Positions 1-64,000 of a DNA stretch of 64,000 nucleotides are shown here, piece after piece. Position 1 is the stretch's first letter. Each line of letters begins with the position of its first letter. Origin of the DNA: Diplonema papillatum (lineage: Eukaryota > Euglenozoa > Diplonemea > Diplonemida > Diplonemidae); NCBI GenBank assembly GCA_030068145.1, contig JAPJBO010000828.1, positions 1 through 64,000 of the forward strand, written 5' to 3'. The position numbers and the translations under genes were made by a program. The notes beneath the pieces were generated by a model that was not told where the DNA came from, ran no database searches, and saw nothing but the letters and a program-made list of their open reading frames with translations.

Positions 1-680
1 GGCAGGTCTCTACCCTGGCGAATCTTTACTCCGCCGGGGTAGAGATCGGTGAAGATCGGCGGAGTCAAGGTCGGCGGAGTCAAGGTCGGCGGAGTAAAGG
101 TCCGGCGGAGTAAAGGTCGACAGAGTAAAGGTCCACTCAAGGCAAATTGATTTTTGACCCAAAAATTGGGTTCAAAAATTTGGGTTCAAAATTTTGGGTC
201 AAAATTTTGGGTCAAAATTTGGGTCAAAAATTTTGGGTCAAAAATTTGGGTTCAAAAATTTTGGGTCAAAATTTTTGGGTCAAAATTTTGGGTCAAAATT
301 TGGGTCAAAATTTTGGGTCAAAAATTTTTGGGTCAAAAATTTTGGGTCAAAATTTGGGTCAAAAATTTGGGTCAAAAATTTGGGTCAAAAATTTTGGGTC
401 AAAAATTTTGGGTCAAAAATTTGGGTCAAAAATTTTGGGTCAAAATTTGGGTCAAAATTTTGGGCCAAAATTTTCGACCCAAAATTTTGACCCAAAATTT
501 TGGTGACCTTTACCCCGCGGAGTAAAGGTTGGCGGAGTCAAGGTCGGCGGAGTCAAGATCGGCGGAGTCAAGGTCGGCGGAGTCAAGGTCCGACGGAGTA
601 AAGGTCGACGGAGTAAAGATCCACCCAAGGCAAAACACTAAAAATGCCGGAGTAAAGATTTGCCGGGGTAGAGACCTGCC
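1..680. mobile_element. Nonautonomous TIR element made of tandem arrays
   Basis: Positions 1-33 are the reverse complement of 648-680 with two mismatches (outer end GGCAGGTCTCTACC), so these are terminal inverted repeats of about 33 bp. Inside each end lies an array of a 15-bp unit of the type GGCGGAGTCAAGGTC (about 58-130 and 515-625). The centre, about 147-500, is an array of an 11-13-bp unit TTTTGGGTCAAAA. There is no coding capacity; open frames across the array are repeat artefacts. The left end coincides with the window edge, so a target duplication cannot be checked. The central array resembles the subterminal arrays of the MULE at 14.6-19.4 kb, so a MULE-derived MITE is one possibility. 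Confidence 0.7.
147..500. repeat. TTTTGGGTCAAAA minisatellite
   Basis: About 30 imperfect copies of an 11-13-bp A/T-rich unit with the core GGGTCAAAA form the centre of the 1-680 element. The last copies (about 465-505) run in the opposite orientation as TTTTGACCC, so the array can partly fold back. Confidence 0.85.
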
Positions 681-684
681 TGTA

Positions 685-899
685 ACATGCAGGGTCAAAA
701 CCTTGTGTCTTTTTAAAACGCTCCTGCGGGGCCGATGGAGCCCTAAAAAAAATTTCGGAAAAAAAAAAATTCGCTCAACTTCCTCAAAAATTACTGCAGA
801 GTTTGTTCCAAACTTTTAAAATTCAAAAAACCAATTTTTTTTCTGGAAATTTTTTTTTTGGCCATTTCCAAAAAGACACAAGGTTTTGACCCTGCATGG
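685..899. mobile_element. Pogo-type MITE, copy 1
   Basis: A 215-bp element bounded by inverted repeats of about 28 bp (CATGCAGGGTCAAAACCTTG at the left, its complement at the right) and flanked by TA on both sides (683-684 and 900-901). The interior is A/T-rich with no ORF. A TA target duplication is the hallmark of the Tc1/mariner/pogo superfamily, and a pogo-type transposase fragment follows directly. Confidence 0.85.
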
Positions 900-2004
900 T
901 AAAGCCCTCCTGTTCAACATGGACGAATTCTTCGTGCATTTGGACAACAGCAACCAGCAGTGGACGTGGGAACGCGTTAAAAGAGGTGAGAAGAAAAACA
1001 TCGCGGTGGCGAGCAACAAGATGGGATTCACCTGCTCTGTCTTGAGCTCCGCCGACGGCCAGATTCACCTGATGCAGCTGATCTGGCAAGGAAAGACCAC
1101 TGCTGTTCATGCCGTTCCAGAAGGCCAGCCTCACGCCAAAATCATGCAGCAACATTCCGAACGATCCCACTTCCAATGCCAGGCAACGTTCGCGGAATGG
1201 TTGAGCGAGTTCAAAATCGTAGTGGCTCGCATCCGCGTCGAACACAGTTTACCAACAACACACAAGGCCGTCCTGATCCTCGACGCTGCGACGCAGCATG
1301 TTACTGAAGAGGTGGGCTTGGCTTGTGAGAACATCTCAATTGTTCAGATCCCCAAGAAGCAGACTCACTGCTTTCAGCCGGCCGATATGTTCATCATATC
1401 ATGCATCAAGCAGAAGGCCAAGAAGGCTTGGGGTGCACACATCGAAGAGCTATTCACCACCAGCGACGCAGGTGATGCGACCAAGCAACTGCTCGACGGA
1501 AGGCTGAAGGTTCGTCGTGACCGTAAATACCGTTACCTTGCCGAAGCCATCGATACAACCTCGGCAGAGGTTGTCGTGAAGTCGTGGACAGCTGCGGGTA
1601 TTCTGCGGGCTGTGTTCAACGAGCCGCCTCCGGAATCCACTACAATCCTCTACGACCAGTACTGCGAACTGGCGAACCTCGAAGAAGATGCTGAAGTCCC
1701 TGTGGACGGTCAGAAAGCAACTGACGAACCACAACTCGTTGTGCCTTCCCAGCCCGAAGAGCATGCAGCAGAGACCATTCCCACCCAACCTCAGAGTACG
1801 AGAAAACGTGCCAGACCATCTGGGGGCGACGAAGCAGGTCGTTTTGTACTGGTAAGATCTTTCGGTCGTCCCAAGCGAATTTGTCCGACACGAGATGAGA
1901 TCGTTGCAGCGCACCGAGGGAGGCTAAGCTGCTCGAAGGTAAAGCCGCAAGGTCTCTTGGCCATGTGGACACGTCCACGAAGGTCTCTTGCAAACATCGA
2001 CTAG
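889..2004 (+). pseudogene. Pogo/Tigger-type DDE transposase, N-terminally truncated
   Basis: About 370 codons are open up to a stop at 2002-2004. The reading resembles the DDE_1 catalytic domain of pogo/Tigger transposases: first Asp in FNMDEF (ATG at 919), second Asp in LILDAATQH, third acidic position in CFQPADMF, followed by a lysine-rich helix. The N-terminal CENP-B/HTH DNA-binding region expected of the family is missing because the frame runs straight into the right terminal repeat of MITE copy 1. The C-terminal 100 residues are basic and low complexity with a KRARP nuclear-localisation-like stretch. This is probably a relic of the autonomous partner of the neighbouring MITEs; a domesticated single-domain gene is less likely because no start precedes the catalytic core. 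Confidence 0.7.
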
Positions 2005-2249
2005 GTCCGGGTTTACCATGCAGGGTCAGAACCTTGGGTCTTTTTAAAACGCTCCCGCGGGGCCGATGACCCCCAAAAAAAAAATTTGGAAAAAAAAAAA
2101 ATTGCTCAACTTCCTCGAAAATTTCTGCAGAGTTTGTTCCAAAATTTTAAAATTCAAAAACCCCATTTTTTTTTCCAGAATTTTTTTTCTCTCACTCTGA
2201 GAAGTTTTTTTCACTGGCAGTGGGCAAAAAACCAATTTTACCCACTGTG

Positions 2250-2348
2250 TTTTTTTCACTAGTGAAAAAAAAAATTTTTTTTTTCACTAGTGAAAAAAAA
2301 ATTTTTTTTCTTCACTAGTGAAAAAAAAATTTTTTTTTTCACTGGTGC
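2250..2348. repeat. TTTTCACTAGTGAAAA palindrome array
   Basis: Three perfect copies and one imperfect copy of a self-complementary unit (TTCACTAGTGAA within A/T homopolymers) are spaced about 30 bp apart inside MITE copy 2. Related ACTAGTG units recur at 54.8 kb and 57.2 kb. Confidence 0.8.
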
Positions 2349-2553
2349 CAATTTTTTTTTTCCCCCATTTTTTTGGCTGAAAGTAGTCAAGAACAGGTCA
2401 GAAGTGCATTTGTATGCAGTTTTGGCTGCCCCGGCTAAATCATGCTGAACCACGCCCCCCCCACCCAAACACACGACCAAACCAGCACTATCCGGCAGTG
2501 TGGCAAACCTGGCACCTGCCAGTTCAAAAAACTTCCATTGTGAGAGAAAAAAA

Positions 2554-2850
2554 GTCTCTCACTGGTCAAATGTGGTCGGAAATTGGGGAAAAATCCCCAC
2601 TGTGCGTTCGTTTCTTGTTTTTCGGGTTTCGGGGGCCTTTCCGAGGTCCCTCGGGGGTGGAAAAGGCCTCTCGGCAGGGAAAACGGTCGCCACTCGGGAC
2701 CCCTTCGGGGCCCCTCGTGGCGACCGTTTTCCCTGCCTCGAGGCCTTTTCCACCCCCTCGGGACCTCTACAAGGCCCCCTCAACCCGAAAAACAAAAACT
2801 CACTACAGTGGGTTTTCCCCAATTTCTCCCACTTTGACCAGTGAGAGAAC
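2554..2850. repeat. Long foldback palindrome, arms about 145 bp
   Basis: The arm at 2554-2700 is largely the reverse complement of 2704-2850. It pairs CTCTCACTGGTCAAA with TTTGACCAGTGAGAG at the outer ends and GGGAAAACGGTCGCCA with TGGCGACCGTTTTCCC near the centre. By eye about 85-90 % of positions pair. A transcript through it would form one long hairpin. Confidence 0.85.
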
Positions 2851-3020
2851 GTATATTTTGGCCATTTCCAAAAAGACACAAGGTTTTGACCCTGCATGTT
2901 ACTTGTTGCCTTGCTTCCTTTTTCTTTCATCAATATCAGATTTATTTCTTCGACGCGTTTTCCCTTGTTCGTGGTGCAACATCTGCCTTGGAGCGAGTCG
3001 GCAGGACGCGGAGTACTGTA

Positions 3021-3233
3021 CCATGCAGGGTCAAAACCTTGTGTCTTTTTAAAACGCTCCCGCGGAGCCGATGGACCCCAAAAAAAAAAGTTGAAAAAAA
3101 AAAATTTGCTCAACTTCCTCAAAAATTACTGCAGAGTTTGTTCCAAAATTTTAAAATTCAAAAAACCCAATTTTTTTCCGGAATTTTTTTTTTTGCCTTT
3201 TTCAAAAAGACACAAGGTTTTGACCCTGCATGG
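3021..3233. mobile_element. Pogo-type MITE, copy 3
   Basis: A 213-bp copy with both terminal repeats intact and TA at each side (3019-3020, 3234-3235). The interior closely matches copies 1, 4 and 6 (GCTCAACTTCCTCAAAAATT and ACTGCAGAGTTTGTTCC blocks). Confidence 0.88.
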
Positions 3234-4314
3234 TACCACACCGTCTGGAAGTAGCCTCGCTCAGGCCCACCCAGGAAAAATGTAATTAAGTCCAAAATGC
3301 AGGAAAAATGGGCCCGACAAAATTAAAAACGACATAATTAAAATGTACTCGAATTAAAGCCGCACTAATTACGAGCTAGACTGTAGAGTCACAAGACATT
3401 TTCATTACAAAAAACTTCGTGGATGTGATTGGTTGGTGTGGGTGTGAGTAGTGAGGTGGATGTGATTGGGTGAGGTGGGTTGTGAGTGAGGTGGATGTGA
3501 GTAGTGTGGTGTGGGTGGTGGGGTGTGGGGTGGTGGGTTGGTGAGTGAGGTGGGTGATGTGGGAGTGGGTGTGGGGTGGGTGGGTTGGGGGGTGGGTTGG
3601 TGAGTGAGGTGGGTGAGTGTGGTGTGGGAGTGGTGGGGTGTGGGTGGGTTGAGTGTGGTGCCAACACAGGTCAAACTGGATTTCTGTCTTGATCTTCCCT
3701 TTGGAAGAGACACAGGCTAAACCAGGTTTCTGTCTTGAGGCCCTTTCTTTCTTTCTTTCTTTTGCGACCCTTACGCAACCCTAACCGAAGTTTTTTGTAA
3801 TGAAAATGGCTTGCGACTCTAACCGAAGTCTTTTGTAATGAAAATGGCTTGCGACTCTAACCGAAGTTTTTTGTAATGGAAATGCTCTACGCGACTCTAA
3901 CCGAAGTTTTTCTCAATGAAAATGGCTTGCGACTCTAACCGAAGTTTTTTGTAATGGAAATGCTCTACGTGACTCTAACCGAAGTTTTTCTCAATGAAAA
4001 TGGCTTGCGACTCTAACCGAAGTTTTTTGTAATGGAAATGCCTTGTGCGACTCTAACCGAAGAGCTGCCCCTCAAATGCCTGCATTTGCGGCACTCATCG
4101 TCTGCATCGATGTTCTGCATCCTCGGTACGTGCTTACTTTTCAGTCGACAACTACTGCTCCCGACACATTGAGCAAATGCTAACTCCACTGCAGAACGAG
4201 TGGTGACCTGTCTCTGCTAATTGCGTGACGCTTGTTTGCACGCAGTTGCGCGTCCACGAACGCCACGCACCCATGCTCGGTAGCCATTCCTCCCAGCTGC
4301 CGGGGTGGTTGGTA
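3234..4314. other. Intergenic stretch without a supportable gene
   Basis: It holds a GGTGTGGGTG-rich low-complexity tract (about 3418-3660) and a tandem repeat of about 40 bp (about 3775-4060). The remainder shows no conserved coding signal on either strand; proline/histidine-rich open frames on the minus strand only reflect the GT-rich tract. Confidence 0.7.
3770..4062. repeat. Tandem repeat of about 40 bp
   Basis: Seven to eight copies of a unit reading GCGACTCTAACCGAAG followed by TTTTTTGTAATG and a short variable end. Two sub-variants alternate, one ending ATGGCTT and the other ATGCTCTAC. Confidence 0.85.
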
Positions 4315-4490
4315 CCATGCAGGGTCAGAACCTTGTGTCTTTTTAAAACGCTCCCGCGGAGCCGATGGACCCCAAAAAAAAAAGTTGGAATTTTTTTTTT
4401 TGCTCAACTTCCTCAAAAATTACTGCAGAGTTTGTTCCAAACTTTTAAAATTCAAAAAACCCATTTTTTTTCCAGAATTTTTTTTTTTGG
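4315..4490. mobile_element. Pogo-type MITE, copy 4, left part
   Basis: It begins after TA (4313-4314) with the family terminal repeat and runs to the poly-T tract, where the sequence switches to the 3' end of a minus-strand retrotransposon. The missing right part lies at 11297-11345 and ends with the matching terminal repeat and TA, so one MITE was split by the retrotransposon insertion. Confidence 0.85.
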
Positions 4491-4603
4491 TAACCCGGAA
4501 AAAATGCTTTACGCACGACCCCCGTGGACTAAGCGGAGAGTGTGGGACTACGTTCGTGGAGCTATGGTGGCCGAACGCTACCCACTAAAACAACCGGGGG
4601 CCC

Positions 4604-7600
4604 TTAGAGACTGCTGCTGAGGAGGCCATCCCCCGTGACTCCCCCGGAGGGGGGCTTGTCAGGCCGAGTCACGACAGCATCAGGGAGAGTGAGGTCAACC
4701 ATCTCTCCCTGCTCCGCTCCTGCTCCTGGGTTTGTTTGTTTGTTTTTGCTTCCGCTGACTGATGATGATGCTGCGCTCCGAGCTACCCCTGTCAAGGGCT
4801 GACTTGCTCCCTGGCTCTTTTGCGCGCTTTGTTCCTGTGACTTGGGGTTGCCTGACCTCCCGCTCGCTCCTGGTTTCCCTCCCCCGGCAAGGGGGGGTCC
4901 TTGTTGGCATCTTGTGCCGCTGACTCCTTGGCCGTTCCGTCCGTCCTGGCCCTCTTTCACTTTCTTGGGGTCTACCACCCTCTGCACCGCCGCACTCCTT
5001 TTCCTGGCTGGCGCTGTCGCCGCCCTCTGCTGTCCCTCCCGCCCTGCCCTGGCTGACTGGCTGCCAGGATCCGCTGCTTGACGCCCTCGGGTGGGCTCAG
5101 GACTCACAGTCACCTTCACAGGTCGGGGGCCCCTCAAGCTCACAGTGGGGGTGGCGGCTCCTCCTGCACCCCCAGTCCCCCTCAAACCGGACGCGTTGCC
5201 CAGACGCGACCGGCATGAGTTGCTCGCTTGAGTGGCCCCTTCCCCGCTCGGGATCGTGATCACCCCTCGCTTCCCCTCCTGCGCTTCGGCCGCCGATCCA
5301 GCGCAGTGCTGCCCATTATCTCCGCCCTGGCCAGCTAGCTGCGCCTGTCCCCCCGCTGCTTTTGGTGTTAATTTTAGTGCGGCACAACCGGGGGCCCCAC
5401 CTGAGCTCCGGCCCCCGGGTGCCGCTGGGGGGGCGTACGGACCATACCTTTGAAGCGGCGGCAGTGCCGCCTCCTGCCGCCCTCCTGCTGGCCTTGCCGA
5501 GGCTGCTCGGGAAGGGTTGGAGCAACCTCGCCCCGTCGCGGCTTGGGGCACCAGGATCGCTGGGGAGACGGGGCTGCTCACCCCGCCTGCCCCCCCCTTG
5601 CTGGGTGAGTCGACCAAGATCACGCAGTCAGGGGAGCTCACCGTGGTGGATCCCTCGCCGCTTCGGTTGGAGGCTGCTCCTTGCCTCCCCGACCCCGCCG
5701 GCTTCTTCACCACCAGCTTGACGCCGGGCTTCCCAGCCCTGGCCTCCGGCGCCCTGGCGGCCGGCTTGACGCTCGGAGTTGCGGTACCTGTGCTGGTTTT
5801 GGTGGGGGGAGGAGCTGAAGAGTGAGAAGGGGGGGCTTGGCGTGCCTTCCGCAACGCCTCCCTCCTCAGCACCATCGCGTCGGCCTCCTGCATCGTCCTC
5901 TGCCTCCTCTGCTCCGCGTCCTTCCTACATACCTCCGCCCGCTCTGCCTCGGCCGCCTTCCGCTTCTCGTCGTTCTTGCGGATGAGCTCCGCGGCCACCG
6001 CTTGCGTGACGATTTGCTGGGCCCGCACCTCAGCAACGCGGGCTGCCTCCTTCTGCTCCGCCTCGGCCTGAAGGAGCGCAGCGGCCTCCGCCGCCTGCGC
6101 TGCCTTCCGCCTGGCCCCCCTCTCCTGCTCGTCTGCGGAGGGGGCCGCACCCGGCTTCGGTGCGGGCTTCGCCGCCGGCTTTGCTGCCGGCTTGGGCGCC
6201 GGCTGCGCTCCTGCTTGTTCCTGTGCTGGGGGTGGATTAGGGCGTACCTGTCTGTTTCCTCCCTCTGGCGGGGGCGGGCCGGAAGAGTCCGAGTCAGCAC
6301 CCGCCGAGCCCGAGTCGGACGGGTCTGACCCGCTGCTCTCCTCATCCTCGTCTACGGGAGCCTCATCTCGCTCCTCTCCGCCGTCTGCTTCCGGCATCCC
6401 CGGCTCCAGCGACACCAAGGTGTTCGCCATGGCGATCCTGGAAACCGCCTTCATCACGGCGAAGCTGAGCCGGTGGTAAACCAGCTGGGCGAGGGAGGGG
6501 TACGACTCCCAGTCATACCTCCGGTGCAACGCTGATATCAGCGCCCTCAGCTCCGGCCCTGCCGAGTCCCCCCACGCCCCAAGGGTGTCCACCACGATCG
6601 GCACCAGCTCCATCGCCAGCAGGGGGGCCTCCTGCTCCACCGCTCTCGTGTACTTGCCGCGTTTGACAGCCTCGTACGCGGTAGCCGCCCCCCCTGGTCC
6701 TTCGGCCGCTTTCCTGCGCGACCCCCCGGTCGGCTTCAAGGGGAACGTGATTGCAACGTCAATCAGCCGCAGCTTCCCCCCTCGCTGGTAGGCCACATCG
6801 AGGCGGAGCCCCGTGTGCGCCGGCTGCGTGAACGGCTGCACCTCCAGGGCCGGTGTCAGGAGCGCTTCTCGGGCCACAGCCGCCACCTCGTTACGAAGGG
6901 CTGTGTGTGCCCTCGTCCTGAGCCCCCCGGACATGCAGCACAGGGAGTGGTCCCCCATCACGTCCGCGTCCGCATCCCCGCACAAGCGGCACTTCCCGAC
7001 CTGCGCCGTCAGGGGAAGCCCTAGCCTCATGCGCACTGCCACATTGAACTCCGCCGGAGAGAGCCACATCCACTCCGGGGCGTCGTAGCTGCCGTACAGC
7101 CAAGCCGCAGAGTGCCTCGCCGCACAGCTCTGCATCCTGGCCTGCTTCCTTTCGTCCGCCACCTCCATGATGGCCTCCCTCCTCAGCTGCGCTACTTCGG
7201 CGCTCCAGATCTTCTGCTGCCGCGGTTTCTGTTCCGCTCCCACTCGCTGTGCGTCCTGGACTTTCGTCAGGACGGTAGGGTACTGTGCGAGATGGGGGCA
7301 GTTCACTGCCGCTTGGCAAAGGGGATCTGCGGCCTGGCTGACCCTTGCCCTTGTTTCTGTGCTCATCAGATCCTGCCCTGCCTCCCATCCGCTCAGTGCC
7401 GCTGCGACTCCCGCTATCGCAGCCGTGCTGCCGCAAGAGTGCAGCCCTAGTCCCCCCAACCTCGTCGGGAGGGAAGCCTGTGCCCACGTCTCCTCATCCA
7501 GCTCGGCCCCGAGGATGTTCCCCAGGGCTGCCCTCGTGGACCGGTCGACCTTCGCATAGTCGCCCACCGACCCGGTCGAGCGCATAAGCGAGACCACTGT

Positions 7601-8035
7601 CGCAAAACCGGCACAAGTCCGGAGGAGCGCCAGCGCCACGTGCGGGTCCGGCAGGGTCGAGATCGCCCTCGACTTCTTGTCCGCCTTCTCCAGTGCCCTC
7701 TCCACCGCTGCCGCCACGACCTCCGGCCCGCCGAGCGGGGCGCCGAGGAGCTCCCAGTTGTCAAGCAGCTTGTGTTTCATCCCCTGAAACTGCCCTGGGA
7801 CCGCCTCGACCGGGTGCACCACGACCTCGCTTTTCTCCCGGTTCAGGAACATACCCGCCTGGGCGCCCTCCCTCTCAAACAGGGCAACCCAGTTCGCCAA
7901 GGCCTGCCAGGTTCCCGCCAGCGCCCCGTCATCGAGGTAGAAGGACCTGGCCTCCAAGAAGTCCCCCTCCAGTTCCCCCATCCCTCGTTCCACCCGTTCG
8001 AGCACCTTCTTCAACACGAGGCTGAAGAACAGCGG
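4604..8035 (-). pseudogene. Retrotransposon ORF2, distal part: RT palm, RLE and disordered tail
   Basis: About 1140 codons, the downstream half of a broken ORF2. In a numbering that starts at 8017, the RT catalytic motif FYLDD is at residues 26-30 and the thumb follows to about 200. A Cys/His motif (C343, C346, H357, C360) precedes a restriction-like endonuclease region with LRLDVAY (D407), RLIDVAI (D420) and KRGKYTRAVE. After about residue 545 the protein is low complexity: acidic, Pro-rich, then an Ala/Glu/Lys/Arg coiled coil (about 630-730) and a basic Gly/Ser-rich tail. Two SUMO-interaction-like motifs occur, CVILVDSP (799-803) and MVDLTLPD (1107-1110). The upstream frame is offset at about 8036, where the RT motif-B segment is missing. 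Confidence 0.8.
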
Positions 8036-9671
8036 CCCCGCTCTCCGACCACACCACTTCGTGCCCGAAGGTCAGCTGCGACCTGGCCCCATAAGCCGCC
8101 TCCGCGTACCGAGCAAGAGCCGGGACTTCCTCCGCCACCGCCAGGAGGATAGACTGCCGGTCCACAAGGTTGAACGCGTTCTTTAGGTCCAGCTTCACCA
8201 CGCCCTTTCCCGGCCCCTCGGACATGTAGAGCGCCCCTATTCTTCTCATAGAGGTCAGCATTGCGTCCGCCCCCGCCTTTCTCCCCACCCCTGTCTGTGT
8301 TGCCCCTAACAGGGCCTTCTCGATGGCCTTCTTGACCTCCTTGTCCGCCATCAGGACCTTCGCCGCTAGCCGTCGCAGGATTTCCCCGCAGGCGATCGGA
8401 CGGAGGCCGCCATCCTTCTTCTCCAGCGCTACCAGCTTTGCACCGTACCAAAACGGCCTGGCGCTCTCTGCCATCTTCCCGACGGCCAGGCAACCGACCG
8501 CCGCGGCCAGGGGCTCCGCCAGGGGACATGCCGGGCCCAGCAAGTCGAGCAGGTGCTGCGCAGTCAGGCCCGACGGTCCCGCCGCCGTTCCCCTTGGCAT
8601 GGACCGCAACGCCTTCTTCACCGCCTCCTTCGTGACATGGGGGCTGTCCACCTCCTGCCTCTGAACTCCCCGTAGCCCCGGCGGGGGTGCCGCCTCCGGG
8701 TGCTTCTCCCTCATGGTGCGTAGCGAGTCCTCCGTCACTGACGCAACCTTGGCCGCCGAGAGGGCTGCGATCGCTCGACCGAACCACCGCGTTTTCCCGT
8801 GCTTCAGCACCTCCTTCACCGTGGCATCGTCCAGCTGCTCCACGCTCTCCACGTCCGTTCCCAGGCCCAGGTGCGCCCCGACCCCCCCGTCCTCCTCTAT
8901 ATCCACCATGAACCTCACCCTCTCCTTTTCCACCCGCCCCGCGGCTATCTCAACCGCCTCTGCCCAGAGAGTCGAGAACTCTCCCCTCATCCACATGTGA
9001 GCCCTCCTCCTCAGTGTGGCCGTGATGTTTTTCCTGCCCCCCCGGGGGCACCGGCACAAGACTAGCGACGGGAAGGCGAACAGGTGGAGCCACCCCGCGG
9101 CGCTCCCCGTGGCCGCCGTCCGCATCACCTTTGCTAGCTGTCCCCCCACCGCCAGCTGCGCTTCCCGCGGAATGCGCTCCAGCTTCGGTACCCGGAGCGT
9201 GGCCAGCTCCGCGAGGGTGAACGGCAGGGCCTCCATTTCCGCATCTGCCGCCGCGTCCCCTCCCGCCCCCTGCCCCTGCTGTACCGGAGGCAAGGGGACG
9301 GGGGGCCCGGCCGCTGCTTGCCCTATCAACAGGGGGGGGTCGGACCCCAGGTGAGTGTACCACCTGGTCGGTGGCACCCTCCCCTCCGCCAGCGCTGCCA
9401 GGTTGGCGGGTTGGTACAGACAGTCGGCCTTGTGCCGCCCCGACTTCGCCTGAACCCCCATCCTGCAGCAGCCGTCTGGCGCCCCCCGGGCTGCCTGCTG
9501 CCTGGCGACCATGTCCGAGTGAAGGGCACGGATCGCCTGCTCGCCTGTTTGTGGTTGTGGTGGAGGTTCCTGCTGTTGTTGTTGTTGTGGTGGCTGTTCC
9601 TGAGGGGGGGGCGGATCCGCTGCGGGGCCCGGGTTTGCTTCTACACACCCGTCCACCGTCAGGTCGTCCCC
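8036..9671 (-). pseudogene. Retrotransposon ORF2, proximal part: 2A-like motif and RT fingers
   Basis: This frame opens within the end of ORF1, reads DGCVEANPGP (9624-9653), then a Pro/Gln-rich linker, a region of unknown function and the N-terminal RT half. RT landmarks are GTAAGPSGLTA, a LRPIACGEILRRL block and motif A, VVKLDLKNAFNLVDR. The frame is lost at about 8036 directly after VVWSESG, where the motif-B stretch (usually GxxQGDPLxP) should follow; the next frame resumes at PLFFSLVL. About 8 residues are absent and the frame shifts. ORF1 and this frame overlap in a -1 relation just before the 2A-like motif, so expression would need frameshifting, or the fusion is broken here as well. 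Confidence 0.75.
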
Positions 9672-11053
9672 ACCCCTGCCCCCGGTTGTGTGCTGTCGGG
9701 GCGGGCTCCGGGACCGTCCGCCTGGGGCGCCGCGTCCTCGTCCATCGGGACACGAGTGCGTCTCCGCTTCGCCGTCTCGCCCGTGTCCTCGCTCTGGTCC
9801 GGCTCTCCTTGGTCCGGCGCAGGCTCGGGGCCTTTCTCCTCCTCCGCCCGGGGCCCGCCCTCGACCACCTGCTCTCCCTTCGGGGGCGGCTCCGGCTGAG
9901 TGTCCACCCCCTGGGCTCCTTCTGCTGTCGTGGGTGCGTCCTGTGGGTTTCCTGGTTTTTCCTGTGGGTTGATTTCCGCTGCCTGCTCCCTCTCCTGCTC
10001 CGCCGGGCCCGCGAGGGACGGGACGCTCTCCATCTCCGACCCCTCGTCCGAGTCCGTTACCTCGACGATCTCCACGCTCGCCTCCCACTCGGCCCACACG
10101 GCGCCGTACCCCGCGTCGTACTCCTCCTGTAGCCACTTCTTGTGCAGGCTGTACAGGTGGGTGGCCGCCCTCCGTGCTCCCGACACCTGCTGTGCCCGCC
10201 ACGCCGCCTTGTGGTCCCGCGCGTGCCGCTCCAACGCTCCCTGCGACTGGACCACCTCTCCACAGGTGGGGCAGACCCGGAAGTCCGCCACGCCCTGCTC
10301 CGTTGGGGGGAGGGGAAGCTGCTCGTCGCAGGCCGTCCACATTGCCCACAGCTCCTGCAAAAACGCGTGGCGGACCACGCTTCTCGCCGTCCCCTCCTCC
10401 CCGAGCAGGACCTCCATCGCAAGGGCCTGCGCTTCCCCAGCAAACGGGAATGCCGGGTGAAGCCCCCCCTTCCTTTGCACCCGCCCCGACCTCACGATGG
10501 GGGTCCCTGCGTGCTGCCCCTCCCCAAAAAAAAAAACGGAAGCGGCCATACCACTTCCCTTGCCTCCGACTGCGTTCCCAAGCGGCTGGGAAGGCGCGCC
10601 CTTCTGCCGCTGCTCCCGCGGCGAGTGCGCAAGCGCGCAGCTTCCGTCCCGGCAGCCTTCGATGCGGCACAGGGCGACGTGCCGGAACCGACACGTCTCG
10701 CGGCTGCAGCCGCGCGTCGCAAAGTCCCAGCAAGCTGGGGCCGCCGCGTCGTTGCGAGCGTGCCGGAACCGGCACCGCTCCCCAAACCGGCACTCGCCGG
10801 TCTTCGCGAACTCCCAGCAGGGAGGCGCTAAGGGGCCCCCGCCGCCTGCCTGCGCCTCCGCTGGGGGAGCCTTGCCGCCTTTCGCTCCAGCGGGCTGCCC
10901 GCCGCCCTTCGCGCCCTTCACGTCGGCGGGCTGTCCGCCTCCGCCTCCGGCTCCCCTCGAGCCCTTCGCCCCGATGCCCGTCGCCAAGGCTGCCGCGTAC
11001 GATGGGGGCCCGGCACCCCTCGCCTGCTGCGGCGCTCCTGCTCCGTCCGACAT
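9659..11053 (-). CDS. Retrotransposon ORF1 with CCCH zinc-finger array
   Basis: A 464-residue protein encoded upstream of ORF2. After a Gly/Ala/Lys-rich N-terminus (residues 1-78) there are three consecutive CCCH-type fingers: CWEFAKTGECRFGERCRFRH with C-x8-C-x5-C-x3-H spacing, then C-x7-C-x4-C-x3-H, then C-x4-C-x4-C-x3-H. Next comes a mid-region of about 100 residues and a C2H2 finger beginning CPTCGEVVQSQGALERH. The C-terminal third is acidic and Pro/Glu-rich, contains a SUMO-interaction-like VEIVEVTDSDEG, and ends with a basic KRRRTR cluster. CCCH fingers usually bind RNA, so an RNA-packaging role is a reasonable inference. The ATG at 11053 is the first in frame. The stop at 9659-9661 precedes the 2A-like motif in the other frame. 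Confidence 0.8.
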   Translation of the reverse strand: MSDGAGAPQQARGAGPPSYAAALATGIGAKGSRGAGGGGGQPADVKGAKGGGQPAGAKGGKAPPAEAQAGGGGPLAPPCWEFAKTGECRFGERCRFRHARNDAAAPACWDFATRGCSRETCRFRHVALCRIEGCRDGSCALAHSPREQRQKGAPSQPLGNAVGGKGSGMAASVFFFGEGQHAGTPIVRSGRVQRKGGLHPAFPFAGEAQALAMEVLLGEEGTARSVVRHAFLQELWAMWTACDEQLPLPPTEQGVADFRVCPTCGEVVQSQGALERHARDHKAAWRAQQVSGARRAATHLYSLHKKWLQEEYDAGYGAVWAEWEASVEIVEVTDSDEGSEMESVPSLAGPAEQEREQAAEINPQEKPGNPQDAPTTAEGAQGVDTQPEPPPKGEQVVEGGPRAEEEKGPEPAPDQGEPDQSEDTGETAKRRRTRVPMDEDAAPQADGPGARPDSTQPGAGVGTT

Positions 11054-11296
11054 CCCCTCCCTCGCGCGTTGTGTACGGGGGGCGTGTGTGCGTGGGTGCG
11101 GTTCAGGTGTGGGTGAGTGCGGGTGGTGTGCGTGTATGTTCTTTTTTGTTTTCGTGTGCGTGTGGGACGGTGGTGTGGGGTAGGTGGTGTGTGGCTTGCG
11201 CGTGTGCGAGCTAGGGGTGGACGCAAAGTGCAGGGCTTGCGTCCTGCACCGTGCGCCTCTCTAGCTCGCTTCCTTTGGGTTACCAACTTCTTTGTG

Positions 11297-11345
11297 TTTT
11301 TTTTTTGCCATTTTCAAAAAGACACAAGGTTTTGACCCTGCATGG
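11297..11345. mobile_element. Pogo-type MITE, copy 4, right part
   Basis: A poly-T tract, GCCATTTTCAAAAAGACACA and the family right terminal repeat, followed by TA (11346-11347). It completes the MITE that begins at 4315. Confidence 0.85.
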
Positions 11346-11347
11346 TA

Positions 11348-11916
11348 CCCGCATTTTGGAGTGCATCAAAACCCCTGCAGAGCTCAAACAGCGGCTTGGT
11401 CAGCCACAGTTTGAAAGGATACGGAACCAAAGGTAGCAGTCTGCTCAGGCCATCTTAAGCCATCCGACAGCACCTTCTAGGCGAGGGAAAACCGGTTGTA
11501 CTTGATGGGCGGGGAACCCGCCCGTCCAAACCGCTTGTTGCCGACTTCTGTTCCGATGGCACAGCCGAACTTCTGTCCCTCGTTCTGATCCGATGGAGAT
11601 GCTGCTTCTCTTTCCGTTTTTTGTAGTTTAACTGAGGGAATTCTGTATCGCAAGGCACTCTCCCACAGGTTACCTTACCCCTCCCGTACACTTCGATCCC
11701 CGTTCTTTTGGAAGTTTTTTGCACGCGATGGGGTTCGTTCTCGTTCAGAAGGTCTTTTTCGCCCTGTCTGGCCGAGACGTTCATCCCCTTCGCTTAGTTA
11801 ACCTTTCTGGTCTCCCGTTTTCCCCGTTTATCTTTACACCAGCCGCGCGAAGAAGAATTCCCAAGCTACCGAAGGGGCCTCAAACCGACGAAATATTCAC
11901 GATACCGAAGCCCATA
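11348..11916. other. Intergenic stretch without a supportable gene
   Basis: I see no conserved coding sequence, RNA gene or repeat here. Open frames of up to 109 codons exist on the minus strand but have no recognisable motif. Confidence 0.6.
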
Positions 11917-12182
11917 GCATGCAGGGTCAAAACCTTGTGTCTTTTTGAAAATGGCAAAAAAAAAAAAATTCCGGAAAAAATTGGGTTTTTTGAATTTTAA
12001 AAGTTTGGAACAAAAACTGCGGCAATTTTTGAGGAAGTTGAGCAATTTTTTTTTTTGCTCAACTTCCTCAAAAATTACTGCAGAGTTTGTTCCAAACTTT
12101 TAAAATTCAAAAAACCCATTTTTTTTCTGAATTTTTTTTTTTGGCCATTTCCAAAAAGACACAAGGTTTTGACCCTGCATGG
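11917..12182. mobile_element. Pogo-type MITE, copy 5, near-perfect palindrome
   Basis: A 266-bp copy with TA on both sides (11915-11916, 12183-12184). Both halves are versions of the right half of the family in opposite orientation, joined at about 12045-12058. The whole element therefore folds into one hairpin with arms of about 125 bp. It probably arose by an inverted rearrangement of a standard copy. Confidence 0.85.
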
Positions 12183-12362
12183 TATATTCTTTTGAAAAAC
12201 GCGAGAGGGGGAGAGATGGGAGGATCCCTAATTCCTGCTCTCAGGTGTGGCACCCGGTGCGTGCTTTTTTCTCACCTTCACTAGGAGTCGGAAGAGGCCT
12301 TTTCTGCAAGAACGTGAAGATGCTGGGTTGTCCCTTCGGTGGTGGCTTTCGAGGTCGGCCTA

Positions 12363-12576
12363 CCATGCAGGGTCAAAACCTTGTGTCTTTTTAAAACGCT
12401 CCCGCGGGGCCGATGGAGCCCTAAAAAAATATTTGGAAAATTTTTTTTTTGCTCAACTTCCTCAAAAATTACTGCAGAGTTTGTTCCAAACTTTTAAAAT
12501 TCAAAAAACCCAATTTTTTTCCGGAATTTTTTTTTTTGCCATTTTCAAAAAGACACAAGGTTTTGACCCTGCATGC
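12363..12576. mobile_element. Pogo-type MITE, copy 6
   Basis: A 214-bp standard copy with intact terminal repeats and TA at both sides (12361-12362, 12577-12578). Confidence 0.88.
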
Positions 12577-12584
12577 TACACGTT

Positions 12585-13039
12585 TTCCAGACGGCTTAGT
12601 TGCCGCTTTCGGTCTTAGTGTGGCTGGAAGGACAGGGGGAACTTGACCTTGGGGTTGTGACTGCGTTGCAGAGGCTGGGGGTAAGACGATAGCAGGTTCA
12701 GGCTCCTCCGTGGGCTGCCTTGCTGTGCGGTCGCGTTCGGTCCTCAACCTCACTGAGTGTCTTGTCCCAATCGGTCTGATCTTTGAGCAAAGTAACGTAC
12801 TTGTCGAACACAACGTCGGTAGGTGTGTTGTCCTTTCGGATTGGTTGAGATAACCCCATTGCACGATGGATTCCGCACAACCCCCATGACTGTTCGAAGG
12901 CCTCTTTCGAGAGCGCCATTCCAGAGAACTTCCCGCCTGTGATACCCCATCCGAGTTCGCAAGTCCGTGCTGTCAGCTTGAGCAAGCTCGCCTCTTCGTC
13001 TTTCCTGATCTGGTCTCGAAAGTGACTAGATATTGACAT
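12585..13039 (-). pseudogene. Degraded ORF of unknown function interrupted by MITE copy 6
   Basis: From an ATG at 13039 a frame of 113 codons gives an ordinary soluble sequence (starts MSISSHFRDQIRKDEE, contains FEQSWGLCGIHRAMGLS). The neighbouring frame continues with a Pro/Gln/Glu-rich stretch that runs directly into the MITE at 12576. The frame change near 12720-12760 and the MITE insertion suggest a decayed gene or transposase N-terminus. I do not recognise the family. Confidence 0.3.
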
Positions 13040-14553
13040 TGTTTATTTGTCTCAGGTGATGGGCCTGTTCGGGTTGCACGATACAGTGTAGCACGCTGAT
13101 TTACAGGCCTTTGTTTTATGCAATCTTTAATTTATAAATCATTAATGGTGCGTTTGGTTTTAGCTTATGTCCCATGGCAGTCTACCTGGCGGTTACTGGC
13201 TGTTACTGGCTGTTACTGGCAGTTACTGGCAGCGCAGAGCAGGGGTGTACGTGATTTAAACGCTGGGTGTACTTAGCAAAATCTGACCTCCACCCAGATT
13301 TTTTTCATTTTTGTTCGGCAATGTTTTCTCCAGGTTCGGGTTTTCTGAGTTTGGAAGGGAGGAGGGGCAACAAATACTCTCGTTTTTTTTTTCCCTCGTG
13401 GTAGCGTCTGCCTGCGCAAAAGGCTCTGAAAAAAGCGCTCCTCGAAAAACAGGCGCACATTTCGCTGAACGTACCATCTGTCTTGCACTCATCCTCATCC
13501 ACCAGTCTTCGTCACCATCTTGACAAAGTTCTCGACAACCTCTTTCAGAGTTGCAATGGCTTGGGAAGTTCACGCCTCCTCGGGGCAACCTTCGTCATGT
13601 ACCCGCTTTTCGTGTAACTTTGTGAAGTTAGGCGTTGGATCATCCGACAAGCTGGATGTCGGCCAAGTTCGTAGCGCGATCAGCCGGCTTGCTTCAGCCC
13701 TATGGACACCGAGTTGCCAGAAAAGATGACCGTGGCGAGTGTGATGTATTCCGCAATTCTTGCTGCATAATGGAACAAAGGAAGGTTTAAAAAGGTACCC
13801 GACGAAGCAGCAAGCGGTGGCACTCCCAGTGTATCTTCCCAGCAGCTTCAGGAAAAGCTCCCACAGCGTCTAAACGACGCTGGGATTCGCGGCGGTTCGC
13901 GGAGGCGTGTCCTTGAGCAAGGTGTGGTGGAAAAGGAGCTCGCAAGCTGGTTGAAGGAGGACGTTGTTTCACCAGCTGCGCTTCCGCGCGTGTGGCCAGC
14001 GTAAACGGGAGGAGAGACCGTTCCAGTCCGCGCCTCACCCCACAGCACCGCGCTGTGCCCAGCTCATCCCATCGAGCAAGCCATCCAGCTAAGGAGCACA
14101 ACCGAGGATCCCGTAGCGTCAGCAGTCCGGCCAAGGAACGTAGCCGAAGTGCGTTTCGTAAAACAGCGCATTCAACATGAGTTTAATTCGCACACCGGAG
14201 CGGCGCTACGGCTCCGAAGGCAACCGCACCGAAGGATTAAATGGACGTTCAGTAGCGATGTGCTCAGAATGTACTGCATAGAGCTCTGGATGTCCGGCGG
14301 TGCGAAAAGGTCATGGGACGAGTCTCCATGGTCTGCTGCCTCAACGGTCTACTTGTTTGCGCCGTCTTCGTCAACAAACAAGTCGCGCAGAAGAAAGCAA
14401 GCAACGGGGGAACAAGGGCAAATACAACCAAAACGCTGGACATCTGCGGTACTACAAGAATGGCTAGGAGTTACCAGTGTCAGCAAAACAAGAAATGCAT
14501 GACTGAACACAAAACTGACGTGAACGTGAAACAGAGTGGGGCGATGTCAGTCT
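13040..14553. other. Intergenic stretch with a GTTACTGGC repeat
   Basis: No convincing gene. At about 13146-13240 lies CCATGGCAGTCTACC followed by four to five copies of GTTACTGGC and GGCAGCGCAGA. A second copy of this block occurs at 33298-33385, where it ends in CAAACGCACC; the 13-kb copy begins with the complement GGTGCGTTTGG. The two are probably fragments of one dispersed element. Confidence 0.55.
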
Positions 14554-14562
14554 ATAAATGAA

Positions 14563-15055
14563 GGGCTTTTTATCTAATAGCCACCTGCTAACTTTTTATT
14601 TAGCTTATAGCCACCTAAAGTAAAACTTTTTAATTAGCTTATAGCACTTTCAAATCTTTTTATTTAGCTTATAGCCACAAAAAACTTTTTATTTAGCTTA
14701 TAGCCACAAAAAACTTTTTATTTAGCTTATAGCCAGGAGGTCCTGAAACTTTTTTTTTAGCTTATAGCCACCTGGTGAAAACTTGGTCGAAAATTTTGGT
14801 CAAAATTTTTTGGTCAAAAAATTGGCCAAAAAATTTGGTCAAAAAAAATGGGTCAAAATTTTTGGTCATAATTTTGGGTCAAAAATTTTTGGTCAAAAAA
14901 AATCGGTCAAAAAAAATCGGTCAAAATTTTTGGCCAAAAAATTTGGTCAAAAAAAATCGGTCAAAATTTTTGGTCAAGACTTTGAGTCAAATTTTTTTGG
15001 TCAAAAAATTTGATCAAAAAAAATCGGTCAAAATTTTTGGTCAAAATTTTTGGTC
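14563..15055. repeat. MULE left terminal/subterminal arrays
   Basis: Six to seven copies of a 25-35-bp unit containing TTTATTTAGCTTATAGCCAC (14569-14771) are followed by about 20 copies of a 10-14-bp GGTCAAAATTTT unit. Such arrays may serve as multiple transposase-binding sites; that role is inferred. Confidence 0.85.
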
Positions 15056-15237
15056 AATTGTTAGCCAATCTGAGAAAAATCACACACGGAATTCGAACCC
15101 AGAAAACCCTTTGCCGTGCTGTGCCAGCTACTGGAGTGGCCACACCTATTTGCACACGTTCATCTTCGCTGCAGGTAGGGGTTTTCGGGCGGTTTGGGCG
15201 CGTTGGAAGGTTCCCAACCCACAAAGCTGTGTCGCAA

Positions 15238-18200
15238 ATGTCTTCAGTCGGTGTCTTGGATGCAATCCTTCAGTTGGAGAAGTTTGTCAGCTCTGCGGAT
15301 GATCTCATTCCGTTACTGACTTACGCCGCGCAGCACGACGTTGGGAATATTGTTGTTGGGCTGCAGGCTTCTCCCACCGTTCTAGTCAAAACCCTGCAGC
15401 GTATTGTGCAGCAACTGCCACCCTTGTCATGTACACCCTCTGTGCCCGGAACACCATCAACAGCGCAAAAGTCTCCCACGTCCGTGACATCCGCACCGAC
15501 CGTGCCAGCGCCCGCTCCAGATTCAACGGCACAAATGCCCCCTACGTCCGCGACATCCGCACCGACCGTGCCAGCACCCGCTCCAGATTCAACGGCACAA
15601 ATGCCGTCTACGTCCGCGACATCCGCACCGACCGTAGCACCCGCTCCAGATTCAACGGCACAAATGCCGTCTACGTCCGCGACATCCGCACCGACCGTAG
15701 CACCCGCTCCAGATTCAACGGCACAAATGCCCCCTACTTCCGCGACATCCGCACCGACCGTGCCAGCAGCTCCAGATTCAACGGCACAAATACCGTCTAC
15801 GTCCGCGACATCCGCACCGACCGTGCCAGCACCTGCACCAGATTCTGCGGCATCTGCCCCGTCTGTTGCGCCTGGCGCCTCTGCCTCCAGCTTCCCTTGT
15901 ATCGGAGACACTTATCCTCACAACAGCGATTTCTGTGACGCTGTGTTCAGGGCCACATTTGCAGCATCAAGCACAAACGTGTGCAAGAGAATGGATGCCA
16001 AGAGGACGCTGTTCCGGTGCAAGCAGAAACAGTCAAACGGCGGCTGCTGCCAGTTCAAATGCAACGCCTACAAGAGGGAAGACGGCCAACTCCGCGTATC
16101 GCAGAGCGTGGCCCACACCTGCTGCAACTTGCAACAGACGGAGAAAACGACGAGCCGATTTTCGGCACCGTGGCTTGCTCGGGAGGTGGGCGACCTCATG
16201 CAAACGAAGGTCGATCTGACGCCTGCTCAGATCCAGGCCTTCGTGAAGTCCCGCATGGGGATGGATATCACATACGCGGTAGCGTGGGATGCCAAGGAGA
16301 AAGCGCTGGATGAGACGAGGTTGCGCGCGGCGGCTGGTTTCGCAAGACTTCGCGGGTATTTCGAGCGTCTGGCTCAGCACGACCCAGACTGCATCTGGGA
16401 TGTGCAAACGAAGGAGGTAGAAGGAGAGGAACGATTCAGGTCGTGCTTCGTGACCTTTGGTGCTTGCAGAGCCGCTATGCGTGTGGCTCTGCCCATTGTT
16501 TCTGTGGATGGAACGTTCCTTAAGGGAAGTCTCAAGGGGACTCTTCTTGTTGCTGTGGGAAAGGATGCGGACGGTGGACTGTTTCCTGTCGCCTTTTCAC
16601 TGTGCTCTGGCGAGGACGAGGAGTCTTGGACTGCCTTCTTCACACAGTTGAAGCAGGCGATTCCATTCGATGTGGTCATGAGCGACCGCGATAAAGGTAT
16701 CATTGCGGCTGCTAGTCGAGTGATACCGGAGAAAGCTTCCCTCTCGTGCACGGAGCATATCAAAAAAAACGTGAAGTCACACTTTGGTGCAGGGTCGTGC
16801 AGCAGTGTCTGGAAGGCTTCCAGGGCCCTGACGAAAGAGCAGTTCGAGGAAGAGATGCTCGCATTGGAAAAGCAGAAGAAGGGTAACGTCGCCCAGTACT
16901 TGACCAATATCCAGGGCTGCTTCAGCAGTGCGTTCATCGGAACGTGTCGCTTCTCACAGTTCACGAGCAACGATGCAGAGTCTCTGAATGCGGCGTTGTT
17001 GCCGATCCGGGAGTCTCCGAATGTAGTGATCTTGTTTGATCGCCTCCGGGTGTACACACAGGAGCTCTTTCACACGCGTAGGGGCATGTTGGCTAATGCA
17101 TCAGCATCATCTTGCGTGCCATCGGTAGGCAAGATGTTGGGACGGTTGTTAGTGGAGGCTGCGCCAATGGTGGTGCGGCCTGCAGGTGACGGGAAGTATG
17201 AAGTAGTGCTCAAGCAGCAGCGGGAGGCAGTGGAGTTACGTGAAGACGACTTCACGTGCTCGTGTTTAGAGAGCAAGCTTGTGACCGCGTTACCCTGCGT
17301 TCACGTGGCGGCGGCGGCTCGGGCGGAAGAACGGAGCATCCTGGACGTCGTCCATCCGCGCTGGAAGATTCTGGCCTATCGGAAGACATACGCCGGAATC
17401 ATCTCCCCGCTTCCTGGCTTGCTGGGAATTCGTGAAGACAGCCTCAAGCCCCCTGTCTTCAAGAAGTCGAAAGGCCGGCCGCAAAAGAAGCGACATCGAT
17501 CGCATGGCGAAGACGAGAAAGTTCTCCCCGACCCCAAAAAACGGCTCGTTGTGTGCTCAAACTGTCTCCAGTGTGGACACAATCGAGCAACGTGCAAGCA
17601 CCCAGCTGCACCCAGGGTTGAAAAGAAGGAAAAGGTGGAAAAGGTGGAGAAGGGGAAGAAGGGGGCGGGGGGAGACAACGGGGATAAAGTGGGTCCTGTG
17701 GACCGACAGGGTGACTGGTCAACATACCCCATGTACGTCCGCGAGGTTCTGGAGAAAACGAAGACTGACGCAATGGACGTCGAGCGGGACGGCAACTGCT
17801 TTTACTGGGCATTGCTGGAGTCGGAGTTTCCGTTTTTTGCGGCTTACAAGAGCTTGCATCTTGGGCATGCCAAGCTAAGGGCACACTTGTTTAGCCAGGT
17901 TCCTCCCCCCGAAATACACACAAGGCTCCGAGAGCAAGTGGAGCTAGGGGGGCCCACCTATGAGGCATGGACAGCAGCCGCCAAGCAAAACAAGGCATGG
18001 GCGGATGCAGAAACACTGCTACTGGCAGTGTGCATCTACCATGTTCGCTTCGTCTGCATCACCCTCCGCCTTTCCGGCGAAAAAACAGATTTTAGTATGA
18101 CAACCACAGAACCACCACAGAAACCTGCGGCAGCAACTGTGTACCTGCTGCACGAGGATGGACACCACTTTTCAATTATTCGAGGGTGCCCTCCGAGTGC

Positions 18201-18261
18201 CCTCATGAGGAGGATCCCACTCAGCCGTCGGTACACGATAAAGCTGACAGAAGAGAAGTGA
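15238..18261 (+). CDS. MULE transposase fused to OTU-like cysteine protease
   Basis: About 1007 residues from the ATG at 15238; the open frame extends further upstream but only into the terminal repeat array. Order: a helical N-terminus; a Pro/Ala/Thr repeat of 19-21 residues (15480-15860); a WRKY/GCM1-type Cys/His DNA-binding region (FRCKQKQSNGGCCQFKC, about 16010-16140); the MULE DDE domain with VSVDGTFLKG and VVMSDRDKGI; and a SWIM zinc finger (TCSCLESK ... LPCVHVA, about 17251-17310). These are followed by a CCHC knuckle (CLQCGHNRATC, about 17565) and a Lys/Glu linker. The C-terminal 180 residues contain DVERDGNCFYWAL with the catalytic Cys codon at 17797-17799 and a distal EDGHHFSII (about 18155-18181). 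This matches the OTU family Asp-Gly-Asn-Cys and His pattern. The frame is intact, so the element may be recently active. Confidence 0.88.
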   Translation: MSSVGVLDAILQLEKFVSSADDLIPLLTYAAQHDVGNIVVGLQASPTVLVKTLQRIVQQLPPLSCTPSVPGTPSTAQKSPTSVTSAPTVPAPAPDSTAQMPPTSATSAPTVPAPAPDSTAQMPSTSATSAPTVAPAPDSTAQMPSTSATSAPTVAPAPDSTAQMPPTSATSAPTVPAAPDSTAQIPSTSATSAPTVPAPAPDSAASAPSVAPGASASSFPCIGDTYPHNSDFCDAVFRATFAASSTNVCKRMDAKRTLFRCKQKQSNGGCCQFKCNAYKREDGQLRVSQSVAHTCCNLQQTEKTTSRFSAPWLAREVGDLMQTKVDLTPAQIQAFVKSRMGMDITYAVAWDAKEKALDETRLRAAAGFARLRGYFERLAQHDPDCIWDVQTKEVEGEERFRSCFVTFGACRAAMRVALPIVSVDGTFLKGSLKGTLLVAVGKDADGGLFPVAFSLCSGEDEESWTAFFTQLKQAIPFDVVMSDRDKGIIAAASRVIPEKASLSCTEHIKKNVKSHFGAGSCSSVWKASRALTKEQFEEEMLALEKQKKGNVAQYLTNIQGCFSSAFIGTCRFSQFTSNDAESLNAALLPIRESPNVVILFDRLRVYTQELFHTRRGMLANASASSCVPSVGKMLGRLLVEAAPMVVRPAGDGKYEVVLKQQREAVELREDDFTCSCLESKLVTALPCVHVAAAARAEERSILDVVHPRWKILAYRKTYAGIISPLPGLLGIREDSLKPPVFKKSKGRPQKKRHRSHGEDEKVLPDPKKRLVVCSNCLQCGHNRATCKHPAAPRVEKKEKVEKVEKGKKGAGGDNGDKVGPVDRQGDWSTYPMYVREVLEKTKTDAMDVERDGNCFYWALLESEFPFFAAYKSLHLGHAKLRAHLFSQVPPPEIHTRLREQVELGGPTYEAWTAAAKQNKAWADAETLLLAVCIYHVRFVCITLRLSGEKTDFSMTTTEPPQKPAAATVYLLHEDGHHFSIIRGCPPSALMRRIPLSRRYTIKLTEEK
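15480..15860 (+). repeat. In-frame minisatellite in the MULE transposase
   Basis: Six copies of a 57-63-bp unit encode TSATSAPTVPAPAPDSTAQMP-like repeats. Length changes are multiples of three, so the frame is preserved. Confidence 0.88.
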
Positions 18262-19049
18262 GCACATACTACTCTTCTCGTTTGACTAAAGACCGTCCCC
18301 ACCCGGAGCGAGTCCAACCTTCTCCACGTCTTATCATCTCATCACTCGAAACAGTCGTATCATCTTATCATTGCTTGAATTTTTGGAGTCTGATACTCGA
18401 AACAGTCTAGATAGGGTCACCCACGTGTGTTTACGCCCGAAGGCTACATAAGAACCGACTTGAAAAATCGTCCACAAAGAGCTTGCCGCCGTTTGCGTTA
18501 AAGAGAGTGTCATCGAAAAGTACCCTGGTCTGAACTCTGCGAGCTATGTATCATGTTTCCCGGTTTCTCTTTCAGCACCCGTATGCTCGCAACATTTATG
18601 CCCGGTACTTCCAGTCTTTTAGCGTGTTGCACCCCTTGCTCCCACTACGGCCGTCCAGATGCCGCCGGGTTGCAGGAATCTGATAGTCCCTGTCACGAAC
18701 ACCGCCACGAACTCGCTGACGAAGAAGGTTGTTGGAGGTCAAGAGAGTTAACAACGCAATGGTTGCCAAAGTGTTGCGCCGCAAGTCGGCAGTCGCAAAT
18801 CGGCAGAAAGGGGGTCCAAGTAAACGAGACCTAGGCAAAGTTGAAATGGGATGAGATTAGACGCTACCCCAGAATCACCTTGACTCCCCCAAACGTATCC
18901 CACACATTGAAGCTTAAAACTTGCAACTTGAAACTTGAAATTGGAAACTTGAGTTCGAATCCAAATCACACAGTTGTCACAGTCAATGGCCGGGTAAATG
19001 GTTCGAATCCCGCCACGGGTGTGTTCTCAGGGATTGGAGTCTAATTGTA

Positions 19050-19440
19050 GACCAAAAAAATTGACCAAAATTTCGACCAAAATTTCGACCAAAATTTTGA
19101 CCAAAATTTCGACCAAAATTTTGACCAAAATTTGACCAAAATTTTGACCAAAAAAAATCGACCAAAAAAACGACCAAAAATTTGACCAAAAATTTGACCA
19201 AAAATTCGACCAAAAATTTGACCAAAATTTTGCCAACTCAGAAAAATGACCAAAAATTTGCAAAATGTGGCTCGAAGCTAATAAAAAAGTTTTTTGTGGC
19301 TATAAGCTAAATAAAAAGTTTTTTGTGGCTATAAGCTAAATAAAAAGTTTCAGGCCCTCCTGGCTATAAGCTAAATAAAAAGTTTTTTGTGGCTATAAGC
19401 TAAATAAAAAGTTTCTTGGTGGCTATAAGCTAATTATCCC
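19050..19440. repeat. MULE right subterminal/terminal arrays
   Basis: About 18 copies of an AAATTTTGACCAAAA-type unit are followed by five to six GTGGCTATAAGCTAAATAAAAAGTT units, inverted relative to the left end. Confidence 0.85.
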
Positions 19441-19449
19441 ATAAATGAA

Positions 19450-19806
19450 ATACAACTCGGGTTCGTCAAGGAGCTGAGGCACTTGATCGGCAGCTACTTC
19501 TTCGTCTTCCCCTTTCTTCGCAGCTTCGGGGGCGGGATCGGGTAATAATCTCCGCATCGTGCTTCTGTAAAGCTGCCCGATAGTGCTTCCTCGGAAAGTC
19601 GATGTTTTTATACCCTATCGACGTCAGTAAATCTTTCCCGGCGAGCTACGAGGGCACAAACCTTTCCCCCCCCCCTTTTTTTTTTCCCCCGTCTCCTTTC
19701 CATTCTTGCATTTCAGGCCTGCATGCCCCATCAAAAGCAATCGAAAAGAAAATAAACGAGCGTTCTACCACCTCACGCGGTGTCACGGGATGTTTGGCAG
19801 CCGCCT
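19450..19806. other. Intergenic stretch, nothing recognised
   Basis: No coding or RNA signal seen. A short pyrimidine tract lies at 19664-19690. Confidence 0.6.
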
Positions 19807-19860
19807 CAGTGCATGCTAATCCATGTGGTTCATGTACTTAAAAGAACTCAATGCTAAACA
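19807..19860. repeat. 54-bp direct repeat DR1
   Basis: It starts CAGTGCATGCTAATCCATGT and ends ACTCAATGCTAAACA. It is identical to DR2 (23624-23677) and two mismatches from DR3 (31702-31755). The three copies bracket the two copies of the AlkB-family retrotransposon. Each may be a long target duplication, or the 3' end of the element. Confidence 0.9.
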
Positions 19861-22800
19861 TGGCGCAGGGGAGTTTCCGGATCATGAGAAGGCGAAGCAG
19901 CTGCTCACAGCGTTGCGGGAAGAGACGAGTAGGCTCGGAAGGGAAGGATCTGCGGCCAGGTTTACGAAGTACCGAGACAAGCTTAACGAGAGGGCGGACG
20001 CGAGCAGACGATGTCTAGCGACCGTCTGCGCCGGTCGCGCTGAGCCGTCGGGTGTGTTGCGCACCGGAGCGAAGATGACTGCAAATGTGGACGAGATGGA
20101 CGAGGTGTTGCACACTGCGTGGGACGCTATCCTGCGTAAATACAAGGACCGGCCAGAGCCGGAGTACGGACCGTTTCGGGATCGGTTCCAGGAGCACATC
20201 GACACACACTTGATGGAACCCGGGACGATCACGGGGGAGGAGCTGCGGACTCTGCTAAGGAAGAAGCCGAAGAAAAGCGCGTCAGGCGTGGATGGCTGGC
20301 GCATGGCTGAACTGCGGGAGTTGCCGCTTCCCCTGCTGAATGCGCTAGCGGATGTCATGAACCTGGTCGAAGTGACTGGGGTTTGGCCGGCGAGCATGAC
20401 AACTGCCCTGGTGTCGATGGTGCCGAAGGATGAGAGCCAAGACCCGCTGCACACGAGGCCAATAACCGTCACGTCCGCTGTGTACCGCCTATGGGCGTGC
20501 CGCAGGCTTGCGGACATAGTCCTGTGGCAGGAGAAGTGGATCGAAGAAGGACAGAAGGGCTTTCGACCGGGTCACCGTATCGAGGACGTCCTGATGGAGA
20601 TAGGGCTCGAGATGGAGGACGCCTTGCTAGATGGAGAGCCGCTCTACGGAGTGGCGCTGGACTTCCGGAAATGTTTCGACATGGTCCCGCGAGAGATAGT
20701 GCTGCGCCTGGCCGGGGACTTAGGGTTGCACAATCGGGTTCTCAAGCCGCTGAGGGCGATCTACAGACTGCTCGCGAGACGCTTCAAGCTGCCTCTAGGG
20801 GTGGGCAGGGAGTTTAGTGTGACCAATGGTATCCTTCAAGGGTGCCCTGTATCCGTCATCCTCATCAATGCCCTGCTGTCGGTAGTGATGAAGGCGGTCA
20901 AGAAAGAAGCGGAGGGGGTGAGCCCAAAGTCGTACGCGGACGATGCCACGCTGCTATCGCGGCTGTCGGAGGCCGCCCTGCAAAAGGGGGTGGACGTGGT
21001 AGACGAGTTCTGCACGCTCACCGGAATGGAGCTGAACCTCCAGAAAACGGTCGCCTTCTCGACGAGACGTAGGCATCAGTCGACGCTCAGACTCCGCAGC
21101 GTGGATGCGCTGCTGCGGTTTGGCAAATCTGTCACGTGCCTGGGGGCCCTAGTCTCGACGGCGAAGAATAGGACAGAAAGGTCCGACTCGGAGAGGGTGG
21201 AGAAGGCGGCTGCCCTGGCGGAAGGCCTCCGCCATGCGCCGTTCCGGTACGAGAAGCGGGTCCGGATTGTACAGTCGAATGTGCTGCCGGCGGCGCTGTC
21301 AGGCTGCTCTTTCGCGCCGGTGTCGAAGGTGGCAATGAAACGGCTGACGACGTCGGTGATGGGACTGATCTGGGGTGGGTCCAACCCAAAGCGCGCGAGG
21401 GAGATGGTCCTAAATTTTCAGGAGAAGGGCCACCTGACGGACCCCAGTACATGCCTAGCATATAGGGTGACGACGGCGTTCTACGCGGCGTGCGAGAGGT
21501 TGCCACGACTTCTGCCTCTGATGGAGAGCATCCGGGGAAGGTACGCCGAGGAGGACCTACCCCTGGGGCCAGTTGGACTGGCGATGAAGAGCATGGAGGA
21601 GTGTGGACACGTATGGGGACCAGGGCCCCTGTCTCGCACGCTGAGGAATGGTGCAATATTTGACCCGATAGCCTCGACACCCTCGAAGAGGGGGCATGAA
21701 GTGAGGGCGGATTTGAGGGCGAAGACGTGGTCCCGTCTGGTAGCGAGGCGGCCGGGATTTGAGGGTGTACAGAGAGCCGACTTGGAGCGGACGAACTCCT
21801 TCTGGAGGATGCGTGAATGTCCCGCGCACACCGCGAGGCTTATACGTGTAGCGTTGGCGGGAGGAGTGAACACGGCTGAGTTCACGTCGCGGATGAGACA
21901 GGCCGGAGCTGAGCCGCAGGCGCCCAGCTGCAAGCACTGTGGAAGCGGCGACACCGAGGACGAGAAACACGTATTCTGGGACTGCGGAGCGTACTCGCAC
22001 ATACGGCGACGAGAGGCACATGCCGAGCTGATGGCGGCCAACCGCGCCGACTGGCCCAGATGCACGCTGGAACACGGAGTGGTAGTACCCGAGAATGCCC
22101 ACTTCTCGAGGCGGCTCCAGGAGATGATGGCTGAAATCCTTGCGGAGCGGGCAGGGCTCGAAGCACGAGGCTGGGTAGCCAGGAACCCCACGACCCCCTG
22201 GTCGAGAGCGGATGCGATGCCTGCCGAGAAGCTCGACCACCCCTTTGCGCGGATTGCCCCGGCATGGGCGTGGGAGCGGAACAAGGCCTGGGGGCTACCG
22301 ACGTTTTATGCGTTGGTAGCGTGGCTGTCAGACATGGAGTGGACCGAGAACGGGCAGGCGTCAATGCTAGAGCTTGCCATCGACTTTGAACTCTTTTCAG
22401 GCCTCAGCATACCGCTGCACGAGAATGCACCGAAGGGGGTGAGGGAGCGAGGAAACGTCCTGCGCTGCATGATCAGCGCGTTGGACAAGCTGGCGACACA
22501 GCAAGGGCTGGGGAGTTGCGAGCGAGGCGAGAGAGTATGCCCGACGACGTCGCTGTCGTTCATGGGCATCACGGGGATATCGGGGGTGCGGCCCAGGCCC
22601 CGCTTTCGCGAGGCACACACGGGGACGATCCTCGAAGAGCAGGTGAAGGGAAGCGATGTAGGGACGCAGTTCCCGACGTACCCGGACTGGACGGCCGAGA
22701 GAGCGGCGAGGTGGGCCCTGCCTGCCCCACCACAGCTGCACCCCGACCCCGTGCATATGCCGGGTGTCGGAGTAGAGAAGGCGCTCGTCACCTGCGCGAC

Positions 22801-23608
22801 CCACCACAAGGGGAAGTGTGAGGCGTGTCGAGCACTCGTCCGAAGGGACGTGCCCACGGTAGAGATGTGCTGTCGGCACCATCACCACGCTGACGATGGG
22901 CAGCCGATCGCGGTGTGCGTGGAGCACAGCACGACGAAATGCGGCGAGTGCAAGACGGCGGCGGCGTGCTGCCGCAGCGGGCATCATGCCTGCCGCACGC
23001 ATGGCAGAGGAACCTGCCAGGAATGCAGGGGGCTCCCTACGTTGGCGCAGAGGAGACCGGCAGCGTGCTGCCGCCGCGGCCACCACCAACCCAACGAACC
23101 GAACGCCCCGGCAACCCCCGGACACAGCAAAAAGAAGAAGAGACCCCTCTCACCCACCCAGGTGGGCGTACAACGAGAAACACCGGCGGGAAAGCGCGCG
23201 GCGCAGGCACCGCCCGCCGTGGTGAAGCAGAAGACGGCGACGACCGGACGGGCGGCCAAGAGGCCGCCACCAACGCCAGGGACCGGCGAACGACCAGCGT
23301 TGAAGAAGAGGGTGCTCGGCACCCCGAAGGAGAGCCCGATCGCCGGCCGCAAGCGGAAGAAGGCGAAGGCGACCACACCCGAGTCAGGGGTGCAACGAAA
23401 AAAGAAGAAGGCCCTTAAAGCAAGCAGCTACCAGAAACGTCCGACGTCCCCAAGCACTCCGGTGCCCTCGAGAGTGAAAAACGTGCAAGCCTGTCCGCAC
23501 CTGTGCCCCCCCACGCAATCTCCAGAACCGCAAGAAAGCCCAGCGCCCCTGGTGCCACAAGTACTCGACCTTGACGACGCAATGACAGGTGACGACGTCA
23601 TAAAGTAA
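19823..23608 (+). CDS. Reverse transcriptase (truncated retrotransposon ORF2)
   Basis: A 1261-codon open frame whose first ~13 codons lie in DR1. From about residue 18 it parallels the RT part of the full-length copy with scattered substitutions. It holds a KSASGVDGW block, motif A ALDFRKCFDMVP, motif B GILQGCPVSV and the catalytic SYADDATLL. Beyond the thumb is a CKHCGSGDTEDEKHVFWDC motif (C-x2-C...H...C), and further on three Cys/His repeats (CATHHKGKCEAC; CVEHSTTKCGEC; CRTHGRGTCQEC) with CCR(x)GHH segments between. The tail is Lys/Arg-rich and ends in an acidic LDLDDAMTGDDVIK. No stop interrupts it despite the lost 5' half, so insertion was recent. The start at 19823 is simply the first ATG and may not be used. 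Confidence 0.85.
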   Translation: MWFMYLKELNAKHGAGEFPDHEKAKQLLTALREETSRLGREGSAARFTKYRDKLNERADASRRCLATVCAGRAEPSGVLRTGAKMTANVDEMDEVLHTAWDAILRKYKDRPEPEYGPFRDRFQEHIDTHLMEPGTITGEELRTLLRKKPKKSASGVDGWRMAELRELPLPLLNALADVMNLVEVTGVWPASMTTALVSMVPKDESQDPLHTRPITVTSAVYRLWACRRLADIVLWQEKWIEEGQKGFRPGHRIEDVLMEIGLEMEDALLDGEPLYGVALDFRKCFDMVPREIVLRLAGDLGLHNRVLKPLRAIYRLLARRFKLPLGVGREFSVTNGILQGCPVSVILINALLSVVMKAVKKEAEGVSPKSYADDATLLSRLSEAALQKGVDVVDEFCTLTGMELNLQKTVAFSTRRRHQSTLRLRSVDALLRFGKSVTCLGALVSTAKNRTERSDSERVEKAAALAEGLRHAPFRYEKRVRIVQSNVLPAALSGCSFAPVSKVAMKRLTTSVMGLIWGGSNPKRAREMVLNFQEKGHLTDPSTCLAYRVTTAFYAACERLPRLLPLMESIRGRYAEEDLPLGPVGLAMKSMEECGHVWGPGPLSRTLRNGAIFDPIASTPSKRGHEVRADLRAKTWSRLVARRPGFEGVQRADLERTNSFWRMRECPAHTARLIRVALAGGVNTAEFTSRMRQAGAEPQAPSCKHCGSGDTEDEKHVFWDCGAYSHIRRREAHAELMAANRADWPRCTLEHGVVVPENAHFSRRLQEMMAEILAERAGLEARGWVARNPTTPWSRADAMPAEKLDHPFARIAPAWAWERNKAWGLPTFYALVAWLSDMEWTENGQASMLELAIDFELFSGLSIPLHENAPKGVRERGNVLRCMISALDKLATQQGLGSCERGERVCPTTSLSFMGITGISGVRPRPRFREAHTGTILEEQVKGSDVGTQFPTYPDWTAERAARWALPAPPQLHPDPVHMPGVGVEKALVTCATHHKGKCEACRALVRRDVPTVEMCCRHHHHADDGQPIAVCVEHSTTKCGECKTAAACCRSGHHACRTHGRGTCQECRGLPTLAQRRPAACCRRGHHQPNEPNAPATPGHSKKKKRPLSPTQVGVQRETPAGKRAAQAPPAVVKQKTATTGRAAKRPPPTPGTGERPALKKRVLGTPKESPIAGRKRKKAKATTPESGVQRKKKKALKASSYQKRPTSPSTPVPSRVKNVQACPHLCPPTQSPEPQESPAPLVPQVLDLDDAMTGDDVIK

Positions 23609-23677
23609 CCTTAAGCGGCGACACAGTGCATGCTAATCCATGTGGTTCATGTACTTAAAAGAACTCAATGCTAAACA
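19861..23677 (+). mobile_element. 5'-truncated copy of the AlkB-type non-LTR retrotransposon
   Basis: Nucleotide sequence matching the full-length copy begins just after DR1, at a point corresponding to residue ~732 of the full-length second product, and continues to the shared 3' end. ORF1, the AlkB domain, the 2A motif and the endonuclease are all absent. 5' truncation is typical of target-primed reverse transcription. Confidence 0.88.
23624..23677. repeat. 54-bp direct repeat DR2
   Basis: Identical to DR1. The similarity with DR3 continues for another ~20 bp (AACATAACGTGGGCGGC), which DR1 lacks. Confidence 0.9.
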
Positions 23678-23848
23678 AACATAACGTGGGCGGCACCAAC
23701 GATTTAAAAGCTACAGTTTCTGTACTTTATTGGCTGCTCACGCGGCCGGTAAAGTGCGCCCGGAATTCATCCAGGACAAACACCCTCCATAACACAACAG
23801 CGGTACCCATCCGCGAAAAGAACGCGGGCTACCCGTACCTCCGTCAAA

Positions 23849-25708
23849 ATGGACAGGATTAACGCCCTGATCCAGGAAGCGCGCGGGATGGCGGAACGCG
23901 CCAACCGCGACCAGCTGGATGCCGTTTTCGGCATCCTCGACGTCGCCACGACGCTGCTCCGGCGTCAGATCGAGGCGAACAGCGGGGAGCCGGCGCAACA
24001 ACGGCCGCCACTGCAGCAACAGCAGCAACCGAAGCAGCAGCAGCAGCAACCGAGGCAGCAGCAGCAGCCGAGGCAGCAGCGGCAGCAACCGAAGCAGCAG
24101 CAACCGCAGCAGCAACCGCAACCGCAACAGCAGCAGCAACAGCAACGGCAAACGCAGCAGCGCCGCCCGCAGGGGCAGCAACAACCGCAACCGCAACAGC
24201 AACAGCAACAGCAAACGCAGCAGCGCCGCCCGCAGGAGCAGCAACAACCACAACAGCGGCCCCGGCAGGGGTACGCGCCCACCTGGGCAGAAGTGACCAG
24301 GCGGCCCCCGCCACCCGGTAAAATCGACGCCGCCGACTGGGACGCGCCGGTACTCCCCTCCCCCGACTTCGAAGCTGTCGAAGCTGGCCTCTGGGTCGCC
24401 CCGAGCGCCGCCGCAGCCGAAGAAGCGAAGGGTCCCGCAGCAGATGCGGTGGACGTCGCAGAGCGCGACGGGAAGCGGGTGCGCCTCGGCGTGCTGTGCC
24501 GGGAGGCCTTCGACGACGCACGCCGGGGCCCAGTGCTGCTGGAAGGCGGGCGGGTACAGGATATGTACCTGTGGGCGGGCGGCGGGCCGGTATGCCAGCG
24601 GGGCCAGGTGAAGGTCCAGAAGATGCCCGTCAGCGCGGTGAAGCCGAACGCCGCGACGACGGTACTGGCCTTCGTCGTGGCCAGGAAGCACGCCTCGCCG
24701 GAGACCTGGGAGTGCGTCGAGAGGGACCCGCGCACGGCCCTGACTCGCCTGTGCCGGAGGGCTGTCAAGACGGCCCTGAAGACGGAGGTCCGCGTCCCCG
24801 ACGACGCCATGTGGGGCGTGTCGTCGCAGCAGGGGAGGCGCGAGCTGGTCGTGCGGGTGCCCCGCGCGCAGGCCGAAGCGATCCTGGCCAGCTCCGGCCG
24901 GGACGGCGGATTCTGGCGGTCGACGGAGAAGGCCTGCCGGGACGCCATGCCGGTGGTCGCCCTGCAAAAGGGGGTCACGAGGGCGGTCGCGCTGGCGGTA
25001 GCTGAGCGGGCAGGCGCGGCGGCAGCCGGTCTCGTGCTCACGGGCAGCCGCCTCCTCGTGCGCGCACGCAGCGGCGCTGTGCTGGAGGAGGTGCGTGCGG
25101 CGGCCGCCGAACACGCTGCTGCCCCCCTCGAGTCGAAGCCGCGCTTCCTCGTGGTGGGTGCGACGCCGCGGGAGCACGAGGCGGACGTCGAGTACGTCCT
25201 GCGGGAGGCCGGCTGGCAGGTCGACGTCGCCACGTCGTTCCTGCGAAGTGGGGCCCGGGTTTGCGTGGTGACGTCGGCGGCCGACCCTCCCTTCAGGGTG
25301 CTGCAGCGGGAGGGGGCACCCGACCTCCGGGTAAACCCGTACGACGGAGGTGAGCTGCCGAGGGAGCGGCGCAGGCGGCTCGCTGCCGCCCCCAGCGGGA
25401 AGCGGCGGATGCGGCTGCCGGCGGCGGAGGTGGACGAGCTACCGCAGCCGGCGGCCCCGCCAGCGGACGCGGCCGGACAGAAGAAGAGGAAGACGCCGGA
25501 GCCGGCAGCGGACGGGCCGGAACCCGCTGGGGACGATGTCCCAATGGACGGTGCAGAGGCGGGCGGGCACGTCCACGCCTTCGGGAGCCCGGCGAAGGCC
25601 ACCGCCGGTTTCTCCTGCGCCCTATGCGGGAAGAAGAAGGCGAAGGGCCAGATCCGCACGACATGCGAGGGCTGCAACGTCGGCGCGTGCAAGGCGTGTG
25701 CGGGTTGA
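23849..25708 (+). CDS. Retrotransposon ORF1 (polyQ, C-terminal zinc ribbon)
   Basis: 619 residues from ATG 23849 to UGA 25706-25708. The N-terminus is a short amphipathic helix region. Residues ~50-135 are almost pure Gln/Pro/Arg. Between ~230 and 510 there are globular segments with alternating hydrophobic strands (RRELVVRVPRAQAEAIL; KPRFLVVGATPREHEADVEY) that could be RRM-like folds, unproven. The C-terminus has three CxxC pairs (CALCGKKK, CEGC, CKAC) forming a likely zinc ribbon. It probably binds the element RNA, as LINE ORF1 products do. The UGA is followed by CUG and the same frame continues open into the AlkB domain. Confidence 0.85.
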   Translation: MDRINALIQEARGMAERANRDQLDAVFGILDVATTLLRRQIEANSGEPAQQRPPLQQQQQPKQQQQQPRQQQQPRQQRQQPKQQQPQQQPQPQQQQQQQRQTQQRRPQGQQQPQPQQQQQQQTQQRRPQEQQQPQQRPRQGYAPTWAEVTRRPPPPGKIDAADWDAPVLPSPDFEAVEAGLWVAPSAAAAEEAKGPAADAVDVAERDGKRVRLGVLCREAFDDARRGPVLLEGGRVQDMYLWAGGGPVCQRGQVKVQKMPVSAVKPNAATTVLAFVVARKHASPETWECVERDPRTALTRLCRRAVKTALKTEVRVPDDAMWGVSSQQGRRELVVRVPRAQAEAILASSGRDGGFWRSTEKACRDAMPVVALQKGVTRAVALAVAERAGAAAAGLVLTGSRLLVRARSGAVLEEVRAAAAEHAAAPLESKPRFLVVGATPREHEADVEYVLREAGWQVDVATSFLRSGARVCVVTSAADPPFRVLQREGAPDLRVNPYDGGELPRERRRRLAAAPSGKRRMRLPAAEVDELPQPAAPPADAAGQKKRKTPEPAADGPEPAGDDVPMDGAEAGGHVHAFGSPAKATAGFSCALCGKKKAKGQIRTTCEGCNVGACKACAG

Positions 25709-28700
25709 CTGCCACCGCGACCCGTCCCCGGCGCCAGTTGTGGCCCCGCCAGGCCGGTGCAGGCCGCCCAGCGCGTGAGTCCCAGCACGCAGTTCGACGA
25801 TGGAGCAGGCGAAGGTGGTGGCGATCCCTCTTCTTCTTCTTCTTCTTTTTGCCCCCCTCTCTCCCACAATGCGCCAGGCCTCATTAGCCCGGGAAATTTA
25901 CCCGCAGCGCACAAACAATCCCCCCACAAAGGCCAGCGTGCCTGCGGGGGGGGCCCTGTCAGGGTGGAGGGAGCAATCCCCGGACTAAGCTTCCAGACGA
26001 TCCCTCGGGATCTTCTGGACAGACTGAGCCGAGTACCCGAGCTTGGGCCGAAAGCCACTTGGAGGAGGCTGGGGGGAGAACAAAGCAGAGAGACCCAGCA
26101 GTGGGGACACGCCTACCGACAGGGCGGACCCCCGGTCAGACTGGAACGGGGTATCCCCGAGGGGCCCCTGAAAGAAGCGGCGGATCTCATACGTGACCGT
26201 CTCGGGTGGGAACCGGACCAGTTGCTGGCCAACTGGTACCGGAGGGGAGTGGGGATCAACCCCCACAAAGACCAGAGAGAACTGGGTCCGAGGGTAGCGA
26301 CCGTATCGCTCTTGAGCGACACGGTCATGGAGTGGGAGAGGGGGAGCCGGAGAGTGAGAACCCCCCTGCCGGTCGGCACACTGTGCCACATGGAAGGCGA
26401 GGCCAGGAGCCTGTGGACACACGGGATTCGTCCCGATGATGTCGCACGCGACCGGGTCTCGCTCACCTACAGGGCCGTGCGCGAGGCCGCCTCCCAACGT
26501 TTGCAAGGCCGGGACACCCCGCAAGAAACTCCCCCCATGCCCCCCCCGCCCCGCCCTCAGGCGTCCTCCCCACCCCCCCAGCAACAGTTCAGCCCCGCGC
26601 CACGTACTGACTTGTGTAATCGCCAAAGAACTCTTATATCTATTAAGGAAACTACTAGACAGCAGCTGTTAAGCGCTGGAGACATCGAACAGAACCCGGG
26701 CCCCGGCCGCACGGAGATGAAGTTCGCGACGTTGAACGTAACTAGCTTACTTCAATATCTCCCAGCGGCCGACGCGGTGGAAGCGGATCTTCTCTGCTGC
26801 CAGGAGGTGACACTCCTTCCGTGCAAACGGGCGCAGGCGGAGGAATACCTGCGGAAATGGTGCTGCCACTGGGGCCTGCCGCCTCCCGGAAGACTCTGTA
26901 GAAACTCCGGTAGTCGCTCGACGGTGAACGCCGCGAACGGGGGGCTCTCCACTCTAGTACTGAGACCGATACCTGCGTACGATACGATGACGGCGCTCTC
27001 GCACGCAGCAATACGGTCCCCGGACCGAGTGAGCCATACGGTAGTAGCAACAGGGGCCGGCAACACGTTCGTGCACGTGTTCAATGTCTACTGCCCTTCC
27101 GGAAACGGGAGGGCGGAGAGCGAGGAGCGTGAGGACATGCTGGAGAAGATCCTCTTCGCAGCGGCAGATAGCCTCGGTGACGTCCCCATAATGGTGATGG
27201 GTGACCTGAACACGGAAGAAGACCGGTCCCCTGTGCTGCGGAAGGCACTAAGGAACGGATGGTCCGACGCAGCGGAACTGCACCATGCGCGTACCGGTGA
27301 CACACCGCCACCACCGACCTTTACCAGCGCCCGGACGACAGGCACGAGGATCGACCGCATACTCCTCAACCGAATAACGACGGGAGCTTTCCGTCAATGC
27401 GTCACCACCGCGGTGAACGTACCGGGACACCGGCTCGTGACAATGACCCTGGACATTGCGGCGCTGCGCCAAATCGTGTGGCGATTTAAAGTACCGCGGG
27501 AAATCCCTACCGAGGGGGGACCCAAGTGGGGCCTCTCGGACACAGAAGCTAACAGGGAAGCCGTACAGAGACTGACCAACTCCGATTTCGCAGAACGGCT
27601 GGCAGCACAGCGAGTGGAAGAGGCCTGGCTCGAGTGGTCACGAGTCAGTGAGCAGTACTTGCAGGATGCCTTCGGAATCCCTGCGGAAGAAAGGGGAAGG
27701 AGTACCGGCCGGGGGATAAAGACGTCGCCTAAGAGAGTCTGTATCACGGCAAGCACTGCGAGCGACGGGTCGGGGGCGGCGAACAGCAGACAGCTACGGC
27801 TCCGGAAGGCCATCCACAGGATGGAACGCATCTGCAGCTACCTTGCGCAGCGACGCGGGCCGGAGGCAGTTCCGCATGAAGTATCCCGTTGCTGGCAGAA
27901 CAGCAGACGGCTGGCACAGGCGTGCATGAAAGGTGGCCAAGGGACAGAAGGATTCCCGGATCATGAGGAGGCGAAGCAGCTTCTCACGGCATTGCGGGAA
28001 GAGACGAGTAGGCTCGGAAGGGAAGGATCGGCGGCCAGGTTTACGAAGTACCGAGACAAGCTGAACGAGAGGGCCGATGCGAGCAGACGATGTCTGACAA
28101 CCATCTGCGCCGGACGCGCTGAGCCGTCGGGGGTGTTGCGAACGGGGGCGGGAGTGACTGCAAATGTTGACGAGATGGACGAGGCGCTGAACACTGCGTG
28201 GGACCCTATCCTGCGTAAGTACAAGGACGGGCCAGAGCCGGAGTACGAGCCGTTTCGGGATCGGTTCCAGGATCACATCGGCCCACACTTGATGGAAGCC
28301 GGAACAATCACGGGGGAGGAGCTGCGAATTCTGCTGAGGAAGAAGCCGAAGAAAAGCGCGTCAGGGGTGGATGGCTGGCGCATGGCTGAACTGCGGGAGT
28401 TGCCGCTCCCCCTGCTGAATGCACTTGCAGACGTCATGAACCTGGTCGAAGCGACTGGGGACTGGCCGGCAAGCATGACAACTGCGCTGGTGTCGATGGT
28501 GCCGAAAGATGAGAGCCAAGACCCGCTGCACACGAGGCCGATAACCGTCACGTCCGCCGTGTACCGCTTGTGGGCCTGCCGCAGGCTTGCGGACATTGTC
28601 CTGTGGCAGGAGGGGTGGATCGAAGAAGGACAGAAAGGCTTTCGGCCGGGCCACCGGATCGAGGACGTCTTGATGGAGATAGGGCTCGAGGTGGAGGACG

Positions 28701-31687
28701 CCTTGCTGGACGGAGAGCCGCTCTACGGAGTGGCGCTGGACTTCCGGAAGTGTTTCGACATGGTCCCGCGAGAGGTAGTGCTACGCCTGGCTGAGGACTT
28801 AGGACTGCACGGTCGGGTTCTCAAGCCGCTGAGGGCGATTTACAGTCTGCTCGCAAGACGCTTCAAGTTGCCGCTAGGGGTGGGCAGGGAGTTTAGTGTG
28901 ACCAACGGTATCCTTCAAGGGTGCCCTGTGTCCGTCATACTCATCAATGCCCTGCTGTCGGTAGTGATGAAAGCGGTCAAAAAAGAAGCTGAGGGTGTGA
29001 GTCCTAAGTCGTACGCGGATGATGCCACACTACTGTCCAGGCTGTCGGAGGCCGCACTGCAAAAGGGAGTCGACATTGTTGACGAGTTCTGCACACTCAC
29101 CGGAATGCAGCTAAACCTCGAGAAGACCATCGCATTCTCGACGAGGCAGAGGCACCAGTCGACGCTCAGACTCCGAAGCGGAAATGCGCTGCTGCGATTT
29201 AGCAAGTCCGTCACGTGTCTGGGGGCCCTAGTCTCAACGGCGAAGAACAGAAAGGAGAGGTCCGACTCTAAGAGGGTAGAGAGGGCGGCGGCCCTAGCGG
29301 AGGGCCTCCGCCACGCGCCATTCCGGTACGAAAAGCGGGTCCGTATTGTGCAGTCGAATGTGTTGCCGGCAGCGCTATCGGGCTGCTCCTTCGCGCCGGT
29401 GTCAAAGGTGGCGATGAAGCGGTTGACGACGTCGGTGATGGGTCTGATCTGGGGTGGAGCAAACCCGAAGCGCGCGAGAGAAATGGTCCTGAACTTCCAG
29501 GAGAAGGGCCACCTGACGGACCCCGGTACGTGTTTAGCGTACCGGGTGACGACGGCGTTCTACGCGGCGTGCGAGAGGCTGCCGCGACTGCTACCTCTGA
29601 TGGAGAGTATCCGGGGGCGGTACGCCGAGGGGGACCAACCCCTCGGCCCAGTCGGGCTGGCGATGAGGAGCATGGAGGAGTGTGGACACATATGGGAGCC
29701 TGGGCCCCTATCTCGCACGCTACGACGGAATGGTGCAGTGTTCGACCCGCTGGCCTCGTCGCCCTCGAAGAGGGGGCACGAAGTGAGGGCGGACCTGAGA
29801 ACGAGGACGTGGGCCCGACTGATGGCGAGAAGGCCAGGATATCAGGGGCTGGAAAGAGCCGACTTGGAGCGCACGAATGCGTTCTGGAAGACGAGGGAAT
29901 GTTCCGCGCACACGGCGAAGCTAATTCGAGTTGCGATTGCGGGGGGTGTGAACACGGCGGAGTTCACGTCGCGGATGAGGCAGGCTGGAGCTGAGCCGCA
30001 GGCGCCCAGCTGCAAGCACTGTGGGAGCGGCGTGACGGAGAACGAACAGCATATCTACTGGGACTGCGACGCATACTCACACATTCGCCGGCGGGAAGCA
30101 CACGCCGGGCTGATGGCGGCCAACCGAACCGAGTGGCCCCGATGCACGCTGGAACATGGTGTGGTTGTACCGGGGAACGCCCACTTATCGAGGCGGCTCC
30201 AGGAGATGATGGCTGAAATCCTTGCGGAACGTGCAGGGCTCGAAGCACGTGGCTGGGTAGCCAGGAACCCCACGACCCCCTGGTCGAGAGCGGATGCGAT
30301 GCCTGCCGAGAAATTTGACCACCCCTTTGCGCGGATTGCCCCGGCATGGACGTGGGAGCGAAACAAGACCTGGGGACTACCGACGTTTTATGCGTTGGTA
30401 GCGTGGCTGTCTGACATGCAGTGGACCGAGAGCGGGCAGGCGTCAATGCTAGAGCTTGCGATCGACTTTGAACTCTTCTCGGGCCTCAGCATGCCGCTGC
30501 ACGGGAATGCGCCGAAGGGGGTGAGAGAACGGGGAAACGTCCTGCGCTGCATGATGAGCGCGTTGGACAAGCTGGCGGCACAGCAAGGGCTGGGAAGCTG
30601 CATGAGAGGGGAGAGGGTGTGCCCGACGACGTCGCTGTCGTTCATGGGCATCTCGGGGATATCGGGTGTACGGCCCAGGCCACGCTTTCGCGAGGCACAC
30701 ACGGGGACGATACTTGAGGAACAAGTGAAAGGAAGCGATGTAGGGACGCAGTGCCCGGCGTACCCTGACTGGACGATCGGGAGAGCGGCGAGGTGGGCCC
30801 TGCCTGCCCCACCACAACTGCACCCAGACCCCGTGCATATGCCGGGTGTCGATATAGAGAAGGCACTCGTCACGTGCGCGACCCATCACAAAGGGAAGTG
30901 TGAGGCGTGCAGAGCACTCGTCCGAAGGGACGTGCCCACGGTAGAGATGTGCTGCCGGCACCATCACCACGCGAACGATGGGCAGCCGATCGCGGTGTGC
31001 GCAGAGCACAGCACGACGAAGTGCGGCGAGTGCAAGACGGCGGCGGCGTGTTGCCGCAGCGGGCATCATGCCTGCCGCACGCATGGCAGAGGAACCTGCC
31101 AAGAGTGCAAGAGGCTCCCTACGCTGACGCAGAGGCGACCGGCGGCATGTTGCCGCCGCGGCCACCACCAGTCCAACGAACCGAACGTCCCGTCAACCCC
31201 CGGACGCAACAAGAAGAAGAGGCCCTCCTCACCCACCCAGGTGGGCGTACAACGGGGAACGCCAGTTGGAAAGCGAGCGGCGCAAGCGCCGCCCGCGGCA
31301 ACGAAAAAGGAGACGGCGACGACCGGACGGGCGACCAAGAGGCCGCCACCAACGCCAGGAACCAGCGAACGACCAGCGCTGAAGAAAAGGGTGCTAGGCA
31401 CCCCGAAGGAAGGCCCGATCGCCGGCCGCAAGCGGAAGAAGACGAAGGCGACCACCCCCGACTCAGGGGTGCATCGAAGGAAGAAGAAGGTACCGAGGGC
31501 AAGCAGCTCTCAGAAACGACCGGGGACCACGGGCACACCAATGCCCTCGAAAGTGAAAAACGGGCACACGTGCCCGCCCTCGTACTCGCCGACTCAGTCT
31601 CTGGAATCGCAAGAAAGCCAAACCCCGCTAGCTCCACAAATGCTCGACCTTGACGACGCAATGGCAGGTGACGACGTCATCCGATAA
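25709..31687 (+). CDS. AlkB-like dioxygenase / 2A / APE endonuclease / reverse transcriptase polyprotein
   Basis: Open directly after the ORF1 UGA in the same frame. The numbering here counts the GTG at 25757 as residue 1; the first in-frame ATG is only codon 191. Residues ~80-240 match the AlkB-type 2OG-Fe(II) dioxygenase pattern: NWYRRGVGINPHKD (H170, D172), VATVSLLSD, SLWTHGIR (H222) and the RVSLTYR box (R233, R239). GDIEQNPGP (308-316) is a canonical 2A motif that would release the upstream part. APE endonuclease: LNVTSL (N327), CQE (E350), NVYCP, MGDLN (482-485), RIDRIL (D533), PGHRL (H558). RT: 862 to ~1110 with ALDFRKCFD, GILQGCPVS and YADD (1086-1089). Then a C-x2-C...H...C motif, a triple Cys/His repeat, a basic tail and an acidic end. 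Confidence 0.88.
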   Translation: MPPRPVPGASCGPARPVQAAQRVSPSTQFDDGAGEGGGDPSSSSSSFCPPLSHNAPGLISPGNLPAAHKQSPHKGQRACGGGPVRVEGAIPGLSFQTIPRDLLDRLSRVPELGPKATWRRLGGEQSRETQQWGHAYRQGGPPVRLERGIPEGPLKEAADLIRDRLGWEPDQLLANWYRRGVGINPHKDQRELGPRVATVSLLSDTVMEWERGSRRVRTPLPVGTLCHMEGEARSLWTHGIRPDDVARDRVSLTYRAVREAASQRLQGRDTPQETPPMPPPPRPQASSPPPQQQFSPAPRTDLCNRQRTLISIKETTRQQLLSAGDIEQNPGPGRTEMKFATLNVTSLLQYLPAADAVEADLLCCQEVTLLPCKRAQAEEYLRKWCCHWGLPPPGRLCRNSGSRSTVNAANGGLSTLVLRPIPAYDTMTALSHAAIRSPDRVSHTVVATGAGNTFVHVFNVYCPSGNGRAESEEREDMLEKILFAAADSLGDVPIMVMGDLNTEEDRSPVLRKALRNGWSDAAELHHARTGDTPPPPTFTSARTTGTRIDRILLNRITTGAFRQCVTTAVNVPGHRLVTMTLDIAALRQIVWRFKVPREIPTEGGPKWGLSDTEANREAVQRLTNSDFAERLAAQRVEEAWLEWSRVSEQYLQDAFGIPAEERGRSTGRGIKTSPKRVCITASTASDGSGAANSRQLRLRKAIHRMERICSYLAQRRGPEAVPHEVSRCWQNSRRLAQACMKGGQGTEGFPDHEEAKQLLTALREETSRLGREGSAARFTKYRDKLNERADASRRCLTTICAGRAEPSGVLRTGAGVTANVDEMDEALNTAWDPILRKYKDGPEPEYEPFRDRFQDHIGPHLMEAGTITGEELRILLRKKPKKSASGVDGWRMAELRELPLPLLNALADVMNLVEATGDWPASMTTALVSMVPKDESQDPLHTRPITVTSAVYRLWACRRLADIVLWQEGWIEEGQKGFRPGHRIEDVLMEIGLEVEDALLDGEPLYGVALDFRKCFDMVPREVVLRLAEDLGLHGRVLKPLRAIYSLLARRFKLPLGVGREFSVTNGILQGCPVSVILINALLSVVMKAVKKEAEGVSPKSYADDATLLSRLSEAALQKGVDIVDEFCTLTGMQLNLEKTIAFSTRQRHQSTLRLRSGNALLRFSKSVTCLGALVSTAKNRKERSDSKRVERAAALAEGLRHAPFRYEKRVRIVQSNVLPAALSGCSFAPVSKVAMKRLTTSVMGLIWGGANPKRAREMVLNFQEKGHLTDPGTCLAYRVTTAFYAACERLPRLLPLMESIRGRYAEGDQPLGPVGLAMRSMEECGHIWEPGPLSRTLRRNGAVFDPLASSPSKRGHEVRADLRTRTWARLMARRPGYQGLERADLERTNAFWKTRECSAHTAKLIRVAIAGGVNTAEFTSRMRQAGAEPQAPSCKHCGSGVTENEQHIYWDCDAYSHIRRREAHAGLMAANRTEWPRCTLEHGVVVPGNAHLSRRLQEMMAEILAERAGLEARGWVARNPTTPWSRADAMPAEKFDHPFARIAPAWTWERNKTWGLPTFYALVAWLSDMQWTESGQASMLELAIDFELFSGLSMPLHGNAPKGVRERGNVLRCMMSALDKLAAQQGLGSCMRGERVCPTTSLSFMGISGISGVRPRPRFREAHTGTILEEQVKGSDVGTQCPAYPDWTIGRAARWALPAPPQLHPDPVHMPGVDIEKALVTCATHHKGKCEACRALVRRDVPTVEMCCRHHHHANDGQPIAVCAEHSTTKCGECKTAAACCRSGHHACRTHGRGTCQECKRLPTLTQRRPAACCRRGHHQSNEPNVPSTPGRNKKKRPSSPTQVGVQRGTPVGKRAAQAPPAATKKETATTGRATKRPPPTPGTSERPALKKRVLGTPKEGPIAGRKRKKTKATTPDSGVHRRKKKVPRASSSQKRPGTTGTPMPSKVKNGHTCPPSYSPTQSLESQESQTPLAPQMLDLDDAMAGDDVIR
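25994..26476 (+). other. AlkB-like 2OG-Fe(II) dioxygenase domain
   Basis: About 160 residues carrying HxD, the distal His and the RxxxxxR box in the order and spacing of AlkB proteins, which oxidatively demethylate alkylated nucleic acids. All metal- and 2OG-binding residues appear intact. There is no ATG upstream within this domain's frame after ORF1, so it depends on readthrough or non-AUG initiation. Confidence 0.82.
26678..26704 (+). other. 2A ribosome-skipping motif
   Basis: It encodes GDIEQNPGP, which fits the D-(V/I)-E-x-N-P-G-P consensus exactly and is preceded by a Leu/Ala-rich stretch (QQLLSA). Skipping between the last Gly and Pro would separate the AlkB moiety from the endonuclease-RT. 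Functional 2A sequences are known in other non-LTR retrotransposons, such as trypanosome L1Tc. Confidence 0.9.
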
Positions 31688-31701
31688 CCTGACTTTCAAG
31701 G

Positions 31702-31755
31702 CAGTGCATGTTAATCCACGTGGTTCATGTACTTAAAAGAACTCAATGCTAAACA
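31702..31755. repeat. 54-bp direct repeat DR3
   Basis: Two mismatches to DR1/DR2 (GTTAATCCACG in place of GCTAATCCATG). Confidence 0.9.
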
Positions 31756-34464
31756 AACATAACGTGGGCGGCGCCGAAGCTTTACCAGCTTCGGCTGACA
31801 CCATTTGCGCACTTAACCATGGTTAAGAAGACAACTGAAAGCATAGACACAAAGATAGCCCAAAGCATCTGCAGAATAACACGAAAAGCCTCTAGGCAAA
31901 AACCCGTTTTCACATTTCTTCTGAAGGCGCCCCATTGTTGATTTCGTCCCCTGGCACGACACTGCTGCAGCAACAGGACTTTCGACCACTCCTTCGTGCA
32001 GTCGAATCGGAGCGAATCGATACGAGCAGGCCTTCTCGTTTCCTCTTTCTGCCAGCCACCAGGTCAGCTTCCTCCTGCTTGGACTTGTTCCACAACAGTC
32101 TTTCTCGACCTAGACACACTGACAATCAGATTCGGCAACGGTGGAACCGAAGGCAACTCTCCTTCTTTGCAGCAGACCTTTGTCGACTGTTCTCGTCCCG
32201 CACGTTTGGATGAGTAGCGATTTGGAGGACCTTCTTCATCTTCCCGCGCATCCCTTCCAAAACAGACGGTCCAAGTGCCAGATTTCTCGTCACACTTGCT
32301 ACCTCCTCATCGGCGGGCAGTACTGCACAGGCTCGTAGTAACTTCCGGCGGCAACCCGATGAACGACGCTCCGGAGACAGTCAACATCTGACGCCGGGTA
32401 TTAGAAGGGTTCACTCGTAGTAACGCGTGCAGGGCAGTGTGGCTCCTGCGCCAGCCGCACCAGGCCGCGCCAGAAAACCCTGTATGGCGCGTTTGGCGCG
32501 ATTGGCGCGCCCTTAGTGTTTTCACCAGGAATTGACAACTTCTTCACTTTGGGATCATAGTTCGTCCATTTTCTCGGCGATCCCGGCGTGCGTTCCGACA
32601 AGTTTTTGGTCCGGAAAACCTGTTCTCAGAGGGTGTCAACCTATTCTGGTGCCTTCCCACACCCCCTGTCCTTCCAGAGCCAGTGAAAACCAACACTTTT
32701 TCCAGGGGATCGATCCCTGCAAGCAGCCTTTTCGGACCGGTTTTGACGGGTGCAATGCGGGTGTAATGTACCCTGCGGCAATGAAATGCCGACGAACCAC
32801 AATAATCCGCCTACATTTCCGGGTCTATTTGGCACCGTTCTCTTCATCCGAGCAAAGAGCGAGCAAATAGTCGTCGGAAAATATTTTCTACGTAGACCAG
32901 CGGGAAAATATCACCACACCCCAAAGCCAGAGTCCACTGTTTGTGCCCATTGGAAAATAACCCAGACTGGGTATCACTTCCGCCGAGGCACACTTTTGCC
33001 CACGTGGGAACCTAAATATCCTTGGGGCTACAGGGTGCCAAACGCGCCGCGCCGCGCCACGCCAAACGCGCCACCACACTGTGCGGGGGAAGGGAGGCGA
33101 TTCGTAGTCCACCTGTTACGGGAAACCTTTGACATTTGAGTCAAAAAGAAACGCAAAAATGTCCAGAAAATGGGTTTGGCACCTCAAATAAAACTTCAAA
33201 GTATCATGTGGTGGTGTTTGAGTGTGGGCAAAATTTTCGGGTTCTGGGCCAAAAAGTTGCTAAGTACACAAAATGTTTTTTTTTCAGAAATCCCACTGTA
33301 CCATGGCAGTCTACCCGACGATTACTGGCTGTTACTGGCAGTTACTGGCAGCGCAGACCTGTCAAACGCACCAATTAAATATTCTTTTTCAAATTCCCCA
33401 ATATTTATAAATTAAAAACTACATAAATTAGGAGCCAGACGGTATCTACGCTTGCACGGCAAGTACTGGACAGGACGAATCCCAGCTGGGACAGCTGCAC
33501 CGTCGATCGGCGTGCGACGACACCCCCTCAGGTGGACCGCACCTCGCGCCTCAGGCATCAGCCTGCCCCCCCCGCATGCTTTGCTACCCGAGTCCCGGCG
33601 AGCAGTGGCAGGGCGCTCTCCAGCCAAACGAGTTGAACAGAAACAAATGACTGATCCTGTTTGGTGGAGATCCGCTCCTGCCGGGGCTTTGCTCGGGATT
33701 AGCTGAAGTAAACACCGTGTCCAAGATGCCACCCAAAGGCCGCCCAAAGCAGGCCCATGCAGGTCTTTTCGAAGAACTGGGCGTTCAATCGGTCGGAGGC
33801 AACTTCTGATTGCACTGTGTCCTTGCGACAGGTGGTGGAGAAGGGAGCAAGCTGGCTTGGATGTCCATGTATGACAGACAAACCCGTTTCGTCGGGCTTA
33901 CGCGAGTCGGGAATTTGGTGTATCGTATCGTTTTTTTCCGGCTCGCTACGCGAGCTGAAAAATCAAGTGTTGCAATCGGAACACTGGGGAGATTATAAAG
34001 ACCATTAGTTAGAGTGTAAGAGACAAAGATACCGCAGTACACCGGCAGATCCTGCTGTAGCTTACCACCGCGACACTGAAGATGTTAAGGCCGGAGAGAA
34101 GGCGAAGACATGCAGCACTGGCAGGTGAGCCCCCCTATGCTTTATTTCTTTTTGCCCGGGGCCTCTATGTACTGATTTTCAGTAGGTATTCAGCTCCAAG
34201 ACAAAAGAGCTGCGTAAGCCCTGCCCAAGGGACAAAAAGGGGTTTATATTGTCCGGTAAAAAAATACCATTACTCGCCTGGCTGTATTGAAAGAGCTGAG
34301 GCAGAGAATCTCGATAAACCATCAAGAGAAGAGTAAACGCTGTACTCAATTGTACCCACGAAACGCATCTAGCCACTAATTCATCGAGCAGGTTGACGAA
34401 CACCACAAGAATAAGGAAGGAAAGACAGGAGTAATATTGGGAAAGGCGAACGCGACTTTGCACC
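31756..34464. other. Intergenic stretch upstream of the NUBPL-like gene
   Basis: No convincing gene. It includes GGCGCG/CGCGCC-rich segments in inverted orientation (about 32440-32515 and 33030-33080), the GTTACTGGC block (33298-33385), and one arm of a ~110-bp inverted pair (33592-33711) whose partner lies in intron 1 (37199-37326). Promoter and 5' leader of the downstream gene are presumably between 34.0 and 34.46 kb, but I see no defining motif. Confidence 0.55.
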
Positions 34465-34938
34465 ATGAACACGCAAATGCAGAAGCTTGGCATGGTCGGT
34501 GTGAAGCACTTGCTTGCGATATCGTCGTGCAAGGGAGGCGTGGGAAAGAGTACCACTGCAGTGAACCTGGCGCTTGCCTTCAAAAACCTGGGAAAGTCAA
34601 CGGGGCTTCTTGACATGGATCTACAAGGACCCAGTGTACCGCGCATGCTGAACTTGCACCGATTGGAGAGCGTGAAGGCGACTCGGGAAGGCAAGTTTCT
34701 CCCACCGCAGAACTACGGGATCAAGGCTATGAGCCTAGGGTTGCTGCTAGCTGATGATCAGTCGATGGTAGCCCGAGGACCTATGCTGTCTCAACAGGTC
34801 AACGCACTGCTGCAGCAAGTGGACTGGGGCAACTTAGATATTCTCTGTCTCGATATGCCTCCAGGCACACATGACGTGCATCTCACCATCAGTCAGCAGC
34901 TCTCGCTAGATGGTGCAGTTATTGTCACTACCCCACAG
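34465..34938 (+). CDS. NUBPL: NUBPL/Ind1-type P-loop ATPase, exon 1
   Basis: Encodes the first 158 residues of a Mrp/NBP35-family ATPase that best fits the NUBPL/Ind1 branch, the mitochondrial factor that inserts Fe-S clusters into respiratory complex I. Visible: the deviant Walker A CKGGVGKSTT (residues ~23-32), LLDMDLQGPSVPRML, a W-containing QQVDWGNLDILCLDMPPGTHDV (Walker B/switch) and VIVTTPQ at the exon end. The donor is CAG|GTTGGC at 34938/34939, phase 0. The ATG context (CACCATGA) is good and an in-frame TAA at 34432-34434 closes the frame upstream. No mitochondrial presequence is visible, so targeting could need an unseen upstream exon or be absent. Across three exons the protein is about 280 residues, close to the mature length of the family. 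Confidence 0.9.
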
Positions 34939-35311
34939 GTTGGCTTGTTATTCTGTCTCACGTCCTTTTCACCCTATCTTGAGCAAGTTCAAAGCGCGGA
35001 CCATATCGTTCTACGATAATAGGATAGGTCCAATGGTTTCGGAGATAACTACATGGTGTTAGGACCACCCTTAGCGAGTCTAGAGGCAACCTGTTGCTCA
35101 GTCCGGTGTTTTGTGCAACCCGAACCTTTTTTCCTAGGCGCTTGGGCAAACCCGAACCTTTTTACCCAGGCCTTACGTTCAGCATGCTGAACGTACTCTT
35201 TTCAGCGCGTTAATGTTTTTAGTTTTTTTGTACACATGCTTTAGCAGGGGTTTATACGGGGCTTCGAAAAAATCCTGAGTTCCGGTCTGGGCGTGTTTTT
35301 TTTTTTTTTTT

Positions 35312-35399
35312 ACAAATCAGATTGTGTTTGTATTGTATTTGCCCCTTACCTCTATATTTCCCCCCTTCCATTCGGAGTCGAAGCAGCTACGTCGAGTAT
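35312..35399. repeat. Direct repeat pair, copy 1
   Basis: ACAAATCAGATTGTGTTTGT to GCAGCTACGTCGAGT, repeated at 38993-39079 with about one mismatch. Copy 1 is preceded and copy 2 followed by 17-20-nt poly-T tracts. Confidence 0.85.
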
Positions 35400-35672
35400 T
35401 TTCTGTCTGAAAGCACCTGCTTTGTAGGAAAATACCCGAGGAGGCTGCCAGTTGCAGAATCTCAAACGAGTAAGTTGCTGCAACCCGACACGAAAACGCA
35501 GGTCTGCATCTGAATTCAGTGAAGTGTTCCATCACATAAAAAAGAAGACCCCACCACGACGCACTTGGTAGCTGTTTTTTTTGTCGTAAAAGATCGCAGA
35601 TCTTAGAGGATTAATATATCCGGCTGCAACTGCATGCTGTATGCCACCTTTGCCTCGTTTTGATCAGCTTCA

Positions 35673-36325
35673 TCAAACTGAACAGTCTTTCAACCGATGC
35701 CGTTCCGAGAGGTGTCGAAAGGTTTTGAGCTCCTCGAGAACAGATCTGTGCTCGTCGTCGGCTCGGGGAAAAACCTCATTCCTGAAATCTGCAATGAAGC
35801 GGGCATTGAGAAAGGGAGGAGAACGTGCGGATCTGCCTTCCTGGGTTGGTCGGACCTTTTCCTCGCCGTAATGGGCGACAAGAATATCAACAAGTCTGAC
35901 CGCCTCAGGCCCACTCAGGGCAAAAAGGCTGAATCCCTCCATGACACCCAGGTTGCTCTTCAAACCCGAACGAAGGTCAGAGATTAGCCCGTTAACGTAG
36001 GGCGTGGCCACTTCGGCATGATAGGCCTGGACTGTCTGGGGTGTCACGCGGGTAAAGCCTGCTAAACCTTCAGTTGCGCGGTTTATCACGACATCGCAAA
36101 GGAAGTAGGTCGGGTGATTGAGTGCAGAAAGTCGTGCAGGGAGTTGGCCTTCTCAACTTCTGAGTACGACTCCTTTGTCCACCGCTCGTACTCCGTGTTT
36201 GTCCCCTCTTTCGGGACGTTGGTCTGCCGTCCTGTTTGCCGAGATGCGAGCCCGAACATGCTTGCGATGTCCCGGGGAATCCCCTCCTTCTTTGGATCCA
36301 CACGCTGTAGCTTCTTTGGTGGCAT
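35673..36325 (-). pseudogene. hAT-like transposase fragment (frameshifted)
   Basis: An ATG at 36325 opens 79 codons (MPPKKLQRVDPKKEG..., ending HDFLHSITRPTSF). One base out of frame at about 36100, the reading continues for ~140 codons through DVVINRATEGLAGFTRV, ATPYVNGLISDLRSGL, GVMEGFSLFALSG and LVAHYGEEKV. That later pattern (PYV..LI..L..R, GFS.F, HYGEE) resembles the region just before the hAT dimerisation domain, but is too short for certainty. It lies antisense within intron 1 and is not expected to be functional. Confidence 0.4.
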
Positions 36326-37198
36326 ACTGGCCCTCCCGTTACCGCTCCCACCCGGTAAGCCCCAACCCGAACGCTATGTGGTTTTTTTTTTTTTTTTCCC
36401 CCAGACCGGAAGAATTTGAGTTCCGGTCTCTGTGCTTTAGGGAAAGCCTGCTACACGGGAGCCAAGCTTCACGTGTTCGGCGGTACTGCAGAGCCACGGG
36501 CCTACGGGTCAAGTGGCTACCGATTTCCCAAACTAAAGCATCAAGGCGTGGCGCACCTTGGGGCTTGGCGCTTGCGCTGAACACAAGCTCGTCGAGACGG
36601 TCAGCCATAGGGCAGAGCGGACGGGGTAATGGCACTATGCTGCCTCCGACTCAAGCTTTGCAAACTGTGTGGTTGACCGACACGTTCCTGGACCAGGAGC
36701 GGACTTCTTCTTCTTCTTTCTGTACACATGCTTTAGGTGTCACGGGGGGGCCTTCACGAGGCGACACTGTTGACCGCACCTTAATTGAGTTGCGGTCGCC
36801 GATCCCCCAACCATCAGCATCATGTGCTTGACGCGACGCGGAAGTGCTGCTTAGCAGCCAATGTCCTGTGATGGGTGAGTGCACACCTAAGCACGGCAGC
36901 ATCCGCGTGTTGTAGCCGTGTTGTATAAGGCTTCGTGGGGGCCTGGTCAACCACCTCATCACTACAGGCACAAACCCTTTCGCGACCGTGATTGGACATC
37001 GGGATGCCGGGGGCGGGTCTCCATGAAGAAGAGAAATGTAAAGCAAGACCTGCCCCCTGCGCCTGCTGTCCGGCTGCTTCGGCAGACGACACATACTACA
37101 TAGTTAGCAAGCAAAGCAAATTTAAGCAAAGTTGGTGATCCCCCAAAAAGCAAAGTCGATTTGCTTCAGATTTGCTTCAAATTCGCTTAAATTCTAGG

Positions 37199-37326
37199 TG
37201 TTTAATTCAGTTAATCCCGAGCAAAGCCCCGGCAGGAGCGCGGATCTCCACCAAACCGGATCAGTCATTTGGTTCTGTTCAACTCGTTTGGCTGGAGAGC
37301 GCCCTGCCACTGCTCGCCGGGACTGA
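37199..37326. repeat. Inverted partner of 33592-33711
   Basis: A ~115-bp segment that is the reverse complement of the block at 33592-33711 (contains TCCCGAGCAAAGCCCCGGCA and TTGGCTGGAGAGCGCCCTGC) with few differences. Confidence 0.85.
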
Positions 37327-37333
37327 ATGTAGA

Positions 37334-38476
37334 TTAGGTTGACAGAGGTACTAGTGTGATTGCTACTCAAAAATGTAGGTAAGATTGATGTAAGGTCCTC
37401 CTGAAAACCGCAAACAATCGCAAAGGTGAAACTACAGCGTTTCCGGACACACGCTATGATTCGCAAGGCGGCATGAGGGTCAGGGTTGACAGAAGAACTA
37501 GTGTCATTGGTTGCTCATAAATGTAGGTAAGATTGATGTAGGGTCATCCTGAAAACTGCAAACAATCGGAAAGGTGAAACCACAGCATTTCCGGACACAC
37601 GCTATGATTCGCAAGGCGGGTTGACAGAAGAACTAGTGTCATTGGTTGCTCAAAAATGTAGGTAACATTGATGTAAGGTCATCCTGAAAACCGCAAACAA
37701 TCGGTAAGTTGAAACCACAGTGTTTCCGGACACGCTATGATTCGCAAGGCCGCATGAGGGTCAGGGTTGACAGAAGAACTAGTGTCATTGGTTACTGTAA
37801 TATTGATGCAAGGTCATCCTGAAACCGCAAACAATCGGTAAAGGTGAAACCACAGCGTTTCCGGGCACACGCTATGATTCGCAAGGTCAGGGTTGACAGA
37901 AGAACTAGTGTCATTGGTTACTCAAAAATGTAGGTAAGATTGATGTAAGGTCATCCTGAAAACCGCAAACAATCGGAAAGGTGAAACCACAGCGTTTCCG
38001 GACACACGCTATGATTCGTAAGGCGGCATGAGGGTCAGGGTTGACAGAAGAACTAGTGTCATTGGTTGCTCAAAAATGTAGGTAAGATTGATGTAAGGTC
38101 ATCCTGAAAACCGCAAACAATCGAAAAGGTGAACCCACAGTGTTTCCGGACACACGCTATGATTCGCAAGGCGGGTTGACAGAAGAACTAGTGGCATTGG
38201 TTGCTCAAAAATGTAGGTAAGATTGATGTAAGGTCATCCTGAAAACCGCAAACAATCGGAAAGGTGAAACCACAGCGTTTCGCTATGATTCGCAAGGCGG
38301 CATGAGGGTCAGGGTTGACAGAAGAACTAGTGCCATTGGTTACTGTAAGATTGATGCAAGGTCATCCTGAAACCGCAAACAATCGGTAAGGTGAAACCAC
38401 AGCGTTTCCGGGAACACGCTATGATTCGCAAGGCGGCATGAGGGGCAGGGTTGACAGAAGAACTAGTGGCATTGGC
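37334..38476. repeat. Tandem array of a ~120-150-bp unit
   Basis: About eight copies of a unit starting GGGTTGACAGAAGAACTAGT and containing AATGTAGGTAAGATTGATGT, CCGCAAACAATCGGAAAGGT and ACACACGCTATGATTCGCAA. Copies differ by small deletions, for example loss of the CTCAAAAATGTAGG block. The array sits inside intron 1. Confidence 0.9.
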
Positions 38477-38992
38477 GGGCAAGGGCACTTCACAAAGGCA
38501 GAACACACGGCCTCTGGATACAGCGACGACAACTTTCCTAGCCTGTGGGCTACCACGAACTTCACAGCATAGTCTGTAAAGGTCGGAGAGGCTGAATCAG
38601 GCTTGATCCGCAGTTCGACGAGCACACGCGGGAGCTCTTCAACGTGCGTACTCTGCCGACCCTCCTCGACCCTCCGCAACCCCCCTCGACCCTCCGCAAC
38701 CTTCCGCCGGCCCTCCCTCCCATGCACACCCGGAGCCCCACCCATAGCTCGTACTGGAGTACACCTTGACACAAGATCCGGACACGAATTTATATTTTTT
38801 TTACATAAGCGCCAGCTTGAAAGGAAATGCTCGACGATGCTGCCCGACAAAGAACAGAAGGGATCCCAAGTGCTGTAACTACCGAACCACGTGTTGAACG
38901 GACGTGAGGTCATACGGGTCTACCCAAATCACACAAACACAACAGGTCAAAGTCCTGAGTGAGAAAACAACACACGGTGATGTAAGCGAAGA

Positions 38993-39079
38993 ACAAATCA
39001 GATTGTGTTTGTATTGTATTTGCCCCTTACCTCTATATTTCCCCCCTTTCATTCGGAGTCGAAGCAGCTACGTCGAGTG
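38993..39079. repeat. Direct repeat pair, copy 2
   Basis: Matches 35312-35399 and is followed by a poly-T tract of about 19 nt. Confidence 0.85.
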
Positions 39080-39510
39080 TTTTTTTTTTTTTTTTTGCAT
39101 TCGAGGTGCGCAAAAGACCCCCTGTATTATCCTATGCTTTTCCGCACGTTCCGCATGTGAATTAAATTTGAGCCCAAAAGCATCGGAAGCCATGTAATCA
39201 GGTATTAATATCTAATAATTTCAGGAACCAGGTAATAATATCTAATAATTTCTAATAAAATCAAATAATCTGGGACGGATTTCGGAAATCTACTAATAGG
39301 TAATAATCGTGATTATCTGCCAACTGTGTTTTGTAGAGCGTGTCCATGTGCTACAAGTCGCGGGTTGTTCGTTCTTTGAACAAAATTGCGTAAGTGTGTT
39401 CCGCCCCGAGCCCCCGAAAACGGCACCGAGGTCTGTGATGCTCCTAAATGTCCTAGAGTATCGAAACTAATGCCTTTTTTATGCTCCTAAACCTTAATGC
39501 ACAAACACAG

Positions 39511-39788
39511 GAGATTGCAACGATGGACACTAGGCGAGGCATGGATATGTTCAAGCACGTGCACGTGCCGATGCTTGGTCTGGTTGAGAACATGTCATAC
39601 TTTCTGTGTCCTAACTGTGAGACGAAGCACCACATTTTCGGAGAAGAAGGCCAAGCACGGGTAACAGCGGAAAGGTTCGAGATCCCCTTCCTTGGCAGCG
39701 TGCCCTTCGAAGTAGACAATCGAATTGCAGCGGATAGCGGGCAGCCCGTTACTCACCTAGGCGAGCATGGCCATAGACTGGCGAAACC
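39511..39788 (+). CDS. NUBPL: NUBPL/Ind1-type P-loop ATPase, exon 2
   Basis: 92 codons plus two bases. It encodes EIATMDTRRGMDMF, VPMLGLVENMSYF, the cluster-binding CPNC (C-x2-C), HIFGEEG and GSVPFEVDNRIAADSGQPVTH, all in family order. The acceptor is CACAG|GAG at 39510/39511. The donor is AAACC|GTATGC at 39788/39789, leaving phase 2. Without splicing, the frame would stop 16 bases later and lack the family C-terminal helix. Confidence 0.9.
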
Positions 39789-40199
39789 GTATGCGACTTT
39801 TTGACATTATGATCACGTAAGGGATCAAAAGGAAGGGGCGGAGGTGATACCATCCACGCCTTCCTGGCAGGAGTAGATGCTAGCAGTAGTACACACGCTA
39901 CATGCGTGTCAGTTAGACTTTGGCGAGCAAATTTGTCCGCGACAAGTCCAGAATGCTGATCAACACAATAGTTTGTTCGCGCAAGCCGGAGCAACCGATC
40001 CTCGAGGTGCTCGTTTTGTGCGTGTAATGAGATGAGTAAGGCAAAATGGGTTCCATCGAAAAGCAAAAGGTGACGCGATGCAGTTCCTACTAAAGGGATC
40101 ACTACCAGAAGAAGGTTGCCACCTTGTGGAAAAGGACCTTTCGGCGTTCAACGCTAGCGTTGGACTGGATATCGACCTCATCAATGACTGACAGAATCC

Positions 40200-40300
40200 G
40201 GAACAAATTTTCACTTCCCGGAATAAATTTTCACTTCCCGGAACAAATTAGTCGGAAAAAAAGCCTGAAAAAAAGCTCACCCAGGAATAAATTAGCTCGA
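40200..40300. repeat. Short repeat CCCGGAACAAATTTTCACTT
   Basis: Two to three copies of a ~24-bp unit alternating GGAACAAATT and GGAATAAATT. Confidence 0.6.
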
Positions 40301-40330
40301 CCCGGGGGGGGGTGCAGTAGTAAAGGCTTT

Positions 40331-40510
40331 CACTACACGGTGGACCGGTCAAGGGCTGGTGCGGTCAATGACCGCACCACGCTGACCGCATAAATGTTGA
40401 CCGGTACCTTGCAGTCATTGACCGGTAGGGTACTGGTCATTGACCGCACCCATGCGGTCATTGACCGCATGGTTGCGGTCAATGACCGCAACATTGCGGT
40501 CATCTATGAC
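40331..40510. repeat. GCGGTCAATGACCGC palindrome array, copy 1
   Basis: It begins with CACTACACGGTGGACCGGTC and then carries about eight self-complementary 15-17-bp units of the type TGCGGTCAATGACCGCA or GCGGTCATTGACCGC. A second array with the same end sequence in the opposite orientation is at 54649-54817. Confidence 0.88.
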
Positions 40511-40792
40511 AATTTGCAAGGTAAAATAGGTAGCCAAAGCGTCCGCGCAAGGCCTATTTCTCGAAGTATGCACTTACTGTGGAAGAATAGTTGCAAACGA
40601 ATAGTAACTGACTAACATCCCGGCTTCTCAAGCGAGCGATACCTCTAAAATAAGCAACTGTACGGACACCAGACCGATCCGGGCAACATGGCAACCCCTG
40701 CTACGTGCGTGCAAATCCGTGCACATAATAGCCATCTTTGGGTTCTCGGCGTCGCTGTTTTCTGTAACCCCACGGTGTTACTGCTCGAAGTT

Positions 40793-41307
40793 TCACATGC
40801 GCAGAGCTCTGCTCAGGTCTCTACGTCGCTTCAAAAAGGTAGGCGAACGAATCACGAGTTCGATGATCTCGGTGTGAAGGAGCAACATTCTAGTGCGATA
40901 TTTCGTTCGTAGGAACAAGGAACAATCTAAGGATCGTTTCGACAAAAAGAAAAAGAAGAGTGCTAGTGTTTTGACGGGGATCAGAAACGCTGACAGAAAA
41001 TCGCAAATACCGGGTTTGATTCTCATGACATCTTTTTTTTTGCCCAACTTTTGAATCAAGAACAGCTTCTCATATGCGCGTCGCATTCGTTTACGCTTCC
41101 CAGCACAATCGAAGCACAGCAGACACGTATCCTTCTGAATACGAGCTGAATGTAAATACAGGCAATGCTGGCTCAGTCCGCCGGTTTTTACGGTTTTACC
41201 GCAGAACCGGCACTTCACCTGACAAACTGAACAGAGAACATTGGCGGCGTTTTCCCGGTGTTTTGAGTCTAGGTGAGCATATGAGTACGATGCCAAAATT
41301 TTCCCAC

Positions 41308-41344
<37 letters not shown>

Positions 41345-41464
41345 GGGCAGGATGTTTTCTGGTATAGTCAGATACTGGGCATGTGGGGTATAGGACCCCA
41401 GGAACCATGTTTTCGGGCCGATTTTGGGGTCCAATGCCCTCGGAGAACCTTTTTCTGAGCGCAA
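40793..41464 (-). pseudogene. Fragment with C2H2 finger, possibly gag-like
   Basis: A 223-codon open frame on the minus strand. A central part, roughly 41060-41220, encodes CSVCQVKCRFCGKTVKTGG followed by HCLYLH (C-x2-C-x9-H-x4-H) and CLLCFDCAGKRKRMRRAYEK. The finger recalls the one at the N-terminus of the nearby DIRS gag-like ORF. The rest is repeat-derived, including a poly-Pro run from the poly-G tract. Confidence 0.3.
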
Positions 41465-42575
41465 AACTCAGTTGTTGTGGACTTTGAGGTCCCAGGTGGG
41501 GTTACGACTGTACAATGGCTACGGCGGCAGCACCCACCCAGAACAGGAACTTAACTCTGTTCTCAGAATGCGTGACTCGTAAATGCGTTTCGTTCGAAGA
41601 ATTGGCTCAAAAATTTGCAAGGCAAGACGCACACGAAGTCCGATAGGTCACAGGGCTCCATGCGGAGACACTTTAGAGCGACGAGAGCCTTTCTGATGAA
41701 AGCTGCAGGACTTGACCCGATTGCGCCCGGGGTCTCTGTACAGAGGGCGACCGACAAAGGTGACCCATGAGGCAGCAGGCATTCGACGATCTCGTGGAGG
41801 CAACCACCGACGTCGTGGGTCACGGAAAAGCTGTCGTGCACAAGACGTTCGTCGCACAAATCCTTCTAGCACAGGCTGGTGGACGAAGAAGGCCAACTAA
41901 CGGCAAAGGTGTCGTACACCACGTACCGCCAGCTACGTGGTGCCCGGTTCGAACACCTGGCCGGACGTGTGCGACACCTGCAGAAGGGAACACGATTAAC
42001 CATCGCCTTCGTGAGGTTACCAGCAGCAAACTCACTTCTTTCGATCCGACAAGCCGATTTCTGCCAATAAAAGTTGCCAATACTGCCAGAAGAACCTGGG
42101 GTCAGCTTTTTTAACAACCAGGGGCCTCGCCTCCTTGATGATTGATTTGCGTTGGACGACAGGTGACTCGATCCAACTTGGGGAACTGTTTTAGCTGGTG
42201 TACAGTGGGTTTCACACTGGATTTGCGGGTGTCACACTGGATTCCGCACTGGATTTTTGGGTGTCAGTGGATTTCACACTGGATTTGCGGGTGTGGCACA
42301 CTGGATCGAGCAGGTGTGCCCACGATTGACACTTTGGCCGCACAGTTAACACCCCCACACGATGCTGGAGTGCACCGTGCGGGGCCTCGAAACCCACAGA
42401 AACAGAGTTTTGCGCTCAGAAGAAGGCTCTCCGAGGGCATTTGGCCCCAAAACCGGCCCGAAAAAATGGTTTCTGGGGGGATATGGGTCCCATACCCCAC
42501 ATGCCCAGTATCTTACTATGCCATAAAACATCTGCCCAACCCCCCCCCCCCCCCCCCCCCCTTTTTGGCATCGTA
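41285..42575. mobile_element. Foldback element with poly-G/poly-C arms
   Basis: About 185 bp at 41285-41470 is the imperfect reverse complement of 42400-42575. The arms read GTACGATGCCAAAA, a run of 31 G (41312-41342), GGTTGGGCAG, CATGTGGGGTATAGGACCCC, and on the right the complements with a run of 22 C (42540-42561). The ~930-bp centre has no recognisable gene. Confidence 0.65.
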
Positions 42576-42639
42576 CCATATAAAGCATGAGCTGACGCGC
42601 ATGTCTTCTTACATATAACACACAAAAACTCTTCGGCCT

Positions 42640-42808
42640 CGTCTTCTTCTTCTTCCTCTTCTTCTTCATCTTCTTCTTCTTCTTCTTCATCTTCTTCTTC
42701 GTCTTCTTCTTCTTCTTCTTCTTCTTCTTCTTCTTCTTCTTCTTCTTCTTCTTCTTCTTCTTCTTCTTCTTCTTCTTCTTCTTCTTCTTCTTCTTCTTCT
42801 TCTTCTTC
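42640..42808. repeat. (TTC)n microsatellite, left of DIRS copy 1
   Basis: TTC repeats with occasional variants. Long Glu, Phe, Ser or Arg open frames across it are artefacts. Confidence 0.95.
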
Positions 42809-43065
42809 GGAAAAGGTCGCGTTGGCAGAAACGGTGAAGATGATAATTGTCACAGGGTTGGTGAAATGAAAGCGAGAATGTGGGGTAAGCCCTGGTTATT
42901 AGATTCACGGTTAAACGAAGCTAGCGCACAAGGTTTGCCTGATCTCGCACCTACTTTCCGATACCAAATAGATGCTCTATTCAAACTCGGAAAAGGTCGC
43001 GTTGGCAGAAACGGTGAAGATGATAATTGTCACAGGGTTGGTGAAATGAAAGCGAGAATGTGGAA
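42809..43065. repeat. Terminal repeat blocks of DIRS copy 1
   Basis: Block 1 (GGAAAAGGTCGCG...), block 2 (GGGTAAGCCC...CAAACTC) and block 1 again. The second block 1 leads into the 3' end of the RT gene region. Confidence 0.85.
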
Positions 43066-43182
43066 TAAAAATCCCTGGACGTGAAACTCAAAAACCCAAA
43101 GAGCTGAGATCCCGCTGCCTCCGGGTCTCGCAAAGAATAGCGCTATCAGGAGCGTAAAAACAAAACTTCCGAGGTAAAGATC

Positions 43183-44871
43183 CTATGCAACGCAGAACGG
43201 GGTCCGGGGCGGCTGGATGCCCTGCCTGTATGGGTCCCGCGTCCAGACGTCTGCCAGTTGCTCAGCAGTCGGGACCCATACAGTCTCGAGGACGCACTGG
43301 TGTTCCTCCAAGACGTCGCGGACCTGGCACAGGATGAGGTTCCCGAGCTCGGTCTTCGACTTCCAGTTCTTCAGGCAGTTGACGGCGGGCAAGTTGTCGA
43401 CGAAGATCCTGATCGTCGACAGCGGAGAGCGAGAAGCCGCGTACGCAATCGCGAACTTCGCCGCCGTCAGCTCAGCGAAGAAGATGTGCTGCGGGACATC
43501 CCTCCACGGGCCCCACATCGCCATGGAACCCACCAGCCAGGCCCATCCCTGCATGCTGGCGTCGGACCACGCCTCCACGAGGGTGTCCCGTTGCTTCGAG
43601 TCGAAAACGACCCACCGGTTGCCCGACAGACGCCGTCTCACTCCCGCAAGGAACGGAAAAACGTCGTCGCTCACGCGGACCAGCGACTCCCAGCCCAGGG
43701 AACCGGTCAGGACCTGGTGCGCCAGGGTTCCCATCCACGCAAGCACCGGGCTCACCCTGCAGAGCGGCGTGCCCCACACCGTCCACGCCCAAATAGCGGT
43801 CCCGACGACCTTCCAAACGCCACGCAAAGTCATCCGCGTCGAATCGACCGAGCAAAAGAGGAGGTGCGCCTTCCTCGCCCACTCTTGCTTCAGCCGGTAT
43901 CTCTTCGCCGCGAGGTCGAACTCGACTCCCAAGACAACCGGCGTCGAGCTGGGCTCGAGGACGGACTTCTCGTCGTTGACCGTCATGCCCACCTTGCGGG
44001 CGCGTCGCAGGACTCGGTCGCGCACAGCGCGAAGCGCGTCCGGACAGTCACCGACGAGGGCCCAGTCGTCGTACCAGACTATCCTATCGTCCCCGGCGGT
44101 TTCCGTGATGACCAGCGCAGAGTCCTGTGCGATCACGGGCGAGAACGACCAGCCCATCGTAAGCCGGCGCCACCGATACAGAGCCACGCCCCCGTCGGGC
44201 CTCCTGGTCCGGAGCCCGAAGAAAGCCGACGTCGACCGTCCCACTGGGAACTGGAAGAAGTAGGACTTCAGGTCGACGACGACTGCGTGCGACTTCGACA
44301 TCATCTTGGCGATGACCTCGTCGACACGCAAGAGGCTGAACTTCGGCGGAGGCTCCATCAGCTCGTTCAGCGGGCGGCCATCGACGATGGCACGGGAGTG
44401 GTGCTCCCCCTTCTCGACAGCGAACGCCGGCAGTACGCACTTCAGCGGCTCCGAGCGGGGAACGCGTTCCACAAAGCCGACGCCCTCCAGCGTCACCGCA
44501 TGGTGCGCAAACGCGTCGCTCTTCCGACCCGGCACGAGCGGCGTGCCCAGTAGCTTCCGTCGGAAAGCGTGTCCGTCCGTGAGGAGGTCGAGCAGGCTGT
44601 GCAACCGGGCTCCGGGCCTGGCGAGATCCCGGAGCGCACGGAGGTCGATCGGAGGTACCGCCGTGACGTCAAGCGGCTTCGCCGACCTCGGAGCACCGAC
44701 CGCCGGGACGAGACCTCTGGTTTCCGGCGGAAGGTATCCGAGGGGGACTGTGGTGGGAGGGTCGTAAAAGTGTGGGTGAAGCCGTAGAAAAAGCCTCCTT
44801 CCCCTGAGCAACCTGGATCTCCGCGATTTCAGGCCCACGACCTGCCGAGGCAAAGAGCCGGCGTCGGGCAT
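43183..44871 (-). CDS. DIRS copy 1 reverse transcriptase-RNase H
   Basis: 562 residues from the ATG at 44871. The frame is open further upstream, but that part only shadows the recombinase and gag genes. RT: KCVLPAFAVEKGEHHSR, VVDLKSYFFQFPVG (motif A), RLTMGWSFSPVIAQ (motif B) and a variant catalytic box WYDDWALVG in place of YxDD. RNase H: EAWSDASMQGWAW (Asp), FFAELTAAKFAIA (Glu), IRIFVDNLPAVNCL (Asp). The C-terminus contains VWVPTAEQLADVWTR, typical of RNase H ends in DIRS-like elements. The frame is intact. Confidence 0.88.
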   Translation of the reverse strand: MPDAGSLPRQVVGLKSRRSRLLRGRRLFLRLHPHFYDPPTTVPLGYLPPETRGLVPAVGAPRSAKPLDVTAVPPIDLRALRDLARPGARLHSLLDLLTDGHAFRRKLLGTPLVPGRKSDAFAHHAVTLEGVGFVERVPRSEPLKCVLPAFAVEKGEHHSRAIVDGRPLNELMEPPPKFSLLRVDEVIAKMMSKSHAVVVDLKSYFFQFPVGRSTSAFFGLRTRRPDGGVALYRWRRLTMGWSFSPVIAQDSALVITETAGDDRIVWYDDWALVGDCPDALRAVRDRVLRRARKVGMTVNDEKSVLEPSSTPVVLGVEFDLAAKRYRLKQEWARKAHLLFCSVDSTRMTLRGVWKVVGTAIWAWTVWGTPLCRVSPVLAWMGTLAHQVLTGSLGWESLVRVSDDVFPFLAGVRRRLSGNRWVVFDSKQRDTLVEAWSDASMQGWAWLVGSMAMWGPWRDVPQHIFFAELTAAKFAIAYAASRSPLSTIRIFVDNLPAVNCLKNWKSKTELGNLILCQVRDVLEEHQCVLETVWVPTAEQLADVWTRDPYRQGIQPPRTPFCVA

Positions 44872-44921
44872 GGGGTGTTTCTGTCGCGTCGGGAAACGGC
44901 TGTCAAAGAGAGGCGGGTTGG

Positions 44922-45923
44922 CTAGTCCCGGGAGGCGCCCTGGAGCACCCGCTGTGCCGACTCCAGGGTCTTCAGGGTGTCGACGGCCGGGCCCTCGACG
45001 TAGTACCGGAAGACACTCTTCTTCCGGTGGCCCGTGACTGCCATCGCGTCGTCCTCGCTCATCGTCTCCCGCAACGCGGTGGCCGCGCCCCTCCGGAAGC
45101 TCTTCGTCGAGTAGGACTTCCCCAACGTCCGCTTCGCCGCCGAGAGCACTTGGTGGTACTCGAGGTCCGGGAACAGCAGGGAGTTCGGACCCGAGATCCC
45201 GTCGAGGTGCCGCAGGACGATGCGGGACAGAGGAGCGGCGACGAGTCCGTACCGCCCCTTGTCTGCCTGGCGCGACTTCTCCCTCCAAATGTCGACGAGG
45301 ATGGTGGGGGACGGGCCGCGGCGGGACACCGTGAGGTCCCTCTTCCGCAGGCTCAGAACGGTTTCCGAGCGAGACGCCAGCGTCCACATCAAAGCCTGGG
45401 CGGCGGCCGTCGGGAGGTCCTTCTCCGCCTCTGCGGCCACCGCACGCATGACGGCCTCCTTCGACGCCGCCACCCCTCGCTTCACCGGCAGCGCCACGGC
45501 CATTCTTCGGGCGCCCGTCAACAGCCGTTGCAACCACGGAAGGCGACGTTGCTGCACGGGCACCCCTTTCGACTCGAGGTGGGCTTGCAGCAGACCGACG
45601 TACCTGCCGACCGTCGAGCCGGAAACCTGACGCACGGTGATGAGCCAAGCCCCCCAGGCAGCGATCTGGTCTGCCAGGCTCTTCGGCGGTGACGGCACCG
45701 AGTCCAGAAACAGCTGGAAGCTCGTTAGCACCGTCCGGGTGGCGGTGGAGTGATGGCGACCGCGCCCGAGCTGCGCGATGTACTGCGCCATCTGGAGGGG
45801 GTCGTCGGAGTTCACCCCCGTCTGCCGTGCGGTCTTGACCAAGGCCTTCGCCTGATCGCCCGCGGTGCCGCTCTCCCACAGACGAGTGTCGAGGAGCCGC
45901 CTCGCTCTCGCCGGGTCCATCAA
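44922..45923 (-). CDS. DIRS copy 1 tyrosine recombinase
   Basis: 333 residues between the gag-like and RT genes. The N-terminal half is a SAM-like core-binding region (TGVNSDDPLQMAQYIAQL; GSTVGRYVGLLQAHLESKG). The catalytic half has the first Arg in LASRSETVLSLRKRDL, a Lys in IWREKSRQADKG, SFRRGAATAL with the second Arg, GHRKKS with the His, and FRYYVEGPAV with the Tyr nucleophile. The usual His of the HxxR box is Lys here (TKSFRRG). It would integrate the circular DNA intermediate. It ends 50 bp before the RT ATG. Confidence 0.85.
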   Translation of the reverse strand: MMDPARARRLLDTRLWESGTAGDQAKALVKTARQTGVNSDDPLQMAQYIAQLGRGRHHSTATRTVLTSFQLFLDSVPSPPKSLADQIAAWGAWLITVRQVSGSTVGRYVGLLQAHLESKGVPVQQRRLPWLQRLLTGARRMAVALPVKRGVAASKEAVMRAVAAEAEKDLPTAAAQALMWTLASRSETVLSLRKRDLTVSRRGPSPTILVDIWREKSRQADKGRYGLVAAPLSRIVLRHLDGISGPNSLLFPDLEYHQVLSAAKRTLGKSYSTKSFRRGAATALRETMSEDDAMAVTGHRKKSVFRYYVEGPAVDTLKTLESAQRVLQGASRD

Positions 45924-45974
45924 GGTCTTCGGCCTGGGGGGACCAAATCCCAGCCGACTGTTCCACGCCCAACT

Positions 45975-46748
45975 TCATTTGCGGCCCCGGCCGCCCTTGC
46001 CCCCCTTTCCCGACGGGGAGCGGGAGCGGGCCGAAGCCCCGGAAGAGCCCCGACTGGGGGCGCTCCGTTGGCCGCGCGGTTCGTGGGCGTTCCAGCCTCC
46101 GCCCCACCCTCGGGCGTGGCTGTTGGCCGCCTTCTCCGCTTTCTCCCAGTCGGGGTCCTGCTTGCGGCCCCGCATGGTGCGGGCGAACTCGCTCCCCCAT
46201 CGGGGTCCTCGCCGCGCTCTCCCGTCCAGCTCACGGAGGCGGGTGCCCACTTCGAATACGGCGGCCTCGAGGTCGCCCTTCAGCAACTTGCCCAACAGGG
46301 CAAGGAGGCTCTTCGCCTCGTGTCCCATGCTGCCTCTCAGCAGCTCTTCGTGCTCGACCTTCAGTCGAGCCACGAGAAGTTCACGGGCCACCGGGCCCGT
46401 CTGACCGAAGTCCAGCCACTTCTTTGGCTGGAGCACGAGCTCGTCGAGCTCGTCGAGGCCTTCGGCCCCGTCGTCGTCGCTCCCCTCCGATGGGGGCGAC
46501 ACGACGGTCGCCCTCGCCGGCCTCCTCGCCTGGCCTGCCTCGAGCCCGGCGACTCTCGAGTTGAGCCGCCGGAGCTCCTTTAACACGGCCGCCAGGCCGG
46601 GCTCTACCCCCTCGGTGTGTTCTTCTTCTTCTTCTTTCTCCTCTCTTTCCTCCTCTTCCTCATCTCGTTGCCTTTTCTTGCATGCTTTTTGATGCCCGGT
46701 AAGACCTTTCGCATCGAAGGTTCCTCCACAGTGTTCGCAATCAGGCAT
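45975..46748 (-). CDS. DIRS copy 1 gag-like protein
   Basis: 257 residues. It starts with a zinc finger (CEHCGGTFDAKGLTGHQKAC, C-x2-C-x10-H-x4-C), then a Glu-rich stretch, a coiled-coil-like LAAVLKELRRLNSRVAGLEA, an acidic linker, a helical region around LLALLGKLLKGDLEAAVFEV, and a Gly/Arg/Ser-rich basic C-terminus ending GKGGKGGRGRK. The position and a nucleic-acid-binding tail suggest a nucleocapsid-like role. Confidence 0.75.
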   Translation of the reverse strand: MPDCEHCGGTFDAKGLTGHQKACKKRQRDEEEEEREEKEEEEEHTEGVEPGLAAVLKELRRLNSRVAGLEAGQARRPARATVVSPPSEGSDDDGAEGLDELDELVLQPKKWLDFGQTGPVARELLVARLKVEHEELLRGSMGHEAKSLLALLGKLLKGDLEAAVFEVGTRLRELDGRARRGPRWGSEFARTMRGRKQDPDWEKAEKAANSHARGWGGGWNAHEPRGQRSAPSRGSSGASARSRSPSGKGGKGGRGRK

Positions 46749-46797
46749 TGGGAAGAGGGGGTGTGAGTTGTGTATGGAATAAAAGAGAATGGAAATA

Positions 46798-47384
46798 AAA
46801 TGAAAGCGAGAATGTGGGGTAAGCCCTGGTTATTAGATTCACGGTTAAACGAAGCTAGCGCACAAGGTTTGCCTGATCTCGCACCTACTTTCCGATACCA
46901 AATAGATGCTCTATTCAAACTCTTCTTCTTCTTCTTCTTCTTCTTCTTCTTCTTCTTCTTCTTCTTCTTCTTCTTCTTCTTCTTCTTCTTCTTCTTCTTC
47001 TTCTTCTTCTTCTTCTTCTTCTTCTTCTTCTTCTTCTTCTTCTTCTTCTTCTTCTTCTTCTTCTTCTTCTTCTTCTTCTTCTTCTTCTTCTTCTTCTTCT
47101 TCTTCTTCTTCTTCTTCTTCTTCTTCGGAAAAGGTCGCGTTGGCAGAAACGGTGAAGATGATAATTGTCACAGGGTTGGTGAAATGAAAGCGAGAATGTG
47201 GGGTAAGCCCTGGTTATTAGATTCACGGTTAAACGAAGCTAGCGCACAAGGTTTGCCTGATCTCGCACCTACTTTCCGATACCAAATAGATGCTCTATTC
47301 AAACTCGGAAAAGGTCGCGTTGGCAGAAACGGTGAAGATGATAATTGTCACAGGGTTGGTGAAATGAAAGCGAGAATGTGGAAT
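46798..47384. repeat. Junction of the two DIRS copies
   Basis: 5' block 2 of copy 1 (46798-46920), a pure (TTC)n tract of about 206 bp (46920-47126), then the block1-block2-block1 3' end of copy 2 (47127-47384). The same order flanks the pair as a whole. Confidence 0.88.
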
Positions 47385-47493
47385 AAAAATCCCTGGACGT
47401 GAAACTTAAAGAGCTGAGATCCCGCTGCCTCCGGGTCTCGCAAAGAATAGCGCTATCAGGAGCGTAAAAACAAAACTTCCGAGGTAAAGATCC

Positions 47494-49182
47494 TCATGCA
47501 ACGCAGAACGGGGTCCGGGGCGGCTGGATGCCCTGCCTGTATGGGTCCCGCGTCCAGACGTCTGCCAGTTGCTCAGCAGTCGGGACCCATACAGTCTCGA
47601 GGACGCACTGGTGTTCCTCCAAGACGTCGCGGACCTTGCACAGGATGAAGTTCCCGAGCTGGGTCTTCGACTTCCAGTTCCTCAAGCAGTTGACGGCGGG
47701 CAAGTTGTCGACGAAGATCCTGATCGTCGACAGCGGAGAGCGAGAAGCCGCGTACGCAATCGCGAACTTCGCCGCCGTCAGCTCAGCGAAGAAGATGTGC
47801 TGCGGGACATCCCTCCACGGGCCCCACATCGCCATGGAACCCACCAGCCAGGCCCATCCCTGCATGCTGGCGTCGGACCACGCCTCCACGAGGGTGTCCC
47901 GTTGCTTCGAGTCGAAAACGACCCACCGGTTGCCCGACAGACGCCGTCTCACTCCCGCAAGGAACGGAAAAACGTCGTCGCTCACGCGGACCAGCGACTC
48001 CCAGCCCAGGGAACCGGTCAGGACCTGGTGCGCCAGGGTTCCCATCCACGCAAGCACCGGGCTCACCCTGCAGAGCGGCGTGCCCCACACCGTCCACGCC
48101 CAAATAGCGGTCCCGACGACCTTCCAAACGCCACGCAAAGTCATCCGCGTCGAATCGACCGAGCAAAAGAGGAGGTGCGCCTTCCTCGCCCACTCTTGCT
48201 TCAGCCGGTATCTCTTCGCCGCGAGGTCGAACTCGACTCCCAAGACAACCGGCGTCGAGCTGGGCTCGAGGACGGACTTCTCGTCGTTGACCGTCATGCC
48301 CACCTTGCGGGCGCGTCGCAGGACTCGGTCGCGCACAGCGCGAAGCGCGTCCGGACAGTCACCGACGAGGGCCCAGTCGTCGTACCAGACTATCCTATCG
48401 TCCCCGGCGGTTTCCGTGATGACCAGCGCAGAGTCCTGTGCGATCACGGGCGAGAACGACCAGCCCATCGTAAGCCGGCGCCACCGATACAGAGCCACGC
48501 CCCCGTCGGGCCTCCTGGTCCGGAGCCCGAAGAAAGCCGACGTCGACCGTCCCACTGGGAACTGGAAGAAGTAGGACTTCAGGTCGACGACGACTGCGTG
48601 CGACTTCGACATCATCTTGGCGATGACCTCGTCGACACGCAAGAGGCTGAACTTCGGCGGAGGCTCCATCAGCTCGTTCAGCGGGCGGCCATCGACGATG
48701 GCACGGGAGTGGTGCTCCCCCTTCTCGACAGCGAACGCCGGCAGTACGCACTTCAGCGGCTCCGAGCGGGGAACGCGTTCCACAAAGCCGACGCCCTCCA
48801 GCGTCACCGCATGGTGCGCAAACGCGTCGCTCTTCCGACCCGGCACGAGCGGCGTGCCCAGTAGCTTCCGTCGGAAAGCGTGTCCGTCCGTGAGGAGGTC
48901 GAGCAGGCTGTGCAACCGGGCTCCGGGCCTGGCGAGATCCCGGAGCGCACGGAGGTCGATCGGAGGTACCGCCGTGACGTCAAGCGGCTTCGCCGACCTC
49001 GGAGCACCGACCGCCGGGACGAGACCTCTGGTTTCCGGCGGAAGGTATCCGAGGGGGACTGTGGTGGGAGGGTCGTAAAAGTGTGGGTGAAGCCGTAGAA
49101 AAAGCCTCCTTCCCCTGAGCAACCTGGATCTCCGCGATTTCAGGCCCACGACCTGCCGAGGCAAAGAGCCGGCGTCGGGCAT
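47494..49182 (-). CDS. DIRS copy 2 reverse transcriptase-RNase H
   Basis: 562 residues, ATG at 49182, intact. It is identical to copy 1 apart from a few substitutions near the C-terminus (CLRNWKSKTQLGNFILCKV against CLKNWKSKTELGNLILCQV). Same WYDDW catalytic box and RNase H Asp/Glu/Asp residues. Confidence 0.88.
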   Translation of the reverse strand: MPDAGSLPRQVVGLKSRRSRLLRGRRLFLRLHPHFYDPPTTVPLGYLPPETRGLVPAVGAPRSAKPLDVTAVPPIDLRALRDLARPGARLHSLLDLLTDGHAFRRKLLGTPLVPGRKSDAFAHHAVTLEGVGFVERVPRSEPLKCVLPAFAVEKGEHHSRAIVDGRPLNELMEPPPKFSLLRVDEVIAKMMSKSHAVVVDLKSYFFQFPVGRSTSAFFGLRTRRPDGGVALYRWRRLTMGWSFSPVIAQDSALVITETAGDDRIVWYDDWALVGDCPDALRAVRDRVLRRARKVGMTVNDEKSVLEPSSTPVVLGVEFDLAAKRYRLKQEWARKAHLLFCSVDSTRMTLRGVWKVVGTAIWAWTVWGTPLCRVSPVLAWMGTLAHQVLTGSLGWESLVRVSDDVFPFLAGVRRRLSGNRWVVFDSKQRDTLVEAWSDASMQGWAWLVGSMAMWGPWRDVPQHIFFAELTAAKFAIAYAASRSPLSTIRIFVDNLPAVNCLRNWKSKTQLGNFILCKVRDVLEEHQCVLETVWVPTAEQLADVWTRDPYRQGIQPPRTPFCVA

Positions 49183-49232
49183 GGGGTGTTTCTGTCGCGT
49201 CGGGAAACGGCTGTCAAAGAGAGGCGGGTTGG

Positions 49233-50234
49233 CTAGTCCCGGGAGGCGCCCTGGAGCACCCGCTGTGCCGACTCCAGGGTCTTCAGGGTGTCGACGGCCG
49301 GGCCCTCGACGTAGTACCGGAAGACACTCTTCTTCCGGTGGCCCGTGACTGCCATCGCGTCGTCCTCGCTCATCGTCTCCCGCAACGCGGTGGCCGCGCC
49401 CCTCCGGAAACTCTTCGTCGAGTAGGACCTCCCCAACGTCCGCTTCGCCGCCGAGAGCACTTGGTGGTACTCGAGGTCCGGGAACAGCAGGGAGTTCGGG
49501 CCCGTGATCCCGTCGAGGTGCCGCAGGACGATGAGGGACAGAGGAGCGGCGACGAGTCCGTACCGCCCCTTGTCTGCCTGGCGCGACTTCTCCCTCCAAA
49601 TGTCGACGAGGATGGTGGGGGACGGGCCGCGGCGGGACACCGTGAGGTCCCTCTTCCGCAGGCTCAGAACGGTTTCCGAGCGAGACGCCAGCGTCCACAT
49701 CAAAGCCTGGGCGGCGGCCGTCGGGAGGTCCTTCTCCGCCTCTGCGGCCACCGCACGCATGACGGCCTCCTTCGACGCCGCCACCCCTCGCTTCACCGGC
49801 AGCGCCACGGCCATTCTTCGGGCGCCCGTCAACAGCCGTTGCAACCACGGAAGGCGACGTTGCTGCACGGGCACCCCTTTCGACTCGAGGTGGGCTTGCA
49901 GCAGACCGACGTACCTGCCGACCGTCGAGCCGGAAACCTGACGCACGGTGATGAGCCAAGCCCCCCAGGCAGCGATCTGGTCTGCCAGGCTCTTCGGCGG
50001 TGACGGCACCGAGTCCAGAAACAGCTGGAAGCTCGTTAGCACCGTCCGGGTGGCGGTGGAGTGATGGCGACCGCGCCCGAGCTGCGCGATGTACTGCGCC
50101 ATCTGGAGGGGGTCGTCGGAGTTCACCCCCGTCTGCCGTGCGGTCTTGACCAAGGCCTTCGCCTGATCGCTCGCGGTGCCGCTCTCCCACAGACGAGTGT
50201 CGAGGAGCCGCCTCGCTCTCGCCGGGTCCATCAA
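49233..50234 (-). CDS. DIRS copy 2 tyrosine recombinase
   Basis: 333 residues, intact. It differs from copy 1 at a handful of positions (AGDQ to ASDQ, PLSRIV to PLSLIV, GISGPN to GITGPN, LGKSYS to LGRSYS). Catalytic Arg, Lys, Arg, His and Tyr are present, and the HxxR His is again Lys. Confidence 0.85.
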   Translation of the reverse strand: MMDPARARRLLDTRLWESGTASDQAKALVKTARQTGVNSDDPLQMAQYIAQLGRGRHHSTATRTVLTSFQLFLDSVPSPPKSLADQIAAWGAWLITVRQVSGSTVGRYVGLLQAHLESKGVPVQQRRLPWLQRLLTGARRMAVALPVKRGVAASKEAVMRAVAAEAEKDLPTAAAQALMWTLASRSETVLSLRKRDLTVSRRGPSPTILVDIWREKSRQADKGRYGLVAAPLSLIVLRHLDGITGPNSLLFPDLEYHQVLSAAKRTLGRSYSTKSFRRGAATALRETMSEDDAMAVTGHRKKSVFRYYVEGPAVDTLKTLESAQRVLQGASRD

Positions 50235-50285
50235 GGTCTTCGGCCTGGGGGGACCAAATCCCAGCCGACTGTTCCACGCCCAACT

Positions 50286-51059
50286 TCATTTGCGGCCCCG
50301 GCCGCCCTTGCCCCCCTTTCCCGACGGGGAGCGGGAGCGGGCCGAAGCCCCGGAAGAGCCCCGACTGGGGGCGCTCCGTTGGCCGCGCGGTTCGTGGGCG
50401 TTCCAGCCTCCGCCCCACCCTCGGGCGTGGCTGTTGGCCGCCTTCTCCGCTTTCTCCCAGTCGGGGTCCTGCTTGCGGCCCCGCATGGTGCGGGCGAACT
50501 CGCTCCCCCATCGGGGTCCTCGCCGCGCTCTCCCGTCCAGCTCACGGAGGCGGGTGCCCACTTCGAATACGGCGGCCTCGAGGTCGCCCTTCAGCAACTT
50601 GCCCAACAGGGCAAGGAGGCTCTTCGCCTCGTGTCCCATGCTGCCTCTCAGCAGCTCTTCGTGCTCGACCTTCAGTCGAGCCACGAGAAGTTCACGGGCC
50701 ACCGGGCCCGTCTGACCGAAGTCCAGCCACTTCTTTGGCTGGAGCACGAGCTCGTCGAGCTCGTCGAGGCCTTCGGCCCCGTCGTCGTCGCTCCCCTCCG
50801 ATGGGGGCGACACGACGGTCGCCCTCGCCGGCCTCCTCGCCTGGCCTGCCTCGAGCCCGGCGACTCTCGAGTTGAGCCGCCGGAGCTCCTTTAACACGGC
50901 CGCCAGGCCGGGCTCTACCCCCTCGGTGTGTTCTTCTTCTTCTTCTTTCTCCTCTCTTTCCTCCTCTTCCTCATCTCGTTGCCTTTTCTTGCATGCTTTT
51001 TGATGCCCGGTAAGACCTTTCGCATCGAAGGTTCCTCCACAGTGTTCGCAATCAAGCAT
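50286..51059 (-). CDS. DIRS copy 2 gag-like protein
   Basis: 257 residues, differing from copy 1 by Leu for Pro at residue 2. Same zinc finger and basic tail. Confidence 0.75.
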   Translation of the reverse strand: MLDCEHCGGTFDAKGLTGHQKACKKRQRDEEEEEREEKEEEEEHTEGVEPGLAAVLKELRRLNSRVAGLEAGQARRPARATVVSPPSEGSDDDGAEGLDELDELVLQPKKWLDFGQTGPVARELLVARLKVEHEELLRGSMGHEAKSLLALLGKLLKGDLEAAVFEVGTRLRELDGRARRGPRWGSEFARTMRGRKQDPDWEKAEKAANSHARGWGGGWNAHEPRGQRSAPSRGSSGASARSRSPSGKGGKGGRGRK

Positions 51060-51400
51060 CGGGAAGAGGGGGTGTGAGTTGTGTATGGAATAAAAGAGAA
51101 TGGAAATAAAATGAAAGCGAGAATGTGGGGTAAGCCCTGGTTATTAGATTCACGGTTAAACGAAGCTAGCGCACAAGGTTTGCCTGATCTCGCACCTACT
51201 TTCCGATACCAAATAGATGCTCTATTCAAACTCTTCTTCTTCTTCTTCTTCTTCTTCTGCTACGTCGTCCCCTTCTCCCATACCCGCATCTGTGCTCATT
51301 TTGTTCCCGTAGACGGCTTCTTTGGCAGTTTTGGAAAGTGCAGGGCGTACAGCAGTGCACACGCACGCTCGGACGCATTGCAACGAATGTTCGCCACATA

Positions 51401-52843
51401 CTAGCACCCAGGCCCCCTCCGTTGTGCAAACCCGATCAGACAGGCCCATTGTCCGCACACGTTGCCGAAACGACGAAAACGCTTGCTCCCAGACTTCACT
51501 TCATGTGTAATGCACTTGCTGCAGAATATTATGGCGTTGCGTTTCTGCATAAGCTGACACTCCGAAACTGGAACATCGATTACGACCGAACCCTTGTAGT
51601 TGGCCAGTTCGAAAAGCATCAAATCACGCTCTCGTGCTAGGTGAGACGTTGATCGAGCTCTTGCCTTGCGCTCGCCGTTCTCCCGCTCAAATGCTTCGTC
51701 TGACAGGGAGTACAAGATGGCATCCTCTACGTCAAACCAGTGCGACATGCTGTGGAAATATGTTCCCCTTTTGTGCCACGTTGACCCAGGGAGCATCCAC
51801 TCGAGAAGAAAGATGAGGAGGTGATACGACGCAAATGCAAGCAGAAACTCGTTCGCGTGCGTCGCGTTGCAATAGAAGCGCACGTTCACGTCACACTTCC
51901 GGAACATGACAAGCATTTCCATGCAGAGGCACACCAGTCTTTCAGGTTGCGTAGCCGAGGCACGCTTCAACATGCCTAGCATCTCAGCACCGAATTTCTT
52001 TTTCATCACCTCCCTGCCAGCGGGCAGGATTTTCAGCAACTGCTGTATGACACCCTTAAAGTCGTGCAGTCCCGGTGTGACACAAAATGTCGGCGTTCTC
52101 AGCGCGCCCACAAGGAAACACTGAAATCCGTGTTGATGCAGTTCTTGCACAGACTTTCTTCCGCAGCGATGCATCTGGCTTAACCATCCTTCGCAACTAA
52201 CAAGACAGAACGCACTACGAAACTTCCCTCCTACCCCCTGAAAGAGCCCCCAGAGCTCTCTGTGATCTCCAGAAATTCTACTCAAAGTGACCTGGAAACG
52301 TATTCCCCCTGCCTCGATTCGTTGATCTTGCAGCTGCTTCATTTGGTCCCTCAAGTGGAAGAACCAGAACTCCCCGAAACCGCTCTTGGACTTGTCTACG
52401 AAGGTGAGGGGACGGGCGGCATACTTCCCACTCTGGAATGCAATGGACATTCGCACCCTTGCGCTTGCCTTGCGAAATGCATTTCCTAGTGCATACCCAT
52501 CCATGCAAATTATACCCAGAACAGGGTTTTGCCTGACATGCCCCACGTCTTCAAAAATTCCTGCTGGAGGGTACCTCAGCACTTTCAATGCTACTGCGGG
52601 CAAGTTGGAGACCAGCTCTTCAGCTCCCTCTCTCAATGGCCTTTCTTTCTTTGCGGTGGTGCCGCGTGAGGTGCCAAATATGGCCTGCGAGAAGCCATGC
52701 CGCTTCAGGTTTCCGTTGGCTGTGGTCCCTGTTCTAGCTAGTGCCCTGCTCGAAGTCCCTGATGTGTACCGACTCTCGCGCATCCCATCGCCTATGATCC
52801 GATCCCGCTGTGCATCTTCCGAGCTTGTTCGTCGTCTCTTCAT
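51401..52843 (-). CDS. Unknown protein, 480 residues, probably mobile-element derived
   Basis: One uninterrupted frame from ATG 52843. The N-terminal 60 residues are Arg/Ser/Thr-rich and basic. The rest reads as a globular protein with Cys, His and aromatic residues: GIICMDGYALGNAF, FWFFHLRDQMKQLQDQ, CLVSCEGWLSQMHRCG, TPGLHDFKGVIQQLLKIL, YFHSMSHWFDVEDAILYSLS and near the end IIFCSKCITHEV. I do not recognise a family; the general look recalls cysteine-rich transposase C-terminal regions. It lies antisense to the NUBPL-like gene, in the same orientation as the ORF at 53.2-54.2 kb. Confidence 0.55.
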   Translation of the reverse strand: MKRRRTSSEDAQRDRIIGDGMRESRYTSGTSSRALARTGTTANGNLKRHGFSQAIFGTSRGTTAKKERPLREGAEELVSNLPAVALKVLRYPPAGIFEDVGHVRQNPVLGIICMDGYALGNAFRKASARVRMSIAFQSGKYAARPLTFVDKSKSGFGEFWFFHLRDQMKQLQDQRIEAGGIRFQVTLSRISGDHRELWGLFQGVGGKFRSAFCLVSCEGWLSQMHRCGRKSVQELHQHGFQCFLVGALRTPTFCVTPGLHDFKGVIQQLLKILPAGREVMKKKFGAEMLGMLKRASATQPERLVCLCMEMLVMFRKCDVNVRFYCNATHANEFLLAFASYHLLIFLLEWMLPGSTWHKRGTYFHSMSHWFDVEDAILYSLSDEAFERENGERKARARSTSHLARERDLMLFELANYKGSVVIDVPVSECQLMQKRNAIIFCSKCITHEVKSGSKRFRRFGNVCGQWACLIGFAQRRGPGC

Positions 52844-53172
52844 GTTTTCTTCTGTTGTATCTGCCGACCAAACACCGAACCCGTTGACCTAAATGAAGGA
52901 TTCGACTACCAGCCTGTGCTCTGCTTTCGCCGCAAAAGATATCAACCAGTCTGAAAAAAAAGCATAAAGCAATCGAAAGAGCCGTTGTGATGTCAGGGTC
53001 AGGAGAGCGACCAGAAAGAAAACAAGTTTTACTGAATTTGCTAAAACTAGTGCCGAACAAACAATGATATGAGCCTGATGTGATGCCAGAAACCTGAACC
53101 GTTTAAGAGGGGTAGAGAAGGTTTTCGATCCGTGTTTTGGGGAGTGAGGTTTTCCGGGTCTCCGAATGACCA

Positions 53173-54212
53173 TCAAACTTCAGCGAACTGTAACCCGGCA
53201 CCAATTGGTTGCACTGAGTCATCATCAGAGTTTTCAGCATCTAAATCGATGTCAGCGACACAGTCAGCTTCATTGTCGGTAGCGCACTCGGTGTAGTTCA
53301 CTCCCGTCAAGCTCGCCCACGTCGCATCTGTTTTCCTCGGACGAGACACCTTCCTGCACATGGGAACGAGGGGTATGTCACAAATTATGGCCCCTCGATC
53401 CTCGACCACTTCGGGCAAAAGGTTGGCGTCGATGTTGTGTTCTTGCGGCAGTTGATATGACCTTGTAAAAGGTGTATCGTACGGAATATCCGCTGCTCTC
53501 CTTGCTGATTTACAGCCAATTGGCACCTTCTTGACCGTGCATGTCAGGACTCGGCCCTCTAGAGCAGGTTCCCCCACGAGCACACCGGAAATCCCTGCGT
53601 CAAACACAACGCGAAATAGCATCTGTTCCTCATCATGCGGTCCAGTCCGTCGAATGATTCCAAGTGGGGATACGTTACTTTCATGACTTTGGTGGGGTCG
53701 GATAGTCTCGTCACGCTGGCGTCACTCTCTGCTACTTTTCGCATGTCGGAGAGGAGCAGGGCTGTGTCGCCCACCTTCGATAACCTCAGAAAGGCAGGGT
53801 GTTCCTTCTGCTTGGTTGTTAGCCTCGCCCGCAGCGACACCCCATGGAAGAGGGTGTCTCTGTTGCTCGCCACCCGCAACGCGTATACCGAAGTCCCCTC
53901 CTTTACTGCTGCTGCGACCTTGTCTTTGGTCAGACGACCTCCCCACTTCCCGGAGAAAGCGAGACCGATGGCTCTGCTCATGACGTTCGAGCAGTCAGCT
54001 GCTTTTCCGCGGTTGACGACTCGCAGGAAACAGCTCGTCAGAGACGAGTTTAGCAACTCGTCGTTGTCCTTCTCCATGAGAAAGACTCTCGCGAAGTCAA
54101 CTGCTTGATCCAACACAGTGTACTCCTCTTGTTGCGGCGAGTCGTCATCTGCTTTAGCCTTCTTTTGAACTGGTGTTGAAGGTGCATTTAAAGCACTTCT
54201 TTTCGCAGGCAT
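53173..54212 (-). pseudogene. Unknown protein, frameshifted, partner of the 51.4-52.8-kb ORF
   Basis: From ATG 54212 the frame starts MPAKRSALNAPSTPVQKKAK, a nuclear-localisation-like N-terminus. It then gives ~200 residues of ordinary soluble sequence (LDQAVDFARVFLMEKDNDEL, KWGGRLTKDKVAAAVKEG, TKVMKVTYPHLESFDG). At about 53620 the reading moves to the next frame, which continues MLFRVVFDAGISGVLVGEP and VVEDRGAIICDIPLVPMC for ~150 residues to an acidic end. A single-base frameshift or a short unrecognised intron would explain it. No family recognised. Confidence 0.45.
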
Positions 54213-54648
54213 TCTTCTTATGCTTCTTCTTTGTGTCAGGACCTGCTGTCTGTGAATGGTTCCGGGCAGAAACTTGCACGTCCTGGTTGTGGCTTCTGTC
54301 AAAGTCTACGAAGCTAACGCTTTGGTTTCTAACACTATCCAAATGCTCAGAAATGACGCAACAAAAACCCAAAATGATGTCCAAATGTGAGAATCAACAA
54401 CGAAATCCCGGTATCGAAATCGTGACCTACTGCAGTAGAGCGCTATGTTTACGATTATAATGTATAATACCGTAATACGAAAGCCCCAGACTCAACAGCA
54501 TACCTTTTCTCCAACGAGTCTTTTCGACCCCCGAAATGCAGAAGCACATTAACCAGAAAAGAGAGAACCCGAGACAGGGTGATTTCGTTGAACAACGAAC
54601 CCGAAACAGTCAGGAAACTTGTGGATCTTACCACAGGCTGCGGTCAAT

Positions 54649-54817
54649 GACCGCAATGTTGCGGTCACTGACCGCAATGTTGCGGTCATTGACCGCAAGG
54701 GTGCGGTCATTGACCGCAAGGTATGCGGTCAATGACCGCATAACTTTCTCAGATGACCGGTCAAAAACTGACCGGTCAAACATGCGGTCATGACCATGAC
54801 CGGTCCACCGTGTAGTA
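54649..54817. repeat. GCGGTCAATGACCGC palindrome array, copy 2
   Basis: Five to six palindromic units (TGCGGTCAATGACCGCA; GCGGTCATTGACCGCA), two GACCGGTC units and a terminal GACCGGTCCACCGTGTAGTA, inverted relative to 40331-40510. Confidence 0.88.
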
Positions 54818-54905
54818 AATTTACTAGTGGTTTTACAAGTGAAAATGGTTTACAAGTGCCACTAGTAAAATTTACAAGTGCACTAGTAAAATTTACAAGT
54901 GATTT
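54818..54905. repeat. ACTAGTG/ACAAGTG repeats
   Basis: Four to five units of the type CACTAGTAAAATTTACAAGTG. Related units recur at 57205-57285. Confidence 0.75.
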
Positions 54906-55418
54906 CAGGTGTTTTGGCAGGTGTTTTGGGGTGAAACAAGAAGAAAATGTGGCAAGTGAAGCACACATTCAGAAGAACCGGCTTCTTTTTCACCTAACTC
55001 GTCAAAATGGGGCTGGGAGAGCAGAGCAAAGTGTCAACCCAGTGCTTGAGAGCCCCGCGCGTAGGCAGACCGCGTCAATCCAGGCTTCCCCCACTCCAAA
55101 GCAAACGTGAACACTCGAACACGACCCCCCTGTGGCTCGATGCGGTGGGAACACAGGACAATAACATCGGAAGAGACGGAGCGCGAGGGAGGAGGCGTCC
55201 TTGTCCTCTCAGAGCAGAGTCGTGCACAGGTACGTCCTGGTACCAGAATATATAATAGAGTTGCACGGCAAAAGACGCTCTGGTATCTTGCGTTTGGCCC
55301 AGGAGGTTACGAATATCTCTGCCTGCGTGCGTCTTATGCCGGACAGGCTTGGCATCCATTTTTTGGACTGAGTCGTGGGCAACAGTGCGGTCAACTCTGA
55401 AAGGCAAATACCGTAAAC

Positions 55419-55502
55419 GGAAATAAGTTGGACCGGACAAAATGGTCCAACTCACCTATTTTGGGCTCTGGTGGTCCAACTTTTGTCCGGCCAACTTTTT
55501 TC
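55419..55502. repeat. Foldback repeat GTTGGACCGGACAAAA, copy 1
   Basis: GTTGGACCGGACAAAATGGT at the left and its near-complement TTTTGTCCGGCCAAC at the right with a ~35-bp loop. Confidence 0.75.
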
Positions 55503-55987
55503 GGGGGGTTCTGTGTACTTGGTGCAGTTTTGCGGCTGGCCAGCACTCGCTCCATGGGTCCGCCGCCAGGAGTTCCCGAACACTGCGCGGCGCTGCGTAG
55601 CCCGCTGAGTTCTCCAGCAACTCGCAACGAAGCACCCTGGCCATGGTCCAGCCATTGGTCGCCATGGCCCTGTGGTGGAATCACAAGATCTTCCTTGCGT
55701 GGAAGGATGTTTGATCGCGACCGGTTGCTCAGTGCCGAGGGTGGACCAAGATGCGTCCACCGTCTGTCCCATTGCTTTGGTAGAGTGCAAACGCAAAAAT
55801 GCATGCAAACGAAGTGGCTCGAGGTTGGCTGACAGTGAAGGAAAAAGTATGAGCCGCCAATAAACGACGATCTTGGTACGCTTAAGAAGAAACCCAACGC
55901 ATCTCTCGCGCCTGACTACCCATTTGTCAAGGTACATTTTTTACCTCATGCCCATCGACCCAACCCCTCCTAAGTGGATACGTGCCT

Positions 55988-56101
55988 GGGCGGAAATATG
56001 TTGGACCGGACAAAATGGCCCAGTTGTTTTGGTCGTCCGCGGTTCAACTTTTGTCCGGTCCAACATATTTTCGGTCCAACATATTTCCGGTCCAACTTTC
56101 T
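55988..56101. repeat. Foldback repeat GTTGGACCGGACAAAA, copy 2
   Basis: GGAAATATGTTGGACCGGACAAAA and the complement TTTTGTCCGGTCCAACATATTTT, followed by a second CGGTCCAACATATTTCCGG. It is better preserved than copy 1. Confidence 0.8.
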
Positions 56102-57200
56102 TCTGCTTATGGTATGGAAGATCCACGGGGGGTTTCGAGGACTGGAGGATTCTTGTCACACGAGGGTGCTAGGGGAAGTTGTTTGGGCTGTTGCCGTGAG
56201 ATTAGTACTTCTTGGGGTTTGGCGGTTGCTTGGTCGGGTCGGGGTGTTGGGAACGAACGCGGTGTGCCTACTGCTTCATTTTATTGTTGTTGATTCTTGG
56301 GGTGTTGCTGCCGCTGCCGTGCTTGCGTTCTCACCTTCTTCCTATGCTTGTAGGGCCCATGTTGCCCATTCAGCGCACTTGTCTCCCGGGCAGCTGGCAC
56401 GCGTAGAGCCACACTCCGGATTACCGCGTGGTTCCCTTCGCATAGGCTTTCAGGGCCTGCATTCGGGTGGGTGCCCGAACACCGGCCTTTGGTCCGCCTC
56501 CGGCTGAAACCATCTAAGGTGCGCTGTGTCGCCCACTGTCAGAATGTGTTGAGAGGTGGCCTTTTCGTTGCACCCTCCTAAACCACATATCTCCGTTGTG
56601 TCGTTTTGTAGAATCGATTGCCTAACTAGCGCACTGCTCCGGAGTTGGTGCAGCGTCTTGCCGTTGATGCGAGTGTTACATTGATGGGCTGTGTGGAACT
56701 CCTTACTGCGGCAACAACAATGTCAAGATCCCTGCTTGGGCAAAGCCTCCGTGCCGAAGCGTGTCGGGAAGTGGCAGGCATGGTCGGACCGACTGGAAGT
56801 CGGAACAGTCAGGTGGCCGCTTCTGCCCAGGGTTCCCCGCTCCCCGCTCACGTCGCCAATGTAGAGTGTGTTTCACCGTTGTGAATTTGGCACGACACCA
56901 CTCACAGTGCGTCTCTCTTGCCTCCGTTTCTTCTCATTTTGTAGACGCTTTTCCTCGGCAGGGTAAAGGGGCTGGACAGTGCACACAGTTCCAGTTGGGT
57001 GCGCGCTGCTCCTCTCATCCTTTTTCAACGGCGCGGCTGTATATCAGATGATTCCCATCAAGGCTCCCAACAACCCTGCCCAACTCAGTCCGAGGGGTAG
57101 TGCACATCGACCAAACCTCCCCAGTTTTCGATCTCGCACTTTTTCACGCAAAACCCCCTATAAATCACTGTTTTGGACTGCAAAACACCTGAATTCACTT
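56102..57200. other. Intronic stretch, nothing recognised
   Basis: No coding motif, RNA gene or clear repeat seen between the foldback repeat and the ACTAGTG block. Confidence 0.5.
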
Positions 57201-57204
57201 GGAA

Positions 57205-57285
57205 TTTTTACTAGTGCACTAGTAAAACTTACAGTGCACTAGTAAAACTTACTAGTGCACTTGTAAATCTTACTAGTAAAAGTGT
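57205..57285. repeat. ACTAGTGCACTAGTAAAACTTAC repeats
   Basis: Three to four palindromic ACTAGTGCACTAGT-type units, related to 54818-54905. Confidence 0.75.
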
Positions 57286-57334
57286 AAATTTTACGGACTT
57301 AACCATAAGGGAAGCACTTAAGTCGGGAAAATAT

Positions 57335-57535
57335 ATAACGGAAGCTGCTTCCGTTATATATTTTTCCCAGCTTCCGTTATATATTTTTCTGCTTCCGTTA
57401 TATATTTTCCAGCTTCCGTTATATATTTTCCAGCTTCCGTTATATATTTTCCAGCTTCCGTTATATATTTTCCAGCTTCCGTTATATATTTTCCAGCTTC
57501 CGCTATATATTTTCCAGCTTCCGTTATATATGCTA
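57335..57535. repeat. Tandem repeat TTCCGTTATATATTTTCCAGC
   Basis: About nine copies of a 20-21-bp unit, each with a TATATA core. The first copy is preceded by the inverted unit (AAAATATATAACGGAAGC), giving a palindromic start. Confidence 0.9.
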
Positions 57536-57539
57536 TGTT

Positions 57540-59284
57540 CTGATAAAGATCGGAGTGTTTCCATAAGTCACCACACAGAAATGCAGGCCAAAAGTCACCG
57601 GAGAAAGGCTAACTAGATAACGAAGAAAGCCTAACTAGAGAAACAAAAGGCAACGAGACGCATCTTCGTCCTATCCAGGCATAGTTCACCATCTTTCGGG
57701 TCCCAACAAGTGTACTTAACCCCAAATCCCTTTTCAGTAAATCAGGATCGGGCTGTGCTGCGTCCTCAAGGATTGGCACATCTCCCTTTCAGTGCGGCTT
57801 GTGGGTTTGACACCCTAAGCCTCGCACACGTGTTAGACTCCTTGGTCCGTGTTTCAAGACGGGTAGTAGAAGATCGCTGTGTCTGACATGAGCCTGCGAG
57901 CGTTTAACCCCGTCAGGCCAGCGGGAGCAAGGACGTCGGAAGACGCCGACACTTACCCTTCGCTGACGGTGCGAGCAAAACTGAGGCAGCCGACAAGCCG
58001 TCTCGCAACAGAAGCTTGTGATGACTTTGAGGTCTGCAGCTCTTTATACCAATGGCTGTTGTGGCGACGATGCTCTGTTATGCGAGGCCGTTGGCCAACG
58101 CGCTGAAGACGATCGAGAAAGCACATCCGCTTCCAATAATAGGCTATACAGATACGATCGTTCAGGACAGCGGGAGCACCGCCGCGTCACAGGCTACAAG
58201 ACCGGGGTTTTTCGGCGGCGAAAGACAAAGAGGGAGTGCAATCAGCATCAGGAGGTGAGAAGGGCACACGTAAGCCGGGGCAATGTTAAACCCGCCAGAA
58301 AAGCGATGGCCACGCAGTAACGTGTGCGTCATCGCTTGCCACAGTGCACCTTGCATACGACGACGGGTGGCAACCGTCACCGGAAGGGGCACCATCGGGC
58401 GGTGTTGTCGGAGCATAGACAGCGACGGCAGGAAGAACCCCACCGACAATGCAGAAGAGGACGGCAGATTCAAAAACCCCCACTCGGCACGGCCGCCGAT
58501 ACAAGTAAACATGAGAACGCGGGTTGGAAGCAGCAGAGGACGAAGTGGTAGGCACAGAAGAGTGGAATCTGGTGTCAGAAAGCCTCAGCATCCGCATGTG
58601 ACGACATTCTGCATCATTAGCTTGTGGTTACCTATTTGCTCGTGTCAGATCGCCGACGAAAGAAAGCGGCGAGCATCAGCGACTGCTCTGCACAAACGAA
58701 ACCGTGACGACACACAAGAAGGGGCCGAGACGGAGGAAGAGAAGTGCCTGCTGGAAAGAAGAAGGTGATACCGCCCTCTGAAAGGAAAGCCGAAATCTGG
58801 CTGGAAACGGACACCCGACAGACACACAGAAGGACCCGCGAAGTGGTATCCTATAGGACCCCTCAGCATGAGGAGCCTTCCGGCGTTATTTTTAAAAGAA
58901 ACGAAAACGTTTCCGTTATTTCGAAAAAACTAGTAGAAACGGCGTTTCCATCCAACTTAGCCCTAGGGGGGGGGGTCGGTATATAATCGAGAAATTTCTG
59001 AGAGCTTGGGGGACGCGGGAACGCTGGGTCCACCCCCCTTTACCACGCATGGCAGCTTGTCCCCTCGATTCAACGCGTTGGTGCGTTCGTGACACATCTG
59101 AGGATTTTCAGCTAAAACCAGAAAGACCCGGGAAGATTCTCGCGATGCGTGCAGAGGCGTCTGCCCTGCGCGAGCATCCTGCAAGTACAAGTTCGGCTGC
59201 CTGTTTTAGGCTTGTTCAGGGAGATTTCCGGTTCTGGTTTTTTCCTATTCCGGTAAATCCCATCAGTTTTAACCAACATTTCAG
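57540..59284. other. End of intron 2, nothing recognised
   Basis: Several open frames of 60-160 codons exist on both strands, but none shows a recognisable motif. The stretch leads into the exon 3 acceptor. Confidence 0.5.
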
Positions 59285-59375
59285 GTACTATGATATTGCT
59301 CGAAAGCTGATCGAACTTCTTGAAGCAAAGAAAGGGGACGCGCCAGGGAAGGTCAGCATCGAGTTCGAGGACTAG
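59285..59375 (+). CDS. NUBPL: NUBPL/Ind1-type P-loop ATPase, exon 3 (C-terminus)
   Basis: The acceptor AACATTTCAG|G at 59284/59285 supplies the one base needed to complete the Pro codon left by exon 2. The reading YYDIARKLIELLEAKKGD (then APGKVSIEFED, stop) is the amphipathic helix that closes Mrp/NUBPL proteins after the GQPV...AK segment. Phase, position in the protein and sequence type all fit. What remains unproven is the 19.5-kb distance. Confidence 0.75.
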
Positions 59376-60388
59376 GACAGTAGTTCTGCGGCGAGTACAA
59401 GGCGTGGTATGCACGCAAAGCTTTAGCGCTGTTCCCGAGCCTGTCAGGTCATCTACCAGGCATAATACTATGGTGTACACGTGGCAGAGTGTGGAAGTGT
59501 CCCTGGTCATCCTCCTCAGAACCCCAAATCAAGAAACGCCGCAACTGCACACGTTGCGAACGAGAAGTAGTCTCACAGTCTGGCCAACTTCGATTGCCTC
59601 GTCGAGGAAGTACACGCACTCAGAACAATCAAAATAAGCCAGAGCTTGAAAAGGTAGTACAACCGTAACACCAGAGTCTTGGCGAGGAGCACGAGCCCGC
59701 GCCGGTAGCTGGTGGTGTTCTTGCCCAATCTATCTAACCCAAATCTCGCGATGCTTTTGTCATCACGTTCGCTCTTACCGAGACGCACACACGACGCGTG
59801 AAATCAGCTGAACTTCCGCGCGGTGAGTTTCCACTGAAGAGCCCGCGAAAAACACGCGAATATGTTGAATTATGTCAGCAGCAGAATCATTCTGGCCGGT
59901 TTCCGTCACAAAATCTGGAAGCGGCGGGGGTGCCATCTGAGAAAGCTTTCGGCCAGGCTCCTACAAAACCGATTCCTATATCTAGTCCTTTCTGTGTAGC
60001 ATGGGTTCCTGAAAACGTGAACTCCCTCGTCTAGACGCTCAGGCATACCTTTGGACCATGTCTTCGAAGCGAGAGAAGCACCAAGAGGCACCGAAGGGAG
60101 GTAGCTGCTGAGATGTAGACTGATAGTGTCTGTGTGTGCGCGCAAAGCAGCGGGGAGCAATACACCACCAAAAGTCTCCGCCATGAGACTTTTGACAGTT
60201 CACGAAGATCCAGTAATTTCCGCCACCATGAGAGAAACTTCCAGTAGGTTCGACCGAAACGTTCTTGTAAAATAGCATGGACTTGATAGGACCGGGCGCA
60301 ACCTGACCTGCACTCCACTTTCCGCCTCATTAAGAAAAACACTGAAGTGACCCACGACAAGAAAGAAAGAAAGCCAGCGGGCCAGACA
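59376..60388. other. Intergenic stretch between the NUBPL-like gene and the desaturase
   Basis: No gene, RNA gene or clear repeat seen. It should contain the 3' end of the first gene and the promoter and leader of the second. Confidence 0.55.
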
Positions 60389-61591
60389 ATGGGATTCGAA
60401 AAGAAGGATATCGGCGGGGATCCGCTTCAAGACCCATTGGAAGCTAAGCACTCGTATGGTATGTGGGAGAAATATGAGCCCTTCCTGGATGTCCTTCCGA
60501 CAGTGCTGCCGCGTGCTTTCGAAGACCGCGTTCTGCACCCCGCGGCTCGCTACATGCTCGTCGATCCGGAACGTGACACAATTTGCCTGAGACACATACT
60601 GGTGTGGACGTGTGTCAACCTCCCAATGGCCTGTTACATACTGTGGTACGCCGACGTGGAATCCTGGATTTTCTGGCCGCTGGTCGCCTGTTACTATTTC
60701 CTCTGGTTCACAGCGATGGATACATACGTCCTTCAGCTCCACATCATGTCCCACCGCAAAGTATTCACTCCTGCCTTCGCTCCGGTCATGTGGCACTACT
60801 ACGTGTCTATTCTCGGACCCATTTTTGGTGAAACTCCAGAAACCTACTACGTCCATCACATCGGCATGCACCACAAGTACAACAACTACTTTGACGATCT
60901 CTCGTGCACCCTCACGTACCAGCGTGACTCTTTTGTACACTGGCTAACCTACTTCTACAAGTTTCTAACGATTTATCCCGACCTGTTCAGGGTATTCTAT
61001 GGAGAAAACAACAAGCTTCTGGCACGATTCTTGGCCGGGGAGGGGCTTTGGTTTGGTTTTCTCGTGTACGCTGCATCTCAAAGGTTTGTCCCGGCGATGT
61101 TAGTTCTCTTGATGCCCGTCCTCGTTATGCGAGGCGGCATGATGGCCGGCAACTGGGGTCAGCACGCGTTCATCAACCCCGATGAACCGACGACGAACTT
61201 CGGCCATTCTGTGAATATTATTAATTCTTCGTACAATCGCCGGTGCTTCAACGACGGATACCATATAACGCACCACATGCACCCCTCCGCGCACTATGCT
61301 GAGCTGCCGGCACTGTTCCTGAAAGAACTACCGACTCTCGCCGAACACGACGTCATTGTCTTCTCCCACCCTCACTGGGACTTCGCCGCCATCTGGTTCC
61401 ACCTCATGACCAAGAACTACGATGAGCTGGCCCGCCGGTTCGTACATATCGGTAGCGGCCCTAAACGCACCCACGAAGAGATCAAAGTGCTCCTAAAAGC
61501 TCGCACACGCCCAATTTACCGCCGGGACCAGTTCTCCACGGAGACTCACGCTCTCCAAAAACAAGCGCCTTCCGCAACTAAGCAAGACTGA
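60389..61591 (+). CDS. Membrane fatty acid desaturase family protein
   Basis: 400 residues, intronless. Start at the ATG 60389; the open frame extends 14 codons upstream without another ATG. Three histidine clusters define the diiron membrane desaturase/hydroxylase fold: HIMSH (118-122), HHIGMHH (156-162) and HITHHMHPSAH (292-302), with an additional NWGQH (255-259). Hydrophobic segments at about 67-87, 92-112, 128-148 and 218-247 fit a four-helix integral membrane protein, probably in the ER or plastid envelope. The C-terminal 70 residues are soluble and basic. No cytochrome b5 domain is fused. Substrate and regiospecificity cannot be told from the sequence, and a hydroxylase or sphingolipid-type enzyme of the same fold is possible. 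Confidence 0.88.
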   Translation: MGFEKKDIGGDPLQDPLEAKHSYGMWEKYEPFLDVLPTVLPRAFEDRVLHPAARYMLVDPERDTICLRHILVWTCVNLPMACYILWYADVESWIFWPLVACYYFLWFTAMDTYVLQLHIMSHRKVFTPAFAPVMWHYYVSILGPIFGETPETYYVHHIGMHHKYNNYFDDLSCTLTYQRDSFVHWLTYFYKFLTIYPDLFRVFYGENNKLLARFLAGEGLWFGFLVYAASQRFVPAMLVLLMPVLVMRGGMMAGNWGQHAFINPDEPTTNFGHSVNIINSSYNRRCFNDGYHITHHMHPSAHYAELPALFLKELPTLAEHDVIVFSHPHWDFAAIWFHLMTKNYDELARRFVHIGSGPKRTHEEIKVLLKARTRPIYRRDQFSTETHALQKQAPSATKQD

Positions 61592-61830
61592 CAAGGTTGA
61601 GCCATCCAGTGCTGCAGAGTCAGTCGCATCCCGCTACGAGACTTCTCTTTTTTGCGGTCCACGGCCAGTGATTTATACAGGAATTCAGCCCCCTGCAGGA
61701 AGTCCATTGCAAGGTTGGGGTCCACCATTTTTTGCTTTGTGGCGAGTGACCCGGCCTGGGCGAGCGACCGCGAGCAGAGAAGTAGCTTCTACCCGGTGTT
61801 AACCCAATACAACCAGGGATTATCCTGCAT

Positions 61831-62364
61831 CAGTGCTCTCGCTTACGAAAAAGTGGGTGAGGAATTCCTCACCTTTTTCCCGTTGGTCAGTCTACTCTCT
61901 GCTGGGCGTGGGCTGGCGGGCAGAAGTTTGGGGCTGCCACGGGGGCTGGAGCCGAGAAAGAGAGTCGAGGCCCAGAAGCAGCCCCGGATTTCTTGACAGG
62001 TTTTCTCCGAGACGACACAAGTGCCTTGTTCCATGTGATCTCTGGTCTGCGTCTACTCATGCCAATGATTTACCAGCACGCAGTATCGAGTGGTGGTTGA
62101 ATTTGAAATGGGCTGTTGCCTTCAGGAAATGTGCAGTGTTTATTGTGAGTACCGTTTGCCGGGGGCCGGAGCCCCCCGGACCCCTCCCTGGAGAAAAGCT
62201 CCTCGGTCTCAGAGCGACAAAAGAAGGTTGGTCGGGAAACCGAGGCAAAAACGAAGCTAATAGCCTGCACAACACGGGGGGGGGGATTTTTGGGGGCACA
62301 AAAAAAGCAAGCCTCAAACAGGGTTTTGAATTCCTCACCAAAAGTGAGGTTAGCGGGAGCACTG
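61831..62364. mobile_element. hAT-type nonautonomous element, copy A
   Basis: 534 bp with ends CAGTGCTCTCGCTTACGAAA and (complement) GGTTAGCGGGAGCACTG. It is flanked by a perfect 8-bp duplication TCCTGCAT (61823-61830, 62365-62372). CAGTG/CACTG ends and an 8-bp duplication are hAT hallmarks. No transposase inside. Confidence 0.9.
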
Positions 62365-62372
62365 TCCTGCAT

Positions 62373-62758
62373 GGTTACAAAGGGTTCTTCACCAAAAAAA
62401 GGGACTATTTTTGTTTCAGATAGTCAACCTCGGCAACTGGCAGGATGGCCGCCTCGCATCGACTACCTCAACAGGGTTGTATTTCTCCTCCGGGTGAAGA
62501 ACCTAGGCGGACGGCTCGGAGACCTCAAGGTCGGATGCGTTTATGGGTTTAGCGTCGTGCGACAGCGCACGTGACTCCGCGCTCGCAGGCCTGCGAGACT
62601 AGCGTCGCGCACCCGCTCCGATTCATCCCATCGCAGACTTGAGGATTTCCGTGAAGAATCGAAAGTTCAAGGAGGACGGAACGTTCTAATTGTTAGAGTT
62701 AGTCCAGGGGATTAGTTTCCGTTGCAGATTTAGACCGACGGTTTAAATCTGCAAACCG
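62373..62758. other. Spacer between the two hAT-type elements
   Basis: No coding or RNA signal recognised. Confidence 0.55.
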
Positions 62759-62766
62759 GACTTGGC

Positions 62767-63412
62767 CAGTGCTCCCGCTAACGAAAAAGTGCGAGGAATT
62801 CCTCAAAAAAAAAAGAGGCTCGAAAAAAGAGGGTGAGGAATTCCTCATGAGGAATTCCTCACCTTTTTCCCGTTGGTGGTATCGTGTAGCCAAAGCACTG
62901 CATCACAGTCTACTCATGGGCTGGCGGGCAGAGCCACGGGGGCTGGAGCCGAGAAAGAGAGTCGAGGATCAGAAGCAGCCCTGGATTTCTTGACAGATTC
63001 TCTACGAGTCGACACAAGTGCCTTGTTCCATGTGATCTCTGGTCTGTGTCTACTCGTGCCAATGACTCACCAGCACGCAGTGTCGAGTGGTGGTTGAATT
63101 TGAAATGGGCTGTTGCCTCCAGGAATGTGCAGTGTTTATTGTGACAAACAGACTGAGAAGTGCAAACTTTCTCCACCTGTACCGTACCGTTCGCCGGGGG
63201 GCAAAGCCCCCCGGACCCTCCCTGGAGAAAAGTCTTCTCGGTCTCAGAGCGGCAAACGAAAGTTGGTCGGGAATCCAAGGCAAACACGAAGCTAATAACC
63301 TGATAGCCTGCACAACATGGGAGGTGAAAAAAATTGGGGGGCACCAAAAAAAAAACAAGCCCAAAACAGGTTTTGGATTTCCTCACCAAAAGTGAGGTTA
63401 GCGGGAGCACTG
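62767..63412. mobile_element. hAT-type nonautonomous element, copy B
   Basis: 646 bp, ends CAGTGCTCCCGCTAACGAAA and TTAGCGGGAGCACTG, flanked by a perfect 8-bp duplication GACTTGGC (62759-62766, 63413-63420). The interior is homologous to copy A, with extra GAGGAATTCCTC palindromes near the left end. Confidence 0.9.
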
Positions 63413-63420
63413 GACTTGGC

Positions 63421-64000
63421 CGGGAAAAAGAATGTTAAAAAAAACGGTGTTCAAAGTAAGTATAGGCGGGGGGTGTGTTTGTAGCAGTGTGCTGAAGGTG
63501 CTGGAAGGCTGCCCAGCCGCTGCCGTTCAATTGTGTTCAGCTTCGGGTCGGCAGGTTGCAGCTACCACTGTGCTTCATTACCGGGCCAGGGTCCTGTTGG
63601 ACAGTTGAGTAACCACACGAGCTACGAGTGGCCCACACATGATAAAGGGGGCGGAATTATTGTTGCCCAATTTTTCCCGTGAAAACAAAATTTATTGGTG
63701 ACAAAACGTTCCTATTATTGGGCTTTTTCCAATGGCTATCAAGGGTGAGTGGCAATATTTCCGTCGCGCCTTCGGTGCGATGCTGCTAAAAATACGCTAA
63801 AAATGTTGTTGTAAGCACGGCGGTGCAGGTGCAGATACACCAAAACCGTGGACCTATTATCATAGGAAGCATAGGAAAATAGGTCCCAGGTCCACCCCTT
63901 TAGCTGCCTGACGAGACTGTCTGGTTACGATTTTGACTGTTTTTGGAGCGTGTCCCGATATGGCACCCAACCCCACAGGCCAGAAGCATTCGGAAACCCC
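63421..64000. other. Right edge of the window, nothing recognised
   Basis: No gene or clear repeat seen. A short GGTCCACGG/CCTGGGACC-like symmetry near 63850-63895 is too weak to name. Confidence 0.5.

Follow-up and report, generated by a model that had tools for sequence, protein, structure and literature searches.

An AlkB-type dioxygenase domain inside an APE-type LINE of Diplonema papillatum and its possible role in RNA demethylation

Trypanosomatid LINEs such as L1Tc bear a 2A motif at the N-side of the APE endonuclease-reverse transcriptase (EN-RT), and the LINE described below, also a euglenozoan one, resembles them in this respect. To our knowledge, no AlkB domain is present in elements of the L1Tc type. 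The solved sequences closest to the AlkB domain of the present element are those of ALKBH8, ALKBH6 and Ofd2, which differ from it in being host enzymes.

Capture of an AlkB-family domain by a retrotransposon is described for the orchid Phalaenopsis, in which AlkB of Ty3/gypsy (Ogre/Tat) elements demethylates m6A in single-stranded RNA in vitro (PMC9289625). Among the literature matches listed, this is the sole case of AlkB in a retrotransposon. The orchid elements are LTR elements of a plant, with AlkB of the ALKBH5 clade encoded in a separate ORF, whereas the Diplonema element is a non-LTR element of a diplonemid, and its ALKBH8/6-like domain is located ahead of 2A-EN-RT. The AlkB domains of Alphaflexi-, Betaflexi- and Closteroviridae, which act on RNA in vitro (PMC9289625), also reside in RNA-based selfish elements, but these are RNA viruses with neither reverse transcription nor 2A-EN-RT. 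In Symbiodinium, the elements SymbioLINE-Dnmt and SymbioDIRS-Dnmt3 (PMC5890265) represent a nucleic-acid-modifying enzyme placed upstream of the RT ORF in a LINE. Their cytosine methyltransferase writes marks, while AlkB enzymes remove or oxidise them; AlkB does not occur in the available text of that paper. The available text of PMC11294593 concerns host alkB2 only.

An earlier note on the DNA analysed here did not know AlkB as a standard LINE module. This agrees with the open-licence literature, where no AlkB domain in a LINE was found by title or start of abstract among the matches listed. Its presence in a LINE would extend a known theme, the capture of modification enzymes by retrotransposons. 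The DNA surveyed is a stretch of 64,000 nt (the window) of the marine flagellate Diplonema papillatum (GCA_030068145.1, contig JAPJBO010000828.1).

The LINE and its neighbouring copy

With a spliced leader as its 5′ end and a 17-nt repeat on either side, the element (Table 1) looks complete. The repeat string occurs only twice within the window, at 23678 and 31756, both times on the plus strand. A flanking repeat that could be the target-site duplication of an APE-type LINE is thus present, as is an adjoining 5′-truncated sibling. In part the repeat may be 3′-end sequence; the right copy could alternatively be 3′-end sequence of the element, common with the upstream copy.

A published table of leaders includes a row ‘Euglenozoa 14’, which we take to be the diplonemid leader. 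The 38-nt string at the 5′ end of the element is identical to positions 2-39 of the 39-nt leader in this row (PMC3795323), and 39 nt is the length given for spliced leaders of D. papillatum (PMC10161547). The ORF1 5′ UTR lies directly 3′ of the string. Given these 38 of 39 leader nucleotides, the most likely source of the LINE copy is a trans-spliced mRNA with both ORFs. Near-complete spliced leaders at LINE 5′ ends are also possible markers of full-length LINE insertions in the D. papillatum genome.

ORF1 gave no Pfam match above its cut-off. It is followed by the open frame 25709-31687 (plus strand, 1992 codons), in which AlkB (PF13532), a 2A-like motif, an APE endonuclease (PF03372) and a reverse transcriptase (PF00078) are arranged in this order. 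In a single phmmer run, the whole frame matched LINE-1 ORF2p at 1.9e-19 and ALKBH8 at 1.2e-5. The element is assigned to APE-type LINEs because the APE endonuclease precedes RT in one ORF and LINE-1 ORF2p is matched. The consensus of 2A motifs is D(V/I)ExNPGP, with which DIEQNPGP agrees. The motifs QE, GDLN, RIDR and GHR are presumably those of the APE endonuclease. No Pfam match was obtained for the C-terminal Cys/His region, whether searched with the whole ORF or with 30728-31108.

Table 1. Features of the LINE and of the adjacent copy (positions of the window)
Feature	Positions	Strand	Remarks
5′-truncated copy, sister subfamily	19870..23677	+	88% nt identity
Putative target-site duplication, left copy	23678..23694		17-nt string AACATAACGTGGGCGGC, just before leader
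APE-type LINE, apparently full-length, 8061 bp	23695..31755	+	spliced-leader 5′ end, inferred 3′ end, 3′ UTR common with adjacent copy, flanking 17-nt repeat
Spliced-leader exon, euglenozoan	23695..23732	+	38/39 nt; string unique within window
ORF1, 619 aa	23849..25708	+	Q-rich N-terminal part, C-terminal Cys cluster; ATG 23849 to TGA 25706-25708
Linker, ORF1 stop to AlkB	25709..25966	+	open in frame; no codon-usage signal
Two polypyrimidine runs, candidate internal trans-splice acceptor	25825..25865	+	26 nt (25825-25850) and 14 nt (25852-25865)
AlkB-type 2OG-Fe(II) dioxygenase	25967..26491	+	HxD 26264-26272, distal His in WTHG 26414-26425, R-x5-R 26453-26473
2A-like ribosome-skipping motif DIEQNPGP	26681..26704	+	between AlkB and endonuclease
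APE-type endonuclease	26732..27439	+	PF03372 1.4e-8, match 26732-27373; QE, GDLN, RIDR, GHR motifs, last at 27419-27439
Reverse transcriptase, YADD	28526..29140	+	PF00078 (RVT_1) 1.1e-18; LINE-1 ORF2p 1.9e-19
C-terminal Cys/His clusters	30011..31168	+	CKHCGSG at 30011; CATHHKGKCEAC...CCRRGHH at 30875-31168
Putative target-site duplication, right copy	31756..31772		AACATAACGTGGGCGGC, just after inferred 3′ end

The LINE copies stand head-to-tail (19807-23694 and 31756-31772), with a common 3′ tail and an identical 17-nt flank. The 5′-truncated sister copy stops right before the left 17-nt repeat and is itself preceded by a 54-nt 3′-tail piece. Such a pattern would fit repeated use of a single nick site by the head-to-tail copies. 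Within the adjacent copy, no match to ORF1, AlkB or the endonuclease was found. The element and this copy have 1244 codons of RT and C-terminal sequence in common, a region that takes in neither AlkB nor the endonuclease. Here dS is 0.405 and dN 0.056 (ratio 0.14); this shared part is therefore under purifying selection.

The AlkB domain and its relatives

The presence of an AlkB domain inside this non-LTR retrotransposon is supported by sequence matches, by a second AlkB type in which the domain is conserved at 77% identity and, weakly, by a structure model. The motifs which the earlier note had read in AlkB order, ahead of a 2A motif and an APE endonuclease-RT in one frame, are all present within 26261-26704 (PHKD 26261-26272, WTHG 26414-26425 and RVSLTYR 26453-26473), with PF03372 and RVT_1 matched behind them (Table 1). 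The domain that it had placed at 25994..26476 is there, but these bounds are to be replaced by the slightly longer ones given by homology, approximately 25967-26491.

A profile search, which had been proposed as a check, bore the assignment out. The 195-aa piece 25949-26533 alone matched PF13532 at E 2.2e-13 (51.3 bits, cut-off 31.2), while its decoys (one reversed, one shuffled) matched nothing in Pfam at E ≤ 1. With the NCBIfam AlkB model, which was built for the bacterial enzyme, there is hardly a match (E 0.091). In a phmmer search of the same piece against PDB, 32 sequences were obtained at E ≤ 10. The best was ALKBH8 (4.1e-7), followed by ALKBH6 (1.3e-5), whose match extends over the N-terminal part of the piece too, and fission-yeast Ofd2 (listed as P8A3.02c, 1.4e-5). 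Structures of these closest relatives, human ALKBH8 and ALKBH6 and fission-yeast Ofd2, are available (3thp, 7vjs, 5yl6). ALKBH3 (0.0076), DNA 6mA demethylase (0.11), and ALKBH2 and AlkB (0.5 or worse) matched more weakly. No ALKBH5 chain was among the 32 sequences; an ALKBH5-like m6A eraser by descent is unsupported, as ALKBH8, ALKBH6 and Ofd2 appear nearest by search. A single chance motif match is rejected, since the profile, PDB and decoy tests agree.

The structure model was produced for the AlkB piece by AlphaFold2 from a five-row alignment and is poor (mean pLDDT 49.9, pTM 0.50). Foldseek comparison of this low-confidence model with PDB placed ABH8, AlkB and ABH2 on top, with a best E of 4.6e-3 and none at or below 1e-3, so the model lends weak support to AlkB, a family with a double-stranded beta-helix fold.

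Relatives were collected by three protein searches, whose reach was restricted to proteins of certain lengths and with words in common. These returned 12, 3 and 1 matches, the set of 3 being contained in the set of 12, that is, 13 distinct proteins, of which 12 belong to D. papillatum. Of the 12 relatives of the first 600 residues of the ORF, 11 are D. papillatum proteins; P0002, P0004, P0005 and P0007 are 90-98% identical over the matched part, and the others 55-71%. In two of these clusters, P0002 (23 member sequences) and P0004 (73), the annotation starts only at the endonuclease. Searches of phage proteins and viral contigs (AlkB and EN-RT queries) and of genome contigs (AlkB alignment) gave no result; these collections are viral or prokaryotic, may omit D. 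papillatum and say little on eukaryotes.

Four AlkB-bearing relatives were found (P0007, P0008, P0013 and P0015), all of D. papillatum. The AlkB part of P0007 is 98% identical to that of the element, and the remainder of P0007 is without a match in the window. The AlkB of P0008 is 77% identical and represents a second AlkB type in the same genome; its local alignment with the element ends at the domain edges. Conservation confined in this way to the domain suggests selection on AlkB. Residues H186, D188 and H238, presumably the iron ligands, and R249 and R255, presumably the 2OG ligands expected for AlkB (open-frame numbering), are invariant in all five aligned sequences, the window's and the four relatives. 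Two observations that the earlier note would have counted against the domain were destroyed HxD/H residues in other copies and copies devoid of AlkB. All four relatives retain the ligands, and the one copy seen without the domain, the adjacent one, is 5′-truncated.

P0008, P0013 and P0015 are near-identical through AlkB and then split at one common point. Their further pieces resemble another LINE on the minus strand of the window, and P0008 also has an OTU match (E 5.2e-4) under the cut-off. Because they diverge at a single point, these fusions with OTU or minus-strand-LINE pieces may be gene-model artefacts. An AlkB module in a second LINE class (AlkB-OTU-RT, P0008) was considered and not accepted, since the common divergence point suggests that splicing in the gene models runs from one nested repeat into another.

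Expression and possible function of the domain

The earlier note had called the coding region a polyprotein, a term that the sequence does not bear out. The first in-frame ATG of 25709-31687 is residue 207, inside the AlkB domain and after HxD, and the separate ORF1 upstream has its own ATG and terminates at the TGA before the frame. Without an ATG for the domain, AlkB may be off in the window's copy. P0015 starts with Met two residues ahead of the alignable domain, where the element reads AGG (alignment extended by two residues).

The codon-usage score per codon is +0.036 in the AlkB frame, -0.184 and -0.22 in the other two frames of AlkB, and -0.269 in frame in the linker. By chance alone, a frame like that of the linker stays open in 40% of order-1 Markov sequences. 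The runs in the linker are the only sense-strand pyrimidine runs of at least 13 nt in the element (antisense: six, at most 18 nt), and the next AG after them is at 25876-25877. Within the window as a whole, pyrimidine runs of at least 20 nt are not rare, with 12 of them on the plus strand and 2 on the minus strand. A pyrimidine tract in a trans-splicing organism suggests a second leader-addition site, which would yield a separate AlkB-2A-EN-RT mRNA. Alternatively, translation may begin at GUG or proceed by read-through, or the AlkB start of the window's copy may be inactive. UGA read-through, which concerns the expression route only, would produce AlkB as a C-terminal extension of ORF1 and tether the enzyme to the RNP, with EN-RT freed by 2A. 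It could draw on the common frame of ORF1 and AlkB, parted by a single TGA, and on the presence of both ORFs in the retrotransposed mRNA. We regard it as improbable: as the main route to AlkB it is weakened by the linker, which has no codon signal and may well be open by chance, the pyrimidine tracts point to trans-splicing instead, and the P0015 gene model begins with Met near the domain boundary.

The reading to which we give the most weight, at a probability of roughly 45%, is that an apparently complete APE-type LINE acquired an ALKBH8/ALKBH6-like AlkB domain as an RNA demethylase for the LINE's own transcript. The earlier note had suggested demethylation of element RNA or cDNA, or action against silencing by host RNA methylation, which is plausible. 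The full transcript would gain the spliced leader and serve as template for reverse transcription. AlkB-2A-EN-RT would be translated from element RNA, for which the ORF1-AlkB pyrimidine tract probably serves as a second trans-splicing site, and the 2A motif would part AlkB from the endonuclease-reverse transcriptase. AlkB could then strip base methylation from element RNA, leading to less host methylation-based control and fewer modification-caused RT stops. The DNA itself displays the domain homology, the intact ligands, the order of the parts and a leader-led element with a flanking repeat, while internal trans-splicing, 2A skipping, the enzyme activity of AlkB, its RNA substrate and the benefit to the element are what we infer here.

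RNA demethylation is the leading idea because RNA is what the AlkB domains of RNA viruses and of the orchid Ty3/gypsy elements work on in vitro. It is favoured by the significant AlkB match, intact ligands, negative decoys, a codon signal of AlkB in its own frame only, the top Foldseek matches of the poor model (ABH8, AlkB, ABH2), the leader at the 5′ end of the element and the 77% conservation of the domain. The structure title of ALKBH8, the nearest solved relative, names an RNA-binding enzyme of tRNA hypermodification. Against it count the missing ATG for AlkB in the window's copy, the frequency of long pyrimidine runs in the window, and the low pLDDT of a model with no Foldseek match at 1e-3. 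Moreover, in mammals m6A helps L1 and the m6A eraser ALKBH5 suppresses it (PMC7873242), the opposite of the benefit proposed. Neither m6A nor 6mA occurs in the main text, as available, of the D. papillatum genome paper (PMC10161547).

A DNA-directed enzyme, which would repair or demethylate cDNA or target DNA at insertion or clear host DNA marks from new copies, is unlikely. The nearest sequences are ALKBH8, ALKBH6 and Ofd2, the DNA 6mA demethylase, ALKBH2, AlkB and also ALKBH3 matching far less well (values above), and AlkB enzymes do not usually act on 5mC. The poor model does have E. coli AlkB and ABH2, both of DNA repair, among its fold matches; homologs of DNA methyltransferases and genes for base J are present in D. 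papillatum (PMC10161547), and some LINEs elsewhere carry DNA methyltransferases (PMC5890265). Rather unlikely, too, is that the domain is a passenger, an exon of the host that the element captured and transduced and whose expression was lost in this LINE's subfamily. The absence of an ATG in the window's copy and the non-coding-like linker would suit such an origin, as would the finding of only four AlkB-bearing protein clusters, although protein length and shared words restricted the searches. A passenger would hardly be expected to keep its ligands in five of five sequences, to exist as two types 77% identical with edges at the domain, or to run in an unbroken frame into 2A-EN-RT with its codon signal in frame.

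Action in trans in the manner of ALKBH8, with AlkB modifying host tRNA wobble bases or other host RNA and so tuning translation toward the element, seems quite improbable. Among solved sequences, ALKBH8 matches the window's domain best, and P0008 and P0015 are annotated as tRNA carboxymethyluridine methyltransferase. ALKBH8 structure titles, however, name an RRM, and ALKBH8 also carries a methyltransferase; Pfam searches of P0001 and P0015 gave neither an RRM nor a methyltransferase, and P0015 scores better with ALKBH6 (6e-9) than with ALKBH8 (1.8e-8).

A broader form of the RNA-demethylase reading is also quite doubtful. According to it, diplonemid LINEs would keep an epitranscriptomic AlkB module, with the enzyme made from a subgenomic mRNA that bears a spliced leader and set free by 2A. 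AlkB would clear base methylation from element RNA, including the modified leader cap region, so that RT could reach the very 5′ end; the module might also have passed to a second LINE type of the same genome, one that carries OTU. That AlkB might clear the spliced-leader cap region for RT is our own suggestion. The 38 of 39 leader nucleotides held by the window's copy are cited for RT reaching the 5′ end.

An AlkB LINE in a spliced-leader euglenozoan makes the editing of own-RNA methylation by retrotransposons directly testable in a free-living protist, and gene replacement has been achieved in D. papillatum (PMC10161547). The ‘dozen’ AlkB-type genes of its genome were interpreted in terms of host gene regulation (PMC10161547). 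Part of them may be mobile-element sequence, since the annotated P0007, P0008, P0013 and P0015 carry the element-type AlkB domain.

Several other features are present in the window. Another LINE-like element (4604-11260, minus strand) has overlapping frames, a CCCH zinc finger (PF18044, 2e-7), the 2A-like motif GCVEANPGP, a weak RT match (E 0.074) and, by eye, an RLE-like C-terminal part. Two copies at 42891-46947 and 47209-51258, 99.4% identical over 4058 columns and adjoined by low-complexity tracts, are presumably DIRS-like; a minus-strand ORF of the first (43183-46230) matches RVT_1 at 1.8e-9, and no recombinase was found in the copies by Pfam. A MULE transposase (PF10551, 3e-17) is encoded in a frame of 1091 aa at 14986-18261 (plus strand). 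Probable host genes are represented by a NUBPL-type P-loop NTPase (34435-35019, plus strand; PF10609, 2.2e-56) and a fatty acid desaturase (60290-61591, plus strand; PF00487, 1.8e-13).
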